DNA of 64,000 nucleotides from Arcobacter venerupis. Lineage in GTDB: Bacteria > Campylobacterota > Campylobacteria > Campylobacterales > Arcobacteraceae. Below are positions 1 to 64,000 of the stretch, piece after piece (the stretch's first letter is position 1; every line of letters begins with the position of its first letter). The stretch spans positions 496,001-560,000 of the forward strand of contig NZ_CP053840.1 in NCBI RefSeq assembly GCF_013201665.1. Direction: 5' to 3'. A model generated the notes under the pieces. That model was given only the letters and a program-made list of their open reading frames with translations, was not told where the DNA came from and did no database searches. The position numbers and the translations under genes are program-made.

Positions 1-1
1 T

Positions 2-859
2 ATAAATGAAGATATTTTTCTTTTTAAAACTCATGCAAAAACCAAGCAAAATATTGAAATTCAAGCTAATTCAAAAGTTGATAGTTTAATTATTAGTATT
101 TTATTAGATGGAAAAATTAAATATAAAGATTTACCTTACGAAAAAGTTGAAACATATATAAAAAATGATACTTATATAAAATATATAGATGAATATGATT
201 CTACAACTATATTGGATAAAGATTGTAATTCTAAAGGAATAGCGATATCAATAAAAAATAATTTTTTAGAAAAATATCTTTATTCTCATTTTTCTGTTAT
301 TGAAGAATTAAAAAATCAAAAATCAAATAAATTATCTTCAACATTAATTCATAAAATAGATAATCAGAAAAATATTAAACTAGCACAAGAACTTTATAAC
401 TCACCTTTTCATGGTAATTTACATGATATATATTTGCAAAGTAAATGTTTGGAAATTATTTATAATGAATTAAATGAACTAATAAGTCCTACTAAATATA
501 ATTCAGATGAAAAAATAAAACTCTCAGAACAAGATATTGAAGCTTTATATAAAGCTAGAGATATTATTCTTTTAACCCATGAGTTTCCTGATTTAACTAC
601 TCTTTCAAGAAAAATTGCATTAAATGAATTTAAATTAAAGTTTGGTTTTAAACAACTTTTTAACACAACTCCTGGAAACATGATATTAGAACATAAAATG
701 ATACATGCTAAACAACTACTTGAAACAAGTGAATTTTCTATCTCTGAAATTTCAAACTTTGTTGGATACAAACACCAACAAAGTTTTACAAATGCATTTA
801 TCCAATTTTTTGGAATTCGACCTAAAGATGTTATGAAAAGTAGAAAATATTATTATTAA
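2..859 (+). CDS. AraC-family transcriptional regulator, 5'-truncated by window edge
   Basis: The reading frame is open from base 2, so the gene begins before the window; the TTG at 212 lies inside a continuous coding frame and is not needed as a start. The visible 285 residues end in a double helix-turn-helix of the AraC/XylS type (about the last 90 residues: a first helix pair around LSRKIALNEFKLKFGF, then SISEISNFVGYKHQQSFTNAF and the closing GIRPKDV). The upstream part resembles the variable sensor half seen in PchR-like regulators, but it gives no clue to a ligand. No regulated partner can be named because the upstream neighbour is outside the window. Confidence 0.85.
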   Translation: MNEDIFLFKTHAKTKQNIEIQANSKVDSLIISILLDGKIKYKDLPYEKVETYIKNDTYIKYIDEYDSTTILDKDCNSKGIAISIKNNFLEKYLYSHFSVIEELKNQKSNKLSSTLIHKIDNQKNIKLAQELYNSPFHGNLHDIYLQSKCLEIIYNELNELISPTKYNSDEKIKLSEQDIEALYKARDIILLTHEFPDLTTLSRKIALNEFKLKFGFKQLFNTTPGNMILEHKMIHAKQLLETSEFSISEISNFVGYKHQQSFTNAFIQFFGIRPKDVMKSRKYYY

Positions 860-922
860 AATTCATATTTAATTCCAAGCTAAAATCTTTTCATTATTTA
901 TTTTATTTTAAGTTTATAAGTA

Positions 923-946
923 ATAGTATACCCCTATATAGTATAT
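923..946. promoter_or_regulatory. Candidate DmeR/FrmR-type operator upstream of dmeR
   Basis: A run of four C flanked by TATA/ATAGTATA half sites (ATAGTATACCCC then TATATAGTATAT) lies 14 bp before the dmeR start. AT-rich inverted repeats around a G/C tract are the known operator form of the CsoR/RcnR/FrmR family. The position fits autoregulation of the dmeR-dmeF pair. Binding is inferred. Confidence 0.55.
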
Positions 947-959
947 TAAGGAAATAAAT

Positions 960-1259
960 ATGGCATATTGTTGTGATGTAGAACGAAAAAAGCTACAAAA
1001 TAGAATTAGTAGAATACATGGTCAAGTACATTCATTAAAGAATAAATTTAATGATGAAAATTTTAAATTAGAAGAAGATCCATATGAAACAATTAGACAA
1101 TTAACAGCAATTAAAGGTGCTGTTAGTGGAATGATTAGTTCTTTTATCGAACATTATGCTAAAGGTCATATGATAGAGAGTATAAGGAATGCTTCAACTT
1201 CTGAAGCAGAAGCTCAAATTGATAATTTATTAGAAATAATAAAAGTTTATGGAAAATAA
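960..1259 (+). CDS. dmeR: Metal-responsive repressor of the CsoR/RcnR family, DmeR-like
   Basis: A 99-residue all-helical DUF156 protein of the metal/formaldehyde-sensing CsoR/RcnR/FrmR family. The family core is visible: RISRIHGQVHSLK in helix 1 and QLTAIKGAVSGMISSFIEHY in helix 2. Candidate ligands are Cys4, Cys5, His20, His24, His65 and His70. The usual Cys near position 35 of the family is absent, so the metal site is not that of CsoR. The gene is 10 bp upstream of a CDF exporter, which is the arrangement of the Ni/Co-responsive dmeR-dmeF pair. An AGGA ribosome site precedes the ATG. Metal identity is inferred from the neighbour, not from the sequence itself. Confidence 0.8.
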   Translation: MAYCCDVERKKLQNRISRIHGQVHSLKNKFNDENFKLEEDPYETIRQLTAIKGAVSGMISSFIEHYAKGHMIESIRNASTSEAEAQIDNLLEIIKVYGK

Positions 1260-1269
1260 AGGATAAAAA

Positions 1270-2331
1270 ATGGGAAATTGTAAATTTGGTTTAAACGATC
1301 ATCAACCTTTTTTTGGAAATAAAGAAAAAAATCATCATAATCACGAAACCAATAAACTTCATTTTAAACAAAATGATATATCTTCGTATAAAGAACATAA
1401 GTTTTCATTTCATAAACCTAATGAACATGAAAAGAATGAATATAGTTGTGGACATGACCATGAACATGATCATAATCATGGACATTCCCATGATCATAGA
1501 GGAACAGATAAAAAAGTTTTAAAATGGGCTTTGAGTATTACTTTAATTACTATGTTCTTAGAGTTTTTTTATGGTTTTTTATCAAACTCTTTGGCTTTAA
1601 TTTCAGATGCTATTCATATGTTTACACACTCTTTTGCTTTGATTATTTCTCTTCTTGCAATTATAATAGCAAGTAAAAAAGCTCCCCTTTCTAAAACTTT
1701 TGGTTTTTATAGAGCAGAAGTATTGGCAGCATTTATAAATGGAATTACTATTGTTTTATCTATAGTTTGGATTGTTTATGAGTCAATAGAGAGGTTTTTA
1801 AATCCTCAAATAATTGATATAAAAACTGCAATGATTGTGGCTATTATTGGACTAGTAGTAAATATCATTACTGGAATAATTTTGATGCAAGGGGATAAAA
1901 ACAATATCAATTTAAAATCAGCCTTTGTGCATATGTTAAGTGATGCACTTTCATCGGTTGCAATTATAATTGGATATATAATTATCTATTTTACACAATG
2001 GTATTTTATAGATGTTGTTTTAGCTTTGCTTGTTGCTATTGTTATTGGGAAATGGGCAGTTGATGTACTTAAAAATTCAACAAATACATTACTTGAAAGT
2101 TCACCTTTGGATATAACTGAAGTAAAAGAGTACATAGAAAAAAATGAAAAAGTTTTAGAATTACATGATATTCATATTTGGGAAATAACTCAAGATATGT
2201 ATAATATGACAGCTCATGTAAAAATTGATAAAAAACATTTAGAAGATTATGAAGAGATTTTAAATCAAGTAAATCATAATTTAAAAGATAAGTATAAAAT
2301 AGTTCACACAACATTTCAATTTGAATGGTAA
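1270..2331 (+). CDS. dmeF: Cation diffusion facilitator exporter, DmeF-like (Ni/Co)
   Basis: A 353-residue CDF-family proton-driven metal exporter in the inner membrane. Residues about 5-77 are a hydrophilic, strongly His-rich cytoplasmic tail (repeated HDHEHDHNHGH-type stretches), followed by about six membrane helices from residue 83 and a C-terminal cytoplasmic domain (about 280-353). The transport site helices read SDAIHMFTHS and HMLSDALSS; the His in place of the second Asp of the usual HxxxD motif is typical of the DmeF branch rather than of zinc-specific CDFs. It is co-transcribed with dmeR, so metal excess should relieve repression of its own exporter. Substrate Ni/Co is a family-based inference. 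Confidence 0.82.
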   Translation: MGNCKFGLNDHQPFFGNKEKNHHNHETNKLHFKQNDISSYKEHKFSFHKPNEHEKNEYSCGHDHEHDHNHGHSHDHRGTDKKVLKWALSITLITMFLEFFYGFLSNSLALISDAIHMFTHSFALIISLLAIIIASKKAPLSKTFGFYRAEVLAAFINGITIVLSIVWIVYESIERFLNPQIIDIKTAMIVAIIGLVVNIITGIILMQGDKNNINLKSAFVHMLSDALSSVAIIIGYIIIYFTQWYFIDVVLALLVAIVIGKWAVDVLKNSTNTLLESSPLDITEVKEYIEKNEKVLELHDIHIWEITQDMYNMTAHVKIDKKHLEDYEEILNQVNHNLKDKYKIVHTTFQFEW

Positions 2332-2399
2332 AAAGCTAAAAGATTGTTCTAATATCTTTATGATAAAATTGCAAAAAAATATTATAAAGGATTAAAATA

Positions 2400-2606
2400 A
2401 TGGCAACAGTTATAGTTGAAAAAGCATGTGGATGTTTTAGAAATTCAGACTTTGAACAAGAAACACATTTTGAAACAATTGAAGAAGCATTAGAAAAAGC
2501 AAATGAAATGTGTATTATTATGAATGAAGATTTTTGTCATAAACATAGATTTAGAAGTGAATATATTGATGGAAATGTAATAATTAAAATGGAAATGAAC
2601 GGATAA
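2400..2606 (+). CDS. Small conserved-looking hypothetical protein, Cys/His containing
   Basis: A 68-residue protein with a good ribosome site (AAAGGATTAAAATA before ATG). It carries a CGCF motif at residues 10-13 and a later C-x7-C pair plus HKH, which could bind a metal, and a helical segment ETIEEALEKANEMC. No signal peptide or membrane segment. I do not recognise a family. It sits alone between dmeF and serS, with 68 bp to dmeF, and may be its own transcript or read through from dmeF. Confidence 0.65.
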   Translation: MATVIVEKACGCFRNSDFEQETHFETIEEALEKANEMCIIMNEDFCHKHRFRSEYIDGNVIIKMEMNG

Positions 2607-2680
2607 ATTTAACCTATCATCTAATCTCTTTGTAGAGTTTTTTTAGCTACAATGCACAAAAAATAAAACAAAGAGCAAAG

Positions 2681-3919
2681 ATGATAGATATAAAACTACT
2701 ACAAAAAGATTTCGATTATGTTGTAAATGCCTTACAAAGAAAAGGTGTTGATAACGAACTTTTAAATAACCTAAAAAACTTAGCATCTACTACAAAACAA
2801 AAAAGACAAGAGATGGAAGATGTTACAGCTGAACAAAATGTGCTTTCAAAAGAGTTTGGTAGATATAAAAAAGAAAATTTAGATATCTCTTCTCTTCAAG
2901 AAAATATAAATAATCTAAAAAATAAAAAACAAGAACTAGAAGAAGAAGTTAGAGTTCTAGAAGAAGAATTAACTTCAATTATTCTAGGTGTTCCAAATAT
3001 GCCAGATGAAAATGTTCCTTCAGGTGCTGATGAAAATGAAAATGTAATTTTAGAAGTTGTTGGGCAAAAACCCGTTTTTTCATTTGAACCAAAAGAACAT
3101 TGGGATTTAAATAATGGTTGGATTGATTTTGAAAGAGGTGTAAAAATTGCAAAATCAAGATTTGCAGCTTTACGAGGTGATGGAGCAAGACTTGAACGTG
3201 CTTTAATCAACTATATGCTTGATTTTAATAGAGAAAGAGGATTCAACGAATGGTATGTTCCATTTATGGCAAACTCAAATACTCTTCAAGGAACTGGACA
3301 ACTTCCAAAATTTGCAGATGATTTATTTAAAATCGAAGGTGAAGATTTATATTTAATTCCAACTGCTGAGGTATCTTTAACAAATCTATTTAATGATGAA
3401 ATTTTAGAAGCTGAAGAACTTCCAATGTTACTTACTTCTTATACTCCTTGTTTTAGAAAAGAAGCTGGAAGTGCAGGGCGAGATACAAGAGGATTAATAA
3501 GACAACACCAATTTGACAAAGTTGAAATGGTAGCAATCACAACTCCTGAACAATCAGATGAAGTGTTTGCAAAAATGGTATCTTGTGCATCTGATTTATT
3601 AACATCTCTTGGACTTCCTCACCAAAAAATGCAATTATGTACAGGTGATTTAGGATTTAGTGCAGCTGTAACTATTGACTTAGAAGTTTGGCTTCCTGGA
3701 CAAAATAAATATAGAGAAATTTCATCAATTTCAAATACAAGAGATTTCCAATCAAGACGAGCAAAAATTAGATATAAAGATGGGAAGAAAAATATCTTAA
3801 CTCATACTTTAAATGGTTCTTCTTTAGCTGTTGGAAGAACACTTGTAGCAATTATGGAAAATTATCAAAATGAAGATGGAAGCGTAAGAATTCCAGAAGT
3901 ACTTAAAAAATATATGTAA
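2681..3919 (+). CDS. serS: Seryl-tRNA synthetase
   Basis: A 412-residue class IIa aminoacyl-tRNA synthetase that charges tRNA-Ser (and tRNA-Sec) with serine. The N-terminal tRNA-binding coiled coil spans about residues 25-105. The catalytic domain shows the serine-binding [11 protein letters not shown], motif 2 ([14 protein letters not shown]) and motif 3 ([19 protein letters not shown]). Length is normal for the family. It ends in a strong terminator and is preceded by its own short promoter region. Confidence 0.97.
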
Positions 3920-3951
3920 AAGAGAAAAGAAGTTAAATTCTTTTCTCTTTT
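3918..3951 (+). terminator. Rho-independent terminator of serS
   Basis: A perfect 14-bp stem (AAAAGAGAAAAGAA pairing with TTCTTTTCTCTTTT) with a 6-nt loop, overlapping the serS stop codon and ending in T residues. Confidence 0.85.
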
Positions 3952-4291
3952 AATTCTACTAATTTAAAAATACAAATAAAAAATTCCATTTATATATAAA
4001 GGTTTGATAATTTGAACTTATGTAAGTTAAGTAAAATAGTTTTGGCTATTTTACTTTAAAATTTTATTGAATTTAATGTTATTAAGTTTTGATTTTGTAG
4101 TTAAAATAAAATAGAAGTTTCATCTTAAAAAAAATTGTTACAAGTGCAATAATTTTTAACTAAGGAGAGATAAGTAGACAAAACTTCTTATTTGTGTAAT
4201 TATACAGATTTGAAACTTAAAGAATGCTATTTTAATGCTACGTTTATAAAATTTTATTTAAATTCAGAAATTAATCTATGAATTAAATAAT
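3952..4291. other. Gene-free interval with one unexplained hairpin
   Basis: About 340 bp without a convincing gene. It holds an 11-bp perfect stem at 4029-4056 (AAGTAAAATAG / CTATTTTACTT, 6-nt loop) without a clear T-tail, and a Shine-Dalgarno-like AAGGAGAG near 4161 that leads into no usable reading frame. It could hold a small RNA or be decayed sequence; nothing more can be supported. Confidence 0.4.
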
Positions 4292-4669
4292 CTACTTAAT
4301 TAAAACCTTTGTATCATAAAGTTTTCCATCTATTTTTACTTCAAAATAACCTTTGCTTATGTTATTGTGTTTAAAAGTTAGTTCATCGCCTATTTTAATT
4401 TTATAATTATTATAAATAGGAATTTTACTCACATAATAACCAAGAGAGTCTCCCACTTTTACATCAATCTTTGAATGTAAACTATAATTTCCAAATATAA
4501 CGATTTTAGAAAAGCAAATTCCATTATAATCTTGTTCAGTTACTCTTTTGTGTTGAATATTTTCGCCCAATCCATTTTCGTGGAAAATACCTATTGCATA
4601 AGCTGCTTGAATATCGGAAGCAAAAAGATTTAACTTTATTAAGAATAAAAGTAATATAAATTTTTTCAT
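4292..4669 (-). CDS. Exported hypothetical protein
   Basis: A 125-residue protein with a clear signal peptide (MKKFILLLFLIKLNLFAS, cleavage about residue 18). The mature part is beta-rich with a single Cys and no recognised motif; its end (GYFEVKIDGKLYDTKVLIK) looks like a small beta domain. It is on the same strand as the cupin regulator gene upstream and 60 bp from it, but the two need not be an operon. Function unknown. Confidence 0.6.
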   Translation of the reverse strand: MKKFILLLFLIKLNLFASDIQAAYAIGIFHENGLGENIQHKRVTEQDYNGICFSKIVIFGNYSLHSKIDVKVGDSLGYYVSKIPIYNNYKIKIGDELTFKHNNISKGYFEVKIDGKLYDTKVLIK

Positions 4670-4729
4670 AGAAAATACTACTATTATTTCGTGAAAAGTT
4701 TGTATAACATTTTATAAATAAGTTAATTT

Positions 4730-5314
4730 TTAAAAAGATACAGGAGTAATAATAGAAAGATATGAAGCTTTATTTTCACTTCTGTTTTCTATTTTGTGTG
4801 GAATTTCTGGGTCAAATCTAATACAATCACCTTTTTTTAAGAAAAACTCTTTTTCTCCTAAAGTTACAATAATCTCTCCATCAAGTACAAAATCGCATTC
4901 TTCCCCAGCTTTTGTGTGAGGAATAATAGCATCAGTAATTCTAAATGGTTCCAAATTTACTTGTAAAAGTTCAACTTCACCTTGTAAGTCAGGCAATAAT
5001 AATTCACAGTTATATAATGGATCAGGAAAAGATATTTTTTTTCTTTTATCTTTTCTTACAACATAAAATGATTCATCTTCAATATTTTTAATATAATTAG
5101 CATCTTCTTCATCAGTAAACAAATGTGCAAGAGTTATATCTAAAACTTTTGCTATTTTTCTTAATGTTTCAACTGAACCTTGAGTTGAACCTTTTTCAAG
5201 TTGAGATAACATTCCAAAAGATATTTCAGCTTCATTAGCTAATTGCTTTGCTGGCATTCCTTTTCGTGTTCTTAACTTCTTGATTTTTTTACCTACGTCA
5301 AATTCTTCTTTCAC
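4730..5314 (-). CDS. XRE-type regulator with C-terminal cupin domain
   Basis: A 194-residue regulator. Residues about 8-65 are an XRE/HipB helix-turn-helix (IKKLRTRKGMPAKQLANEAEISFGMLSQLEKG), and residues about 115-190 are a cupin_2 beta barrel (PHTKAGEECDFVLDGEIIVTLG, then KKGDCIRFDPEIPHKIEN) that probably binds a small ligand. This is the PuuR-like layout used to control amino-acid or polyamine genes. It is divergent from a LysE-type exporter gene with 212 bp between them, so it may regulate that exporter; this is inference from position. Confidence 0.85.
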   Translation of the reverse strand: MKEEFDVGKKIKKLRTRKGMPAKQLANEAEISFGMLSQLEKGSTQGSVETLRKIAKVLDITLAHLFTDEEDANYIKNIEDESFYVVRKDKRKKISFPDPLYNCELLLPDLQGEVELLQVNLEPFRITDAIIPHTKAGEECDFVLDGEIIVTLGEKEFFLKKGDCIRFDPEIPHKIENRSENKASYLSIITPVSF

Positions 5315-5526
5315 TTTATTACCTTTTAGTAAATAACTATACTTTAAATTTTACAATAATTATAATTTAAATGCTTGTTGTTAAAATAAAAAAATAAAAT
5401 TTATCAAAGATTAGGTAAAAAATATAGTTTTTATAGAAATTAGTGTAGGTGCTAAATCAGTTATTAAAAGTTTAAATATAATAATACTTCTGTATAATTT
5501 TCCCTTTTTTAAGAAGGATTTCTTTC

Positions 5527-6156
5527 ATGTTTGATTATATAAATTTATCAATTTTAGCAATATTTATACCAACTTTCTTTTTTGTTTCAATTACACCTGG
5601 AATGTGCATGACATTAGCATTAAGTATGGGAATGAGTATAGGTTTAAAAAGAACTATGTACATGATGGTAGGAGAGCTTTTAGGAGTTGCACTTGTTGCA
5701 ACTTCTTCTGTAATTGGAGTTGCTGCTATTATGTTAAATCATCCAACAATTTTTATAGTTTTAAAATATGCAGGTGGAGCTTATTTAATCTATCTTGGTA
5801 TTTCAATGTGGTTATCAAGGGGGAAAATGGCTTTAAATATAGAAGGTTGTAGTTTTAATGTTTCTAAAAAGAATCTTGCAATGCAAGGTTTTGTAACAGC
5901 AATTGCAAATCCAAAAGGTTGGGCTTTTTTTATAGCTCTTTTACCACCTTTTATAGATGAAAAGTTAGCTTTCGCTCCACAATTATCTGTATTGATTTTA
6001 TTAATACTTTCATTGGAATTTTCTTGTTTGATTATATATGCAAGTGGCGGTACAACTTTACGAAAGTTATTACAAAATTCATCAAATGTAAAATTATTAA
6101 ATAAAATAGCTGGAACTATGATGATAGGAATAGGAATTTGGTTAGCTTTAACCTAA
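5527..6156 (+). CDS. LysE/RhtB-family amino-acid exporter
   Basis: A 209-residue inner-membrane protein with about six helices. The family start (IFIPTFFFVSITPGMCMTLALSMG) and the conserved QGFVTAIANPKGWAFF in the middle identify the RhtB/LysE exporter family, which exports amino acids and related metabolites. It is divergent from the cupin regulator and convergent with the chemoreceptor gene. An AAGGA ribosome site precedes the ATG. The substrate cannot be read from the sequence. A second family member lies at 9835-10449. Confidence 0.88.
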   Translation: MFDYINLSILAIFIPTFFFVSITPGMCMTLALSMGMSIGLKRTMYMMVGELLGVALVATSSVIGVAAIMLNHPTIFIVLKYAGGAYLIYLGISMWLSRGKMALNIEGCSFNVSKKNLAMQGFVTAIANPKGWAFFIALLPPFIDEKLAFAPQLSVLILLILSLEFSCLIIYASGGTTLRKLLQNSSNVKLLNKIAGTMMIGIGIWLALT

Positions 6157-6165
6157 ATTCCTATT
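6129..6165. terminator. Terminator hairpin between convergent lysE-type and mcp genes
   Basis: A long stem (AATAGGAATTT / AAATTCCTATT, extended by GGTTA / TAACC with one bulged base) covers the last codons of the exporter gene and is followed by a T-rich stretch. It separates the exporter from the convergent chemoreceptor gene and may work in both directions. Confidence 0.55.
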
Positions 6166-6172
6166 ATAAAAT

Positions 6173-8413
6173 TTATTTTTTCCCTATAAATTTACTTTCA
6201 TTTACATTTTCTACAACTTTATTTGCAATCTCATTTGTATCATTTGAAATTATATTTGTTTCATCTGCTACTTGGGCATTTTGTTGAGTAAATCTATCTA
6301 AATTATTTATTGTTTCACTAATACTAATCATTGCTGCTGTTTGTTCTTTCGCACCAGTTGCAACATCATTGATGATTATATTTGTTTGATTAATTTTTTC
6401 TTCTAACTCTTCAAAACCAGTAATCATACTTGTACTAATCTCTTTTCCATCAAGGGTTTGACGACTAGCTGATTCTACTAACTCTTTAATTTGTCGTGCA
6501 GCTTCCGCACTTCTTGAGGCTAAATTTCGCACTTCTGCTGCAACAACTGCAAATCCCCGTCCAGCTTCACCAGCAGTTGCAGCTTCAACGGCTGCATTTA
6601 ATGAAAGAATATTTGTTTGGAAAGCAATTTGGTCAATTACAGTAATTGATTGGCTAATAGTTTGAACTTTTTCATTTATTTGATCCATTGATAAAACAGT
6701 TTTAGCAGCTAGTTCTTTTCCTATATTTGAAGATTTTTTTGTTTGTGAAGATATTGTAAACATACTTTGTGCTTTTTGGCTTGTTTGATTTACATTTTCT
6801 GTAACTTCAGTAATTGAAGCTGCGATTTCTTCTAGTGAAGCTGCTTGATTAGTTGCATTTTGACTTAATAGAGTAACATTATTTGATAACTCATTTGAAG
6901 TATCTCTTAGTTTTAATCCATCTTCTTGGTTATTTAATAGCATTTCTGTGATTATATTATTCATTATCGCTATTTCATGACCGATTTTTCCATTTGTCTC
7001 TTTTTTAAGAGTTTTTGTAAAATCTTTATTTGCATAATACTCTAAAACCAAACTTAGTTCATTTATATCTTTTCCAACAAAATTTTCTAAGTTATTTAGC
7101 ATATTATTAATAAGTTCTTTTAACTCATTTAAAGAAGCTGTATTACTTGAAGTTTGGATTCTTTTACTTAAATAACCTTTACCTATTTCGTTTACAACTT
7201 CTTTTACATTTGAAATAAGATTTTTATCTTTTGTTAAATTAACTTTTGTAGCTTCAATATTTTCATTAATTACTTTAGCCATTTTTCCAATTTCATCTTG
7301 TGTTTTTATATCAATATTTGAAACATCATCTTTTGTTTGATTGATATATGCAAAAAAATCTAATAATCCAGTTTGAAACTTTTCTAATGGTTTTGAGACC
7401 ATCTTATTCATTAAAATATAAATAATACTTTGTAAAAGAATTATTAAAATAATAGTAGCAATAATAAACATTAGCTCAACTTGATCTGATATTGCTAAAA
7501 ATTCATCTTCATTTGAACCCACAACTATAGTCCATTTCCATTTATCATACGTAGTAAAGGCTGCAACTTTTTTAGTTTCTTTATTCGTTTCTACATAATT
7601 ATAATGAATTACACCATTTTTATTTTTTAGAATTTCTTGAATAAAATTTTTGTTATCAGCATCTTTTAAATCAAATACATTTTTACCCTCTAAAGATTTA
7701 TGAAGAATCAAATTCCCTTTTTTATCAAGAATATAGATATATCCAGTATCTCCAACAACTACTTTTCGTAATTCATTTTTTAAAGTTTCTAAACCTTTTG
7801 TAAAATCATAACCAACATATAAAGCTCCAATAACTTCATCATTTTTTATAATTGGAGAATAAATTGACATATAAGTTTTTCCTGCGATTACCTCTAGCCC
7901 TATATATTTCTCTTTATTTTCAATATTTTTAAAAATCTCTTCATTAGGGTCTATTTTATTTAATAATATTCTTTCACCTTTTTCATCCAATACTGAAGAA
8001 GAGATACTTATATATTCATTTTTATCTTTAACATAAGCAGCTGAAACTGCACCTGTTAACTCTTTAAAACGATCAACTTTGTCAAAAGTTTTATTTAATC
8101 CTACAAATCCATCATAAAGTGTTAATGTTTCAACGCCATTTATTTTAATTGTACTTGCATCTCTTATTCGTAAATTTAGAAAAGACTTTTCAAATACATT
8201 AAAAAGTGTTAAGGCATTTACTTCTAATGAATCATTATATATTCGTGCTGTTCGAAGGTAGTTTTCTGTTTGTGTTTGTAAATTAATTTCTAAATCTTCT
8301 ATAACTTTTGTTTTTATACTTTTTATCATTATTATTGTAAAGATAATCATTACAATAATAAGAGTGATTCCAATTAAAAGAGAGAACTTTTTATTTATTG
8401 AATTATTTATCAT
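6173..8413 (-). CDS. Methyl-accepting chemotaxis protein with Cache sensor
   Basis: A 746-residue transmembrane chemoreceptor. A first membrane helix (about 10-30) precedes a periplasmic Cache_3/Cache_2-type sensor (about 40-300; GDTGYIYILDKKGNLILHKSLEGKNVF, then YDKWKWTIVVGSNEDEF). A second helix (about 313-335) leads to a HAMP-like linker and the signalling domain, with the highly conserved hairpin tip QIAFQTNILSLNAAVEAA and GRGFAVVAAEVRNLA. No C-terminal CheR/CheB pentapeptide is seen. It is the last gene of the minus-strand run containing the Aap transporter and serine dehydratase, 21 bp from sdaA, so an amino acid is a plausible attractant (inference). Confidence 0.93.
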   Translation of the reverse strand: MINNSINKKFSLLIGITLIIVMIIFTIIMIKSIKTKVIEDLEINLQTQTENYLRTARIYNDSLEVNALTLFNVFEKSFLNLRIRDASTIKINGVETLTLYDGFVGLNKTFDKVDRFKELTGAVSAAYVKDKNEYISISSSVLDEKGERILLNKIDPNEEIFKNIENKEKYIGLEVIAGKTYMSIYSPIIKNDEVIGALYVGYDFTKGLETLKNELRKVVVGDTGYIYILDKKGNLILHKSLEGKNVFDLKDADNKNFIQEILKNKNGVIHYNYVETNKETKKVAAFTTYDKWKWTIVVGSNEDEFLAISDQVELMFIIATIILIILLQSIIYILMNKMVSKPLEKFQTGLLDFFAYINQTKDDVSNIDIKTQDEIGKMAKVINENIEATKVNLTKDKNLISNVKEVVNEIGKGYLSKRIQTSSNTASLNELKELINNMLNNLENFVGKDINELSLVLEYYANKDFTKTLKKETNGKIGHEIAIMNNIITEMLLNNQEDGLKLRDTSNELSNNVTLLSQNATNQAASLEEIAASITEVTENVNQTSQKAQSMFTISSQTKKSSNIGKELAAKTVLSMDQINEKVQTISQSITVIDQIAFQTNILSLNAAVEAATAGEAGRGFAVVAAEVRNLASRSAEAARQIKELVESASRQTLDGKEISTSMITGFEELEEKINQTNIIINDVATGAKEQTAAMISISETINNLDRFTQQNAQVADETNIISNDTNEIANKVVENVNESKFIGKK

Positions 8414-8434
8414 TTTGAATCCTTAATTTTCTTT

Positions 8435-9799
8435 TTAACATTCAACATAGTGAACAGCAAGTCCACCTTGTGAAGTCTCTTTATATTTCTTTTTCATATC
8501 TTTGCCTGTATCGTACATAGTTTTTATTACAGAATCCAGAGAAACATAGTGTTTCCCCTCCGAATTTAGTGCCATTCTTGCAGCATTTATAGCTTTTACC
8601 GCTCCCATAGCATTTCTTTCAATACAAGGTATTTGAACTAATCCACCAATTGGATCACAAGTAAGTCCTAAATTGTGTTCCATTCCAATCTCTGCTGCAT
8701 ATTCTGTTTGTTCAATTGTAGCTCCTAAATATTGTGCAAGACCAGCTGCTGCCATAGAACAAGCAACTCCAACTTCACCTTGACATCCAACATCAGCACC
8801 AGAAATAGAAGCATTCCTTTGATATAAAAGACCAATAGCGCCAGCTGTTAATAAAAAGTTTATTGCAACTTCATTTTCATTCTCATTTTCTTTTAGTAAA
8901 AATTTAATAATATAATGCATAACTGCTGGAATAATTCCAGCAGCTCCATTTGTAGGAGCAGTTACAACTCTTTTTGTACTTGCATTTTCTTCATTTACTG
9001 CAATTGCAAAAAGATTTACCCAATCCATAAAAACTAAAGGGTCATTGTCTTGTTTGTTTTTTAATTTAGTATAAAGATTAAAAGCTCTTTTTGGTACATT
9101 TAGCCCACCTCTTAGTGTACCATCTGCTTTTAAACCATTTTGAACACACTCTTTCATTACTTGCCAAATTTCAAGTAAATCGTTTTTTATAGATTCTTTT
9201 GATTTAAATATTTTTTCATTTTCTAAAATTAGTTCACTAATACTCATAGAATTTTCTTTACATAGTTGTAAAAGTTCTTTAGCACTTGAGAAAGAAAAAG
9301 GTAGATTATTTGTCTCTTTTAATTTATTATTAATTTCATCTTCATTTATTATCTCTCCACCACCTATTGAATAATATGTTTTATTGAATAATTCATTTAC
9401 GTCTTTATAGATAGTAAGTTTAATAGCATTTGGATGAAAAGGAAGAGTTTTATTTTTATGTAAAATTAAATCATTTTTATATGAAAAGTTTATTATTTTT
9501 TCATTTAGTAGTTTAATTGTAGAGTTTTTTTTTACTTCATTTATAATTTTATTAATATTATTTATATCAACAGTTTTAGGAATATTCCCTAATAGTCCTA
9601 AAATTACTGCAACATCACTTTGATGTCCAACTCCAGTTGAGCCTAGTGAGCCAAAAAGTTCTATTTTTATTCTAGTAATATCATTAAAGAGATTTTGATT
9701 TTTTATTGTTTCGCAAAATTTTTTTGTTATTAACATTGGACCTACTGTATGTGAACTTGAAGGTCCTATACCTATTTTAAAAAGATTAAAAATAGTCAT
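8435..9799 (-). CDS. sdaA: L-serine ammonia-lyase (serine dehydratase), iron-sulfur type
   Basis: A 454-residue single-chain enzyme that converts L-serine to pyruvate and ammonia. The N-terminal beta domain shows the signature [12 protein letters not shown] (residues about 11-22); the C-terminal alpha domain carries the Cys residues of the oxygen-sensitive 4Fe-4S cluster ([30 protein letters not shown]). Serine is a main carbon source for many Campylobacterota. Here the gene follows an amino-acid importer and a LysE-type exporter on the same strand, suggesting uptake and catabolism from one transcript. Confidence 0.95.
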
Positions 9800-9834
9800 T
9801 TAAATAATCCTAAGATTGAAATTTATTAAAGTTT

Positions 9835-10449
9835 TTATGCTTTAATAATTAACGCACCACCTGCTGTCATCATTACAGTTCCTGCAAGTATATTCATTTT
9901 TCTTTTTGCACTTTTACTTTTAAATAGATTTCTTGCACCACTTGCACTATAGGCATAAGTTAGCATTACTCCACCAAGTACGAAAGTTACTACTAATGAG
10001 ATAATAACAATATCAAGTGTGCTTAAAGTTTGTAAATTTATAAAAGTTGGTAAAAAACCTAAATAAAATAGTATTACTTTAGGATTACTCAATGTTATTA
10101 AAAGCCCTGAAATAAAATTCTTTTTCCAAGATAATTCATGAATAGCTTGTAAATTTGTTTCAGTCTCTTTCGCAGTTAAAATTTTATAAGCTAAAAATAG
10201 AAGATATACTCCACCTAAATATTTAACTAAAATAAAAAAATCACCTAAAACATTTGCAATGGCACTAAGACCAAAAATAGCTAATAATAAAAAAACAATA
10301 TCACCAATTACTATTCCTAATACTACAAATGAAGCATTTGCGAAACCTGAAGCTAAGGCTCTAGAAATTGTAGCAAATACCCCAGGACCTGGAGTAACTG
10401 CTAATAAAAACATTGCACCTGCGAATGTAAATATATTTATTAAAGACAT
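9835..10449 (-). CDS. LysE/RhtB-family amino-acid exporter
   Basis: A 204-residue, roughly six-helix exporter. Family motifs: AVTPGPGVFATISRALASGF near the N-terminus and SGLLITLSNPKVILFYLGFLPTF in the middle. It lies 17 bp downstream of the Aap ATPase gene and 35 bp upstream of sdaA on the same strand, so it probably relieves amino-acid excess created by the importer. It is more typical of the family (PGPG motif intact) than the protein at 5527. Substrate not known. Confidence 0.9.
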   Translation of the reverse strand: MSLINIFTFAGAMFLLAVTPGPGVFATISRALASGFANASFVVLGIVIGDIVFLLLAIFGLSAIANVLGDFFILVKYLGGVYLLFLAYKILTAKETETNLQAIHELSWKKNFISGLLITLSNPKVILFYLGFLPTFINLQTLSTLDIVIISLVVTFVLGGVMLTYAYSASGARNLFKSKSAKRKMNILAGTVMMTAGGALIIKA

Positions 10450-10466
10450 CTTCTATCCTTATGACG

Positions 10467-11213
10467 TTAATGTTCTAAAATTTGTTCCAAAAATAATTTC
10501 AATCTATCTGATTGAGGATTTTCAAAGAACTCTTTTGGAGTATTTTCTTCTACAATTTGTCCTGCATCCATAAAAATTACTCTATCAGCAACTTTTTTTG
10601 CAAAACCCATTTCATGAGTTACGCAAACCATTGTAATACCCTCATCTGCAAGTTCTGTCATAACATCTAAAACTTCTCCAATCATTTCCGGATCAAGTGC
10701 AGATGTTGGTTCATCAAATAACATAATATCAGGGTTAATACATAAACATCTTGCAATTGCAACCCTTTGTTGTTGACCACCTGATAATTGATTTGGAAAC
10801 TTATGTGCTTGTTCTGCAATTTTTACTCTTTCAAGATAATACATTGCAGTTTCAATAGCTTTTTTTCTTGGAACTTTTCCTACCCAAGTTGGAGCTAAAA
10901 TAAGATTTTCTAAAATTGAAAGATGTGGAAAAAGATTAAAGTGTTGAAATACCATTCCAACATGAGTTCTTATCTCTCTTATTCTTTTTACATCTTCTGT
11001 CATTTCTAAACCTGCAACATATAATTCACCTTCTTGGAAAGCTTCAAGTCTATTCATACATCTAATAGTTGTAGATTTACCAGAACCAGAAGGTCCACAA
11101 ATTACAATCTTTTCACCTTTTTTTACTCTTAAGTTAATATCTTTTAGTACATGAAAATCTCCATACCATTTATTAACATTAGACATCTCTATCATATAAT
11201 CTAAATTACTCAT
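10467..11213 (-). CDS. aapP: Amino-acid ABC transporter ATPase, AapP/GlnQ type
   Basis: A 248-residue ABC ATPase of the polar amino-acid uptake family. Walker [10 protein letters not shown] (about 39-47), signature [13 protein letters not shown], Walker [14 protein letters not shown] and the switch His (VCVTHEMG) are all intact. It is the last of four genes for a complete importer (binding protein, two permeases, ATPase). The two large permeases upstream place it in the general L-amino-acid (Aap/Bzt) subfamily rather than in a simple GlnHPQ system. Confidence 0.92.
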
Positions 11214-11228
11214 AATCTTTTCCTATTC

Positions 11229-12308
11229 TTATTTATGATCTGTATTAAATCTGTTTTCTACTGATTGTGCATATTTCGACATACTAAAACAAATAATCCA
11301 ATAAATGATGGTTACAAAAACATAACCCTCTGTTTCAAAACCTAACCAATGAGGATCTTTAGTAGTTAATGTAACCATTGCTAAAACATCAAATAATCCA
11401 ATAATTAAAACTAATGTTGTATCTTTAAATAAAGCAACAAAAGACCCAACAATATTTGGAATTGAAATTTTTAGTGCTTGTGGAAGAATTACTAATCCCA
11501 TAGCTTGCCAATATGAAAGACCAATTGAATCACATGCCTCATATTGACCTTTTGGAATAGCTTGTAATCCACCTCTAACCACTTCTGCTATATATGCAGC
11601 TTGAAAAAGAGTAACACCAATTAATGCTCTTAGTAATTTATCAAAATTCATACCCTCAGGGAAAAATAATGGAAGAATTACCGATGACATAAATAGTAAA
11701 GTGATTAAAGGAACACCTCTAATAAATTCAATATAAACAACACTTATTGTTTTTATAATTGGCATTTTAGATTGTCTTCCAAGAGCGAATATAATTCCTA
11801 TTGGAAAAGATACAACAATACCAACAGCTGCAACTACAATAGTTAGTAATAATCCACCCCATTTTGTAGTTGGAACTACTTCTAAACCCAATCCTCCATA
11901 AAGTAAAACAAATGAAACAATTGGAAATAAAATAAGTATTGCTGCTCTTACTTTAATATGTTTAATTTTTTTGAATACTACTATTGAAGCTACAAAAAGA
12001 ACTAAAATAAAATTTGGTCTCCAGTATAATTCTTCTGGATAAAATCCATATATAAATTGATTGAATTTTTCATAAATAAAAATCCATCTAGCACCATGAT
12101 TTGTTATCTCTTCTTTTGTTCCTGACCAAGTTGCATCAAAAGCCATCCAATCTAATAGAGGTGGAATAATGTAACAAAGCAACATAAGAGATAAAATAGT
12201 TAAAAGTGAACTAGTTACAGATGGAAATAGATTCTCTTGTATCCATTTACCAACTCCTTTTGTTCCTTTAGGAGCTGGTTTTGCTTCTAATTTGTTATAA
12301 ATTGCCAT
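11229..12308 (-). CDS. aapM: General amino-acid ABC transporter permease, AapM type
   Basis: A 359-residue permease, longer than the usual 220-residue amino-acid permease because of an extended N-terminal part with extra membrane segments, as in AapM/BztC. The coupling EAA loop reads QYEACDSIGLSYWQAMGLVILPQALKISIPN. The conserved helix GVPLITLLFMSSVILPLFFP precedes it. It begins 1 bp after the AapQ-type gene and ends 15 bp before the ATPase gene, indicating one operon. Confidence 0.9.
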   Translation of the reverse strand: MAIYNKLEAKPAPKGTKGVGKWIQENLFPSVTSSLLTILSLMLLCYIIPPLLDWMAFDATWSGTKEEITNHGARWIFIYEKFNQFIYGFYPEELYWRPNFILVLFVASIVVFKKIKHIKVRAAILILFPIVSFVLLYGGLGLEVVPTTKWGGLLLTIVVAAVGIVVSFPIGIIFALGRQSKMPIIKTISVVYIEFIRGVPLITLLFMSSVILPLFFPEGMNFDKLLRALIGVTLFQAAYIAEVVRGGLQAIPKGQYEACDSIGLSYWQAMGLVILPQALKISIPNIVGSFVALFKDTTLVLIIGLFDVLAMVTLTTKDPHWLGFETEGYVFVTIIYWIICFSMSKYAQSVENRFNTDHK

Positions 12309-12309
12309 T

Positions 12310-13494
12310 TTATCTCTCCTTTATTTGCATTTTTGCATTAATAATATTCATTACTAAAGAGATGACAATACTAATAGTTAAATAAACAGCCATTGTCATT
12401 AAAATTATTTCAATTGCTTGACCAACTTGATTTAGTGCAGTTCCTGCAAATAGTGTTACAAGTTCTGGATAACCAATTGCAGTTGCAAGTGATGAGTTTT
12501 TCATCAAGTTCAAGTATTGATTTATAACAGGTGGAATAATAACTCTTAATGCTTGGGGAAGAACAACTTTTTTTAAAATAACATAATCTTTAAGTCCTAA
12601 GGCGTTTGCAGCTTCTTTTTGTCCTTTTGGAACAGCTTCAATTCCTGCACGTACAGCTTCTGCTATATAAGTTGCTGGATAAATACTAAGTGCAAAAGAT
12701 AAAGCTAAAAGTTCAGGAGTTAATGTCCATCCACCAATAAAGTTAAAACCTTTAAGTTCTGCATATTCTAAAGATGCCGGTGAGCCACTAATGAAATAAA
12801 CTAAAACAGGTCCTGCAATTAAAATTACTAAAGAAGTCCAAAACACTGGAAACTCTTCACCTGTTTCATCATGTTTCTTTTTTGCCCATTTAAGAAGATA
12901 AACAACTCCTGCAATTGCTATAATAAATGCAATAAATACAGAAATAAATCCACTTTCTAAAATTGGTTTTGGAATATATAATCCTCTGTTATTTAAGAAA
13001 AAAACGTCTAAATAAGACAAAGATTGTCTAGGACCTGGAAGTGCAGCTAATACAACATTGTACCAAAATAGGATTTGAAGTAATATGGGAATATTTCTAA
13101 AAGTTTCTACATAAATTAAAGAAAGTTTAGAAATCATAAAGTTTTTTGATAATCTTCCAATACCAACAAGTAAGCCAATAATTGTTGAAAAGAATATACC
13201 AATTCCTGACACTAAAAGAGTGTTTAAAATACCTACAACAAATACTCTTAAATAAGTGTCTGATTCTGTATAGGGAATTAGTGTTGATATGATACCAAAT
13301 CCAGCTTCGCTACCTAAAAAGTCAAATCCTGTATTAATCCCACGTTTTTCAATATTTACAAACATATTATGTAAAACATAATAGGTAAATAAAAGTATAG
13401 CTGCCAAAGCTAATACTTGATAGATAATTGCTCTTATCTCTGGGTTATTATAAAAGGCGACATTACCTTTTGCTATTTTTTTGTGTTCTTTCAT
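12310..13494 (-). CDS. aapQ: General amino-acid ABC transporter permease, AapQ type
   Basis: A 394-residue permease of the Aap/Bzt type with a large loop inserted between early membrane helices. The core permease shows FRNIPILLQILFWYNVV and the EAA loop KEAANALGLKDYVILKKVVLPQALRVIIPP. It would form a heterodimer with the AapM-type protein in the inner membrane. A hairpin lies between it and the upstream binding-protein gene and probably lowers its expression relative to that gene. Confidence 0.9.
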   Translation of the reverse strand: MKEHKKIAKGNVAFYNNPEIRAIIYQVLALAAILLFTYYVLHNMFVNIEKRGINTGFDFLGSEAGFGIISTLIPYTESDTYLRVFVVGILNTLLVSGIGIFFSTIIGLLVGIGRLSKNFMISKLSLIYVETFRNIPILLQILFWYNVVLAALPGPRQSLSYLDVFFLNNRGLYIPKPILESGFISVFIAFIIAIAGVVYLLKWAKKKHDETGEEFPVFWTSLVILIAGPVLVYFISGSPASLEYAELKGFNFIGGWTLTPELLALSFALSIYPATYIAEAVRAGIEAVPKGQKEAANALGLKDYVILKKVVLPQALRVIIPPVINQYLNLMKNSSLATAIGYPELVTLFAGTALNQVGQAIEIILMTMAVYLTISIVISLVMNIINAKMQIKER

Positions 13495-13512
13495 TTTTTT
13501 ACCTTATGTATG

Positions 13513-13538
13513 AAAAGGGGAAAGAATATTCCCCTTTT
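13513..13538 (-). terminator. Intra-operon hairpin downstream of aapJ
   Basis: A 10-bp stem (AAAAGGGGAA / TTCCCCTTTT) between the binding-protein gene and the first permease gene. On the minus strand it is followed by only four T before other bases, so it looks like a weak terminator or a 3'-end stabiliser, as is common after the binding-protein gene of ABC operons. Confidence 0.6.
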
Positions 13539-13572
13539 ATATTAAATAATTTATTACAATTAATTATGCGTA

Positions 13573-14589
13573 TTATCTAATTGGTGCTCCATATTGAAGA
13601 CCACCATCTTTCCATAAGGCATTTAATCCTCTTTCAATACCAAGTGGTGAACCTTTACCAACATTTCTGTCAAATGATTCTCCATAATTTCCAACTTGTT
13701 TAATAATATTGTATGCCCATTTTGGATCTAATCCTAAATTTTGACCAATATCACCAGTAACTCCTAGTAATCTTTGAATATCTGGATTTGGACTTTTTAA
13801 CATTTCATCAACATTTTTAGAAGTAATACCTAACTCTTCTGCATTTAACATTGCAATTTCAGTCCATCTAACAATTTTAAACCATTTATCATCACCTTGT
13901 CTAACAGCAATACCTAAAGGTTCTTTTGAAATAATTTCAGGAAGTACAATTGCAGAACTTGGGTCTTTTAATTGAGTTCTTAATCCATATAATTGAGAAG
14001 CATCAGAAGTTAAAGCATCACATCTACCTTCTTCAAAACCTTGAATTGTTTGTGCTGATGTGTCATAAGTAATTGGAGTGTATTCCATTTTATGAGCTTT
14101 AAAATAATCAGTTAAGTTAAGTTCAGTTGTAGTTCCTGCTTGAATACAAAAAGTTGCACCACTTAATTCTTTTGCAGATTTAACACCTAATTTCTTAGAT
14201 ACTAAAAAACCTTGACCATCATAATAGTTTACTCCTGTAAAGTTTAAACCTAATGATACATCTCTTGATGCTGTCCAAGTAGTATTTCTAGCTAATACAT
14301 CAATTTCACCACTTTGAAGAGCTGTAAATCTTTCTTTTGCATTTAAATGTGCATAATTAACTTTATTAGCATCTCCAAGAACTGCTGCTGCAACTGCTCT
14401 ACAAACATCTACATCTAAACCTGCCCAAACTCCAGATGAATCAGGAGCAGCAAAACCAGGTAAACCTGTATTTAAACCACAACTTAATTTACCATTTTTA
14501 ACAGTATTTTCTAATGTATCCGCCGATGATATTGTTGATGCAAGTGCAAGAGTTGCCACACCTAATGAGATTGTTTTTAGTATTTTCAT
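13573..14589 (-). CDS. aapJ: General amino-acid ABC transporter substrate-binding protein, AapJ type
   Basis: A 338-residue family 3 periplasmic binding protein with a signal peptide (first about 23 residues, ending ISSADT). Sequences such as GKLSCGLNTGLPGFAAPDSSGVWAGLDVDVCRA, RFTALQSGEIDVLARNTTWT and GFEEGRCDALTSDASQLYGLR are typical of AapJ/BztA, which bind a broad range of polar L-amino acids. It is first in the minus-strand run aapJ-aapQ-aapM-aapP-lysE-sdaA-mcp. The 175 bp upstream must hold the main promoter. Confidence 0.92.
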   Translation of the reverse strand: MKILKTISLGVATLALASTISSADTLENTVKNGKLSCGLNTGLPGFAAPDSSGVWAGLDVDVCRAVAAAVLGDANKVNYAHLNAKERFTALQSGEIDVLARNTTWTASRDVSLGLNFTGVNYYDGQGFLVSKKLGVKSAKELSGATFCIQAGTTTELNLTDYFKAHKMEYTPITYDTSAQTIQGFEEGRCDALTSDASQLYGLRTQLKDPSSAIVLPEIISKEPLGIAVRQGDDKWFKIVRWTEIAMLNAEELGITSKNVDEMLKSPNPDIQRLLGVTGDIGQNLGLDPKWAYNIIKQVGNYGESFDRNVGKGSPLGIERGLNALWKDGGLQYGAPIR

Positions 14590-14764
14590 TTTCTTATCCT
14601 TTGTTGAATTTAAATCTTATAGTCAGTATATAGATTTTAAATAGGAATAGAATAGCAAAACAGGTTATTTTTTAATCAATTTAAAGATAAATTTTATTTT
14701 TTGTAATTTTTATGTAATTAAAGGTATTTAATAAGTAACTAATTTAATGAGATTTAATTATTAG

Positions 14765-15208
14765 TTATTCATAAATGACTCTTCTAAGGCTTTCTTGGGC
14801 ATTTTTCTTCATTTCATCATATTTTAATTGATGTTCAATTTTTTCTTTAAAAGAAATAGGTGTCCTAATAGATTTATATTCAACTAAAATTTCATTTTTA
14901 TATACTCCTGAAATTTCAGCATAGACCCAATAAAAACCATCATCTTTTCTTTTATTCTTAATAATTCCACTCCATGAGCCTTTTGTTTTTAAATCTTCCC
15001 AAAGTTCTTTGAAAATGGATTTTGGCATATCAGGGTGTCTTAGAATATTATGAGGTTGCCCGATTAGTTCATCTATACTATAACCAGAAATAAAAGCAAA
15101 TGTTTTGTTTGAATAAGTAATATTCCCTTTTAAATCAGTTCGTGAAACTATTAATTCCTCTTTTGGAACAATAGTTTCACATAAAAAATTTCCACTTAAG
15201 AATTCCAT
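14765..15208 (-). CDS. PAS-domain protein, Aer/CetB-like, coupled to the nap operon
   Basis: A 147-residue soluble protein consisting of one PAS domain (about 20-125) with the features of redox- and energy-taxis PAS domains: NKTFAFISGYSIDELIGQPH, LRHPDMPKSIFKELW and GSWSGIIKNKRKDDGFYWV. I place the start at 15208 because AGGAAAATAAAATG gives a well-spaced ribosome site; it lies in the last codons of napD and the ATG is 1 bp past its stop. The longer reading starting at 15229 lacks this. No output domain is present. In Campylobacter, PAS-only CetB signals through the membrane protein CetA; no CetA partner is seen here. Confidence 0.82.
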   Translation of the reverse strand: MEFLSGNFLCETIVPKEELIVSRTDLKGNITYSNKTFAFISGYSIDELIGQPHNILRHPDMPKSIFKELWEDLKTKGSWSGIIKNKRKDDGFYWVYAEISGVYKNEILVEYKSIRTPISFKEKIEHQLKYDEMKKNAQESLRRVIYE

Positions 15209-15209
15209 T

Positions 15210-15596
15210 TTATTTTCCTGTATTATCAAATGTTTTACTAAAACCTTCTAAATCTTTTTTCTTTAAATCACCATTATAAACAATATCATATGATCTTATT
15301 TCTTTATCATTTAAAACTTTTGGAACAGCATCTGCATTTTCTAAAACCTCAAGGTGAGAATTTAATTCATCTTCACTATAAGCCATTTGCATATCTGCAC
15401 TCATCACATAAGGAATTGCCTCAATTACTCTTAGTTTTGTTAACTCTTCTTGAACACCATTTCCTTCAATTGTAATAATAACTCTTCCTAATTCATCGTG
15501 CATATGATAATCACATACTTCACAATTTTTTAAAGATTTAACAACCTCATTTATATGTTCTGGCAATGTTTTTACAACGATACTTGAGATATTCAT
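15210..15596 (-). CDS. napD: Periplasmic nitrate reductase chaperone NapD
   Basis: A 128-residue cytoplasmic chaperone that binds the Tat signal of NapA until its cofactor is inserted. The NapD fold is recognisable in the first 80 residues (MNISSIVVKTLPEHINEVVKSLKN, EVCDYHMHDELGRVIITIEG, IEAIPYVMSADMQMAYSEDE). A roughly 45-residue acidic C-terminal tail is extra. It is the last nap gene, in the order napAGHBFLD known from Campylobacterota, 12 bp after napL. Confidence 0.9.
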   Translation of the reverse strand: MNISSIVVKTLPEHINEVVKSLKNCEVCDYHMHDELGRVIITIEGNGVQEELTKLRVIEAIPYVMSADMQMAYSEDELNSHLEVLENADAVPKVLNDKEIRSYDIVYNGDLKKKDLEGFSKTFDNTGK

Positions 15597-15608
15597 TTTA
15601 TAATCCTT

Positions 15609-16562
15609 TTAATTAATTTTATAATAGTTTATTTTTTTGTCATCACTTGACACAATAACTTCATTTTCATTTATGAACAAAATATTTGATAAGGTAGATT
15701 TATTTTGAGTTAATTTATATAAATCTTCTTTTGTTTTTGTATCAAAAATAGTTACATTATTCTCTTCATCACTTGAAACTCCTGCAAGGCTGGCACTGGG
15801 ACTTAAACCTACGCTATAAATTAAAAAAGAAAACTCTTTATAATAAGCATCTTTTGTATTTATATTGTAAAAAGCAGCACGTCTATCTTGTCCTGCTGTT
15901 AGAATAAAATCATTTTTAATATCAACTTGAAATACATTATCAAGATTTTGATATTTAAAAGTTTCAAGAATCTCAAAACTTTTTGAATCTAATAAAGTTA
16001 TAACTCCACTTTCATCACAAATTGCGATTTTGCTTTTATTTTGAGTTAATTTAAAATTTGAGAATTTTGATTGAGAAACTTGAAGCTCTTTTAAAATCTT
16101 TTTATTTTTAATATCATAAAGATAAATTTGATTAGAAAGTAGGGCATAAATAATATGATTTTCATCTAAAAACTTTGCATATGCTATAAATAATCTTTCA
16201 GAATCTTTTGTAATATTTTCAATCTTTCCATCTTTATAAATATCAATATTTCTTCCACCATTTTCACCTTGTGAAAGAATTAAAATATTATTGTTTAATA
16301 CATCAATGCTATATATTCTTGACTCAATAGTCTCATTTAAAAAGTCTTTTATTTTAGGCATTTTTATTGAATCAATTTTTTCTTGAGTTTTTATATCAAA
16401 AATATCAACACTTGATGCTGTTGTTGCAGCAAAAAGTTTGTTTTGATTTAAAACTAAATCAGTTACGCCACCACTTGCAAGTAGTGAAAATGTTGGAGTT
16501 AAATCTTTGGCATTTAAATTCAAAAATAAAAATATGAATAAAAAGCTTTTTAATAGGTTCAT
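15609..16562 (-). CDS. napL: Nap accessory protein NapL, exported beta-propeller
   Basis: A 317-residue protein with a signal peptide (MNLLKSFLFIFLFLNLNA) followed by WD40/quinoprotein-like repeats that would form a periplasmic beta-propeller (LLASGGVTDLVLNQNKLFAATTASSVDIFD; FILTAGQDRRAAFYNINTKDA). NapL is specific to nap operons of this phylum. Its role in nitrate reduction is known only genetically in Campylobacter and related genera. Position between napF and napD fits. Confidence 0.85.
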   Translation of the reverse strand: MNLLKSFLFIFLFLNLNAKDLTPTFSLLASGGVTDLVLNQNKLFAATTASSVDIFDIKTQEKIDSIKMPKIKDFLNETIESRIYSIDVLNNNILILSQGENGGRNIDIYKDGKIENITKDSERLFIAYAKFLDENHIIYALLSNQIYLYDIKNKKILKELQVSQSKFSNFKLTQNKSKIAICDESGVITLLDSKSFEILETFKYQNLDNVFQVDIKNDFILTAGQDRRAAFYNINTKDAYYKEFSFLIYSVGLSPSASLAGVSSDEENNVTIFDTKTKEDLYKLTQNKSTLSNILFINENEVIVSSDDKKINYYKIN

Positions 16563-16577
16563 TTTTTCTCCAATTTT

Positions 16578-17057
16578 TTAAGAAACAATTTTTATGGCAT
16601 TTGTTGGGCAAACTTTTAAACAAAAGCCACATGAAGTGCACTTATCATTTATACTTGGTCTAAACATTGCTAAAAAATTTATTGCATCATCTAAACAGGG
16701 GTCTTTACATGAAAAACACATTGTTTGATTCCATGCTAAACATGATAATACATCAATTTCTATTTTTGCATTTATAGTTTTTTTATATTCAACTTTTAAT
16801 ACATCATTTGGACAAACTTTTGCACACTCATCACAATAGGTACAACCACCAAAAGTAAAATCAAGTTTAGGAGTAGAATCTTCTTGAATAAATATAATAT
16901 TTTCTTCACAAGCTGTACTACATAATCCCTCACAAGCTGTACAGTTTGTCAAAAAAATAGCTTCATCATTAAAGTAAGGTGGTCTTAAAATTTTCTCTTG
17001 TTTCTCTTTTTGTTTAAAAGATGAAGCAAGAGAACTAAAAAGTTCTCTTCGTTCCAT
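16578..17057 (-). CDS. napF: Ferredoxin-type protein NapF
   Basis: A 159-residue cytoplasmic iron-sulfur protein with four Cys groups able to hold 4Fe-4S clusters (CTACEGLCSTAC, CTYCDECAKVCP, CLAWNQTMCFSCKDPC, CTSCGFCLKVCP). NapF is thought to help load the iron-sulfur centre of NapA before export. Genes napB and napL are 3 and 15 bp away. The third group has unusual spacing. Confidence 0.9.
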   Translation of the reverse strand: MERRELFSSLASSFKQKEKQEKILRPPYFNDEAIFLTNCTACEGLCSTACEENIIFIQEDSTPKLDFTFGGCTYCDECAKVCPNDVLKVEYKKTINAKIEIDVLSCLAWNQTMCFSCKDPCLDDAINFLAMFRPSINDKCTSCGFCLKVCPTNAIKIVS

Positions 17058-17060
17058 GAT

Positions 17061-17663
17061 TTATTTTACACCTTCGTTAATTGTATCAATCAAGTTTGAT
17101 TTACCATTTAATCCCTCACTTCTAAATTCAGAAGAGAAGTTATTTTTTGGTGCTTTAGTTCCTTCTGATTGAGGAGCATGACATTGTGAACAGTTAAATC
17201 TTGCCCCTGATAAAGAATCAAGTGGTTTTTCAACAGTTTTAATATCAATAGTATTATCAAGATGTTTTCCATTTTGTAACATTACACCATCTTTTGTTAG
17301 TTCAGTTTGAGGTCTAAAACTTGTAAAGTGTGTTTTTGGAATTGGAGTTGCTCCCATAGACTGCGCAACAGCTGGGTCATGGCACATTGTACATTGATTA
17401 TTATCAATTGTAATTGGTAACATTCCCTCAACATCATGGGGAATCATAGGTGGTGCATTTTCAAATGCTCTTTTTATTTTAGTACTTTCTCCTGCAGGTT
17501 TTGAACCATATTGAGTTTTATCTGATGTTGTTGTATCTTCTGAATAAATATTAGTAGTTCTTAATCCTAAAGATTCTTCACTTACAGTTTTACTAGCTGA
17601 ACAATTAATAACTAATAGTGTTGCAGCTGTTATGATACCTAAAGTTAATTTACCTAACTTCAT
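17061..17663 (-). CDS. napB: Periplasmic nitrate reductase dihaem cytochrome NapB
   Basis: A 200-residue exported cytochrome with two c-type haem motifs (CTMCH about 90-94 and CSQCH about 157-161). It is the small subunit that passes electrons to NapA. The N-terminal signal contains a Cys at about 21 (VINCSAS) that could make it a lipoprotein, though most NapB are soluble. The downstream gene is napF, as usual in the phylum; NapC is absent and NapG/NapH take its role. Confidence 0.93.
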   Translation of the reverse strand: MKLGKLTLGIITAATLLVINCSASKTVSEESLGLRTTNIYSEDTTTSDKTQYGSKPAGESTKIKRAFENAPPMIPHDVEGMLPITIDNNQCTMCHDPAVAQSMGATPIPKTHFTSFRPQTELTKDGVMLQNGKHLDNTIDIKTVEKPLDSLSGARFNCSQCHAPQSEGTKAPKNNFSSEFRSEGLNGKSNLIDTINEGVK

Positions 17664-17664
17664 G

Positions 17665-18471
17665 TTATTCTCCCTTATTAAATTTTTTTATTGAAAAATT
17701 AAGTGCATCATCATCGCACACTTCAACACATCTTCCACAGTTTGTACATTCCCCTGATAATACAGGAATTGAAGTTTTTGTAACCATGTGTAAAACTTGA
17801 CTTTCTGGACAAACTTCTTTACATTTCATACAAGCTGTGCATTTATCTGAATCATGATGAACTCTTATTAAACTAAATCTTCCAATCAGTGAATAAAATC
17901 CACCAAGTGGACATATATGACCACACCAACCATTTTTTAAAACAAACAAATCAAAAAGAAAAAGTACAAGTATAGTTGCCCATCCAAATCCTAATCCAAA
18001 AATGATTCCTCTATGAATCATTGAAATTGGAGAAATCATTTCAAAGGCTGCAATACCCATAAAAAAAGAGATAATAAAACTAATAGCAATTACCCAATAT
18101 CTTATATTTCTTGATGCTGGTTGTTTTTTTTGAATTTGATTAAATCCAAATTTTCTTCTCAAAAAGTTTGCTGCATCTGTAATCATATTTACAGGGCAAA
18201 CCCAAGAACAAAAAGCCCGACCACCAATAATTGCATAAAATATTGAGATTATAAAAGCTCCCAAAAGAATATCAAAAGATATAATCGCACCTGCAAAAAG
18301 CATTTGAATAACAGCATATGGATCACTTAAAGGTATAACTTTAAAAAGCAAAGAAGAGCTTAGGTTTCCCATTAAAATATCTATTCCATATACATTTGCA
18401 ATAACATATAAAACCATAATAGTAATTTGCGTAATTCTTCTAGCGATTAAGAATCTATATTTTTTTATCAT
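17665..18471 (-). CDS. napH: Quinol dehydrogenase membrane subunit NapH
   Basis: A 268-residue inner-membrane protein with about four helices, two CxxxCP cytoplasmic motifs (CSWVCPVNM and CGHICPLGG) and two C-terminal 4Fe-4S ferredoxin motifs (CTACMKCKEVCP, CTNCGRCVEVC). NapH takes electrons from menaquinol and hands them to NapG. It overlaps the napG stop by 4 bp and ends 1 bp before napB, so translation is coupled. Confidence 0.94.
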   Translation of the reverse strand: MIKKYRFLIARRITQITIMVLYVIANVYGIDILMGNLSSSLLFKVIPLSDPYAVIQMLFAGAIISFDILLGAFIISIFYAIIGGRAFCSWVCPVNMITDAANFLRRKFGFNQIQKKQPASRNIRYWVIAISFIISFFMGIAAFEMISPISMIHRGIIFGLGFGWATILVLFLFDLFVLKNGWCGHICPLGGFYSLIGRFSLIRVHHDSDKCTACMKCKEVCPESQVLHMVTKTSIPVLSGECTNCGRCVEVCDDDALNFSIKKFNKGE

Positions 18472-19280
18472 TTTAATAAATCCTCCATATCTTGGCTATT
18501 GTTTAAAGAATTAATTGCACTATCTTTACTAATTTTGGTTTTTGTTGTTTGGCTTGTTGCATTTTCTAATCTTTTTTCATCTTTTTTATCCCAGCCTTTG
18601 ATGTAATAATCTCCTGCTCGTCCAAGGGCAACTTTTCTTGGAAGAACAAAAATTGCTGCTTTTTGAGTTACACAGGCTTTTTCACATAATCCACAACCTG
18701 TACAAATATCAGTATGTACAATAGGTTTTAAAAATGCGTGTTTTCCTGTTCTTTCATTTTTTGAATATTCAATTGTTATAGCTTTTCCTAAAAGTGGACA
18801 AGCTCTATAACAAGCATCACATTGAATTCCCCAAAAAGCAATACATGAACTATCATCAATAACTGCAACACCCATTTGGGCTTTGTTTATATCTAACTCT
18901 TTTTTTTCATTTTGTACAGATTTAATATCAAGTGCATTTGTTGGACAAACAGGTACACAAGGTATATCAATACACATATAACAAGGTGTTTCTCTTGGAA
19001 TAAAAAACGGAGTTCCAAGAGGTTTGTTATCACCTGGTTTTGCTAATTTTAAAGTATCAAAGGGACAGGCTTCTACACACATTCCACATTTGATACAATT
19101 TGCTAAAAAATCATTTTCTTCTAAAGCCGCAGGAGGTCTTAATATTAATGAAGTAGCTTTTACTTCATCAACATAGGCACTCCATGTTAAACCACCAAGT
19201 ATTGCTAAACCTGTAGCTCTTGCTATTGTTAAAAAGAATTTTCTTCTTTGGTTTAATGGTTGGTTTTGCTCTGTGTTCAT
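18468..19280 (-). CDS. napG: Quinol dehydrogenase iron-sulfur subunit NapG
   Basis: A 270-residue periplasmic ferredoxin with a Tat-like signal (QRRKFFLTIARATGLAILGG) and four 4Fe-4S cluster motifs (CIKCGMCVEACP, CYMCIDIPCVPVCP, CIAFWGIQCDACYRACP, CTGCGLCEKACV). It works with NapH to move electrons from quinol to the NapAB enzyme. The RRKFF signal lacks one Arg-context residue of a perfect Tat motif but is the normal form for NapG. Confidence 0.94.
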   Translation of the reverse strand: MNTEQNQPLNQRRKFFLTIARATGLAILGGLTWSAYVDEVKATSLILRPPAALEENDFLANCIKCGMCVEACPFDTLKLAKPGDNKPLGTPFFIPRETPCYMCIDIPCVPVCPTNALDIKSVQNEKKELDINKAQMGVAVIDDSSCIAFWGIQCDACYRACPLLGKAITIEYSKNERTGKHAFLKPIVHTDICTGCGLCEKACVTQKAAIFVLPRKVALGRAGDYYIKGWDKKDEKRLENATSQTTKTKISKDSAINSLNNSQDMEDLLK

Positions 19281-19295
19281 TTTTATTTCTTTTTA

Positions 19296-22106
19296 TTAAG
19301 CTTGGTAAATTTTAACCGCACATTTTTTAAAGTCTGTTTGTTTTGATTGTGGACAAGTTGCGTCTAAACAAACTTTATTTATAAATACTTTTTCATCAAA
19401 CCAAGGTACAAATACTAAACCTCTACTTGGTCTATTTCTTCCTCTTGTTTCAACTCTAGCTTTTACTTTTCCTCTTCGTGATTCAACCCAAGCTAATTCA
19501 CCTTGTTTTACACCATAAGTCTTAGCGTCTTCTGGATGCATATAACAAAGTGCTTCAGGAACTGCACGGTAAAGTTCAGGAACTCTCATAGTCATAGTTC
19601 CACTATGCCAATGTTCTAATACTCTTCCTGTACATAACCAAACTGGATACTCTTCAGTTGGAATTTCAGGTGGATCCATATAAGGACGTGCGAAAATTTT
19701 TGCTTTGTTTTTTAGAGATTTTTTAGTTTTATCTTTTACTCCTAATAAATCACCTTGTGCAAGCTCTTTAGCTAAAGTACCATAAAATGCAAAATCACTA
19801 TCAGGACTAGCTTTTTTAGCATAAGGGTCATATTTTGTATTAAATCTCCATTGAGTCTCTTTTCCATCAACAACTGGCCATTTTAATCCTCTTACTTTAT
19901 GATAAGTATCAAAATCAGCTAAATCGTGTCCATGTCCTCTTCCAAAACCAGCGTACTCTTCAAATAGATATTTTTGAATAAAGAAGCCATATCCTTTAAA
20001 TACTTTTCCATCAGAGCCAACTACATTTCTTGAATCTCCAAAAGCTTCTGAATTATCATATCCAGCTTGAATAGGGTCTTTTTGATCTAATTTATAAGAT
20101 TTAGCTTTTTCATTTGCAAATAAAATTTCATACATAGTTGTATTTTCTGTATAACCCATAGCAATGGCTGCATCAATAACATTTGCAAGTTTTATTTCAC
20201 CTTTGCTACTTGGAAGTGCTTGTTCACCCCATAAATCTTTTACTGTAAATCTTTTTGAAAGTTCAACCCATTGCCATGTATCAGACATTGCATCACCTAC
20301 TGGTAAAACTTGTTGTCTCCAATGTTGAGTTCTTCTTTCAGCATTTCCATAAGCTCCCCATTTTTCATAAATCATAGCAGATGGTAAAATTAAATCAGAT
20401 ACTTTTGCAGAAATTCCAGGATAACCATCACTTGTAACAATAAAATTATCCATTTCTCGTGCAGCCTTAATCCAATGGGTTGCACTAGCACTATCTTGAT
20501 ATGGATTACAAACATTTACCCAAGCAAATTTGATTTTTCCATCTTCAATATCCCTATGAATTGTCATAATGTCTTGATGACCTTTTGGATTTAAAGTTCC
20601 AGCAGGGATTTTCCAAGCATTTTCCGCAATTTCTCTATGTTTTGGATTTTCTACCATCATATCTGCTGGTAATCTATGTGCAAAAACTCCAACTTCTCTT
20701 GCTGTTCCACAAGCACTTGGTTGTCCTGTTAATGAAAATGCGCCACTTCCTGGTTTTGCCTGTTTATTTAATAAAAAGTGAACATTATAAGCTAGAGTAT
20801 TTACCCAAGTTCCACGTGTATGTTGATTCATACCCATTGTCCAAAAAGATACAACTTTTCTGTTTTTTTCAATATATAAATCAGCTAGAGTTTTTAATTT
20901 TTTCTTAAATTCTTCAATATCTTCATCAGGATTTCCTTTTGAAATTTTGGCAACATAATCTAAAGTATAAGGTTCTAAAGATTTTTTATACTCTTCAAAT
21001 GAAATTTCCCAGTGTGCAAGACCAGCATTTTTATTTACCATTTTATCGCCAGCTTTATATCCATAAGGAGCAAGGGCAGGTGCTTCCGTTTGCGAAACAA
21101 TTTTTTCCATTTCTTTTGAAATTGTTTCCATCTCTTTTGCTGTATATTTTCCATCAACAATTGATTTTTCATCAGATTTTCTCATACCATATCCCATATT
21201 TACAGGACTTGCTGCAAATACTATATGTTCTTTAACAAAATCCCAATCAATAGCTTCAGGATTGTTATATACGATTTCTCTTGCAATATAATTCCAAAGA
21301 GCTAAATCTGTATTTGGTGTGAAAATAATCTCAATATCTGCTAAATCTGAAGTTCTATGTCTATATGTTGAAATATTGATAACTTTTACTTTATCAGGAG
21401 CTGATAATTTTCTATCTGTTACCCTTGACCACAAAATTGGGTGCATTTCTGCCATATTTGAACCCCAAGTTACAACTGTATCTGTTAATTCAATATCATC
21501 ATAACATCCACTTGGTTCATCAATTCCAAAAGTTTGATAAAAACCAACAACTGCTGAAGCCATACAGTGTCTTGCATTTGGATCAATTGCATTTGATCTA
21601 AATCCAGCTTTCATCATTTTTAAAGCTGCATACCCTTCCATAATAGTATATTGTCCAGATGCAAAAATCCCAATACCCTCAGGCCCTTTTTCTTTAAGGG
21701 CAATTCTTATATGTTTTTCCATTTCATCAAAGGCTCTTTTCCAAGAAATAGGTGCAAAATTACCTTGTTTATCAAATTCACCTTTTGAATTTACTCTTAA
21801 TAATGGCTGTTTCAATCTATCTGCACCATACATTATTTTTGCATTAAAATAACCTTTTATGCAGTTCAGACCTCTATTTACAGGTGCTGCTGGATCACCT
21901 TTAACTGCAACTATTTTCCCCTCTTTAGTTGCAAGCATAATCCCACAACCAGTTCCACAGAATCGACAAGCTGCCTTGTCCCATCTCCATCCACCCTCAG
22001 CTACTTTTGCTTGTGCTTGTAAATCAGCTGGTACACTCATACCAATAGCTGCTGCTGCACTTGCTGCTGCTGAGCTTTTTAGGAAGTCTCTTCTTGAAAG
22101 CGACAT
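19296..22106 (-). CDS. napA: Periplasmic nitrate reductase catalytic subunit NapA
   Basis: A 936-residue molybdenum enzyme reducing nitrate to nitrite in the periplasm. It has a Tat signal (SRRDFLKSS), 4Fe-4S ligands Cys47, Cys50, Cys54 and Cys82, and the molybdenum ligand Cys181 ([10 protein letters not shown]). Length is that of the roughly 930-residue NapA of Campylobacterota. It is first in napAGHBFLD. Its promoter has an Fnr-type palindrome (see 22145-22186), and moaA for its bis-MGD cofactor lies 3.6 kb further on. Confidence 0.97.
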
Positions 22107-22144
22107 AATTTCTCCTTTAATGAAATATAATTCTTTGACTATGA

Positions 22145-22186
22145 ATTGTAACAGTAATGAAGAGATAAAAGATTGACTTATGTCAA
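22145..22186 (-). promoter_or_regulatory. nap promoter with Fnr-family operator
   Basis: A perfect palindrome TTGACTTATGTCAA at 22173-22186 lies upstream of napA. A -10-like TACAAT (minus strand, 22145-22150) puts the palindrome centre about 41 bp before the predicted transcription start, the standard place for activation by Crp/Fnr regulators. The half site TTGAC/GTCAA is close to the Fnr site (TTGAT-N4-ATCAA). The Crp/Fnr gene at 24060-24725 is a candidate regulator (inference). Confidence 0.65.
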
Positions 22187-22276
22187 GTTGATTAAGTTTT
22201 ATTTAAGATAAAAAGTGTCCTGTTTAGAAGATAGGACGTTAAAATAGTTTAAGATAGAGGAGAAAAGGAATAAATT

Positions 22277-23008
22277 TTATTTAAACCATTTTATCTTATC
22301 TCTTAGTGTAACAACTTCGCCAATAATTATCATAGCAGGTGTTGGCAGACCTTTTGATTTTTCAATAATATTGTCTAAAGTTCCTGTGATTACTTCTTGT
22401 TCATTTGTTGTACCTTTTGAAATTACAGCACATGGATAATCTTTTCTTTTTCCTAATCCTATTAGTTTTGAACAAATTAGTTCAATATTGTGGTATCCCA
22501 TTAAAAATACGATTGTTTCGTCATTTAAAAAACTTTCCCATTCAATTTGAGATATTTTCTTTTTTGGATTTTCATGTCCAGTTACTACTCTAAAAGAAGT
22601 AGTTATTCCCCTATGAGTTACGGGAATTCCGGCATATGCTGGAACTGCAATTGCTGAGCTGATTCCTGGAATAATTTCAAATTTAATATCTCTTTCTTGT
22701 AAATAAAGAGCTTCTTCTCCACCTCGACCAAAAACAAAAGGATCACCACCTTTTAGTCTTACAATATTTTCATATTTTAATGAAGCTTGATAAATTAGTT
22801 CGTTAATTTCATTTTGAGGAAGAGTATGTTTTTTATCTTCTTTACCAACATATATTAAATCACATGAAGCTTTTACCATTGTTAAGATTTCTGGATTTAC
22901 TAATCTATCGTAAATTAGTACATCGGCATTTTGTATTACTCTTACTGCTTTTAGTGTTAGAAGCTCTACATCTCCTGGTCCTGCTCCTGTTAAATATACT
23001 GTTGACAT
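22277..23008 (-). CDS. cobA: Uroporphyrinogen-III C-methyltransferase
   Basis: A 243-residue SAM-dependent methyltransferase making precorrin-2, the branch point to sirohaem, haem d1 and cobalamin. Motifs: VYLTGAGPGDVELLTLKA at the N-terminus, VRLKGGDPFVFGRGGEE and GISSAIAVPAYAGIPVTHRG. It is the single-domain form without the CysG oxidase/chelatase part. It lies between napA and the PilJ/Crp pair on the same strand, suggesting use in nitrogen-oxide metabolism (for example sirohaem for nitrite reduction), but no nitrite reductase is in the window. Confidence 0.93.
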   Translation of the reverse strand: MSTVYLTGAGPGDVELLTLKAVRVIQNADVLIYDRLVNPEILTMVKASCDLIYVGKEDKKHTLPQNEINELIYQASLKYENIVRLKGGDPFVFGRGGEEALYLQERDIKFEIIPGISSAIAVPAYAGIPVTHRGITTSFRVVTGHENPKKKISQIEWESFLNDETIVFLMGYHNIELICSKLIGLGKRKDYPCAVISKGTTNEQEVITGTLDNIIEKSKGLPTPAMIIIGEVVTLRDKIKWFK

Positions 23009-23064
23009 AATTATTTTACCCCATGAAAATTATTTTTTGAATTATAGTAAAAAATCAACAGAAA

Positions 23065-24063
23065 CTACTTAGTTTTACAAGAATTCATAAGTTTATCTAG
23101 TTCATTTTTTAATTCTTGAAGTTTTTTTGTAGAGTTCATCAGATTTTCTTGAGATTGAATTACTATATCTTCGCTCTTATTTAATTGTTTAGAAATATCA
23201 GCTGAATTTGTAAGTTCATCAATTATTTTATCAAACTCTTCAGTGATTTCTTCAAGCTTAATAGAAGCATTATTTGATTGTTCTATCGCATTTGATGAGT
23301 AAATCATTGCTGCATTTATTTTATCTATAAAACAATTTATTGTATCAGTTGCCTCAACTATCTCTTTTTCAGCTTCAATTTTTATGGGAGTTAGAAGTTC
23401 ATTAGAATTTTCTTCCATAATTTTTTTTGATTCATCGAAAAATTTTTTTACATTTTCTTCCATTGCTTTTAATTGTGAAAAACTATAAAACATTAAAATT
23501 ACAATAAATAAGGCAAAAAGATATTGAATATATCTTATAAAATCACTTTTTTGTTCACTGTAAGTTGTGTACATAGAAACTAAACTATCAACTTGAGATA
23601 ATAAAATAGTATTTGTATCATGGATAGAATCAACAATATTTTTTAATGCTAAATTATTGTCTTTATCATTATTTTGAATGATTTCTTTAAAATCAACTAT
23701 ATTCTTATGAAAATTATTCCATAAGATTTCAACTTTTGAAAGTTGCTTTTCGATTTCATCTGTAGGTGCTTTTGATATACCTATAAGTGAATTTCCATCT
23801 TTTAAAGAATTTAAATTATATATAAATTCAATAGTTGAAGTATCAAGTTCCCAATAAGAACTATTTTTATTGTGATAGATATAAAAAATATTTTTGGAAA
23901 TATTTTGAGTTAACATCCTTTGTTTTCCAGCAATATTAATAATCAAGGCATCTTTTTTATTTTTTTCATTTAAATACATAGTTGTAGCAATTATACTTGC
24001 CATTAAAATTATAAATAGAATTCCTATGAATTTTATTTTTGTACTAATTGTATTTTGTTTCAT
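23065..24063 (-). CDS. Membrane sensor with PilJ/NarX-type periplasmic domain, no output domain
   Basis: A 332-residue protein: membrane helix at about 10-28, a periplasmic four-helix PilJ_N-type domain with NIAGKQRMLTQNISKNIFYI at about 43-62 (the segment equivalent to the nitrate-binding P-box of NarX/NarQ), a second helix at about 182-202, and then about 130 residues of cytoplasmic coiled coil. There is no kinase, GGDEF or chemoreceptor tip. Its ATG overlaps the stop of a Crp/Fnr gene by 4 bp, so the two are made together. A role as nitrate/nitrite sensor acting with that regulator is attractive but inferred. Confidence 0.75.
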   Translation of the reverse strand: MKQNTISTKIKFIGILFIILMASIIATTMYLNEKNKKDALIINIAGKQRMLTQNISKNIFYIYHNKNSSYWELDTSTIEFIYNLNSLKDGNSLIGISKAPTDEIEKQLSKVEILWNNFHKNIVDFKEIIQNNDKDNNLALKNIVDSIHDTNTILLSQVDSLVSMYTTYSEQKSDFIRYIQYLFALFIVILMFYSFSQLKAMEENVKKFFDESKKIMEENSNELLTPIKIEAEKEIVEATDTINCFIDKINAAMIYSSNAIEQSNNASIKLEEITEEFDKIIDELTNSADISKQLNKSEDIVIQSQENLMNSTKKLQELKNELDKLMNSCKTK

Positions 24064-24725
24064 ACTCCAATTCCTTTAAAAATCGAGATTAAATTTTCTT
24101 TATTCGTTATACTAACTTCACTATTTTCTATATGAATAGTTCCATCTCTTGTTAATCTTTTTAAAACTCTTGATAAAGTTTCTGGTTGAATATGTAACAT
24201 AAAAGAGACTTCTTGTCTTTTTAATTTATTAAACATTTCTAAGTCTTGATTTAACATAAATGCAACTTTTGCCGTAGCGTCAAAAACCAATTCTCTATTT
24301 ACAATACATTGTAATTGATGAGTTTTTGTTAATAAAATTTCTAATAATTCCATCGTTAAAATATTTTTTGATAAAAAAAGCTCTTTAAATTTTTCAAAAT
24401 CTATAGATAACATAATTGAATCTTCAATAAATTCTGTGTTTGAGAAGCAATAAATATCATTATTGTTCATGGAAGTTAGTTCACTAATCATTGAATTTTT
24501 GTAAATATGATATAAAAATATTTCATTATCAAATTTATCAAGTTTATAAACTTTTATAAGTCCCTCAACTAAGAAGAGTAAATTTTTGCTAACTTCACTT
24601 TCATAATATAAAATAGAGTTACTTGAGTATTTTGATACATTTGAAATGGAAGCAATTAACTCAATTTGTTCATCATTTAAGGTATTAAAAAAACTTATTT
24701 TTCTAATAGTATCTTGTAATGTCAC
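24060..24725 (-). CDS. Crp/Fnr-family transcriptional regulator
   Basis: A 221-residue regulator: cyclic-nucleotide-type beta-roll (about 12-120), dimer helix, and winged helix (about 150-215; QEVSFMLHIQPETLSRVLKRLTRDG). The recognition helix ETLSRVLKRL resembles Fnr/Dnr (E..SR), fitting a TTGAC-type half site. No N-terminal Cys cluster, so it is not an oxygen-sensing Fnr; a haem- or ligand-based sensor like Dnr/NssR is possible. It sits beside the PilJ-type sensor and near nap, whose promoter has a matching palindrome. Confidence 0.85.
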   Translation of the reverse strand: MTLQDTIRKISFFNTLNDEQIELIASISNVSKYSSNSILYYESEVSKNLLFLVEGLIKVYKLDKFDNEIFLYHIYKNSMISELTSMNNNDIYCFSNTEFIEDSIMLSIDFEKFKELFLSKNILTMELLEILLTKTHQLQCIVNRELVFDATAKVAFMLNQDLEMFNKLKRQEVSFMLHIQPETLSRVLKRLTRDGTIHIENSEVSITNKENLISIFKGIGV

Positions 24726-24810
24726 AGTACCCTTTCATATGGTTTTATTTAAGCTATTGTATATTATGCTTGTACAAATACTAATTAAAAGATATAAAAT
24801 AAGGTTTATA

Positions 24811-25728
24811 ATGAGTTTTAAAAAATATATAAAAGCAGTAGGAACGGGTCCTAAAGGAAATAGAGATTTAAGTATAGATGAAACAGCAGATGCCGTTGAA
24901 CAAATATTATTAAATAAAGTAACACCAGCTCAAATTGGTGCTTTTTTGATAGGCTGGAGAACAAAACTAGAATCAAATGATGAACTTAAAGGCTGTATAA
25001 AAGCTTTAAGAAAATTTATGAAATTTCAAAAAGTTGAAGACTCAATGGAACTTGGATATTCATTTGATGGAAGATGTGATAATCCATTTTTATTTCCATT
25101 ATTTGGAAAAATATTAGAAGAGTTTTATGCAAAAAATAGTGATGTAAGAAGATTAAATCTAGTTATCTCAGGTGATTTTTTACAACCTGCAAAAAATGGA
25201 CTTACAACAAAAGAGATTTTTGCAAATATTGATGCAAGTCAATACTTACATTTTTTTGATAGGGTAGAATACTTAAAAGAGTTAAGTGATATGACTCCTC
25301 TTAGACATGAATTAGGTTTAAGAACTGCATTTAATACAGTTGAAAAACTTTTAAATCCAAGTCTTAGTGAATATGGTGTAACAACAGCATTTCATAAACC
25401 ATATGTACAAAAATATTTAGATATTTTTGCTGAATATTTTAAAGAAATAGTAGTTGTAAAAGCTAGTGAGGGAAGTCCAGAAGTATTTAAAGATGGAAAA
25501 TATTGGAAAATGAAAAATGGAATTATAGTTGAAGAGAGTTTTTCATTAAAAGATTATGGAATAGTTTATGATAAAGAGTATGAAAATATCTCTTTAGAAG
25601 AGTCTTTAAATATAGTTAGAAATGCAGATGAAAATATCTTAAAACTTGCAAAATTTAATGTAGCTTTATATCTATTATTCTCAAATAGAGTAGCATCATT
25701 AGATGAAGCATGGCAAAGATTAAATTAG
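24811..25728 (+). CDS. TrpD2/YbiB-like glycosyltransferase-family protein
   Basis: A 305-residue protein of the anthranilate phosphoribosyltransferase-like family (glycosyl transferase family 3 fold). The N-terminal helical domain reads LSIDETADAVEQILLNKVTPAQIGAFLIGWRTK; the glycine-rich PRPP loop of true TrpD is degenerate (SFDGRCDNPF), so it is unlikely to make tryptophan. I start at ATG 24811, which has an AAGG site; upstream codons in this frame overlap the divergent Crp gene and its promoter. It is 22 bp before moaA. Related YbiB proteins bind nucleic acids; the role here is unknown. Confidence 0.75.
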   Translation: MSFKKYIKAVGTGPKGNRDLSIDETADAVEQILLNKVTPAQIGAFLIGWRTKLESNDELKGCIKALRKFMKFQKVEDSMELGYSFDGRCDNPFLFPLFGKILEEFYAKNSDVRRLNLVISGDFLQPAKNGLTTKEIFANIDASQYLHFFDRVEYLKELSDMTPLRHELGLRTAFNTVEKLLNPSLSEYGVTTAFHKPYVQKYLDIFAEYFKEIVVVKASEGSPEVFKDGKYWKMKNGIIVEESFSLKDYGIVYDKEYENISLEESLNIVRNADENILKLAKFNVALYLLFSNRVASLDEAWQRLN

Positions 25729-25750
25729 GGAAAAATTAAAAAGGTAAAAA

Positions 25751-26722
25751 ATGTTAATAGATGGATTTGGAAGAAAACATGATTATCTAAGAGTTTCTGT
25801 AACTGAAAGATGTAACTTTAGATGTCATTATTGTATGCCTGAAAAACCTTTTTCTTGGGTTCCTAAGGAAAATTTACTCTCTTATGAGGATTTATTTAAA
25901 TTTATAAAAGCAGCAATAGATGAAGGTATAAAAAAAGTGAGAATTACAGGTGGTGAACCACTTTTAAGAGAGGGCTTAGATCAATTTGTAAAAATGATAT
26001 TTGATTATAAAAATGATATAGATTTAGCACTAACAACAAATGGTTTTTTACTTCCAAAAGCTGCACAAAAATTAAAAGATGCAGGACTTAAAAGAATAAA
26101 TATTTCACTTGATTCTTTAAACGCTGAAACTGCTGCAAAAATTGCTCAAAAAGATGTATTAGCAACTGTATTAAAAGGTATACAAGCAGCAGATGATGCA
26201 GGATTAAAAATCAAGATAAATTGTGTTCCAATAAAAGGAATAAATGAAAATGATATTTTAGATGTATTAGAGTTCTGTAAAAATAAAAATTATGTTATTA
26301 GATTTATAGAGTTTATGGAAAATAATCATGCAAAAGATGGTGCAAAAGGATTAAATTCGGATGAAATAAAAGCAATTGTAAGTACAAAATATCCCAACTT
26401 TAAAACAGTTCCTAGAGATACTAGTTCCCCTGCACAGTATTATGAATTAGAAGATGGTTTTCAATTTGGAATAATTGAGCCACATAAAGATGATTTTTGT
26501 GCTCAATGTAATAGAATTAGATTAACAGCAGAGGGTTATTTAATTCCATGTTTATATTTTGAAGATGCAATGAGTATCAAAGATGCCGTTAGAAATAATA
26601 GAATTGATGAAGCAGTTGCTATTCTAAAAAAAGTTTTAGAAAATAAACCAGAAAAAAACAAATGGTCAACAAAAGATGATAATAAAATTTCAACTAGAGC
26701 TTTTTATGAAACAGGTGGATGA
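25751..26722 (+). CDS. moaA: GTP 3',8-cyclase, molybdenum cofactor synthesis
   Basis: A 323-residue radical-SAM enzyme starting molybdopterin synthesis from GTP. N-terminal cluster motif [13 protein letters not shown]-binding ITGGEPLLR, and the second C-terminal cluster ([19 protein letters not shown]) are intact. The C-terminal double Gly that is essential in MoaA is present (RAFYETGG). It lies near napA, the main consumer of the cofactor in this window, downstream of the TrpD2-like gene. Confidence 0.96.
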
Positions 26723-26821
26723 AAACTCATATTTAATTTAGGTTAAAGTAAAGTTTAAATATAATCCGCGTTCATTTTATTGTAAATGAAAAAATTAATA
26801 TATACCTATTAGGAGGTCAAC

Positions 26822-27094
26822 ATGGCTTTAGATCAGGAAGTAAAAGCAGCTATAGTAGCAAAATACGGTAAAAAAGATGGTGATACAGGTTCATCAGAAG
26901 TTCAAATTGCTTTATTAACAGAGCAAGTTAAAATATTAACAGAACACTTAAAAGTTTTCAAAAAAGACCACTCTTCAAGATTAGGTCTATTAAAAATGGT
27001 TGGTAAAAGAAAAAGATTACTAGCATATTTAAGAAGAACAAACTATGCTTCATTTGTTGAATTAGTTGCTTCTTTAGGAATTAGAGCTAAATAA
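26822..27094 (+). CDS. rpsO: 30S ribosomal protein S15
   Basis: A 90-residue small-subunit protein that binds the 16S rRNA central domain. The signature [34 protein letters not shown] and the ending [17 protein letters not shown] are characteristic. Very strong ribosome site (TAGGAGGTCAAC) before the ATG, own promoter in the 99 bp upstream and a strong terminator downstream. Confidence 0.98.
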
Positions 27095-27111
27095 TTTTAG
27101 TTTTAATTACG

Positions 27112-27150
27112 AAAAAAAGGGTTGTAGTTTTGCTACAACCCTTTTTTTTT
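27112..27150 (+). terminator. Rho-independent terminator of rpsO
   Basis: A GC-containing stem GGGTTGTAG / CTACAACCC with a 5-nt loop, extended by an A-run pairing with a run of ten T. Confidence 0.93.
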
Positions 27151-27237
27151 GTTTAAATATTTGAATTGATTAATTTTAATAACGAATATTAATAATAGTT
27201 CTTGTAGAATAAACAAAAAATATTGGAAATTTATAAT

Positions 27238-27636
27238 ATGTTATTAACAAAAAAGAGTGAATACGCACTACTATCTTTAATTGCCATTGCTAAAAGTGAT
27301 GAAGCGAAGAATGTAGATGAGTTATCAAGAGAATTAAATATATCAAAATCATTTTTAGCAAAAATCATGCAAAATTTAGCAAAACACAATTTAGTTGTAT
27401 CTCATAGAGGTGTAAATGGAGGATTTGCTTTAAATAAATCATGGGAAATAATTACTATTTTAGAAATTGTAGTTGCTGCTGAAGAAAAATTACCATCAGT
27501 TTTTGAATGCTCTCCATCAATGGATAATTGTCCAAATCAACTTGCATCACTTTGTACTATTTGGCCTTTATTAAATAATTTACAACTAAAAATAAATGAT
27601 TTCTTAGAAAAATTAACATTAAAAGATATTGCTTAA
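27238..27636 (+). CDS. Rrf2-family transcriptional regulator, likely Fe-S
   Basis: A 132-residue winged-helix regulator. The Rrf2 start MLLTKKSEYALLSLIAIAKS fixes the ATG at 27238; the upstream TTG reading adds only five residues and has the ribosome site inside it. The DNA-binding helix is ELSRELNISKSFLAKIMQNLAKHNLV, followed by SHRGVNGGF. Three Cys (FECSPSMDNCPNQLASLCTIW) fit an iron-sulfur ligand set as in IscR/NsrR/RsrR, with spacing slightly longer than in IscR. Its stop overlaps the start of the DHH gene (TAATG). Confidence 0.87.
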   Translation: MLLTKKSEYALLSLIAIAKSDEAKNVDELSRELNISKSFLAKIMQNLAKHNLVVSHRGVNGGFALNKSWEIITILEIVVAAEEKLPSVFECSPSMDNCPNQLASLCTIWPLLNNLQLKINDFLEKLTLKDIA

Positions 27637-28682
27637 TGAAGTTTTTCCATATTTCTCATACAGATTTAGATGGATACGGATGTCAATTAATTACTAAAGA
27701 GTATTTTAAAGAGGGTTTTTTTTACAACGCTAATTATGGAGTTGAAGTAAAACTATCTATAAAAAAAGTACTAGAGCAAATTCTTGAATACAAAGAAGAA
27801 GAAATTTTTATATTAATTAGTGATTTAAATCTTACATTTCAAGAATCGAAAGATTTAGATAAAGATGTGAATAATCTTATAAATAATGGTTTCAAAATAA
27901 AACTTCAACTTTTAGATCATCATATTAGTGGTAAAAAAAGTTCAGAAACTTTTTCTTGGTACTATTTAGATGATAAAAGATGTGCTACAAAAATAGTTTA
28001 TGATTATATATTTGAAGAGTATGAAGGGTTTGATAGAAATACAAGTGATTGGCTCAAACCTTTAGTAGATGCAATAAATGCTGTTGATATTTGGCTTGAG
28101 CATGAGGTTAAAAACTTTGAATTTGGAAAAGTTTTAATGTCAATGATCACAAAAGTACGTGAAATTAATAATATTTTGTTTGCAGATTTAAATAGAGATT
28201 TTAGATGTTATTTATTAAAAGAAGGCTCAAAATATCTCGATCTTGTTGATGGTTATATAAAATTAGATAATGATGTTCACTTTATAAAAAAAGATTTTTT
28301 AAAATTAAGTGATAAAGATGATACTTTAGATAATTTATCAGCTACTTATCTTGTAAAAACTTTAGTTGATGTAAAAGATGATTTAACTGTTACTTATAAA
28401 GGTCATAAAGGTCTTTTAACCTATTGTTTAGGTTCAATTTCAATTCCTGCAAATGCTTTTTTACGAGCAAATCCTGAGTATGATTTTTTTATTGACGTAA
28501 ATAAAAAAGGTAATGCTTCTTTTCGAGCAGATGGAAAAGTAGATGTGGCATTACTAGCTTCAAAACTAGCAAATGGTGGTGGGCATGTAAATGCAAGTGG
28601 TGGAAAATTTGATGACTTCAAAGAAGTTATTGATTATTGTGAAGTTAGAACTTACATACAAAATAAATTAGATAAAATCTAG
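27636..28682 (+). CDS. DHH-family phosphoesterase
   Basis: A 348-residue DHH/DHHA1 protein. N-terminal HTDLDGYGCQ and the DHH motif LLDHHISGKK bind the metal ions; the C-terminal DHHA1 end is ANGGGHVNASGGKF. Such proteins cleave short oligonucleotides or cyclic dinucleotide products (NrnA-like), though the exact substrate is not clear here. It is translationally coupled to the Rrf2 regulator gene. Confidence 0.85.
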   Translation: MKFFHISHTDLDGYGCQLITKEYFKEGFFYNANYGVEVKLSIKKVLEQILEYKEEEIFILISDLNLTFQESKDLDKDVNNLINNGFKIKLQLLDHHISGKKSSETFSWYYLDDKRCATKIVYDYIFEEYEGFDRNTSDWLKPLVDAINAVDIWLEHEVKNFEFGKVLMSMITKVREINNILFADLNRDFRCYLLKEGSKYLDLVDGYIKLDNDVHFIKKDFLKLSDKDDTLDNLSATYLVKTLVDVKDDLTVTYKGHKGLLTYCLGSISIPANAFLRANPEYDFFIDVNKKGNASFRADGKVDVALLASKLANGGGHVNASGGKFDDFKEVIDYCEVRTYIQNKLDKI

Positions 28683-28748
28683 TTATCTAATTTTAGTATA
28701 CTTTCAAATAATTTATTTATAATAAACAATTAAAAATAAGGATATAAA

Positions 28749-29177
28749 ATGGATTGCGAATTCCCTACGGTAAACTCAAAAAGTGAAGAAATAATTGAAA
28801 TTTTTAAAAATACAAAAACTATAGCAATAGCTGGACTTTCACCAGATCCATCAAAAGCTTCAAATATGGTTGCTGCTTATTTACAAAGCGCAGGATTTAA
28901 AGTTGTTCCTGTTTATCCAAAAGAAGATATGATTTTAGGTGAAAAAGTTTATAGAACTATTTCAGAGATTCCTTTTAAAATTGATATGGTTGATATTTTT
29001 AGAAAACCAGATGTAATAGCTGAAATTATTGACGAAGTAATTAAAAGAGGTGATGTTGATACAGTATGGACACAATTGGGTCTAGTAAACAATGAGGCAG
29101 CTGCAAAGGCAAAAGAAGCTGGTTTAAAAGTTGTACAAAATAAATGTACTAAAATAGAACATAGAAATCTATTTTAA
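28749..29177 (+). CDS. CoA-binding domain protein, YccU-like
   Basis: A 142-residue single Rossmann domain: KTIAIAGLSPDPSKASNMVAAYLQSAGFKVVPVYP near the N-terminus, IDMVDIFRKPD in the middle, and VWTQLGLVNNEAAAKAKEAGL plus KCTKIEH near the end, all typical of the CoA_binding_2 family. The biochemical role of the family is not established. It is convergent with the sensor kinase gene, and the two coding regions overlap by 4 bp. Confidence 0.88.
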   Translation: MDCEFPTVNSKSEEIIEIFKNTKTIAIAGLSPDPSKASNMVAAYLQSAGFKVVPVYPKEDMILGEKVYRTISEIPFKIDMVDIFRKPDVIAEIIDEVIKRGDVDTVWTQLGLVNNEAAAKAKEAGLKVVQNKCTKIEHRNLF

Positions 29178-30454
29178 TTAATCTCTTTTGATGTGTTGTT
29201 AAGCACAAGTTTAGCAATACATCCAGTTTTCCCATCATCTCTATTTTGAATTGATATTTTGGCTCTTAAAGCATCAGCTGCATTTTTTGCTAAAAAAAGT
29301 CCTAATCCAACTCCACTTTGATTTCCTACTCTTTTAAACGGTGCAAATAAATCTACATTTTCAGGTATTCCAATTCCCTCGTCAGTTACAATTATGATTA
29401 TTTTTTCTTTGGTTTTTTTTAGTTTTATTGCAATTGATTTTTCATTTGGAGTAAATTTTATTGCATTTTGCACAAAATTTTGCAGAATTTGGTTAAATAA
29501 AGTTAATTGAATAGAGGTTTCTAAATGATTAACATTTGAAAAGAATGTGATAATAATATTTTTTTGCGCACTTAACATTCTATAATCATTAGTTTTTTTC
29601 TTAATATATTCAACCAAATCAAGATTAATAGTTTGTTCAAATTGCGCTCCCTCAGTTCTTCCAATATCTAAAATTGAAGAGATAGTTTTATTCATTTCAT
29701 CTATTTGTTTTACAGTTAGTTTTAAAGCTTCTTCATATTGTTCAATTTCTCTTTTTTTCTTTAAAGTAACTTCATTTTTTAACTTCATTACAGCAAGAGG
29801 AGTTTTTAGCTCATGGGCAGCTCCTACAAATAGCTCTTTTTTAAATTTTACATAAGTTTCGATTCTATTTGTTAATGAATTGATAGAATTTGCAAGGGAA
29901 TGAAACTCAATAGGTAAATCTTTTTTATCAATTTGAGTTAAAGAATTTTCATCCATATTTGATAATTTTTTATTAATTTGAATTATGGGTTTTAATAAAG
30001 ATTTTGAAACTATTAAAGAATAAACAAGCATTAAAATAAAACCAGGAATTGCTAAAATGAATAAATTTTTAAATATAACGGAATATAAAAGTTCTCTTTC
30101 AAAACTAACATTTTTATCAATTTCTAAAAAGGTTTTATTTTTTAGATCAAAGGGATAAAGTAGTTTTATATAATAATCACCTTGTTTTTGGTAATTTAAA
30201 AATTTAAAAGTTTGTAATTGAATATTATGTATTAGATTAATAGTTATATTTTCATTTTGAATAGGAGCAAAACTATTTGAGGAAATTGAAGATTTATAAA
30301 GTTCTTCTGCGTGACTTAACATATTTTTTTGAATATCGTCATAAACAGTACTTCTTGCATATTCGTAAAATATAAAGGAAAGGGTGATGATAAAAAGCGA
30401 AGTAGCTATAATCAGTTTACTGTAAAACTGTCTATATATACTTTTGCTTTCCAT
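29174..30454 (-). CDS. Sensor histidine kinase paired with the HsrA-like regulator
   Basis: A 426-residue membrane kinase: helix at about 12-30, a short periplasmic domain (about 31-128) without recognised ligand motif, a second helix at about 130-152, HAMP-like linker, HisKA with phosphoacceptor in GAAHELKTPLAVMK, and HATPase with N box (NFVQNAIKFT) and DEGIGIPENVDLFAPF, GVGLGLFLAKNAA. It lies 17 bp downstream of the hsrA-like gene on the same strand, so the two form a normal two-component operon. Confidence 0.92.
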   Translation of the reverse strand: MESKSIYRQFYSKLIIATSLFIITLSFIFYEYARSTVYDDIQKNMLSHAEELYKSSISSNSFAPIQNENITINLIHNIQLQTFKFLNYQKQGDYYIKLLYPFDLKNKTFLEIDKNVSFERELLYSVIFKNLFILAIPGFILMLVYSLIVSKSLLKPIIQINKKLSNMDENSLTQIDKKDLPIEFHSLANSINSLTNRIETYVKFKKELFVGAAHELKTPLAVMKLKNEVTLKKKREIEQYEEALKLTVKQIDEMNKTISSILDIGRTEGAQFEQTINLDLVEYIKKKTNDYRMLSAQKNIIITFFSNVNHLETSIQLTLFNQILQNFVQNAIKFTPNEKSIAIKLKKTKEKIIIIVTDEGIGIPENVDLFAPFKRVGNQSGVGLGLFLAKNAADALRAKISIQNRDDGKTGCIAKLVLNNTSKEIN

Positions 30455-30471
30455 CTTTTAAATCAGCTAAA

Positions 30472-31161
30472 TTATTTAGCTTTTGTATCTTCTATTGTAT
30501 TAGGATAACAGAATCTATAACCTCTTCTTCTAATTGTTTCAATAGTAGAGATATTTAATGGTTTATCCATTTTTTGTCTAATTTGGTTAATCGCAACTTC
30601 AATAACATTTGGAGTAACTAATTCTGGTTCTTCCCAAATTGCATCAAGTAATTGCTCTTTAGAAACAATTTGATCTCTGTGTCTTGCTAAGTGAGTTAAA
30701 ACTTCAAAAGGTTTACCTTTAAGTTCAATTTCAACACCAGCATATTCAATTTTTTCTTCATCAGGGTTAATGATTAAATCATCAATTTCAATGATGTTTG
30801 TTCCACCAAATCTAAGTCTTGCTTCAATTCTAGCTAATAAAATATCAAAATCAAATGGTTTTTTGATAAAATCATCTGCACCAGATTTTAATGCTTCAAT
30901 TTCTGATTCTTTATCATCTCTTGCTGAAATGATAACAACAGCTGTTCTTGAACTTCTGTTTTTTACTATTTTACATAGTTCAATTCCGTCACCATCTGGT
31001 AACATCCAATCAGTTAAAACTAAATCGTAGTTTCTAATGTCGATAAAGTACTCTGCATCTTTATAATTTTCAGCAGTATCTACTTGATATCCAAAGTCTG
31101 AAAGACCCTCTTGTAGTGTTCTATTTAGTGTTATTTCGTCTTCAATAATCAAAATTCTCAT
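30472..31161 (-). CDS. hsrA: OmpR-family response regulator, HsrA orthologue with intact phosphoacceptor
   Basis: A 229-residue regulator. The DNA-binding half is nearly identical in my memory to Helicobacter HP1043/Campylobacter Cj0355 (segments such as GKPFEVLTHLARHRDQIVSK, EQLLDAIWEEPE and TIRRRGYRFCYP), which is strong evidence for orthology. Unlike HP1043, the receiver domain is canonical: acidic pocket Glu7/Asp8, phosphoacceptor Asp51 in DLVLTDWMLPDGDG and Lys101 in KKPF. A kinase gene follows in the same operon. In Helicobacter the protein is essential and is an orphan. Confidence 0.9.
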   Translation of the reverse strand: MRILIIEDEITLNRTLQEGLSDFGYQVDTAENYKDAEYFIDIRNYDLVLTDWMLPDGDGIELCKIVKNRSSRTAVVIISARDDKESEIEALKSGADDFIKKPFDFDILLARIEARLRFGGTNIIEIDDLIINPDEEKIEYAGVEIELKGKPFEVLTHLARHRDQIVSKEQLLDAIWEEPELVTPNVIEVAINQIRQKMDKPLNISTIETIRRRGYRFCYPNTIEDTKAK

Positions 31162-31381
31162 AATATTCCTTAAATTTAAGTTAAATTTAAATTTGGACGG
31201 AATTGTATCATAAAAATTTCAAAATTTAAAGCTTTTTTAAGCTAAATTTTAAAATTTATTAATTAGGAATTTATTTAATAAACATATTCTTATAAAAATA
31301 GCTATTTATTAGTGTTAAATTAACTGTTTATTAACTATGAATTGATAAAATAGCACAAATATAAAAACCCCAAGGAATATT

Positions 31382-32185
31382 ATGAAAAAAATAGTGACAA
31401 GTATAGTTGCATCATTAGTTCTAGTAACTGCATTAAATGCAAAAGATTATGGTTCAGTTGATGGTGAGGCGATCACAAAACAAGATATTACAATGGTTTT
31501 ACAAGATCCTAGAATTGATTTTGATAATTTACCAGACACTGCAAAAAAACAAGTAATTGAGCAAATTGTAAATAAAAAATTAATAGCTAAAAATGCAATT
31601 AAAGAAGGAATTGAAAAAGATCCTAAATATATTGAAGCTATAAATGGGATTAAAGAAGATTTAGCACTTCAAGTATGGCAAAAAAATGAAATTGATAAAA
31701 TGAAATTTACAGATCAAGACAAAAAAGATTTTTTTGAAAAAAATAAAGCAAAATTTGTAATTCCTGAACTTTTAGATTCAAGACATATTTTAGTAAAAAC
31801 TGAAGCTGAAGCAAAAGATATTATTAAACAACTTGATAAAGCAACTAAAAAAGAAGATAAATTCATAGAATTAGCAAAAACTAAATCTAGTGATTCAACT
31901 GCTCAAAATGGTGGTTATTTAGGAAAAGTTCCTGCTGACAAATTAGTTCCTGAATTTACAGCTGCTGCAAAATCATTAACAAACAATACATATACTAAAA
32001 TTCCTGTAAAAACTCAATTTGGTTATCATGTAATTTTCTTAAAAGAAAAAACAGCTGCTAAAACATTGACTTATCCAGAAGTTGAAGCTAAAATTTCACA
32101 AATTTTAATGGGAAATGCATTTAGTAAAAAAGTTAAAGAATTAACAGATGAGCTAAAAAAAGACGCTAAAATAGTTATTAACTAA
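31382..32185 (+). CDS. Periplasmic peptidyl-prolyl isomerase/chaperone, PEB4-like
   Basis: A 267-residue SurA-like protein with signal peptide (MKKIVTSIVASLVLVTALNA), an N-terminal chaperone part and a parvulin domain at about 138-235 (SRHILVKTEAEAKDIIKQL, NGGYLGKVPADKLVPEF, TQFGYHVIFLKEK). It corresponds to PEB4/Cbf2 (Cj0596) of Campylobacter, which helps outer-membrane protein assembly. As there, the gene is followed directly by class II aldolase, here after 11 bp. Confidence 0.92.
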   Translation: MKKIVTSIVASLVLVTALNAKDYGSVDGEAITKQDITMVLQDPRIDFDNLPDTAKKQVIEQIVNKKLIAKNAIKEGIEKDPKYIEAINGIKEDLALQVWQKNEIDKMKFTDQDKKDFFEKNKAKFVIPELLDSRHILVKTEAEAKDIIKQLDKATKKEDKFIELAKTKSSDSTAQNGGYLGKVPADKLVPEFTAAAKSLTNNTYTKIPVKTQFGYHVIFLKEKTAAKTLTYPEVEAKISQILMGNAFSKKVKELTDELKKDAKIVIN

Positions 32186-32196
32186 GGGAATATAAG

Positions 32197-33264
32197 ATGG
32201 GTGTATTAGACGTAGTAAAAGCAGGAGTTTTAACTGGAAGTGAAGCAAAAAAATTATTTGCATATGCAAAAGAGAATAATTTTGCGATTCCAGCTGTAAA
32301 TGTTGTAGGAACTGATTCTGTAAATGCTGTTTTAGAAGTAGCTGCAAAAGTTAATTCTCCAATTATAATCCAGTTTTCAAATGGTGGAGCTGGATTTTAT
32401 GCTGGAAAAGGTTTAAAAACTGCAAATGCAGCTGTTCTTGGTGGAATTAGTGGAGCATATCATGTTCATACTATGGCGGAAGCTTATGGAATACCTGTAA
32501 TTTTACACACAGATCATGCTGCTAAAAAATTATTACCTTGGATTGATGGTTTATTAGATGCGGGTAAAGCACATTTTGAAAAAACAGGACGTCCTTTATT
32601 TACTTCTCATATGCTTGACTTAAGTGAAGAGCCATTAGAAGAAAATATTGAAATTTGTGTTGAGTATTTCAAAAAAATGAATGCACTTGATATGATGCTT
32701 GAAATTGAACTTGGAATCACTGGTGGTGAAGAAGATGGTGTTGACAACTCTGATGTTGATAATGCTTTACTTTATACGCAACCTGAAGAAGTTTGTTATG
32801 CTTATGAAGAGTTAAGTAAAGTTGGGAGCAATTTTACAATTGCTGCATCTTTTGGAAATGTTCATGGTGTTTATAAACCAGGAAATGTTGTATTAAGTCC
32901 AAAAATCTTAGATAATTCTCAAAAATATATCCAAGAAAAATTAGGAACTTCTGCTCAACCTGTTGATTTTGTATTCCATGGTGGTTCAGGTTCACTACTT
33001 GAAGAGATTAGAGAAGCTATTTCGTATGGTGTTATTAAAATGAATATTGACACAGATACTCAATGGGCAATGTGGGATGGTGTTAGAGCTTATGAAGCTA
33101 AATATCATGATTATTTACAAGGACAAATCGGAAACCCAGAGGGTGAAGATAAACCTAATAAAAATTACTACGACCCAAGAAAATTCTTAAGAGCTGGGCA
33201 AGAAACTATGATTGCTAGACTTGAAGTTGCATTTTCTGACCTTTGTGCTTTAAATAAAAACTAA
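32197..33264 (+). CDS. fba: Fructose-bisphosphate aldolase, class II
   Basis: A 355-residue zinc aldolase of glycolysis/gluconeogenesis. Metal- and substrate-binding motifs are visible: VILHTDHAAK, LEIELGITGGEEDG, SFGNVHGVYKPGNV and FHGGSGS, with KMNIDTDTQWA near the end. Length matches the class IIA FbaA. In this phylum it mainly serves gluconeogenesis. It shares the operon with the PEB4-like chaperone gene and ends with a hairpin terminator. Confidence 0.96.
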   Translation: MGVLDVVKAGVLTGSEAKKLFAYAKENNFAIPAVNVVGTDSVNAVLEVAAKVNSPIIIQFSNGGAGFYAGKGLKTANAAVLGGISGAYHVHTMAEAYGIPVILHTDHAAKKLLPWIDGLLDAGKAHFEKTGRPLFTSHMLDLSEEPLEENIEICVEYFKKMNALDMMLEIELGITGGEEDGVDNSDVDNALLYTQPEEVCYAYEELSKVGSNFTIAASFGNVHGVYKPGNVVLSPKILDNSQKYIQEKLGTSAQPVDFVFHGGSGSLLEEIREAISYGVIKMNIDTDTQWAMWDGVRAYEAKYHDYLQGQIGNPEGEDKPNKNYYDPRKFLRAGQETMIARLEVAFSDLCALNKN

Positions 33265-33273
33265 TTAAAACAA

Positions 33274-33302
33274 AAGGGCAAATAATTTGATTATTTGTCC
33301 TT
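33274..33302 (+). terminator. Terminator of fba
   Basis: A 12-bp stem with one G-U pair (AAGGGCAAATAA with TTATTTGTCCTT), 5-nt loop. The T-tail is short, so confidence is moderate. Confidence 0.6.
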
Positions 33303-33352
33303 CCTTTGAATAAATATTTATATTAAAACTATATAATATATGTTCAAAGGAA
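33301..33352. promoter_or_regulatory. Inverted repeat bracketing the aminopeptidase promoter
   Basis: A perfect 10-bp inverted repeat (TTCCTTTGAA at 33301-33310 and TTCAAAGGAA at 33343-33352) brackets a -10-like TATAAT at 33332-33337. The second arm contains the ribosome site AAAGGAAAA of the aminopeptidase gene, so in mRNA that starts upstream the arm could hide it. Whether it acts as operator or as RNA structure is open. Confidence 0.4.
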
Positions 33353-33358
33353 AATCTA

Positions 33359-34798
33359 ATGAACATAACTCTAAATAAAAAAAACATCAATAAAAAAGAT
33401 TCAAGTGTTGAGATAATAATCTTAAATAAAATAAAAGATTTGACTCAAAAAGAGCAAGAATTATTAAATAATATTAACTTTCATAAAAAATCTTTTAACA
33501 CACATTTTGATATAAAAAATAGTAAATTATATGTTTCTTGTTTAAAATTAAAAGATGAAAATATAAAAACTGCAATTTGTACAGCAATTAATTTTTTAAA
33601 AAAAATAAAAAAACAAAATATAAAAATAGATATTATTCAAAATAAAAAAGAGCTAGAAATTCAAACAATTGTTGAGGGTTTAGTTTTAGGAAATTATGAA
33701 TTTTTAAGATACAAATCTGCAAGTAATGAAGAAAAAATAAAAGATATAGAAATCAACATAAATTCATCTTCTAAAACAAAAGAAGAATTAGAAGAGAATC
33801 TAAAAAAAGCTTTAATTATTTGCAATAGTGTGAATTATACAAAAGATATAGTAAACAGTTCACCTGAAGATTATTATCCTCAAATTATGGCTGATGATGC
33901 TTTAAAAATTGTTCAAAATAATAAAAATATTGAGTGCAAGATTTTTGGTGAAGATTATTTAAAAGAAAAGAGTATGAATGCCATGTTGAGTGTTGGAATT
34001 GCATCACCACATGAGAGTAAATTGATTCATCTAACTTATAAAACTAAAAATCCAATAGCAAAAATTGTATTAGTTGGAAAAGGTGTAACTTATGACACTG
34101 GTGGAATGAGTTTAAAACGTGATGGTGGAATGGTTTCTATGAAATGTGACAAAGCAGGTGGTGCAACAATTTTAGGTGTTCTAGAAGCTCTTAGCACTCT
34201 TAATTTGCCTTTTGAAGTTCATGGAATCATTGGAGCGGTTGAAAATATGATTGGTGGAGATGCTTATAAACCTGGTGATGTTTTAAAAGCTTCAAATGGA
34301 AAAACAATTGAGGTTACAAATACAGATGCTGAGGGGCGATTGGTTTTAGCTGATTGCTTACATTATGCCCAAGAAAATATAGAAGAGTTTGATTATATTT
34401 TTGATTTAGCAACATTAACGGGAGCTAGTATTGGAGCATTTGGTGGATATACAACTGCTGTTATGGGATATAGTGAAAAACTAAAAAAGAAGATTTTAAA
34501 AGCTTCACAAAAATCAGGTGAATTAGTAGGATTTTTACCTTTTAATGATTATTTAGAAAAGCTACTGGAAAGTCAAATTGCTGATTTTGTAAATACAAGT
34601 GCAAATAAAAATGGAGCAGCAATTACTGCAAGTCTATTTTTAAGTAAATTTATAAAAAATAAAAATAAGAAAAAATGGCTTCATTTTGATATAGCAGGTC
34701 CATCATACAGAAAAGAAGTTTGGGCTTATCACTCTTATGGGGCAACTGGTGTTGCTGTTAGATTACTTCTTAAATTTATGGAAGATTTGAAAAAATAG
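33359..34798 (+). CDS. pepA: Leucyl aminopeptidase family M17 (cytosol aminopeptidase)
   Basis: A 479-residue M17 metallopeptidase. The catalytic domain has the metal and active-site motifs VGKGVTYDTGGMSLK and the family signature NTDAEGRLVLAD; the N-terminal domain (about 1-160) is Lys-rich and more variable. It removes N-terminal residues from peptides in the cytoplasm. It is convergent with, and abuts, the quinoprotein-associated metallohydrolase gene; nothing ties it functionally to PQQ, although PQQ maturation needs a peptidase. Confidence 0.9.
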   Translation: MNITLNKKNINKKDSSVEIIILNKIKDLTQKEQELLNNINFHKKSFNTHFDIKNSKLYVSCLKLKDENIKTAICTAINFLKKIKKQNIKIDIIQNKKELEIQTIVEGLVLGNYEFLRYKSASNEEKIKDIEININSSSKTKEELEENLKKALIICNSVNYTKDIVNSSPEDYYPQIMADDALKIVQNNKNIECKIFGEDYLKEKSMNAMLSVGIASPHESKLIHLTYKTKNPIAKIVLVGKGVTYDTGGMSLKRDGGMVSMKCDKAGGATILGVLEALSTLNLPFEVHGIIGAVENMIGGDAYKPGDVLKASNGKTIEVTNTDAEGRLVLADCLHYAQENIEEFDYIFDLATLTGASIGAFGGYTTAVMGYSEKLKKKILKASQKSGELVGFLPFNDYLEKLLESQIADFVNTSANKNGAAITASLFLSKFIKNKNKKKWLHFDIAGPSYRKEVWAYHSYGATGVAVRLLLKFMEDLKK

Positions 34799-35701
34799 TT
34801 ATTTCAAATCTTTTTCATAAGAGGGATAAAGATTTATAACTGTTCTTTCAAACTCTTCTTTAAACATAGTAAAATCTTTAAACTCAGCGGGGATTGGTTT
34901 ATTTAATATTTCAAAAATATCTAATCCTTGTTTTGCACTATTTGACAAGATATTTTGCAAATATTCTAGATATGAAATAGTCTCTTTTATTGGTTCTTTT
35001 GTATTTGATGCAAGCCCATGTCCTGGAACTAAAATTGAATAATCAATTTTTTCTAATTCATTTAATGATTTTATCCAGTTTTGCATATTTGCATGGGGAG
35101 TTGTTGGTGTTCTTTTATTAAAAACTAAATCAGAAGCATAAAGAATTTTCGTATTTTCATCATAAACTGCAATATCACTTTGGGTGTGTCCATCTAAATA
35201 CAATACTTTTAATTTATAACCATCAAAGTCCAGTGTTTTTGTTGTAAGTATTTGATTTGGAGCTTTGATTTTTGTGCCATTCATTCCATCATGTACTAAA
35301 TTAACTAAATTTAATATATATAAATCACCATTAGTTTCTATCTCATTTTTAGTGAATTCAGTTGCAAAAATATCACTTGAAGTAAAAGCAATATTCCCTA
35401 AAAAATGATCAGGATGATGGTGCGTATTTAAAATATATTTTATTGGTTTATCTGTGATTTTTTCAATTTGTTTTTTTACTTGTTCCCCATATAATCTTGA
35501 ACTTCCAGTATCTATTAAAATAACACTATCTTTTGTGATAATAAAAGAAGTATTTGCAATATCTCCACCATTTTCTTTTGAGAAATACTCCTCTTTTCCA
35601 TAAAAATAGTAACTATTTTCAGATAATTTTATTGGTTTTAATTTGTAATCAAAGGCTTTTAAAGAAGAAAAAATTATAAAAATAAGAAATAAATATTTCA
35701 T
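34799..35701 (-). CDS. Quinoprotein-associated zinc metallohydrolase (SoxH-related MBL fold)
   Basis: A 300-residue exported metallo-beta-lactamase-fold hydrolase with a signal peptide (MKYLFLIFIIFSSLKA). Metal ligands: THHHPDH, the His in LDGHTQSD, Asp in YASDLVF and the His in LVPGHG. Together with the SoxYZ-like gene (4-bp overlap) it matches the 'quinoprotein relay system' pair found beside PQQ dehydrogenases such as the Pseudomonas ped cluster. Its substrate is not known; a thiol ester or persulfide on the SoxYZ-like carrier has been suggested by analogy with SoxH. Confidence 0.83.
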   Translation of the reverse strand: MKYLFLIFIIFSSLKAFDYKLKPIKLSENSYYFYGKEEYFSKENGGDIANTSFIITKDSVILIDTGSSRLYGEQVKKQIEKITDKPIKYILNTHHHPDHFLGNIAFTSSDIFATEFTKNEIETNGDLYILNLVNLVHDGMNGTKIKAPNQILTTKTLDFDGYKLKVLYLDGHTQSDIAVYDENTKILYASDLVFNKRTPTTPHANMQNWIKSLNELEKIDYSILVPGHGLASNTKEPIKETISYLEYLQNILSNSAKQGLDIFEILNKPIPAEFKDFTMFKEEFERTVINLYPSYEKDLK

Positions 35702-36438
35702 TTTTTTTGTTCTTTATAAATATTGCCATCATTATCAGCAAATTCTATATTTAAGTCATCAATTTTATTTTTACTTTCAAATATAAATCTAGGATTTTCA
35801 CTAATTACAGAAGTAGATTTTATATTTGCTAAAACCTTATCTTTATCTTTTATAATTATTGAATTTATATAAAATTCATTTGTACCAAATATTAATCCTG
35901 TTTCCATTGGATGAAATATTGAAGTTTTTATTCTATTTCCCTCTTCTTTTTGGAATAACTCTGTTTTTATCTTACCTAGAAGTTGTTCGTATTCATAATT
36001 ATTTGAACTTTGTGCAGAAATGTCACAACCTCCACCATTACTTTTTATATTTATACTTCCCACATGCCAAATATTTTTATCATCCAAAATCAAGGCCCTA
36101 AGAGGAGTTTCTTGAGCTATTTTAATATTTGTTGAAATCACGGGAAGAAGATGTTCTAGTTTTATATCAATAATATTAGCAATAGGATTATAATCTGCAA
36201 ATAAAACCAATCTTTTTGCATTTAAAATTTTCATCCCATTAACATATATAGGAACTTGAAAAGGGTTGTCAGCAAAATCAGGAACTTTTAGAATAATATT
36301 ATCATCATCAAAAATATATTTATCATTTTGAATGATAGATTTTATCAAATCATCAAAAATAGGAGAAATAATAGGATTTTTATTTTGTGCATTCAGTGAG
36401 ATACTGAATAGTATAAATAATAAAAATATATGTTTCAT
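35698..36438 (-). CDS. Quinoprotein-associated SoxYZ-like carrier protein
   Basis: A 246-residue exported protein with signal peptide (MKHIFLLFILFSISLNA). The first half corresponds to SoxY (YVNGMKILNAKRLVLFADYNPIANI; ending in GGGCDISAQ, with a Cys equivalent to the carrier Cys of SoxY), and the second half is SoxZ-like (IKTSIFHPMETGLI, INSIIIKDKDKVL, ENPRFIFE). This fused carrier is specific to quinoprotein gene clusters. The Cys is not at the extreme C-terminus as in SoxY but inside the fusion. It heads a two-gene operon driven by an array promoter (36469-36501). Confidence 0.83.
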   Translation of the reverse strand: MKHIFLLFILFSISLNAQNKNPIISPIFDDLIKSIIQNDKYIFDDDNIILKVPDFADNPFQVPIYVNGMKILNAKRLVLFADYNPIANIIDIKLEHLLPVISTNIKIAQETPLRALILDDKNIWHVGSINIKSNGGGCDISAQSSNNYEYEQLLGKIKTELFQKEEGNRIKTSIFHPMETGLIFGTNEFYINSIIIKDKDKVLANIKSTSVISENPRFIFESKNKIDDLNIEFADNDGNIYKEQKK

Positions 36439-36468
36439 ATCATGGACCTTATATTGAAAATTAAAGTA

Positions 36469-36501
36469 ATTATATAGCTTCTTTATAGCCTGATTGTAGC
36501 C
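36469..36501 (-). promoter_or_regulatory. Array promoter of the SoxYZ-like/metallohydrolase operon (2 repeats)
   Basis: On the minus strand two 7-mers, GGCTACA (36495-36501) and GGCTATA (36484-36490), are 11 bp apart. Nine bp later comes TATAAT (36469-36474). Same layout as six other promoters in the island. A third copy (AGCTATA) overlaps the -10. Confidence 0.8.
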
Positions 36502-36518
36502 CTTAGAAAAAGAAAATT

Positions 36519-36551
36519 TGCTAAATTCAGGCTATAAATAAAAGATACTAT
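36519..36551 (+). promoter_or_regulatory. Array promoter of the small membrane ORF at 36591 (2 repeats)
   Basis: TGCTAAA (36519-36525) and GGCTATA (36530-36536), 11 bp apart; then 9 bp and TACTAT (36546-36551). It is back to back with the minus-strand array promoter, with 17 bp between the two repeat blocks. Confidence 0.75.
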
Positions 36552-36590
36552 TCCATAAAATCTTACATTTTTAGTTTTAATAGGAGAAAA

Positions 36591-36725
36591 ATGTTTAGTC
36601 AATTTAAATTTACATTAATATTCTTATTTCTTATATTTTGGCAAGCTATTTCTTTAATTATAGGAATTAAATCATTTCCAAGTGTTATAGATATTGTATT
36701 GAATCTTTTTAATTTAATAAAATAA
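36591..36725 (+). CDS. 44-residue membrane peptide; possible remnant of a TauC-type ABC permease
   Basis: An ORF of 44 codons with a strong ribosome site (TAGGAGAAAAATG) and its own array promoter. It encodes one hydrophobic helix (FTLIFLFLIFWQAISLIIGI) followed by KSFPSVIDIVLNLFNLIK. The order helix-FWQ-..-FPS-.. resembles the start of NitT/TauT-family permeases, and codons after the stop (EILVRNLHISRKK-like, interrupted) may continue the similarity. It is therefore either a real small membrane protein kept under the regulon promoter or the 5' remnant of a lost transporter gene. Confidence 0.5.
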   Translation: MFSQFKFTLIFLFLIFWQAISLIIGIKSFPSVIDIVLNLFNLIK

Positions 36726-36796
36726 AGTATAGATAAAATTTAGGAAATATTAGTAAGAAATCTCCATATTTCAAGAAAAAAATAATTTTCTAACAA

Positions 36797-36873
36797 TGCT
36801 ATAATTAAGCTATATTAAGGCTATAAATAGGCTATTTTAGGGCTATCTTGAGGCTATATCCATGAAGTATAAT
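36797..36873 (+). promoter_or_regulatory. Array promoter of the porin gene (6 repeats)
   Basis: Six direct copies of GCTAT start at 36798, 36809, 36820, 36831, 36842 and 36853, an exact 11-bp period. The last 7-mer GGCTATA (36852-36858) is followed by 9 bp and a perfect TATAAT (36868-36873). This is the longest array in the island. No -35 box is needed if the last copies occupy that place, as in PhoB-dependent promoters. Confidence 0.85.
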
Positions 36874-36930
36874 AACGAATGCGGAATTTGTTTTGGTCAA
36901 ATTCTTGTAAAAATTATTTAAGGATTGGAA

Positions 36931-38124
36931 ATGAAAAAATTAGGCTTATTAAGTTTTGCTGCGTCAATTGCTATCACTTCTGCGATGGCTGGAAATGTTG
37001 AACTTTTATCAGATTTAAAAATTTATGGTGATGCTGAAGTAAGAGGAATATCTGTAAAGGGTGACACCGATACTGCAAAAAAAGATAAACAAGTACTTGA
37101 TTCAAAAATAAGAGTTAATTTAGATTTCAAAACACTTGAGGGAATTGTTATTCATTCAAGGATAGAATTGAAAAACGATGCTTGGGGTGATAACGATAAT
37201 GATACTTTTACTTGGGATGAAGCAAATGTTTTAGTACCTTTTGATGAAAATAAATTTTTATTAGCAGGACGAGTAAATGATACTTATGGAACACCTTTTT
37301 ATGGTTCAAATGGAGATAAAATTGATTTAGCTCTTGTTGGTTATAAACCAGTTGAAAATGTTTTATTATATGCCTTTGATTTTAAAGCTGTTGAGGGTAA
37401 AAATAATGACCAAAATACATTCTTAGGTGTAAATAGTACGGGTACAGGTGATTTTGATGCATATTCAGTTGGTGGACAAGTTACTCTTGATAAATTAGTT
37501 GTTGGTGGAAGATATGTGTATTTACAAAATAATACAGAAACATCGACTGGTTCAACTATATATAATGATGCAACAAGTCATATGTTTAATGCTTTTGCAA
37601 TGGGAGAAATCGCTGATTTAGATTTACAAACACAAATAGAAAAAAGAGTTGGTGATAAAACAAACTCTTCTGTTGGACAAAGTGATGAAAAAATGTTTGG
37701 AGCTTATTTAAAAGTTGCTAAACAAATAGATAATTTTAATATTGGATTTGCAGCACTAACAACAAAAGATGGTTATGTTTCAGGGGAAAACTTACCAGTT
37801 ACATATTTAACAAATGATGATTTAGGAACAGCTTCACTTGATAGAGTTGGAAAATATGGAGATACTACTTTAGTAGCTTTAAATCTTGCATATGATGTTT
37901 CAAATAAATTAACACTTGAAGGAAATTTAGGACAACATAATATTAAAAATGCAACTTTTAGTAGTATTGATAAAGATTTAAAAATCACAGAATATGACGC
38001 AGGATTAGCTTATAAACTAAATAAAAGTGCAACAGTTAGTTTAAGATATGCACTAGGTACTTTTGATGTAAGTAACTTAGATGATATGCAAACAGTTGTT
38101 GCAGCGGTTAATATTAACTTCTAA
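36931..38124 (+). CDS. Outer-membrane porin under array control
   Basis: A 397-residue protein with a signal peptide (MKKLGLLSFAASIAITSAMA) and a mature part of alternating hydrophobic/polar strands ending in an aromatic residue (VAAVNINF), typical of a beta-barrel porin. I start at ATG 36931 with AAGGA upstream; a TTG six bases earlier is in the ribosome spacer. The six-copy array promoter ties it to the alcohol-oxidation genes; it probably lets the alcohol substrate through the outer membrane (inference). A terminator follows. Confidence 0.82.
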   Translation: MKKLGLLSFAASIAITSAMAGNVELLSDLKIYGDAEVRGISVKGDTDTAKKDKQVLDSKIRVNLDFKTLEGIVIHSRIELKNDAWGDNDNDTFTWDEANVLVPFDENKFLLAGRVNDTYGTPFYGSNGDKIDLALVGYKPVENVLLYAFDFKAVEGKNNDQNTFLGVNSTGTGDFDAYSVGGQVTLDKLVVGGRYVYLQNNTETSTGSTIYNDATSHMFNAFAMGEIADLDLQTQIEKRVGDKTNSSVGQSDEKMFGAYLKVAKQIDNFNIGFAALTTKDGYVSGENLPVTYLTNDDLGTASLDRVGKYGDTTLVALNLAYDVSNKLTLEGNLGQHNIKNATFSSIDKDLKITEYDAGLAYKLNKSATVSLRYALGTFDVSNLDDMQTVVAAVNINF

Positions 38125-38155
38125 AAAAAAGACCCAAGAGATTTGGGTTTTTTTT
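38123..38155. terminator. Shared terminator of porin and LLM-oxidoreductase genes
   Basis: Stem ACCCAA / TTGGGT (38132-38148, 5-nt loop) inside an A-run on the left and a T-run on the right, so it can end transcripts from both convergent genes. Confidence 0.8.
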
Positions 38156-39158
38156 AATTTTTCTCAAACCAAACTTTAGAAATCAGCTCATAAGATTTTA
38201 TTCTATCTTCTGGATTATATACCATACAATTTATCATTATTTCATTTGCGCCAGTTCTTGCAATCAAACTTTCAAGTCTTTCTTTTACAACTTGTGGAGT
38301 TCCCCATATTGATTCTCTTGTTTTATGTCTTATGCTTTTTTCTTCCCACTCTTGCCATAAACTTCCCATATCTTTTGTTGGTTTTTGTAATTGTTTATCA
38401 TCACCTCTATTTAGATAAAGAAATTTTTGAAGCTCACTTGTGGCTAAATATTGGGCTTCTTCATTTGTTTGGGCACAAATTACATTTATGCAAATCATTA
38501 CATAAGGCTCTTTTAATTGCTTTGATGGTTTGAAGTTTGCATGATATATTTTTACTGCATCATCCATTGAATCAGGTGCAAAGTGTGAGGCAAAAACAAA
38601 AGGCAAGCCTTTTTGTGCAGCTAAGGAAGCACTAAAAGTGCTAGAACCAAGCAACCAAATTGGAATATCCAATCCATATCCCGGTATTGCTTTTATTCCT
38701 TTATTCCCAGCTTCATTTGATAAATAGTATTGTAAATATTTAAGCATCATAGGAAAGTCTGAACCGTCATTATTTGCATCTCGTCTTAGAGCCAACATTG
38801 TTTGTCTATCAGTTCCAGGCGCTCTTCCTAAACCTAAATCTATTCTATTTGGATATAAAGATTCCAAAGTTCCAAATTGTTCAGCAATAACCAATGGCGC
38901 ATGATTAGGAAGCATGATTCCACCAGAACCAATTCTAATTTTATTAGTTTTTGCTCCAATATAACTTAATATTACAGAAGTTGCAGCACTTGCGATTCCA
39001 CTAAAATTGTGATGTTCAGCTACCCAATATCTAGTAAATCCAAACTCTTCAACAGCTTGGGCAAGTTTTGTACTATTTTCTATTGCTTGTGATATTGAAA
39101 AGCCCTGTGCAACTGGAACTAAATCTAATACGGATAGTGGTATTTTTTTATTATTCAT
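38154..39158 (-). CDS. LLM-class flavin-dependent oxidoreductase (luciferase-like monooxygenase)
   Basis: A 334-residue protein of the bacterial luciferase-like family, YhbW-like group: LSVLDLVPVAQGFSISQAI at the start, FTRYWVAEHHN, SGGIMLPNHAPLVIAEQFGTL and IDLGLGRAPGTD. These enzymes use reduced flavin. Start chosen at 39158 because GGAGAAAATT lies just before that ATG; an upstream ATG four codons earlier overlaps this site. It lies inside the alcohol island but has no array promoter, so its membership is doubtful. Confidence 0.88.
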   Translation of the reverse strand: MNNKKIPLSVLDLVPVAQGFSISQAIENSTKLAQAVEEFGFTRYWVAEHHNFSGIASAATSVILSYIGAKTNKIRIGSGGIMLPNHAPLVIAEQFGTLESLYPNRIDLGLGRAPGTDRQTMLALRRDANNDGSDFPMMLKYLQYYLSNEAGNKGIKAIPGYGLDIPIWLLGSSTFSASLAAQKGLPFVFASHFAPDSMDDAVKIYHANFKPSKQLKEPYVMICINVICAQTNEEAQYLATSELQKFLYLNRGDDKQLQKPTKDMGSLWQEWEEKSIRHKTRESIWGTPQVVKERLESLIARTGANEIMINCMVYNPEDRIKSYELISKVWFEKN

Positions 39159-39274
39159 AATTTTCTCCATTTAAAAGAATAGTATATAAGAATTTTCTTT
39201 TACAATAGTAGAACAAAATTACTATAAGATTGCCTAAAAATGCAAATTTTGGAATTTCTTTTCTTTTAAACTTA

Positions 39275-39310
39275 TGCATTCCCAAGCTGGAGCTAGGGAA
39301 CGAGAAAAAT
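39275..39310 (+). repeat. REP-like palindromic repeat, copy 1
   Basis: GCATTCCCAAGCTGGAGC followed by TAGGGAACGAG: imperfect palindrome with the TTCCCAAGCT..AGCTTGGGAA core, one mismatch in the right arm. Lies in a 596-bp gene-free region that holds four such elements. Confidence 0.75.
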
Positions 39311-39530
39311 TAGAAAAATAAATTACTTATAAAATGTAAAATACAAACTATATCAACATCAATATTTATATTTATATCGATGCAAATGACTTTATTAAAT
39401 TTTTTTAATAATTCATAAATAAATTTAATTTTTTTCATATCTTCTCCTTCCTTTGAAATTTGAGAATTATTGCACTAAAATTTCAAGGTAATAGAAACAC
39501 GAAAGAATTTAAATTTAATTATTTAAAAGT

Positions 39531-39566
39531 ATACATTTCCAAACTAGAGCTTGGGAATGAAAAAAG
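39531..39566 (+). repeat. REP-like palindromic repeat, copy 2
   Basis: ATACATTTCCAAACTAGAGC then TTGGGAATGAAAAAAG: a diverged copy with the same order (stem, loop, GAxG-like tail). A short reading frame starting at 39460 runs across it and is not taken as a gene. Confidence 0.7.
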
Positions 39567-39620
39567 CAATATGCAAAAAATGTATATTGCAAATTCTGAC
39601 AAACCTGTAAGTTTTTATAG

Positions 39621-39660
39621 TTTTCCCTCGTTCCCAACGTCCACGTTGTGAATGCATATA
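39621..39660 (-). repeat. REP-like palindromic repeat, copy 3 (opposite orientation, variant core)
   Basis: Read on the minus strand: GCATTCACAACGTGGACG then TTGGGAACGAGGGAAAA. Same flanks (GCATTC and GGGAACGAGG) but the core is AACGTGGACGTT, a second sequence type of the element. Confidence 0.72.
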
Positions 39661-39714
39661 AAAACTAAATAAAACAAAAGAAATAGGAAAAACTAAATAT
39701 AAAATTTCTGATTA

Positions 39715-39754
39715 AAGTATACATTCCCAAGCTAGAGCTTGGGAACGAGGAAAA
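39715..39754 (+). repeat. REP-like palindromic repeat, copy 4 (most complete)
   Basis: AGTATACATTCCCAAGCTAG then AGCTTGGGAACGAGGAAAA: perfect stem TTCCCAAGCT / AGCTTGGGAA. It ends directly against the stop codon of the DUF302 gene and may serve as its transcription end. Confidence 0.8.
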
Positions 39755-40216
39755 TCAATCTAAACTTTTTATAATCAAATTCTTTAAACGCTCATTTATT
39801 TTATCAGCAATTTTATCACCACTTTTAAAAGCTTTATATTTTTTATATGAGATGAAATTTTCATTTTTACTATTTTTATAAACAGATAATCCAAGTGGGC
39901 AGTAGTTTATGTTATTGGGATTTTCTTCTACCATTTGAAAAGTAAAACTACTTTTACAAATACCTAGATTTATTCCCTCTTTTAAAACACCTTTTTTTTC
40001 AAGAAGAGCAGCTACTTCATTTGTGGATTTTGCAAGATTTAATTCATACACAATAGTAAAACCCTCAAAATTTATCTCATCTTTTAACTTCAATAAAATC
40101 TCTTGAAAATCTCTATTATCTGTTTTAATTATGAAAATATTTTCATTCTCAATTATTTTATAATTTGCCTCAATAAAACAAAAAAAAGTTGAAAAAAGTA
40201 AAATGATTTTAATCAT
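39755..40216 (-). CDS. Exported DUF302-domain protein
   Basis: A 153-residue protein with signal peptide (MIKIILLFSTFFCFIEA). The mature part is one DUF302 domain: EGFTIVYELNLAKSTNEVAALLEKKGV, LGICKSSFTFQMVEENPNN, YCPLGLSVYKN. DUF302 is a small alpha/beta domain of unclear function, sometimes near redox proteins; Cys87 and Cys106 could form a disulfide or bind a ligand. It has no array promoter. Confidence 0.75.
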   Translation of the reverse strand: MIKIILLFSTFFCFIEANYKIIENENIFIIKTDNRDFQEILLKLKDEINFEGFTIVYELNLAKSTNEVAALLEKKGVLKEGINLGICKSSFTFQMVEENPNNINYCPLGLSVYKNSKNENFISYKKYKAFKSGDKIADKINERLKNLIIKSLD

Positions 40217-40323
40217 TTATTTTCCCCTTAGAACTAATATTTTATAAGTATATTCTTTATTTATAGCTTGAATTTAGCACAAAATAGTTGGATATTAAAC
40301 AAGTTTTAACTTCTACTTCAAGT

Positions 40324-40728
40324 ATTGCAATTCAAACAAATTAAATGTAGCAATAGAAGCTTCCATAGCTGGCTTTTGGAAATGGGTTTGTTGTAGATGA
40401 AGTAAAAAAATTAGCTGGAAAAAAACAAACAAGTTTAACAGATAGTAATCAAAGCGTTGAAATAAGTATAAATAGTGTAAATTTTATTTCACAAGATATT
40501 TTAAATTCAAGTAAAAAACTATCATGAGTTTAATCTGATATGGAAGAGATAAATAACTCAATTGGGAAAATTTATAAAAATTTTAATCATAGTAATCATA
40601 GTAATAATTTTATTGAAAATAAAAAAACAAGTTTTAAGGATTTGATTAATGGAATAAATAGTATTGAAGAAATTCAAAAACAGTTAGAAATGCTAGAGAA
40701 GAATTTTAATTTTAGTTTCTGGTTTTAA
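40324..40728 (+). pseudogene. Decayed methyl-accepting chemotaxis protein fragment
   Basis: Translated in changing frames the stretch reads like the tip of a chemoreceptor signalling domain: IAIQTN, then IEASIAG, GFVVDEVKKLAGKKQTSLTD, then NSVNFISQDILNSSKKLS before a stop, and an ending with EEIQKQLEMLEKNF. At least one frameshift (near 40370) and an in-frame stop (near 40525) interrupt it, and the upstream sensor part is gone. The 62-codon frame at 40540-40728 is its tail, not a separate gene. Confidence 0.7.
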
Positions 40729-40792
40729 ATCAACAGAGTGGATAATAAATAGAGTAAAGAATAGAATTCTATTCTTTACATTTTATAAATTT

Positions 40793-41197
40793 CTAATCTT
40801 CAGGAAGAGTTTCTAACCAACTATAAATAGCCCATAATGCAGAATTTGGGATTATATCTTCTGGAAATGGCGGCATAAATACATTTCCATTTCTAACAGC
40901 ACCACTTCTAACCATTCCTAAAAAATATGTATCATCTCCATCTGTAAGTAATCTTAAATCAGGTGCAATACCTCCTGATTTAGCCCCTAATCCATGACAT
41001 CTTGCACAATTTTGGTTAAATGCAGTTTTTCCAATTTCAATAGCTTTTTCATTTCCTGAAAAAGGGTTTGTTACTACCTCAATACCAATTTCTGGTAACC
41101 CCTTTGTATCAACTTTTTGAGGAGCAGCATCCCCATGTCCAAACATTAAAGTTGTAGTTGCAATTAATGCACAGATTGATTTAGTAAAAATTTTCAT
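40793..41197 (-). CDS. pedF: Cytochrome c550, PedF/ExaB-like electron acceptor of the alcohol dehydrogenase
   Basis: A 134-residue exported c-type cytochrome (signal about 1-22, ending LMFG) with one haem motif CARCH and a probable Met ligand in VFMPPFPE. The order KVDTKGLPEIG, GNEKAIEIGKTAFNQNCARCHG, GGIAPDLR, RNGNVFMPPF is that of the c550 PedF family, the direct electron acceptor of PQQ alcohol dehydrogenases. I start at 41197 (AAGGAATAGTATG); a longer reading from 41239 would begin upstream of its own array promoter. It is divergent from exaA. Confidence 0.88.
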   Translation of the reverse strand: MKIFTKSICALIATTTLMFGHGDAAPQKVDTKGLPEIGIEVVTNPFSGNEKAIEIGKTAFNQNCARCHGLGAKSGGIAPDLRLLTDGDDTYFLGMVRSGAVRNGNVFMPPFPEDIIPNSALWAIYSWLETLPED

Positions 41198-41225
41198 ACT
41201 ATTCCTTTTTATAAATTTTGAGGAA

Positions 41226-41258
41226 AGTATATCAATCATTTATAGCCTAATTATAGCC
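41226..41258 (-). promoter_or_regulatory. Array promoter of the cytochrome c550 gene (2 repeats)
   Basis: On the minus strand GGCTATA at 41252-41258 and 41241-41247 (11-bp period), then 9 bp and TATACT (41226-41231). The position shows that the start codon at 41239 cannot be used from this promoter. Confidence 0.8.
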
Positions 41259-41288
41259 ATTCTTTTGGACTATTTCTTTTTTTCACAT

Positions 41289-41321
41289 GGCTAAACTCAG
41301 GCTATATTTCTATATTAGAAT
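41289..41321 (+). promoter_or_regulatory. Array promoter of exaA (2 repeats)
   Basis: GGCTAAA (41289-41295) and GGCTATA (41300-41306), 11-bp period, then 9 bp and TAGAAT (41316-41321). A weaker GGACTAT lies two periods upstream at 41267. Divergent from the cytochrome array with 30 bp between blocks. Confidence 0.78.
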
Positions 41322-41395
41322 TCTATTGTTCTTTTATATTTAGAGATATTTTTAACATCTACTTTTTATAAAGATTATATTTAATAGGAGAGAAA

Positions 41396-43288
41396 ATGAA
41401 GAATTTATTAAGTAAAGCAGCAGTCGTTGCAATTCTTGGTTTAACAAGTTGTCAAGTTTCTTTTGCGAGTACTACAGATAATAAAAGTACAAAAGTTACT
41501 TGGGAAGATATTTTAAATGATCAAAATACACCTAAAGATGTATTGATGTATGGAATGGGTCCTAAAGCACAAAGGTATTCAACCCTTAGTCAAATCAATA
41601 CTAAAACAGTAAAAGATTTAGTACCAGTATGGAGTTATTCTTTTGGTGGTGAAAAACAAAGAGGACAAGAATCACAAGCATTAGTTCATGATGGTGTTAT
41701 TTATGTGACAGGTTCATATTCAAGATTATTTGCAATAGATGCAAAAACTGGAAAAAGACTTTGGGAATATAATCATAGATTACCAGCTGAAATTAGACCT
41801 TGTTGTGATGTTGTAAATAGAGGTGCTGCAATATATGGAGATAAAGTATTTTTTGGAACTTTAGATGCTGGAATGGTTGCATTAAATAAAGATACTGGAA
41901 AAGTAGTTTGGAAAAAAAGATTTGGATATGACAATAATCCAGATAAAGGTTATGAAGATGGTTACACAATGACAGGTGCACCAACTTTAGTAAAAGATCA
42001 AAAAACTGGAAAAGTTCTATTAATTCATGGTTCATCAGGAGATGAATTTGGAGTACTAGGGAAATTATTTGCATTAGACCCAGATACGGGAGAAGAAGTT
42101 TGGATGAGACCTTTGGTTGAAGGACACATGGGAAGATTAAATGGTAAAGAGTCAACTCCTTCAGGAGATGCAAAAGCCCCTTCTTGGCCAAATGATGAAA
42201 AAAGTGAAACAGGTAAAAAAATATCTTGGAGTCACGGTGGAGGAGCTCCATGGCAAAGTGCTAGTTTTGATGCAGAAACAAATACAATCATAATTGGAAC
42301 AGGTAATCCTGCACCTTGGAATACTTGGGAAAGAACTGCTGACGGTGGAGATCCAAGAGATTGGGATAGCTTATACACATCTGGGCAAATTGGAATTGAT
42401 CCAACAACTGGAGATATCAAATGGTTCTATCAACACACTCCAAATGATGGATGGGATTTCTCAGGAAATAATGAGCTAGTTTTATTTGAATATAAAGATA
42501 ATGGTAAAACAGTAAAAGCAACTGCACATGCTGATAGAAATGGATTCTTCTATGTAATTAATAGAGATGAAATGCCTAAAGCTGAAAAACAAAGAGAAGA
42601 CCAATCACGAAGATTTATTAGAGCATTCCCTTTTGTTGATAAAATTACTTGGGCAAGTCATATAGATCAAAAAACAGGAAGACCAGTTGTAGATATTAAT
42701 CAATATCCTCCTTTACCAAAAGAGGGTGAAGATAAAGGTGCACCAATAAGAGTTTCTCCTCCATTCTTAGGTGGGAAAAACTGGAATCCTATGGCATATA
42801 GTCAAGATACAGGATTATTTTATGTTCCTGCAAATGATTGGGAAGAAGATTATTGGACAACACCTATTCAATATAAAAAAGGTGCAGCATATTTAGGACA
42901 AGGATTTACAATTAAAAGAACACATGAAGATCATGTTGGTAATTTAAAAGCAGTAGATCCAGTTAAAGGAAATATTGTATGGTCTCATAAAGAGAAACTT
43001 CCATTATGGGCTGGAGTATTAGCAACAAAAGGTGGATTAGTATTTACTGGAACTAGTGATGGATTCTTAAAAGCATTTGATGCAAAAAATGGAAAAGAAT
43101 TATTTAAATTCCAAACTGGTTCAGGAATTGTTTCTTGCCCAATTACATGGGAAATTGATGGAGAACAATATATTGGATTATCAACAGGATATGGAGGAGC
43201 TGTACCTTTATGGGGTGGAGACATGGCTGAGTTAACAAAAACAGTTTCTCAAGGCGGTTCTTACTGGGTATTTAAGATAAAAAAATAA
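41396..43288 (+). CDS. exaA: PQQ-dependent alcohol dehydrogenase, calcium type (ExaA/PedE-like)
   Basis: A 630-residue periplasmic quinoprotein with signal peptide (about 1-25) and an eight-bladed propeller fold shown by repeated AxDxxTGKxxW motifs. The vicinal disulfide of this enzyme class is Cys136-Cys137 (IRPCCDVVNRG). The catalytic base is Asp354 in GWDFSGNN; the residue two further on is Ser356. Lanthanide enzymes (XoxF, PedH) have Asp there, so this is the calcium form. Absence of MxaF-type features and the GNPAPWN motif favour an ethanol-type dehydrogenase of broad primary-alcohol range. Preceded by an array promoter; a hairpin separates it from the pentapeptide gene. Confidence 0.93.
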   Translation: MKNLLSKAAVVAILGLTSCQVSFASTTDNKSTKVTWEDILNDQNTPKDVLMYGMGPKAQRYSTLSQINTKTVKDLVPVWSYSFGGEKQRGQESQALVHDGVIYVTGSYSRLFAIDAKTGKRLWEYNHRLPAEIRPCCDVVNRGAAIYGDKVFFGTLDAGMVALNKDTGKVVWKKRFGYDNNPDKGYEDGYTMTGAPTLVKDQKTGKVLLIHGSSGDEFGVLGKLFALDPDTGEEVWMRPLVEGHMGRLNGKESTPSGDAKAPSWPNDEKSETGKKISWSHGGGAPWQSASFDAETNTIIIGTGNPAPWNTWERTADGGDPRDWDSLYTSGQIGIDPTTGDIKWFYQHTPNDGWDFSGNNELVLFEYKDNGKTVKATAHADRNGFFYVINRDEMPKAEKQREDQSRRFIRAFPFVDKITWASHIDQKTGRPVVDINQYPPLPKEGEDKGAPIRVSPPFLGGKNWNPMAYSQDTGLFYVPANDWEEDYWTTPIQYKKGAAYLGQGFTIKRTHEDHVGNLKAVDPVKGNIVWSHKEKLPLWAGVLATKGGLVFTGTSDGFLKAFDAKNGKELFKFQTGSGIVSCPITWEIDGEQYIGLSTGYGGAVPLWGGDMAELTKTVSQGGSYWVFKIKK

Positions 43289-43302
43289 GTATAAATTTTA
43301 AT

Positions 43303-43329
43303 TAACAGATAGTTTCGTGCTATCTGTTA
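43303..43329 (+). terminator. Hairpin after exaA
   Basis: Perfect 10-bp stem TAACAGATAG / CTATCTGTTA with 7-nt loop, followed by TAAAAGG and not by a T-run. More likely a 3'-end stabiliser or partial terminator that lets some transcripts continue into the pentapeptide gene. Confidence 0.6.
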
Positions 43330-43342
43330 TAAAAGGTAAATA

Positions 43343-44035
43343 ATGAAGAGTTTAATTTTAATAATTACTTTATTTTGCATAAGTTATGCACAAGATGAGA
43401 CTTATCCTACTATTAATGGGTGTAAGCTTGAACCCTATGCAAATTGTTCTAAAGTTGATTTAAGTAATCAGAATCTCAGAGATTTAGATTTACAAAATAG
43501 TAATTTTGAAGGTGCAAATTTTGAAGGTGCGATATTGGATGGAACGGATTTAACTAAAGCAAATTTAAAAAATGTAAATTTAAAAAATGCAAATTTACGT
43601 CATGCAATTTTAAGTCAAGCAGATATGTTAAAAGCAAATTTAGAAAATGCAAATTTAGCAAGGGCAGATTTAAGACATACAAATCTAAGAGCAGTAATTG
43701 CTTATAATGCAAATTTTGATGGCATAAAAGGATGGGCGCTTTTTGGACAAGGTTCTAAATATGATGGTTCAAGTTTTCATGGAGCTGATTTAAATTTTGC
43801 AAGAATGAGTGGTTCTAGTATGAAACATTGTAATTTTCAAGCTGTAAATTTAGAAGCTGCATGGATGACTACTATTAATTTTGAAGGATCAAATTTTGCT
43901 AATGCAAATTTACAAGAAGTAAAGCTTTCAAATTCTTCATTATTTAAAGCAAATTTAACGGGAGCTAGAATTCATTTTGCCAATTTAGCTGATGTTTTTA
44001 TGGAAGAATGTATAAATTGTCCTATAAATTGGTGA
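43343..44035 (+). CDS. Exported pentapeptide-repeat protein of the exaA operon
   Basis: A 230-residue protein with signal peptide (MKSLILIITLFCISYA) and about 25 pentapeptide repeats of A(D/N)LXX type (residues about 40-220; NFEGANFEGAILDGTDLTKA), forming a right-handed beta-helix. Cys pairs cap both ends (GCKLEPYANC and ECINC), consistent with disulfides in the periplasm. The family has no known enzymatic activity. It is 54 bp behind exaA with no array of its own; pentapeptide proteins also occur beside pedE in Pseudomonas as I recall. Confidence 0.83.
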   Translation: MKSLILIITLFCISYAQDETYPTINGCKLEPYANCSKVDLSNQNLRDLDLQNSNFEGANFEGAILDGTDLTKANLKNVNLKNANLRHAILSQADMLKANLENANLARADLRHTNLRAVIAYNANFDGIKGWALFGQGSKYDGSSFHGADLNFARMSGSSMKHCNFQAVNLEAAWMTTINFEGSNFANANLQEVKLSNSSLFKANLTGARIHFANLADVFMEECINCPINW

Positions 44036-44054
44036 TTCTATAGTAAAAATAAAG

Positions 44055-44087
44055 GGCTATATTCGGGCTATATTTGTACTATATAAT
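44055..44087 (+). promoter_or_regulatory. Array promoter of pqqA (2 repeats)
   Basis: GGCTATA at 44055-44061 and 44066-44072, 11-bp period, then 9 bp and TATAAT (44082-44087). It is the closest match to the consensus in the window. Confidence 0.85.
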
Positions 44088-44126
44088 TTCTTTAAATAAT
44101 TAATCTTAAGAAAGGAGGAAACTATT

Positions 44127-44201
44127 ATGAAATGGGAAAAACCGATGTTCGTTGATAATAGATTTGGTTTTGAAGTGACGATGTACATTTGTCATGAATA
44201 A
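44127..44201 (+). CDS. pqqA: PQQ precursor peptide PqqA
   Basis: A 24-residue peptide gene with a very strong ribosome site (AAGAAAGGAGGAAAC). It has the invariant pair Glu16 and Tyr20 in GFEVTMY, spaced E-x3-Y, which PqqE crosslinks to become the PQQ skeleton, and a PqqA-like start (MKWEKPMFVDNRFG). The following C-terminal residues (ICHE) are unusual in content, as many PqqA end in basic residues. It lies 123 bp upstream of pqqB with a terminator between, so it would be made in excess. Confidence 0.95.
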   Translation: MKWEKPMFVDNRFGFEVTMYICHE

Positions 44202-44238
44202 TAGATAAAAGCAGTTTGTTAAGTTTAAATTTAGTTTT

Positions 44239-44270
44239 AGCAAGAAAGAGTTTCCTCTTTCTTGCTTTTT
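44239..44270 (+). terminator. Attenuating terminator between pqqA and pqqB
   Basis: A perfect 12-bp stem AGCAAGAAAGAG / CTCTTTCTTGCT with a 4-nt loop, followed by TTTT. It should stop most transcripts after pqqA; readthrough or a separate promoter would feed pqqBCDE. Confidence 0.85.
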
Positions 44271-44324
44271 GATAATTGAGTCTATTGTGAATATATTGAT
44301 TTATCAAAAATAATAGGATGTTTT

Positions 44325-45236
44325 ATGAGAATAGAAGTATTAGGTTCAAGTGCAGGTGGTGGACTGCCTCAATTTAACTGTAATTGCGATAATTGCAAAG
44401 GTTATAGAGAGGGAAAAACTACAATAAAAAGAAGAACACAAAGTTCAATTACCATAAGTGAAGATGGAGAGAACTGGGTTTTGTTTAACACAAGTCCAGA
44501 TATTTTAGAGCAAATTCATAATTCACCATTTTTACATCCACAACAAAGACGTGAGACAAAAATAAAAGCAATCATTTTTATTGATGCTCAAATTGACCAT
44601 ACAACTGGACTTTTGATGTTAAGAGAAGGATGTCCTCATCCTGTTTATTGTACAAAAGAGGTTCATGAAGAACTTAATACTTCTTTTCCTTTGTTTAAAA
44701 TGCTTGAACATTGGGATGGTGGTGGAACTATTTATAATGAAATAGTTTTAAATAAAGCCTTTGAAATTCCAGTTATGCCAAACCATGAGTTTTATGCAAT
44801 GCCTTTAATTTCAAATGCTCCTCCATACTCAAAATATAGAGACAAACCAAGGGATGGAGATAATATTGGAGTTGTTGTAGTAAATAAAAAAACTGGAAAA
44901 AGACTTTTTTATCTTCCAGGTTTAGGAGTTGTTCAACAACATATTATTGATGAAATGGCAAAAGCTGATGTTTTATTAGTGGATGGAACTGTTTGGACAA
45001 ATGACGAAATGATAAAAAATGGTTTTTCAACAAAACTTGGAACTGATATGGGACATTTACCTTTAAGAGATAAAGGTGGATTGATTGAAATATTAGACAA
45101 GTTAGAAAAACCAAGAAAGATATTAATACATATAAACAATACAAATCCTATCTTAGATGAGGCAACACCTGAATATAAAGAACTTATATCCCATGGTATT
45201 GAAATATCTTATGATGGTATGAGTATAGAAATTTAA
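44325..45236 (+). CDS. pqqB: PQQ biosynthesis protein PqqB
   Basis: A 303-residue MBL-fold iron enzyme. Typical start RIEVLGSSAGGGLPQFNCNCDNC, then TSPDILEQIHN, IDAQIDHTTGLLMLREG, GVVQQHIIDEMAKADVLLVDGTVW, MGHLPLRDKGG and HINNTNPILDEATPEYKEL. PqqB hydroxylates the tyrosine part during PQQ formation according to recent work on the family. First full gene behind the pqqA terminator, and 20 bp from pqqC. Confidence 0.96.
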   Translation: MRIEVLGSSAGGGLPQFNCNCDNCKGYREGKTTIKRRTQSSITISEDGENWVLFNTSPDILEQIHNSPFLHPQQRRETKIKAIIFIDAQIDHTTGLLMLREGCPHPVYCTKEVHEELNTSFPLFKMLEHWDGGGTIYNEIVLNKAFEIPVMPNHEFYAMPLISNAPPYSKYRDKPRDGDNIGVVVVNKKTGKRLFYLPGLGVVQQHIIDEMAKADVLLVDGTVWTNDEMIKNGFSTKLGTDMGHLPLRDKGGLIEILDKLEKPRKILIHINNTNPILDEATPEYKELISHGIEISYDGMSIEI

Positions 45237-45256
45237 TTTAATAGTAGGAGAAAAAA

Positions 45257-45964
45257 ATGGCTGAGCTTTTAAGTAAAGAGGACTTTGAAAAAAAATTAAG
45301 AGATATGGGAAGAATGTATCACATTCACCATCCTTTTCATATTAGAATGTACAAAGGGGAATGTACAAAAGAGGAGATTCAAGGTTGGGTTGCAAATAGA
45401 TTTTATTATCAATGTATGATTCCTATAAAAGATGCAGCGATTATGTCAAATTGTGATAGTTTGGCTGATAGAAGAAAATGGATTGATAGAATCACAGACC
45501 ATGATAGTGTTGGTGGTGGAATTGAAGCTTGGTTGGAATTAGGTGAGGCAGTTGGACTTGATAAAGAAGATTTAATTTCTCATAAATTTTTATTACCATC
45601 AGTTAGATTTGCTGTTGATGCTTATGTGAATTTTGCTAGACGTTCTCCTTGGAAAGAGGCTGCAATGTCATCTTTAACAGAGATGTTTGCCCCTGAAATT
45701 CATCAACAAAGATTAAATACTTGGCCAGATAATTATCCTTGGATTGAACAAAAAGGTTTAAGATATTTTCAAAAAAGATTAAGTGAAGCAAGACGAGATG
45801 TTCAACACGGTCTTGCAATCACACTTGAAGAGTTTAATACTCCAGAACTTCAAGCAAAAGCAGAATCAATTTTACAATTTAAACTTGATATTTTATGGAC
45901 AATGTGTGATGCTTTATATTTAGCATATGAATTAAAAAAACCACCATATTTTAATTGCAAGTAA
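45257..45964 (+). CDS. pqqC: Pyrroloquinoline-quinone synthase PqqC
   Basis: A 235-residue cofactorless oxidase that carries out the last ring closure and eight-electron oxidation to PQQ. Motifs: [74 protein letters not shown]. Length and active-site His/Tyr/Arg sets look normal. It ends 4 bp before pqqD. Confidence 0.97.
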
Positions 45965-45968
45965 TAAA

Positions 45969-46226
45969 ATGAAAAAAATAAAACTAAATCCAAATTTCCA
46001 GTTTCAATGGGAAGAGAAACAAAACTGTTATGTATTGTTATATCCAGAAGGAATGGTTCAATTAAATCAAAGTGCAGGGGAAATTCTAAATCTTTGTGAT
46101 GGAAATAATAATGTAGAAGATATAAATAAAATCTTGTGCAAAAAGTTTGAAATTGAAGATTTAACACAAGATATAAATGCTTTTTTAGAAGAAGCACAAA
46201 ATAGAAATTGGATAAGTTATGAATAA
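45969..46226 (+). CDS. pqqD: PqqA peptide chaperone PqqD
   Basis: An 85-residue RiPP recognition element that binds PqqA and brings it to PqqE. Motifs: QFQWEEKQNCYVLLYPEGMVQLNQSAGEILNLCDG, which matches the conserved PqqD core, then DINAFLEEAQNRNWI. It overlaps the pqqE start by 8 bp, so the partners are co-translated. Confidence 0.93.
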   Translation: MKKIKLNPNFQFQWEEKQNCYVLLYPEGMVQLNQSAGEILNLCDGNNNVEDINKILCKKFEIEDLTQDINAFLEEAQNRNWISYE

Positions 46227-47325
46227 TGAAATAAAACCACCTTTATGGATTCTTTTAGAGTTAACTCACAAATGTCCATTGGAGTGTGCATACTGTTATA
46301 ATCAACTTGATTTTGCAAAAACAAAAGATGCTATGAGTAAAGAAGATTGGTTTAGAGTAATGGAACAAGCACGAGAAATGGGAGCTGTTCAGTTAGGAAT
46401 CTCAGGTGGTGAACCTTTATTAAATAAAGATGTTGTGGAAATTGTAAAAAAAGCTAATGATTTAAAATTTTATACAAACCTAATAACTTCAGGTGTTGGA
46501 GCTCCAAAAGGTGTGGTTGCAAAACTTAAAGTTGCTGGACTAAAAACTGTACAACTTGGAGTTCAATCACACGATAAAGATACAATGACACTAATTACAA
46601 ACAACAAAAATTCATACGATGAAAAAATAGCTTTTGCAAAAGAGGTAAAAGATGCAGGTCTTCAACTTATTGTAAATACTTGTATCACTAGACAAAATAT
46701 TCATCAAGTAGGTGAGATTATTGAGTTTGCAGAAAAGTTAGGGGCAAATTATCTAGAGATTGCAAATATTCAATATTATGGTTGGGCACTAAAAAATGTA
46801 AATGCACTTTTACCATCACAAGAGCAAATTAGCGTTGCAAGAGCAGTTACAAATCATTATAGAAATGAAAGAAAAGATATGAAAGTATTTTTTGTAGTTC
46901 CTGATTATTTTGCAACACGACCAAAAGCTTGTATGAATGGTTTAGGAACAACATTTTTAACAATAAATCCAGATGGAATAGCACTTCCATGTAATACAGC
47001 AAATACTCTACCTTTAGAATTTCCAAATGTAAAAGAGTTTTCAGTTGAAGAAATTTGGAATGAATCAGAATCTTTTAACTATTTTAGAGGCGATAAATGG
47101 ATGAAAGAACCTTGTCGAACTTGTGATGAAAAAGAGAAAGATTTTGGAGGATGCCGATGTCAAGCCTATGCACTAACGGGTGATATGAATGCCACTGATC
47201 CTGTTTGTATAAAATCTCCAAATCATGGAATTATAAATAAAAAAATTGAAGATAGTGTAATACATTCAGATGATAAAATCATCTATAGAAATAGACTAAA
47301 TTCTTTAAACTTAAGCAATAGTTGA
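46219..47325 (+). CDS. pqqE: PqqA peptide cyclase PqqE (radical SAM)
   Basis: A 368-residue radical-SAM/SPASM enzyme that forms the Glu-Tyr carbon-carbon bond in PqqA. SAM cluster CPLECAYCYN, SAM-binding ISGGEPLLN, and the SPASM Cys residues (ALPCNTA, CRTCDEKEKDFGGCRCQAY, DPVC). Last pqq gene; pqqF/pqqG protease genes are not present in the window. Confidence 0.97.
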   Translation: MNNEIKPPLWILLELTHKCPLECAYCYNQLDFAKTKDAMSKEDWFRVMEQAREMGAVQLGISGGEPLLNKDVVEIVKKANDLKFYTNLITSGVGAPKGVVAKLKVAGLKTVQLGVQSHDKDTMTLITNNKNSYDEKIAFAKEVKDAGLQLIVNTCITRQNIHQVGEIIEFAEKLGANYLEIANIQYYGWALKNVNALLPSQEQISVARAVTNHYRNERKDMKVFFVVPDYFATRPKACMNGLGTTFLTINPDGIALPCNTANTLPLEFPNVKEFSVEEIWNESESFNYFRGDKWMKEPCRTCDEKEKDFGGCRCQAYALTGDMNATDPVCIKSPNHGIINKKIEDSVIHSDDKIIYRNRLNSLNLSNS

Positions 47326-47409
47326 TGACAATCTAATTACAAGATAAAAAGTCAAGATTAATTATATTTATGTTAATCTCAAAAAATTTTATTTTAGGAT
47401 TTCAATGAT

Positions 47410-48495
47410 ATGAACAAAGGCTTATTTGTACTAAAAGATTTATGTAAGAATTATGAAAATACACCCATATTAAAAAACATAAATTTGGATATATTTCAAG
47501 GAGAATTTCTTACACTTTTAGGCCCTAGTGGCTGTGGGAAAACAACAATTATTAGACTTCTAGCAGGATTTGAAAATCCTGATGCGGGAGAAATTCTTTT
47601 AGATGATAAAAATATCAATCATCTTCCCCCTGAAAATAGGGCAATAAACACCGTTTTTCAAAGTTACGCACTTTTCCCTCATATGAATATTTTTGATAAT
47701 GTTGCATTTGGTTTAAAAATGAAAAAAATGCCAAAAGAACAAATCAAAATAGAGGTAGAAAATGCCCTTTCTATGGTTAAATTATCACAACATATGTATA
47801 AAAAACCAAGTGAATTAAGTGGTGGACAACAACAACGGGTTGCAATTGCAAGGGCTGTTGTTAATAAACCTTTGATTCTTCTTCTTGATGAGTCATTAAG
47901 TGCTTTAGATTATAAGCTTAGAAAAGAGATGCAAATTGAGCTTAAAATGCTACAAAGAAAGCTAGGAATTACTTTTTTATTTGTAACCCATGACCAAGAA
48001 GAAGCTCTTTCTATGTCTGACAGAATTGTTGTTATGAATAAAGGAAATATTGAACAAATAGGGACTCCAAAAGAGATATATGAAGAGCCTAAAAGTCTTT
48101 TTGTAGCTCAGTTTATTGGAGAGGCAAACTGTTTTGAAACAAAAATTGTTGAGCAAAAAAATGAAGCAGTAATTTTAAAATATAAAGAAAAAATATTTAA
48201 TTTAAAAACAAAAAAAATATTTAATGAAACTTGTACAATTCTTATTCGGCCTGAAGATTTTAGAGTTGAAAAAAACTTTGAAGATGTAAAATCAAAAAAC
48301 TATTTTGTTGGAGAACTTGAAAATATTATTTATAAGGGAACTACGATTGATCTTTTAGTAAAACTAGAAGATGGAAAAGAAGTAATAGCAAGTGAGTTTT
48401 ATAATGAAGATAGTGATGCTTTAGGTTATAAAATAGGTTCGAAACTGTTTCTTTATTGGGTTGATGGTTGGGAGGTACTTTTAAATAATGAATAG
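47410..48495 (+). CDS. potA: Spermidine/putrescine-type ABC transporter ATPase
   Basis: A 361-residue ABC ATPase with a C-terminal TOBE domain (about 290-355). Walker A GPSGCGKTT, signature [14 protein letters not shown], Walker B LILLLDESLSALD (Ser-Leu in place of the usual EPLSALD Pro), switch His in VTHDQEEA. It starts a tight potABCD run. It is 85 bp behind pqqE without an array promoter, so it may have its own promoter. Confidence 0.92.
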   Translation: MNKGLFVLKDLCKNYENTPILKNINLDIFQGEFLTLLGPSGCGKTTIIRLLAGFENPDAGEILLDDKNINHLPPENRAINTVFQSYALFPHMNIFDNVAFGLKMKKMPKEQIKIEVENALSMVKLSQHMYKKPSELSGGQQQRVAIARAVVNKPLILLLDESLSALDYKLRKEMQIELKMLQRKLGITFLFVTHDQEEALSMSDRIVVMNKGNIEQIGTPKEIYEEPKSLFVAQFIGEANCFETKIVEQKNEAVILKYKEKIFNLKTKKIFNETCTILIRPEDFRVEKNFEDVKSKNYFVGELENIIYKGTTIDLLVKLEDGKEVIASEFYNEDSDALGYKIGSKLFLYWVDGWEVLLNNE

Positions 48496-49327
48496 ACTCT
48501 CTTTATTTGCAAAAATATCAGTATTTTCAGTTGTATTTTGGCTTTTATTATTTGCATTATTGCCAAATTTACTTGTATTTGTAAGTAGTATTTTAACAAA
48601 AGGTGATAATGATTTTTTAATTTTTACAGCATCAAGTGAAAGTTATTTAAAACTTCTTAATCCTACATATTTATCTGTATTTTTAGATTCATTATATATT
48701 GCAGTTGTTACAACTTGTATTACACTTGTTTTGGCTTACCCTTTTGCTTATATTATTGCAACTGCTCCAAAAAAGTTCAAGTTTTTACTTTTATTGCTTG
48801 TAATAATTCCATTTTGGACAAGTTCCTTAGTGCGAACATATGCCTTAATAGCAATTTTAAAGACAAATGGTCTTTTGAATACTTTTTTAATATGGCTTGG
48901 AATAATCAATGAACCTTTACAAATCATGTATTCACAAACAGCTGTATTTATAGGAATGGTTTATACATTACTTCCTTTTATGATTTTACCTTTATATGTA
49001 TCTATTGAAAAAATTGACTTTAGATTAGTTGAAGCTGCAAGAGATTTAGGTGCATCAAAATTAAATACTTTTAAAACTATTATTATTCCTTTATCTCTTC
49101 CTGGAATAATTGCTGGAAGTACTTTAGTATTTTTACCAGCACTTGGAATGTTTTTTATACCAGATATTTTAGGTGGAGCAAAAGAGTTAATTATTGGAAG
49201 TTTTATACGAAATCAATTTTTACAATTTAGAGATTGGCCATTTGGATCAGCAGCATCGGTTGTTTTATTAATCATAATGTTCATTATGTTAGCTCTTCTT
49301 GCAAAAGTTCAAAAGGATAATAAATGA
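48488..49327 (+). CDS. potB: Spermidine/putrescine-type ABC transporter permease PotB
   Basis: A 279-residue permease with about six helices and the EAA coupling loop VEAARDLGASKLNTFKTIIIPLSLPGIIAGS. The conserved IPFWTSSLVRTYA before it is typical of PotB/PotH. Overlaps potA by 8 bp and potC by 4 bp. Confidence 0.93.
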   Translation: MNRLSLFAKISVFSVVFWLLLFALLPNLLVFVSSILTKGDNDFLIFTASSESYLKLLNPTYLSVFLDSLYIAVVTTCITLVLAYPFAYIIATAPKKFKFLLLLLVIIPFWTSSLVRTYALIAILKTNGLLNTFLIWLGIINEPLQIMYSQTAVFIGMVYTLLPFMILPLYVSIEKIDFRLVEAARDLGASKLNTFKTIIIPLSLPGIIAGSTLVFLPALGMFFIPDILGGAKELIIGSFIRNQFLQFRDWPFGSAASVVLLIIMFIMLALLAKVQKDNK

Positions 49328-50079
49328 GAAAACTATATTCAAGTTTTATTTATACTCTTTTATATTTTCCAATAATCGTATTAATAATTTATTCATTTAA
49401 TAGTTCAAAATATAGTGTTGCATGGAAAGGTTTTAGCACTATATGGTATGAAAACTTAATGTCATATGATTCACTTCTTGAAGCTGCATGGCACTCAATT
49501 AGTGTAGCTTTTGTATCAGCAATAATTGCTACAATTCTGGGAACTCTTGGTGCTTTAGCACTTTTTAGATATGACTTTTTTGGAAAAAAATTAATGCAAT
49601 CATTGGTTTATGTTTTAATCATGTCCCCTGAAATTGTGATGGGAATTTCACTTTTAATGTTATTCGTTTTTATATCTTTGCCGTTAGGATTTATTACATT
49701 GCTTATTGCTCACATTACATTTTGTTTGCCTTTTGTAATTGTAACTGTAATGGCTAGATTAAATGGCTTTGATAAAAATATTATAGAAGCTGCAAAAGAT
49801 TTAGGAGCTTCGGAATTTATTACATTTACAAATATAATTTTACCAAATATCATCCCTGCAATCATTGCTGGATTTTTATTAAGTTTAACCTTGTCATTTG
49901 ATGATGTGATTATTAGCTTTTTTGTAACAGGACCTGATTATGAAATTTTGCCATTAAAAATATATTCAATGGTAAAACTAGGAGTTAAACCTGAGATAAA
50001 TGCACTTTGTACAATCATGTTTATTTTCACATTGCTTATGGTATTATTTACCCAATTTTTAATTAAGGAGAAAAAATGA
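49324..50079 (+). CDS. potC: Spermidine/putrescine-type ABC transporter permease PotC
   Basis: A 251-residue permease: IVLIIYSFNSSKYSVAWKGFS at the start, SPEIVMGISLLMLF, and the EAA loop IEAAKDLGASEFITFTNIILPNIIPAIIAG followed by SFDDVIISFFVTGP, all standard for PotC/PotI. Translation is coupled to its neighbours by ATGA overlaps. Confidence 0.93.
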   Translation: MRKLYSSFIYTLLYFPIIVLIIYSFNSSKYSVAWKGFSTIWYENLMSYDSLLEAAWHSISVAFVSAIIATILGTLGALALFRYDFFGKKLMQSLVYVLIMSPEIVMGISLLMLFVFISLPLGFITLLIAHITFCLPFVIVTVMARLNGFDKNIIEAAKDLGASEFITFTNIILPNIIPAIIAGFLLSLTLSFDDVIISFFVTGPDYEILPLKIYSMVKLGVKPEINALCTIMFIFTLLMVLFTQFLIKEKK

Positions 50080-51092
50080 AATTAATTTTTATTTTTATGT
50101 CACTTGTTTTGACACTTTTCGCAAATGAAAAAGTGCTTTATGTATATAACTGGTCTGAATATATGCCCGATTCTGTATTGAAAAACTTTACAAAAGAAAC
50201 AGGTATAAAAGTTAAGTATTCAACTTATGATTCAAATGAAGCTATGTATGCAAAAATCAAAACGATTGGTAGTTCAAGTTATGATGTTATAGTCCCTTCA
50301 ACTTATTATGTAAATAAAATGAGTAAAGAAAATTTGTTAGTAAAACTTGATAAATCAAAACTTCCAAATTATAAAAATCTTGACAAAAAACTTTTATCAA
50401 GACCATTTGACCCAAATAATGATTATTCAATTCCTTATGTATGGGGAAGTACTGGAATTAGTTATAACGCTAATTTAGTAAGTGAAAAAATTGATTCATG
50501 GAAAAACTTATGGAGTCCAGAATATAAAAATAGCATTCTTTTAAATGATGATATGAGAGAAGTTTTTGGAATAGCACTTAAAATTTTAGGATATTCTTCA
50601 AACTCAACAAATCCAAAAGAGATAGAAGAAGCTTACAACAAATTAAAAGAACTTTTACCAAATGTAAAAATGTTTTATTCAGAATCTCAAAAACAAGTGT
50701 ATTTAAATGAAGAAGTAAAACTTGGAATGAACTTTAATGGTGAAGGATTTATGGCAAATGAAGAAAATGAAGCTATAAAATATATCTATCCAAAAGAGGG
50801 TGCTCTTTTATGGATTGATTCTTTAGTTATTCCAAAAGGTGCAAAAAATATTGATAATGCTTTAGCTTTTATCAATTATTTATTAAAACCTGAAGTATCA
50901 AAAATAATTAGTGAAGAGATTGGTTATGCCTCTCCAAATGCAAAAACTTTAGAACTTTTAGATGAAAAAACAAGAAATAATAGAATGATTTATCCAAATG
51001 AAGAAGATTTAATAAATAGTGAACTTCAATTAGATGTAGGTGAAGCTTTACCTGTATATGAGAAATATTGGGAAAAGTTAAAAACTAACTAA
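50076..51092 (+). CDS. potD: Spermidine/putrescine-type periplasmic binding protein PotD/PotF
   Basis: A 338-residue binding protein with signal peptide (MKLIFIFMSLVLTLFA). The start of the mature part, KVLYVYNWSEYMPDSVLKNFTKETGIKV, and YDVIVPSTYYVNKM, VWGSTGISYN and LLWIDSLVIPKGAKN identify the PotD/PotF family. The Trp and acidic residues that grip the polyamine are in place, so a polyamine is the likely ligand. Ends in a bidirectional terminator. Confidence 0.92.
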   Translation: MKLIFIFMSLVLTLFANEKVLYVYNWSEYMPDSVLKNFTKETGIKVKYSTYDSNEAMYAKIKTIGSSSYDVIVPSTYYVNKMSKENLLVKLDKSKLPNYKNLDKKLLSRPFDPNNDYSIPYVWGSTGISYNANLVSEKIDSWKNLWSPEYKNSILLNDDMREVFGIALKILGYSSNSTNPKEIEEAYNKLKELLPNVKMFYSESQKQVYLNEEVKLGMNFNGEGFMANEENEAIKYIYPKEGALLWIDSLVIPKGAKNIDNALAFINYLLKPEVSKIISEEIGYASPNAKTLELLDEKTRNNRMIYPNEEDLINSELQLDVGEALPVYEKYWEKLKTN

Positions 51093-51103
51093 TCTATTTC
51101 TAT

Positions 51104-51135
51104 AAAGCTATCTTCAAAATATTGAAGATAGCTTT
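51104..51135. terminator. Bidirectional terminator between potD and the response regulator
   Basis: A 14-bp perfect stem AAAGCTATCTTCAA / TTGAAGATAGCTTT with a 4-nt loop, touching the stop codon of the convergent regulator gene; T on one side and A on the other. Confidence 0.82.
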
Positions 51136-51794
51136 TATTCTGGTCTTTCAATCATATAACCACTTCCTCGAATATTTTTAATAAAATCTTCCCTTAAAAC
51201 GGTTTTTACTCTATTTACTTCAGCTCTTATTGTTGCATTATCAATATAATCATCATTCCAAACATAGGTTCTAAACATATCGTATTGAACAACTAAACTT
51301 CTATTTAAAGCAAGAAGTTCAATTATTTGAAGTTGCCGTTTGGGTAAAATATGAGGCTCGTTGTTGAATAAAAGTGTCATGTTTTCTGAGTCAAAACTAT
51401 AATGTTTTGATAATCTTTTATGTCTTTGTGGAACTATTCTTGTTTTTAGAATTTTATTAATTCGTAATGTTAGCTCTTTTAAATGAAATGGTTTTTTTAA
51501 ATAATCAAAACATCCCAAATCAAAAGCTCTTGAAATCTCTTCAATATCAATTAGTGCAGAAATATAAATAGTTGGAACCATTCTTTTTTGTTCATGTAAT
51601 CTTTCTAAAATTTCGAAACCATCAATATCAGGAAGATTTATATCTAAAATTAATAAATCAAATTTTTCTTTTTCTAAAATTTCTAATGACTCCATTCCTG
51701 TTTTTGCACTTATTATCATATGTCCTGTGGAAGCAATGTATTCTGTTATCATTTCATTTAACATAATATCATCTTCAACTAATAAAATTTTCAT
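51135..51794 (-). CDS. OmpR/PhoB-family response regulator, candidate regulator of the array promoters
   Basis: A 219-residue regulator: receiver domain with Glu7/Asp8/Asp9 pocket, phosphoacceptor Asp51 (FDLLILDINLPDIDGFE) and Lys in LKKPFHL; C-terminal winged helix (about 125-217) with LPKRQLQIIELLALN, NATIRAEVNRVKTVL and IRGSGYMIERPE. OmpR-class wings bind tandem direct repeats, PhoB with an 11-bp period. Its ATG overlaps the end of the FIST kinase gene by 4 bp. The genes are divergent from the four-copy array of the aldehyde dehydrogenase. Control of the island is inferred. Confidence 0.92.
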   Translation of the reverse strand: MKILLVEDDIMLNEMITEYIASTGHMIISAKTGMESLEILEKEKFDLLILDINLPDIDGFEILERLHEQKRMVPTIYISALIDIEEISRAFDLGCFDYLKKPFHLKELTLRINKILKTRIVPQRHKRLSKHYSFDSENMTLLFNNEPHILPKRQLQIIELLALNRSLVVQYDMFRTYVWNDDYIDNATIRAEVNRVKTVLREDFIKNIRGSGYMIERPE

Positions 51795-53698
51795 AATACT
51801 CCTTTAAAAGTGTAAGTGAATGAAGCCCAATTTTCACCTGATTCTAGTTTTATTCCAACATTTTCTTCACTACAGATTCTTTTTACTAAATTTAATCCAA
51901 GTCCAAAACCTTCTTTTGAAACTTCTTCTCTATAATACTCTTCAAATATTTTTTGAGGATCTAAAATCTGAGCAGAACGACTCTCTATAATAAAATCACA
52001 ATCATTTTTTGAAACTCTTAGAATTACATATATTGTCTCATTTGGTAAAGTATATTTAATAGCATTTGTAAGATTATTATCAACAATTCGTTGAAGTTTT
52101 ATTTCATTAAAATTTAAAATGATTTCATCAAAGTTGCAGATAAATTCAAATTTCGATTTAAACTTAATAGCTGTTTGTGTATAAAAATCAATTCTACTTC
52201 TTACAAAATCTTTAATATTTATTCTATGAGTTGCTGGATTTACTTGGTCTTTTTTTACTAAATAACTTAAATCATCATAAATACTAAAGATATTTTTCAT
52301 AGCAATTTCAATATTGGTTAGATATTTATTTTTCCCAAATTGAATTTCAAACATATCAATATTTCCCATTATAATTGATAATGGAGTATTTGTTTCATGA
52401 ATAGCATATTTTAAAAATTGTTTTTGAGAAGTAATTAAATTTTGAGCATAAGTATTTCCAATTTCTAACTCTTTTGATTGTTTATTATAATCTTGAGAAG
52501 ATTGTTGAATCAGGTGTGTGAGTGCTTGTAAACTTCGCGCATGATCACTTAATGTTGTATCTTTTAACTCTTTATCATTATCTTCATCATCATTTTCTAT
52601 CTCTTTTTCACTAAGTGCAAGTACTGTTAGTGTTTGATTAAGTAACTCATTATGGTCATGGTGATGATAAAATTCACCATATGTAAAAAATCCAGCTGTT
52701 GTTGCAATTTGTGAAAAAGGGCTAATTTCAACATCTATAAGATTTGGCATATATCTTCTTCTTGCCATACATGCGTAAATAAAAAACGATTCTGTATTTT
52801 TTATTTTACATTTGTTAAATAAAGATTTTAAGGGATTATTCATCATTAGTTCAACATTCCCAAAACCTAATTTTACAATATCACCTTTATGTAAGTTTCC
52901 AGCAAAACTTAAACTTCCATCTTCATGTTTAGCAATAACTGCACGTGCTAGTGGAATATTGTTCTTTTGAACAATTAATGGAAACTCTATTCCCGTTGCT
53001 GGAAGCGATTTAGCAACATAAGTTCCTAAATATTTTTCATAAAAATCAAGAGGAGTTAATCCAGCAATTTTATAGACTCTATTTCCTTCAACTTCCTCAA
53101 TTTCATGCTCTATTCCAATTGGAGACCAGTTAAAATTGTAAGCATTACATACTTTTAAATCATCTGAATTAAAAGATACTCCAACTGAACCTCTTGTTAG
53201 AATATTATTTTGAGATGAAATAAAAGTTTGAGTAAAATGAGCATTATCTCCAGCCATTCCACCTGAAACCAAAACACTACTATTAATTGATGCAATTCCA
53301 TTTAAAAATTCTTCCCCGTTTGTTGTTCCTCCATCTGTGAATGTTAATAATAGTTTTGTATTTTCACAACATAAAGTTTGAGCAAGTAATACACCATTTT
53401 GAAAAGAGTCTTCTTCGTCAATATGAATTGTTTTTAATGTAGTTCTTTCAAAAGTAGAGATTGAAATTACTGTTTTAAGTGTAGTAATCTCAGCATTGTT
53501 TATCTCTCCATCTGTTGAAGAACCAATACAAATAGCATGTGGTAGTTGTTTTGTAAGAATATTTAATATCTCTTCTAGGATATTTTTTTTATCTCCGCAA
53601 AATATCTGAACTAATATGTTTTTTTCATGCTTGAATAATGAAAAATCTATTAATTCATCTAATGGTTTGGTGTTTAGTGTGTAATTATATGTTTTCAT
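51791..53698 (-). CDS. FIST-domain sensor histidine kinase
   Basis: A 635-residue cytoplasmic kinase without membrane helices. FIST N (about 25-225; AICIGSSTDGEINN, LLLTFTDGGTTNGEEFLNG, SGGMAGDNAHFTQTFI) and FIST C (about 225-370; LTPLDFYEKYLGTYVAKSLPATGIEFPLIV, ACMARRRYM) form a putative small-ligand sensor. A coiled coil leads to HisKA with phosphoacceptor His434 in an unusual H-box HETNTPLSII (HELRTPL is usual) and an HATPase domain (NNLTNAIKY, GFGLGLNLVKRI). It pairs with the downstream response regulator. The ligand is unknown; an alcohol, aldehyde or acid would fit the island. Confidence 0.9.
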   Translation of the reverse strand: MKTYNYTLNTKPLDELIDFSLFKHEKNILVQIFCGDKKNILEEILNILTKQLPHAICIGSSTDGEINNAEITTLKTVISISTFERTTLKTIHIDEEDSFQNGVLLAQTLCCENTKLLLTFTDGGTTNGEEFLNGIASINSSVLVSGGMAGDNAHFTQTFISSQNNILTRGSVGVSFNSDDLKVCNAYNFNWSPIGIEHEIEEVEGNRVYKIAGLTPLDFYEKYLGTYVAKSLPATGIEFPLIVQKNNIPLARAVIAKHEDGSLSFAGNLHKGDIVKLGFGNVELMMNNPLKSLFNKCKIKNTESFFIYACMARRRYMPNLIDVEISPFSQIATTAGFFTYGEFYHHHDHNELLNQTLTVLALSEKEIENDDEDNDKELKDTTLSDHARSLQALTHLIQQSSQDYNKQSKELEIGNTYAQNLITSQKQFLKYAIHETNTPLSIIMGNIDMFEIQFGKNKYLTNIEIAMKNIFSIYDDLSYLVKKDQVNPATHRINIKDFVRSRIDFYTQTAIKFKSKFEFICNFDEIILNFNEIKLQRIVDNNLTNAIKYTLPNETIYVILRVSKNDCDFIIESRSAQILDPQKIFEEYYREEVSKEGFGLGLNLVKRICSEENVGIKLESGENWASFTYTFKGVL

Positions 53699-53789
53699 AA
53701 AAAAATTGTAGCAGATAATTTAAAAAAATCATATAGAAAAATTTGATTAAAAACTCGTAAAAATGGTAATTTGTAACAAAAGTTATCAT

Positions 53790-53844
53790 TGCTATACTCA
53801 TGCTATACTATGGCTTTATTCATGCTATACTTATGATGTAGAAT
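53790..53844 (+). promoter_or_regulatory. Array promoter of the aldehyde dehydrogenase (4 repeats)
   Basis: TGCTATA, TGCTATA, GGCTTTA and TGCTATA start at 53790, 53801, 53812 and 53823: exact 11-bp period. Nine bp later TAGAAT (53839-53844). It lies in the 221-bp gap divergent from the FIST kinase gene. Confidence 0.83.
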
Positions 53845-53919
53845 TTCAGTATGTGAAAAGTTAAGTTAATAAAATTATTGACACTTTTTAAAATATTAAT
53901 TAATAAAAAGGATATTAAA

Positions 53920-55416
53920 ATGATTTACAGTAAACCAACATATAAAGCTCAATATGAGAACTTCATCGGTGGAGAATGGATTGCTCCAACAAGTGGTGAA
54001 TATTTCGATAATATTTCTCCTGTTGATGGTGAAATCTTAACAAAAATTCCAAGATCAAATGAAGCAGATGTTGAAGCTGCAATTCTTGCTGCTGATAAAG
54101 CATTTCAATCTTTTAAACACACATCAGTTGTTGAAAGAAGTAATCTATTAAATAAAATGGCAGATGCAATTGAAGCAAATTTAGAAAAACTTGCAATTGC
54201 TGAAACTTTAGATAATGGTAAAGCTATTAGAGAAACTTTAAATGCTGACGTTCCTTTAGTTGTTGATCATTTTAGATATTTTGCATCAGTAATTCGTGCA
54301 GAATCAGGAACAGTTTCAGATTTAGATGAAAATACAATTTCTCAAGAAATTCATGAACCATATGGTGTTGTTGCTCAAATTATTCCTTGGAATTTCCCAT
54401 TATTAATGGCTGCTTGGAAATTAGCTCCGGCAATTGCTGCTGGAAATTGTGTTGTTATGAAACCAGCAAGTGCAACTCCAATGTCAATTTTATTATTAAT
54501 GGAAGCAGTACAAGATGTATTACCAAAAGGTGTTATTAACATTATTAATGGTGCGGGTGGAAAAATTGGTAAATTCCTTTCAACTCATCCATTAGTTAAA
54601 AAAGTTGGATTTACTGGTGAAACTACAACTGGTCAATTAATTATGCAATATGCAACTGAAAATATTATTCCTTCAACTTTAGAACTTGGTGGAAAATCAC
54701 CAAATATCTTCCTAGAATCAATCATGGACGCGGATGATGAATTCTTTGATAAAGCAATTGAAGGTTTAGTACTATTTGCATTTAACTCAGGAGAAGTTTG
54801 TACTTGTCCATCACGTGCATTAATCCAAGAGTCAATTTATGAGCCATTTATGGCAAGAGTACTTGAAAGAGTTAAAGCAATTAAATTAGGAAATCCTTTA
54901 GATACAGAGTGTATGATGGGTGCTCAATGTTCTTTAAATCAAAAAGAAAAAATTACTGAATATATCAAAATTGGTAAAGAAGAGGGTGCTGAATTATTAA
55001 TTGGTGGAGATGTTTATGAATCGCAAACTAATCCAAATGGCTATTATATTCAACCAACACTATTCAAAGGTCACAACAAAATGAGAATTTTCCAAGAAGA
55101 AATTTTTGGACCTGTACTTGCTGTTACAACTTTTAAAGATGAAGAAGAAGCATTAGCAATTGCAAATGATACAATTTATGGATTAGGTTCAGGTGTTTGG
55201 TCAAGAGATGCTCATCAATTACATAAATTTTCAAGAGGAATAGAAGCTGGAAGAGTTTGGGTAAATTGTTATCATATATATCCATCACATGCATCATTTG
55301 GTGGATACAAAAAATCAGGTATAGGAAGAGAAACTCACATGATGATGTTAAACTCTTACAGACATACTAAAAATATTTTAACTTCTTACAATAAAAATAA
55401 ATTAGGATTCTTTTAG
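53920..55416 (+). CDS. exaC: NAD-dependent aldehyde dehydrogenase, ExaC/AldB-like
   Basis: A 498-residue aldehyde dehydrogenase. NAD site VAQIIPWNFPLLMAAWK and GFTGETTTGQ, general-base motif LELGGKSPN, catalytic Cys in FNSGEVCTCPSRAL. The GEVCTCPSR form and NPLDTECMMGAQ are typical of the acetaldehyde-oxidising AldB/ExaC group. I start at ATG 53920 (AAAAGGATATTAAA); a TTG 42 bp earlier is not supported. It should oxidise the aldehyde produced by ExaA to the acid in the cytoplasm. Under a four-copy array promoter. Confidence 0.94.
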   Translation: MIYSKPTYKAQYENFIGGEWIAPTSGEYFDNISPVDGEILTKIPRSNEADVEAAILAADKAFQSFKHTSVVERSNLLNKMADAIEANLEKLAIAETLDNGKAIRETLNADVPLVVDHFRYFASVIRAESGTVSDLDENTISQEIHEPYGVVAQIIPWNFPLLMAAWKLAPAIAAGNCVVMKPASATPMSILLLMEAVQDVLPKGVINIINGAGGKIGKFLSTHPLVKKVGFTGETTTGQLIMQYATENIIPSTLELGGKSPNIFLESIMDADDEFFDKAIEGLVLFAFNSGEVCTCPSRALIQESIYEPFMARVLERVKAIKLGNPLDTECMMGAQCSLNQKEKITEYIKIGKEEGAELLIGGDVYESQTNPNGYYIQPTLFKGHNKMRIFQEEIFGPVLAVTTFKDEEEALAIANDTIYGLGSGVWSRDAHQLHKFSRGIEAGRVWVNCYHIYPSHASFGGYKKSGIGRETHMMMLNSYRHTKNILTSYNKNKLGFF

Positions 55417-55440
55417 GATTTAATTCTAAAAGAAAAATAT

Positions 55441-55478
55441 AAAAAACCCATAGAAAGTTCTCCTCTATGGGTTTTTTT
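55441..55478 (+). terminator. Terminator between aldehyde dehydrogenase and DUF779 genes
   Basis: Stem ACCCATAGA / TCTATGGGT with 9-nt loop, flanked by a run of A and a run of T. It ends the dehydrogenase transcript just before the DUF779 ribosome site, so only readthrough would express the latter from the array promoter. Confidence 0.88.
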
Positions 55479-55498
55479 CGTTGTGTAAAGGATATAAA

Positions 55499-55882
55499 AT
55501 GTCAACACAAAGAGTAGATGTAACACCAGCAGCTGCTGAAGTTATAGAAAAATTAAAAGAGTTACATGGTGAATTAGTTTTTAATCAAAGTGGTGGTTGT
55601 TGTGATGGAACGGCTCCTATGTGTTATGAAAAAGGCGATTTTTATGTTCCTAGTCGTAATATAAAAATGGGTGAAATCTGTGGTTGTGAATTTTTTATAG
55701 ATAAAGATCAATTTGAGTATTTTAAACACTCTTTTATAACTATAGATGTAAGAGAAGAAAAAGCTGCTTTTGGAAACTCTTTTTCCTTAGAAATAGATTT
55801 AGGGTATCAATTTATTACAAAATCAAGAATTTTTACCGATGATGAATATAGACAGCTATTAGAAGAAGAAAAATTACAATAA
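55499..55882 (+). CDS. DUF779 protein, partner of AldB-type aldehyde dehydrogenase
   Basis: A 127-residue Cys-rich DUF779 protein: LVFNQSGGCCDGTAPMCYEKGDF, GEICGCEFFIDKDQFEYFKH and an EIDLGYQFITKSRIF end. The family is found mostly beside AldB/ExaC-type aldehyde dehydrogenases, and its function is not established; the CC, C and CGC residues could bind a metal or redox centre. Start at ATG 55499 with AAAGGATATAAA; the longer reading adds six residues from a TTG inside the terminator region. Confidence 0.88.
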   Translation: MSTQRVDVTPAAAEVIEKLKELHGELVFNQSGGCCDGTAPMCYEKGDFYVPSRNIKMGEICGCEFFIDKDQFEYFKHSFITIDVREEKAAFGNSFSLEIDLGYQFITKSRIFTDDEYRQLLEEEKLQ

Positions 55883-55883
55883 A

Positions 55884-55917
55884 AAAAAGGGAAAGAGTAA
55901 AAACTCTTTCCCTTTTT
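55884..55917 (+). terminator. Terminator after DUF779 gene
   Basis: Stem GGGAAAGAG / CTCTTTCCC with a 6-nt loop, A-run on the left and TTTTT on the right; it may also end the convergent cspA transcript. Confidence 0.85.
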
Positions 55918-55934
55918 AAATAGTAAAGCTAAAA

Positions 55935-56153
55935 TTATAAAGCTGTTACATTTTCTGCTTGAAGACCTTTTTCACCTTGACCAACTTCAAAAGTAACTTT
56001 TTGACCGTCATTTAATGAAACTCTTCCATAACCAGAATTGTTGATGTTTCTGTAATGTACGAATACATCTTTACCACCATTTTCTTGCTCGATAAAACCA
56101 TAACCTTTTTCGCTATTAAACCATTTAACTGTTCCGTTTACTAATGTTGCCAT
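55935..56153 (-). CDS. cspA: Cold-shock protein, CspA family
   Basis: A 72-residue single cold-shock domain binding single-stranded RNA/DNA. RNP1 KGYGFIEQ and RNP2 VFVHYRNI are intact. Start at ATG 56153 with AAAAGGGGTTACA; the upstream part of the frame is untranslated leader. The leader is about 140 nt long (see next entry), as is common for temperature-regulated csp genes. Confidence 0.94.
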
Positions 56154-56307
56154 TGTAACCCCTTTTTTTTTAAAATACTTCATTTCTAAAGCGTTGAAGA
56201 TATAAAATTGAGAATTCTTTAGATTGAGTGTGTACTTAAAACTAGCGTTACAAGAAAAACATAAACTATAGATGAACCCTAAACCATCTTTCAATGCAGA
56301 CATTATA
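56154..56307 (-). promoter_or_regulatory. cspA promoter and long 5' leader
   Basis: On the minus strand a perfect TATAAT (56302-56307) is followed by about 140 nt before the cspA ATG, without another gene. Long structured leaders of csp genes act as RNA thermosensors in other bacteria; whether this one folds so is inference. Confidence 0.55.
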
Positions 56308-56366
56308 GCACAAAAAAAAGAAAATGTACTTTTTTGTTAGAAATTTGTTAAATTCTTTTTCTTTGA

Positions 56367-56759
56367 CTAGTTTTTAAGTTCTTGATTTGTAACTAGGGCT
56401 AGATTTGTAAGATTATATTTTTGTAATAAATCTAAAACTTTTACTACTCTTTCATATTCTACTTTCTTATCAATCCTTACTATAACAGCTTTCTCTTTGT
56501 TTTTTATAGCTTTTAAATTATCTTCTAAAGAAGCGAATGATACTTCAATACCTTTTATTGCTAATTTATTTTGACTAAGTTCAATGAAAATTTGTTCTTC
56601 ATCAATTTTCATTTCTTTTGCGTTTGCTGTTGGTAAATTCAGAATTAAGGCTAATTCTTCTTTTTTAAAAACAGAAGTTACGATAAAAAAGATTAAAAGA
56701 ATAAAAACAACATCAATAACAGGTGTTAAATCTAAACCTAAAGATTCTCTTCTTTTCAT
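56367..56759 (-). CDS. exbD: ExbD-type biopolymer transport protein
   Basis: A 130-residue protein with one N-terminal membrane helix (LDLTPVIDVVFILLIFFIVTSVF) containing the proton-carrying Asp, and a periplasmic domain. It energises a TonB system with ExbB. I use ATG 56759, 1 bp past the exbB stop; a TTG five codons earlier overlaps exbB. No tonB is in the window. Confidence 0.88.
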   Translation of the reverse strand: MKRRESLGLDLTPVIDVVFILLIFFIVTSVFKKEELALILNLPTANAKEMKIDEEQIFIELSQNKLAIKGIEVSFASLEDNLKAIKNKEKAVIVRIDKKVEYERVVKVLDLLQKYNLTNLALVTNQELKN

Positions 56760-56760
56760 G

Positions 56761-57234
56761 TTAATCTTGCCCAACTAGCTCTTTTTTAGCTTTTAATTCA
56801 ATTCCATCAATCATTGAAATAAAATGATTGTAAGCAATTTGATGAGGAATAGCTACAATTAAACCAGCAATTGTTGTAATCAAAGCTATAGAAATTCCAT
56901 TTGAGAAGATTGTAGGATCGCCTAAACCATTTTGAGTTATAGCTTCAAATGATTTATAAACTCCAATTACTGTTCCTAAGAGTCCTAAAAGAGGAGCAAT
57001 AGTTGCAATATTTTTAATGATAGTTAAACCAGATTCTAGTTTTTTTACTTCATATTCAATTTGAGATAAAATTGATGAATTAACAGTTACTTTATTTTTT
57101 ATCTTATTAATCATTGCATTTTTTCTTGGAAGTGTAAAAAATTTCCATAAAATAATAGTAAATCCAATTACATTTAATATAATTAAAATATAAACAATAA
57201 TTCCACCCTTATCAATATAACTCATTAAATCCAT
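56761..57234 (-). CDS. exbB: ExbB-type biopolymer transport protein (MotA/TolQ/ExbB)
   Basis: A 157-residue membrane protein with about three helices: GGIIVYILIILNVIGFTIILWKFF, and IAPLLGLLGTVIGVYKSFEAI with ISIALITTIAGLIVAIPHQIAYN at the channel. It forms the stator of a TonB energy unit with ExbD encoded next. Short for ExbB but normal for this phylum's small versions. Confidence 0.9.
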   Translation of the reverse strand: MDLMSYIDKGGIIVYILIILNVIGFTIILWKFFTLPRKNAMINKIKNKVTVNSSILSQIEYEVKKLESGLTIIKNIATIAPLLGLLGTVIGVYKSFEAITQNGLGDPTIFSNGISIALITTIAGLIVAIPHQIAYNHFISMIDGIELKAKKELVGQD

Positions 57235-57281
57235 GTAAACCCCAATTATTTTTTGATATTGTACAAAATTTTTGTTAATAG

Positions 57282-58154
57282 ATGGTACAATTTTTTATGA
57301 ACTATACAAATTCCCCAATTCAAAAAATCACTTTTAACAATCAAAAATATTTTGTAAAAAGAGACGATTTATTAAATCCTGATTTTTCAGGAAATAAAGC
57401 TAGAAAGTTTTATTACTATTTAATCAATGATTTCCCAAATATAAAAAAGATTGTTTCTTTTGGCTCAGCTCAATCAAATGCAATGTATTCATTATCTGTT
57501 TTATGTAAGTTAAAAGGTTTAAAGTTTGATTATTATGTTGATCATATTGCTTCATATCTGAAAGAAAATCCTCTTGGTAATTATAAATATGCACTTGAAA
57601 ATAAAATGAATATAATAGAAAATGAGTTACCAACTTATTTTGATGAAGAGACTTTATTTATAAGTGAAGGTGGAGCACTAAAAGAAGCAAGTTTAGGAAT
57701 TGAAATTTTAGCAAATGAGATAAAAACTTGGGCAATAGAAAATAAAATAGAAAATCTAAAAATTTTTTTACCCAGTGGCACAGGAACAACTGCTCTTTAT
57801 TTACAAAAATATCTTCCTTTTGAAGTATTAACTTGTGCTTGTGTTGGAGATGAAGATTATTTAAAGAAGCAGTTTTTAGTTCTTGAAAAAGATAATCATC
57901 CCACAATTATACAAAGAGAAAAAAAGTATCATTTTGGGAAACTTTATAAAGAGTTTTATGAAATACATAAAGAACTTAAAAAACAAACAAATATAGAATT
58001 TGATTTTCTTTATGATAATTTAGGTTGGATTTGTTTTGAAAAATATCGAAACTCTTTAAATGATAAAAATAATATTTTTCTTTATATCCATCAAGGCGGA
58101 TTAATCGGCAATATCTCAATGTTAGAGAGATATAAATTTAAATATGATAAATAA
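57282..58154 (+). CDS. PLP-dependent D-cysteine desulfhydrase/ACC-deaminase-like enzyme
   Basis: A 290-residue PLP fold-type II enzyme. VKRDDLLNPDFSGNKARKFYYYL holds the candidate PLP lysine (GNKARK), FGSAQSNAMYSLSVLCKLKGL the substrate loop, and PSGTGTTALYLQKYLP the phosphate-binding loop. The family includes 1-aminocyclopropane-1-carboxylate deaminase and D-cysteine desulfhydrase; the exact activity cannot be decided. Start is uncertain: ATG 57282 or ATG 57297, neither with a good ribosome site. Divergent from exbB. Confidence 0.8.
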   Translation: MVQFFMNYTNSPIQKITFNNQKYFVKRDDLLNPDFSGNKARKFYYYLINDFPNIKKIVSFGSAQSNAMYSLSVLCKLKGLKFDYYVDHIASYLKENPLGNYKYALENKMNIIENELPTYFDEETLFISEGGALKEASLGIEILANEIKTWAIENKIENLKIFLPSGTGTTALYLQKYLPFEVLTCACVGDEDYLKKQFLVLEKDNHPTIIQREKKYHFGKLYKEFYEIHKELKKQTNIEFDFLYDNLGWICFEKYRNSLNDKNNIFLYIHQGGLIGNISMLERYKFKYDK

Positions 58155-58198
58155 AATATTTATTTAAATTTTAATGAAAAATAAGATAACATCTGCAA

Positions 58199-60130
58199 AT
58201 GTTATCAAAAAAAGAAATAAAACTTATAAAACTTATTAAATATACTCCTGCTTTAATTGTTGGTCTAGTTTGTTTAATTGTCACTATACTTATAACTGTT
58301 GAGAAAAATATAACTTTAAAACAAGATTTAGAAACTTTAAAATCTGACTACTTGGAAAAAAATAGAGAAATAATAAAAAATGAAGTTGAAAAAATTTATA
58401 ACTATATTTCCCATGAAAAATTAAATAGTGAAGAAGAATTAAAAAATAATCTAAAAGAAAGAGTAAATGAAGCTTATTCTTTAAGTACTTATATTTATGA
58501 AAAGTATAAAAATAAAGAGACTAAAGAACAAGTTATTAATAGAATTAAAGATTCTTTAAGAGCAATAAGATTCAATGATAATAGAGGATATTTTTATATT
58601 TGTAATATAAATGGTATTAATATTATGCATCCAATTAATCCTGAACTTGAAAATAAATTAATTTTAGAATATAAAGATAGTTCAGGGAATTTTATTCTAA
58701 AAGATGCAATAGAAAATGCAAAAAAATCAAATGAATATTTCACAACACTTTATTGGAATAAGCCAGATGACTTAAACGCAAAATATAAAAAAATTACTTT
58801 TAATAAAGTTTTTGAACCATATAACTTTATTATAGGAAGTGGCGAATATTTAGATGACTTTGAAAATATAACAAAAGAAAAAATTTTATCTTATATTTCT
58901 AGCATTAAATATGGTAAAAATGGATATATATTTATTATTGATGAAAATGGTATTTATTTAAGTCATATAGAAAAATCTTACATAGGTTTAAATAGAGTAA
59001 ATTTAAAAGATAAAAATGGAGTTATGATTACAAAAGAGATTATAAATATTGCTAAAGATGATAAAGAAGGATATTTAAAATATATTGGAACAATTAAGCC
59101 ACAAACAAGACTTCCTTCTGAAAAAATAACTTATGTAAAAGGTTTTGATGATTGGAATTGGGCAATTGCAAGTGGATTTTATACTGATGAATTTGAAAAA
59201 CAGATTTTAATAAAACAAGAAAATATAAAAGATAAATTTAAAATGAATTTGATAAATTTACTTTTAATTAGTTTATTACTTACTGGTATGTTTTTATTTA
59301 TATCATTTTATATTTCAAAAAAATTAGAAAAAAGATTTTATAAGTATAAACAACAAGTTTTAGCACATATAAAAAAAGATAGACAAAAAGATACGATGTT
59401 AGCTCAACAATCAAAAATGGCAGCAATGGGTGAAATGCTTGAAAATATAGCTCATCAATGGAGACAGCCATTAAGCGCAATTTCAACAATTTCAACGGGA
59501 ATTAAAATCCAATATGAGTATTCTGAAGTTAATAAAGAAGATGTGATTAAATCAATGAATACAATAGCTACAACAACAAAATATTTATCTCAAACGATTG
59601 ATGATTTTAGAGATTATTTCAATCCAGAAAAAGAGGCTAGTAATTTTAGTTTAAGAACTATATTTGAAAAAGTTTCTGATTTACTTGAACCACAATTAAA
59701 CTTAAAAAGTATTCAGTTAATTAAGGATATTGACGATGTACATATTTTTGGTGTAGAAAATGAATTTTTACAAGTAATTATAAATATCTTAAATAATTCA
59801 AAAGATGAGTTTGAAAAAAAAGAGTTAGAAAAAAGATACATATTTATTGATACAAAAGTTACTGATGATGAAATTGTAGTTATTATAAAAGATAACGCAG
59901 GTGGAATTGATGAAAAGATTATTGATAAAGTATTTGACCCATATTTCACTACAAAAGTCAAATCAAAAGGTACAGGAATAGGTCTTTATATGTCAAAAGA
60001 GATTATTGAAAAACATATGAAAGGATCTATTAGTGTTTTTAACGAAAACTATTTGTATAAAGAGAAAAGTTATATTGGTGCAATCTTTCATATAACTTTT
60101 TTTAAAAAAGATGAAGACAATATTATTTAA
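58199..60130 (+). CDS. Sensor histidine kinase with double Cache domain
   Basis: A 643-residue membrane kinase: helix at about 16-33, periplasmic dCache sensor (about 40-345) with two similar halves (NRGYFYICNINGINIMHPI and NGYIFIIDENGIYLSHIE), helix at about 352-372, then a HisKA-like domain with the phosphoacceptor in ENIAHQWRQPLSAIS and HATPase (NILNNSKDEF, DNAGGIDEKI, GTGIGLYMSKEI). This HQWRQPL kinase type is common in Campylobacterota. No response regulator is adjacent. The coding region overlaps the convergent GGDEF/EAL gene by 8 bp. Confidence 0.9.
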   Translation: MLSKKEIKLIKLIKYTPALIVGLVCLIVTILITVEKNITLKQDLETLKSDYLEKNREIIKNEVEKIYNYISHEKLNSEEELKNNLKERVNEAYSLSTYIYEKYKNKETKEQVINRIKDSLRAIRFNDNRGYFYICNINGINIMHPINPELENKLILEYKDSSGNFILKDAIENAKKSNEYFTTLYWNKPDDLNAKYKKITFNKVFEPYNFIIGSGEYLDDFENITKEKILSYISSIKYGKNGYIFIIDENGIYLSHIEKSYIGLNRVNLKDKNGVMITKEIINIAKDDKEGYLKYIGTIKPQTRLPSEKITYVKGFDDWNWAIASGFYTDEFEKQILIKQENIKDKFKMNLINLLLISLLLTGMFLFISFYISKKLEKRFYKYKQQVLAHIKKDRQKDTMLAQQSKMAAMGEMLENIAHQWRQPLSAISTISTGIKIQYEYSEVNKEDVIKSMNTIATTTKYLSQTIDDFRDYFNPEKEASNFSLRTIFEKVSDLLEPQLNLKSIQLIKDIDDVHIFGVENEFLQVIINILNNSKDEFEKKELEKRYIFIDTKVTDDEIVVIIKDNAGGIDEKIIDKVFDPYFTTKVKSKGTGIGLYMSKEIIEKHMKGSISVFNENYLYKEKSYIGAIFHITFFKKDEDNII

Positions 60131-63100
60131 AGTTTTGGATAAATTTAATAAATTCTTCCTCTTTTAAGGCTTTAGAATAAATCCAACCTTGAATCTCATC
60201 ACAATTTTCTAATTCTAGAAAATCCTTTTGTTCAATTTTTTCAACACCTTCTGCTATAACTTTTATTCCTAATTGTTTGGCTAAAGTAATAATAGTTCTA
60301 GTTATTGCTATGTCTTTTGAACTATTTGGTATCTCATCTATAAATGATTTATCAATTTTTAACTTATCAATTGGAAATTGTTTTAGATAACTCAAAGATG
60401 AATATCCCGTTCCAAAGTCATCAATTGACAATTTAATACCTAATTTTTTTAGATTTTTTAAAATTTTTTTAGATTCTTCAACATTTTCCATAATAAAAGT
60501 TTCTGTTAATTCTACTTCTAAAAATTTAGCATCTAGTTGTGAAATTTCCAAATTATTAAGTACGGTTTTAAAAATATCACTATGTTTTAATTGAATAGTT
60601 GAAATATTTACAGCAATAATTCCATCTATTAATAAATTCTCTTCTTGTAGTTTTTTCATAAAGGTTGTAGCAGTTTTTAATACAAAATCACCTAAAGGAA
60701 TAATTAATTTAGTTTCTTCTGCATGTGGGATAAACTCACTTGGAGATATGATTCCTAAACTTTTATGATTCCATCTTAAAAGTGCTTCAGCCGCAATTAT
60801 TTTGTTTGTTTTTATATCTATTTGTGGTTGATAATAAACTTCAAATTCATTATTCCTCAAAGCTTCACTTATTTGTTGTTTCATTAAAATTTTTTCAAAA
60901 ATTTCACTGGTCATCTTTTTCTTGTAAAAATGATATTGATTTTTTCCTGCATTTTTTGCACTGTACATTGCGGTATCTGCTTGTTTGATTAACTCTTCAA
61001 CATTTAATCCATTATCTGGAAACAAAGAAATTCCAATACTAATTGTTGTATCAAATAGATATTGTTCTAATTTTAATGGCTCCATAAAATCATGTAAAAT
61101 ACTTTTGGCTATTTTCTCAATATTTTTTTGTTCAATTATGTCTTCAATTACAATGATAAATTCATCACCACCAATTCTTGAAATAGTGTCATTTTTTCTT
61201 ATATTTTTTTGTAATCTTTGAGCAACTAAATTGATAATTTTATCTCCAATAGAGTGTCCATAAGAGTCATTTATAAGTTTAAAGTTATCAATATCAATAA
61301 ACAAAATTGCTAATTTTTGTTTTAAATCAATACTTTTATCAATAGATTTATCTAATCTTGCTTTTAACAATAATCTATTTGGCAGATTTGTAAGTGGATC
61401 ATGATGTGCTAAATATTCTATTTTTTCATTTGATTTTTTGATTTTTGAAATATCCGAAAATAATGCTACATAATTTAATATTTTTCCATTAGAATCTTTT
61501 ACAATGCTCAGATTTAGCCATTCTGGATAAATTTCTCCACTTTTTTTACGATTCCAGATTTCACCTTTCCAAGAACCATTTGTTTGTAATTCAAACCATA
61601 ATTTACTATAAAATTCACTATCATGTCTTCCAGATTTTAATATTTTCGGGCTTTTATTTTTAATCTCTTCAAAAGTATAACCTGTAATATTTGTAAAGGC
61701 TCCATTTACAGAAATAATTTCATTATTTTCATCTGTTATTATGATTCCTTCAGTGGTATTTTCAAATACAATATCAGATAATTTTAATTTTTTTTCTATT
61801 TTTTCTTCTTCTGTAATATCTTTAAAAATGCAGTGAGTTCTTATTTCATCATTAATATTAGATATATTTCCTGTAAAACTTGCAATAAAAATATCATTAT
61901 TCTTTTTTTTCATTTTTATGCGTTCGTGTTCTATATGTGTACCACTTAAAATTATTTGAAATTTTTCTTTTAAATATTCATAAGGCTCTTGCGTAAAATT
62001 TATAAATTTTTGGCCTATTACTTCATCTTTTTCATAACCTGTAACTTCAAGCCATTTTTTATTTACATTACAAATAATTCCTTTTTCATTTAATGATTGA
62101 TAAGGATAAGGTGCTTCTTCATATAAAAATTTGAATTTATTTTCAATTTGTTTATTTTTATTTGAAATTTCAGAGATATTTGTAAATAGAAGTTTAATGA
62201 TTGAATTGTCCAATAAAACAGTATTTAAAATTGTCAATTGAAATAAATTATTGTTAATTTCAATTATTTCATTTTCTTTAAAATCATTAAATTTGATTTT
62301 TCTATAAATTTCTTCCCATTTTAAAGCAGGAATAATAGTTGTGATATCATTATCAATTTTAATATCAAATAATTTTGCAGCTTTTTGGTTGAACCAATAA
62401 ATTATTTGTTCTTCATCATCATCAAAAAGCTCAATAACTGCTTCATTTAGAGAATTAAAAGTATTTTTTACATCTTTAAGTTTTGATTCTAAAAATAAAT
62501 TGTAATTCCCTTTTATATTATTTAGAATATCTTTTGAAGTAATCATAAAATATTCAAGATTTGTTTTATCAAAAATAACAGCTCTTCTTATATCTTCTTG
62601 TTTCATTTTATTTACTACATCAAATAACAACTCTTCTTTTTCAAAACTTATGATATTTTTATGCATGAATTGTTGAATATTTAACGTTGTATCAATGTGC
62701 TTTTGCGCAAGATTTATAACATCACTTTCTGTTAAAATTCCAATAGGATTTTCTTTATCAAATATCAATATAGAACCGATATTCCTTTCACTCATTAAAT
62801 TTATTACAGTTTGAATATTTGATTCTTTTTGTACAAAAAAGGCTTTTGAATTATTTTTTATTAACTCTTTAACTTTAATATTTGTCTTAAATAAATCCTG
62901 CTCAAATTCAAAAATAATTTTTTCTTGAATGATTGAACCCAAATAATTATCTTCTTTATCTAAAATAAGAACTCTTCTAATATTGTGATTTAGCATTAAT
63001 CCCAAAACATAATTTATCTCTCTATTTTGTTTAGATGTAATTAATTTTTTATTAGCATAATTAATTGCTTTTTGATTTAAATCTATGTGTTTTGCATACA

Positions 63101-63263
63101 AAAATAGAATGTCTCTTTCTGTAATAATTCCAATCGCTTTTTTTTGTTTTAACAAAATAAAATGTTTGGTTCGATTTTTAATCATTAAGTCTAAAACTTC
63201 TTGCAGTGTTAGATCAAAATTTGTAGAATCTTCTAGTGGTGAAATTAACTTAATTAAGCTCAT
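60123..63263 (-). CDS. Four-CBS, PAS, GGDEF and EAL signalling protein
   Basis: A 1046-residue soluble protein. Four CBS motifs in two pairs (about 1-230) are followed by PAS regions (about 260-380, 390-500 and 510-620), GGDEF (about 630-790; intact RIGGDEF) and EAL (about 800-1045; AAEALLRWNH, DDFGTGYSSLSYLKQFP, AEGVE). Both cyclic-di-GMP synthesis and breakdown motifs look intact. CBS pairs usually bind adenine nucleotides, so it may link energy state to c-di-GMP. Start at 63263 with AGGACAAAAATG; a longer reading adds 29 residues. Confidence 0.9.
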   Translation of the reverse strand: MSLIKLISPLEDSTNFDLTLQEVLDLMIKNRTKHFILLKQKKAIGIITERDILFLYAKHIDLNQKAINYANKKLITSKQNREINYVLGLMLNHNIRRVLILDKEDNYLGSIIQEKIIFEFEQDLFKTNIKVKELIKNNSKAFFVQKESNIQTVINLMSERNIGSILIFDKENPIGILTESDVINLAQKHIDTTLNIQQFMHKNIISFEKEELLFDVVNKMKQEDIRRAVIFDKTNLEYFMITSKDILNNIKGNYNLFLESKLKDVKNTFNSLNEAVIELFDDDEEQIIYWFNQKAAKLFDIKIDNDITTIIPALKWEEIYRKIKFNDFKENEIIEINNNLFQLTILNTVLLDNSIIKLLFTNISEISNKNKQIENKFKFLYEEAPYPYQSLNEKGIICNVNKKWLEVTGYEKDEVIGQKFINFTQEPYEYLKEKFQIILSGTHIEHERIKMKKKNNDIFIASFTGNISNINDEIRTHCIFKDITEEEKIEKKLKLSDIVFENTTEGIIITDENNEIISVNGAFTNITGYTFEEIKNKSPKILKSGRHDSEFYSKLWFELQTNGSWKGEIWNRKKSGEIYPEWLNLSIVKDSNGKILNYVALFSDISKIKKSNEKIEYLAHHDPLTNLPNRLLLKARLDKSIDKSIDLKQKLAILFIDIDNFKLINDSYGHSIGDKIINLVAQRLQKNIRKNDTISRIGGDEFIIVIEDIIEQKNIEKIAKSILHDFMEPLKLEQYLFDTTISIGISLFPDNGLNVEELIKQADTAMYSAKNAGKNQYHFYKKKMTSEIFEKILMKQQISEALRNNEFEVYYQPQIDIKTNKIIAAEALLRWNHKSLGIISPSEFIPHAEETKLIIPLGDFVLKTATTFMKKLQEENLLIDGIIAVNISTIQLKHSDIFKTVLNNLEISQLDAKFLEVELTETFIMENVEESKKILKNLKKLGIKLSIDDFGTGYSSLSYLKQFPIDKLKIDKSFIDEIPNSSKDIAITRTIITLAKQLGIKVIAEGVEKIEQKDFLELENCDEIQGWIYSKALKEEEFIKFIQNFK

Positions 63264-63382
63264 TTTTGTCCTATTTTTCGAGAGAAATTGAGGGTTAATC
63301 ATATCCAAAAAGAGCCTAATTAAAGCTAACACAATAAGTTTATATATCAAAATTTACATAACTTTAGATATAATCCCAAACT

Positions 63383-63892
63383 ATGAAAAAGAACAATATA
63401 ATATTAATAGGTTTTATGGGTGTTGGTAAGGGTACAGTAGCTCGTGCTTTGGTTAAAAAATCAAATATGTTTGCTATTGATACTGATGATTTAATCGAAA
63501 GTATGGAAAACAGAAGCATCAAAAAAATCTTTGAAGTTGAGGGTGAACCATATTTTAGAGCCTTAGAAGAAAAGACTGCTTTGTGGTTGGAAAAGAGTGT
63601 AAATAACACAATTATTTCAACAGGTGGTGGATTTTATAAGCAAGAAAATATAAACAAAATAGGAAAAGTTGTTTATCTAAAATCATCATTTCAAGGTATC
63701 TTAGACCGAATTAACGCTGCCCCAAATGCTGCAAATAAATTGAAAAAAAGACCACTTTTACAAAATATGGAAGAGGCAATGAAACTTTATAATTTAAGAG
63801 CAAAAGAGTATGAAAAAGTTGCAAAAATTATAGTTGATGTTGAAAATAAAGATATAAAAGATATTGTAAAAGAGATTTTAGGACAAATATAA
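63383..63892 (+). CDS. aroK: Shikimate kinase
   Basis: A 169-residue P-loop kinase of the aromatic amino-acid pathway. Walker A GFMGVGKGTVARAL, Asp/Glu motif DTDDLIESMENRSIKKIFEVEGEPYFRALE, STGGGFYKQE (family STGGG) and LKKRPLLQN are intact. The third Gly of the family's GxGKST P-loop is followed by GT rather than ST, a common variation. Ends in TAATG overlapping the next gene. Confidence 0.95.
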   Translation: MKKNNIILIGFMGVGKGTVARALVKKSNMFAIDTDDLIESMENRSIKKIFEVEGEPYFRALEEKTALWLEKSVNNTIISTGGGFYKQENINKIGKVVYLKSSFQGILDRINAAPNAANKLKKRPLLQNMEEAMKLYNLRAKEYEKVAKIIVDVENKDIKDIVKEILGQI

Positions 63893-64000
63893 TGAAAATA
63901 ATTAATACAAAAGATGTAAATTTTAAATCAGAATTTGATGGAATTTTAGCTCGAGCTAAAAGTGACATCAAAGGTGTTTCAACAATTGTTATGAATATTA
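63892..64000 (+). CDS. hisD: Histidinol dehydrogenase, start only (cut by window end)
   Basis: The first 36 codons overlap the aroK stop (TAATG). The sequence MKIINTKDVNFKSEFDGILA continuing with RAKSDIKGVSTIVMNI resembles the N-terminus of HisD in this phylum, where the region reads similar to LxRGxMDMExVSxIV. Only the first helices are visible; product assignment is tentative. Confidence 0.65.
   Translation, partial: MKIINTKDVNFKSEFDGILARAKSDIKGVSTIVMNI

Follow-up and report, generated by a model that had tools for sequence, protein, structure and literature searches.

In this study we identified a two-component pair, a FIST-domain sensor histidine kinase with a co-encoded OmpR-type response regulator, which almost certainly switches on exaC and the surrounding alcohol-oxidation genes via a shared 11-bp repeat predicted to be bound by the regulator. 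The kinase probably senses the aldehyde itself. The window, i.e. the whole 64-kb stretch of DNA that was analysed (G000:C1:496001-560000), is part of a complete 3.2-Mb Arcobacteraceae genome.

Both open reading frames were confirmed, with an overlap of 4 bp between them. The regulator (51135-51794, minus strand, 219 aa) comprises a receiver with a DIN motif (Asp51) and a winged-helix DNA-binding domain, both above the Pfam cut-off (Response_reg PF00072, 90.5 bits; Trans_reg_C PF00486, 37.3 bits). The kinase (51791-53698, minus strand, 635 aa), here named FHK, is soluble and shows the domain order FIST_N, FIST_C, HisKA, HATPase_c. FIST PF08495 was matched with 123 bits, FIST_C PF10442 with 71 bits and HATPase_c with 41.5 bits (above cut-off), while HisKA, at 26.1 bits, was marginally below its cut-off of 26.9. 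By structure comparison the kinase half resembled solved histidine kinases (whole-kinase model, pLDDT 83). No transmembrane segment was detected in the kinase; the maximal 19-residue Kyte-Doolittle mean was 1.15, compared to a peak of 2.66 in the neighbouring membrane kinase (29174-30454), in agreement with the cytoplasmic location proposed in the initial annotation. The same annotation had described the H-box as atypical, which was not borne out: His434, in HETNTPL, was invariant in 67 homologues, one of them reading HETSTPL, and the box conforms to the H-E/D-x-x-T/N kinase/phosphatase motif (PMC12570481).

Within the island (about 34.8-55.9 kb) the regulator was, as annotated earlier, the only one of the OmpR type; a second OmpR-type pair is located just beyond it (29174-31161). 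Orthologues of the regulator were 56-99% identical, every one adjoining the kinase, and the DNA-binding region ATIRaEvNR(V/L)K was kept across families. The nearest named relatives of the kinase were from Aliarcobacter MAGs. A repeat array was not found before the pair's own promoter. Between pqqE and the regulator lies a spermidine/putrescine-type ABC transporter operon (47410-51092), which adjoins the regulator also in G002 and not in most relatives. Furthermore, a second, paralogous FIST kinase-regulator pair (approx. 50% identical) was present at loci L128-L134, with no exaC nearby.

The pair had been described as divergent from a four-repeat array, and this array indeed sits between the kinase gene and exaC. 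It consists of four direct repeats of 11 bp that share a GCTATA core (53790-53833, plus strand; units TGCTATACTCA, TGCTATACTAT, GGCTTTATTCA and TGCTATACTTA, period 11), followed by a -10-like TAGAAT at 53839-53844. The exaC-type acetaldehyde dehydrogenase gene (53878-55416, plus strand; Aldedh, 519 bits) likely has its true start at ATG 53920, giving 498 aa, and its product scored 840 bits against NF050026 ExaC, for which the cut-off is 900. A DUF779 protein (55481-55882, plus strand; Pfam DUF779, 123 bits) is encoded downstream of exaC in most genomes, as seen from synteny.

The initial annotation counted seven promoters with shared arrays. The arrays proved real, while the number was eight in the window, i.e. 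exaC plus seven other promoters of the PQQ-alcohol-oxidation island, with eutB in addition beyond the island. The longest of the seven, six 11-bp repeats (36797-36862, plus strand) with a -10-like TATAAT 15 nt past the last GCTATA, precedes the gene of a 399-aa protein (36925-38124), which we judged to be porin-like with a signal-peptide-like start and for which no Pfam or NCBIfam match was obtained. Repeats at 36469-36501 (minus strand), of which the third unit overlaps a -10-like TATAAT, precede a SoxYZ-like gene (35698-36438, minus strand), and two repeats at 36519-36540 (plus strand) with a weak -10, TACTAT, precede a 44-aa ORF (36591-36725). Two repeats each were found before the gene of an uncharacterised signal-peptide protein (39755-40216, minus strand; repeats 40258-40279, minus strand), a c-type-cytochrome-like gene with a CxxCH motif (40793-41239, minus strand; repeats 41237-41258, minus strand) and the PQQ alcohol dehydrogenase gene exaA (41396-43288, TIGR03075 729 bits; repeats 41289-41310, plus strand). 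Two repeats and a degenerate third (44055-44076, plus strand) are positioned before pqqA (ATG 44128) and pqqBCDE. Several short inverted-repeat copies, variants of CATTCCCAAGCTAGAGCTTGGGAACGAG, were noticed at 39280-39750 between an LLM oxidoreductase gene and the signal-peptide protein gene, and an apparent decayed coding remnant of the methyl-accepting-chemotaxis type, with stops, at 40330-40730 between the latter and the cytochrome gene.

A weight matrix trained solely on exaC promoters of other genomes was run over the 64-kb window and recovered all eight arrays; the sole extra match was an overlapping shifted register at soxYZ. The eight real sites scored 16-39, and 20 random sequences of the same size peaked at 10.6 or below except one at 23.5. 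Genome-wide, both exact GGCTATANNNNGGCTATA sites and 6 of the 8 sites with one mismatch fell in the island. At each of the eight window arrays a TANNNT hexamer began exactly 15 nt from the start of the last GCTATA (TAGAAT, TAGAAT, TATAAT, TATACT, TATAAT, TATAAT, TATACT and TACTAT), and when the best -10 was sought without a fixed distance, approx. 43 of 53 exaC promoters gave 15 nt. This spacing corresponds to that of an activator which binds at the -35 position.

The promoter pattern GCTAWAN5GCTATAN9TANNNT was searched in 104 Arcobacteraceae genomes. It was present in 55 of the 62 genomes with the pair and in 1 of the 42 without it (pair and pattern 55, pair only 7, pattern only 1, neither 41); in most of the 7 pair-only genomes arrays were visible and had been missed by the strict pattern. 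A reversed control pattern gave no match in the 104 genomes. As the matrix from other genomes had also found all eight arrays, we rejected chance as their origin. Arrays in genomes devoid of the pair had been named in the initial annotation as speaking against its proposal; with a single such genome the proposal was not refuted.

The exaC promoters gave the same picture. All 59 that were examined in pair-bearing genomes carry 2-4 repeats. Fourteen genomes have kept exaC and lost the pair, and 13 of these promoters had no detectable array and were indistinguishable from shuffled sequence, the remaining one showing a degenerate array remnant. The 14 genomes form one clade and therefore represent a single loss, not independent ones; the co-occurrence counts are phylogenetically correlated, so that the evidence is weaker than Fisher p-values suggest. 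The pair and exaC are unlinked in G040 and G041, where exaC has nevertheless retained two repeats; the association thus cannot be due to linkage alone. The arrangement of regulator, kinase and exaC was kept throughout the family, including 31 pair-bearing genomes without exaA. In genomes with exaA the pqqBCDE genes usually adjoin the regulator, and the pair was present in 31/31 exaA genomes and 15/15 eutB genomes. Control of the arrays by the pair, formerly an inference, is thus strongly supported by co-occurrence and by the absent or decayed arrays of the pair-less clade, and we are highly confident that the regulator acts on the arrays, presumably by binding to them.

Outside Arcobacteraceae the pattern was found in 9 of 21 pair-bearing genomes versus 13 of 334 others, and full-length orthologues (52-62%) were present in relatives of Sulfurospirillum, Sulfurimonas, Sulfuricurvum and Sulfurovum. 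In Sulfurospirillum-like genomes the gene divergent from the pair encodes a 907-aa molybdopterin-dependent aldehyde oxidoreductase (MOP; NF045668, 1614 bits, cut-off 1100). Repeats of the form GCTATA(T/C)TCATGCTA, or close variants, were present at all 14 FHK-divergent MOP genes, with a TATAAT-like hexamer, by inspection, at the same 15-nt distance. In other genomes the pair is followed by a gene for an AFOR-type aldehyde oxidoreductase (Pfam AFOR_N/AFOR_C), in one case with repeats. From family knowledge we take the AFOR-type enzyme to be a putative tungsten enzyme and MOP to be a molybdenum enzyme. A Sulfurimonas-like exaC promoter, from a third family, reads GCTATTTAATCGCTATTTTTTAAATGTATACT with the same spacing. 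Altogether 51 of 66 pair-carrying loci have an aldehyde oxidiser within reach (exaC 36, MOP 13 and AFOR 3, with one locus falling under two headings); among the other loci, several are on short contigs, or have pqq genes or genes probably for molybdenum-cofactor maturation beside them. A GCTATACTGTTGCTATACT array was further observed, in two genomes outside the family, before a 129-aa ORF that has no family assignment (L238 3099, minus strand; L240 3156, plus strand).

In the window genome the clearest array outside the island is carried by eutB (ethanolamine ammonia-lyase). It was exact in only 4 of 15 eutB genomes, namely the window genome, G001, G019 and, from another genus, G090, and weak in 2 further ones, G031 and G032. 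As eutB turns ethanolamine to acetaldehyde, an array at this position fits the aldehyde link of the pair. Further pattern-bearing genes encode PQQ-system transport and propeller proteins. Within one genus, three genomes (L173, L174, L175) have the pattern before phosphate acetyltransferase, which suggests that the regulon there extends to acetate activation. The earlier suggestion that the kinase would sense an internal metabolite such as an aldehyde is supported, since the pair is associated with three unrelated aldehyde-oxidising enzymes. The conserved core is the pair and aldehyde oxidation; alcohol oxidation was added later, as judged from the 31 pair-bearing genomes without exaA.

The FIST sensor domain (52664-53614, minus strand; FIST_N residues 29-213, FIST_C residues 217-345 by Pfam) shows the three-repeat fold of the FIST family and belongs to it. 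With the domain model (pLDDT 92) the best solved fold was the FIST domain of human FBXO22 (Z 21.8, rmsd 3.2 Å, 259 residues aligned), followed by chorismatase (Z 12.9). VIA-align placed FBXO22 first with the whole-kinase model and with the FIST domain alone; Foldseek with the whole kinase returned only kinase domains at the top of the list. Cys310 (codon 52769-52771, minus strand) occupies PF10442 column 92, the same as FBXO22 Cys326, and Glu342 (codon 52673-52675, minus strand) column 128, the same as FBXO22 Glu362; both were invariant in 52 homologues. In FBXO22, aldehyde compounds react reversibly with Cys326 to give a hemithioacetal, a reactivity that is supported by Glu362 (PMC13316043; PMC11208438). 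The window kinase thus has the Cys and Glu of an FBXO22-like aldehyde-reactive FIST domain at these FIST_C columns. The equivalence of Cys310 and Cys326 is based on a shared Pfam model, to which both proteins map, and on the fold match. FBXO22 was not reached in a PDB profile search with the FIST alignment, and FBXO22 324-403 alone, a fragment in full agreement with the PDB chain, gave no significant hhalign or local alignment with the window kinase. Most other FIST proteins encountered likewise have residues corresponding to Cys310 and Glu342, among them proteins from Legionella and Azospirillum and some that have no known aldehyde-gene neighbours. By themselves they are therefore no proof of aldehyde specificity and may mark a general FIST property; they fit aldehyde-sensing chemistry and do not prove it. 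Sensing of the aldehyde through Cys310 is proposed only tentatively. More speculative, and in our opinion doubtful, is the idea that FIST was at its root an aldehyde-sensing domain, in which a conserved Cys-Glu pair reads aldehydes as a reversible hemithioacetal. Bacteria would employ it to turn on aldehyde detoxification, and it would have been retained in human FBXO22, the same cysteine of which was targeted with aldehydes in drug chemistry.

We consider it likely that the pair is a dedicated aldehyde-responsive activator two-component system, and the evidence points, with similar strength, to an aldehyde as its signal. The N-terminal FIST domain of the cytoplasmic kinase would detect an aldehyde made inside the cell, here most likely acetaldehyde, plausibly as a reversible hemithioacetal at Cys310 aided by Glu342, like Cys326 and Glu362 in FBXO22. 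FHK would then phosphorylate the co-encoded regulator, which would bind the GCTATA-core direct repeats as at least two tandem subunits. With the last repeat at the -35 position, RNA polymerase would be recruited where a -10 box stands 15 nt from the start of that repeat, and the regulator would thus activate, not repress. The first target would be the aldehyde-oxidising enzyme, which is exaC here and, in relatives, an aldehyde oxidoreductase of the molybdenum or probably tungsten type. In genomes that have it, the aldehyde-producing route would be an additional target: PQQ alcohol dehydrogenase, cofactor synthesis, electron carriers, uptake and ethanolamine ammonia-lyase.

The pair could also control the arrays and sense a product of aldehyde oxidation (acetate, another carboxylate or acetyl phosphate) or its effect on the redox state. 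The pattern at the phosphate acetyltransferase gene in three genomes of one genus is in favour of this, and products and redox load are common to all the aldehyde oxidases. However, exaA and eutB yield acetaldehyde and not acetate, and a single redox carrier is unlikely when the regulator is shared by three enzymes that differ in electron acceptor (NAD for exaC; Mo and W enzymes by family knowledge). In Pseudomonas aeruginosa acetaldehyde, not acetate, was found to be a swarming signal downstream of ExaA (PMC8546858). We therefore regard product or redox sensing as unlikely.

Sensing of nitric oxide via heme, as in NosP, would tie alcohol oxidation to the respiratory state while the pair still controls the arrays. 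Heme binding and NO sensing have been reported for NosP FIST proteins (PMC12570481), and in Pseudomonas the NosP/NahK pair is encoded in the PQQ-alcohol cluster (PMC12997753). The match of our FIST domain to the NCBIfam NosP model was weak, 57.4 bits at a cut-off of 450, and the same genome encodes a further FIST protein with a higher score (112 bits); the kinase FIST was thus rejected as a NosP orthologue. From the sources consulted no heme ligand was identified in the FIST domain, and the regulated and neighbouring genes encode aldehyde enzymes, which argues against NO sensing. On the other side, a nosR-like gene has the pattern upstream in the related genomes G024 (L167, about 5620) and G023 (L171, about 5020), which may point to a connection with denitrification or NO. 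Overall we find NO sensing improbable, somewhat more so than product sensing.

Another regulator encoded elsewhere could bind the arrays, with the pair being a mere neighbour or acting on something else. In favour of this, a second OmpR-type pair lies just beyond the island, and 13 genomes outside the family have arrays, some probably by chance, and no full-length orthologue. Against this stand the co-occurrence over 104 genomes, the array decay after loss of the pair, the persistence in the unlinked G040 and G041, and the conservation of the array beside a non-homologous target in Sulfurospirillum-like genomes, which leave this explanation with very little probability. Periodic AT-rich signals of about 11 nt occur in Campylobacterota promoters, and TATA forms part of the repeat, yet an ordinary promoter periodicity was rejected as practically negligible because the GC opening each unit is its best-conserved part (2.6 bits per position), the reversed control was without matches, and the pattern is limited to few functionally related promoters.

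FIST domains span bacteria to humans, with few ligands known. With the probably aldehyde-responsive pair described here, both the cis-element and the regulon of one FIST kinase lineage are now sharply defined, the regulon having aldehyde oxidation by different enzyme families as its common denominator. Together with the FBXO22 chemistry, this makes the question of the FIST ligand directly accessible to experiment, since the cysteine, a candidate ligand and a reporter promoter can all be named. A prediction also follows for how Arcobacter- and Sulfurospirillum-type bacteria control the use of alcohol, ethanolamine and aldehyde.

In the open-access literature we found neither a paper on this pair or on an aldehyde-sensing FIST kinase, nor a ligand or regulon assigned to the FHK lineage. 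The closest parallel is NosP/NahK (ErcS') in the Pseudomonas exa/ped cluster, which likewise encodes a FIST protein and a soluble kinase together with PQQ-alcohol-oxidation genes (PMC12997753). In Pseudomonas, however, the FIST domain and the kinase reside on two proteins, NahK is of the hybrid type and signals via HptB, and the regulators of the cluster are LuxR-type (AgmR/ErbR, PedR2). In the window system FIST and a simple kinase form one protein, and the partner of this protein is an OmpR-type regulator for which defined repeats are seen. Human FBXO22, an F-box protein, shares the FIST fold and the Cys and Glu at the same FIST_C columns; it is however a ubiquitin ligase receptor, and its aldehyde chemistry came to light through synthetic degraders, without an established natural aldehyde signal. 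PhoB/OmpR-type activators, to judge from PhoB and ArcA boxes, share with the window regulator and its predicted sites a winged helix, 11-bp direct repeats and a repeat at -35 upstream of the -10, and differ in repeat sequence (here a GCTATA core), sensor and regulon; the architecture and promoter logic of the pair are those of an ordinary OmpR/PhoB-type system. FIST sensor kinases, reportedly defined by Borziak and Zhulin in 2007, have the same FIST_N-FIST_C-HisKA-HATPase architecture as FHK, and the FHK lineage is set apart from them by its conserved cis-element and metabolic context.
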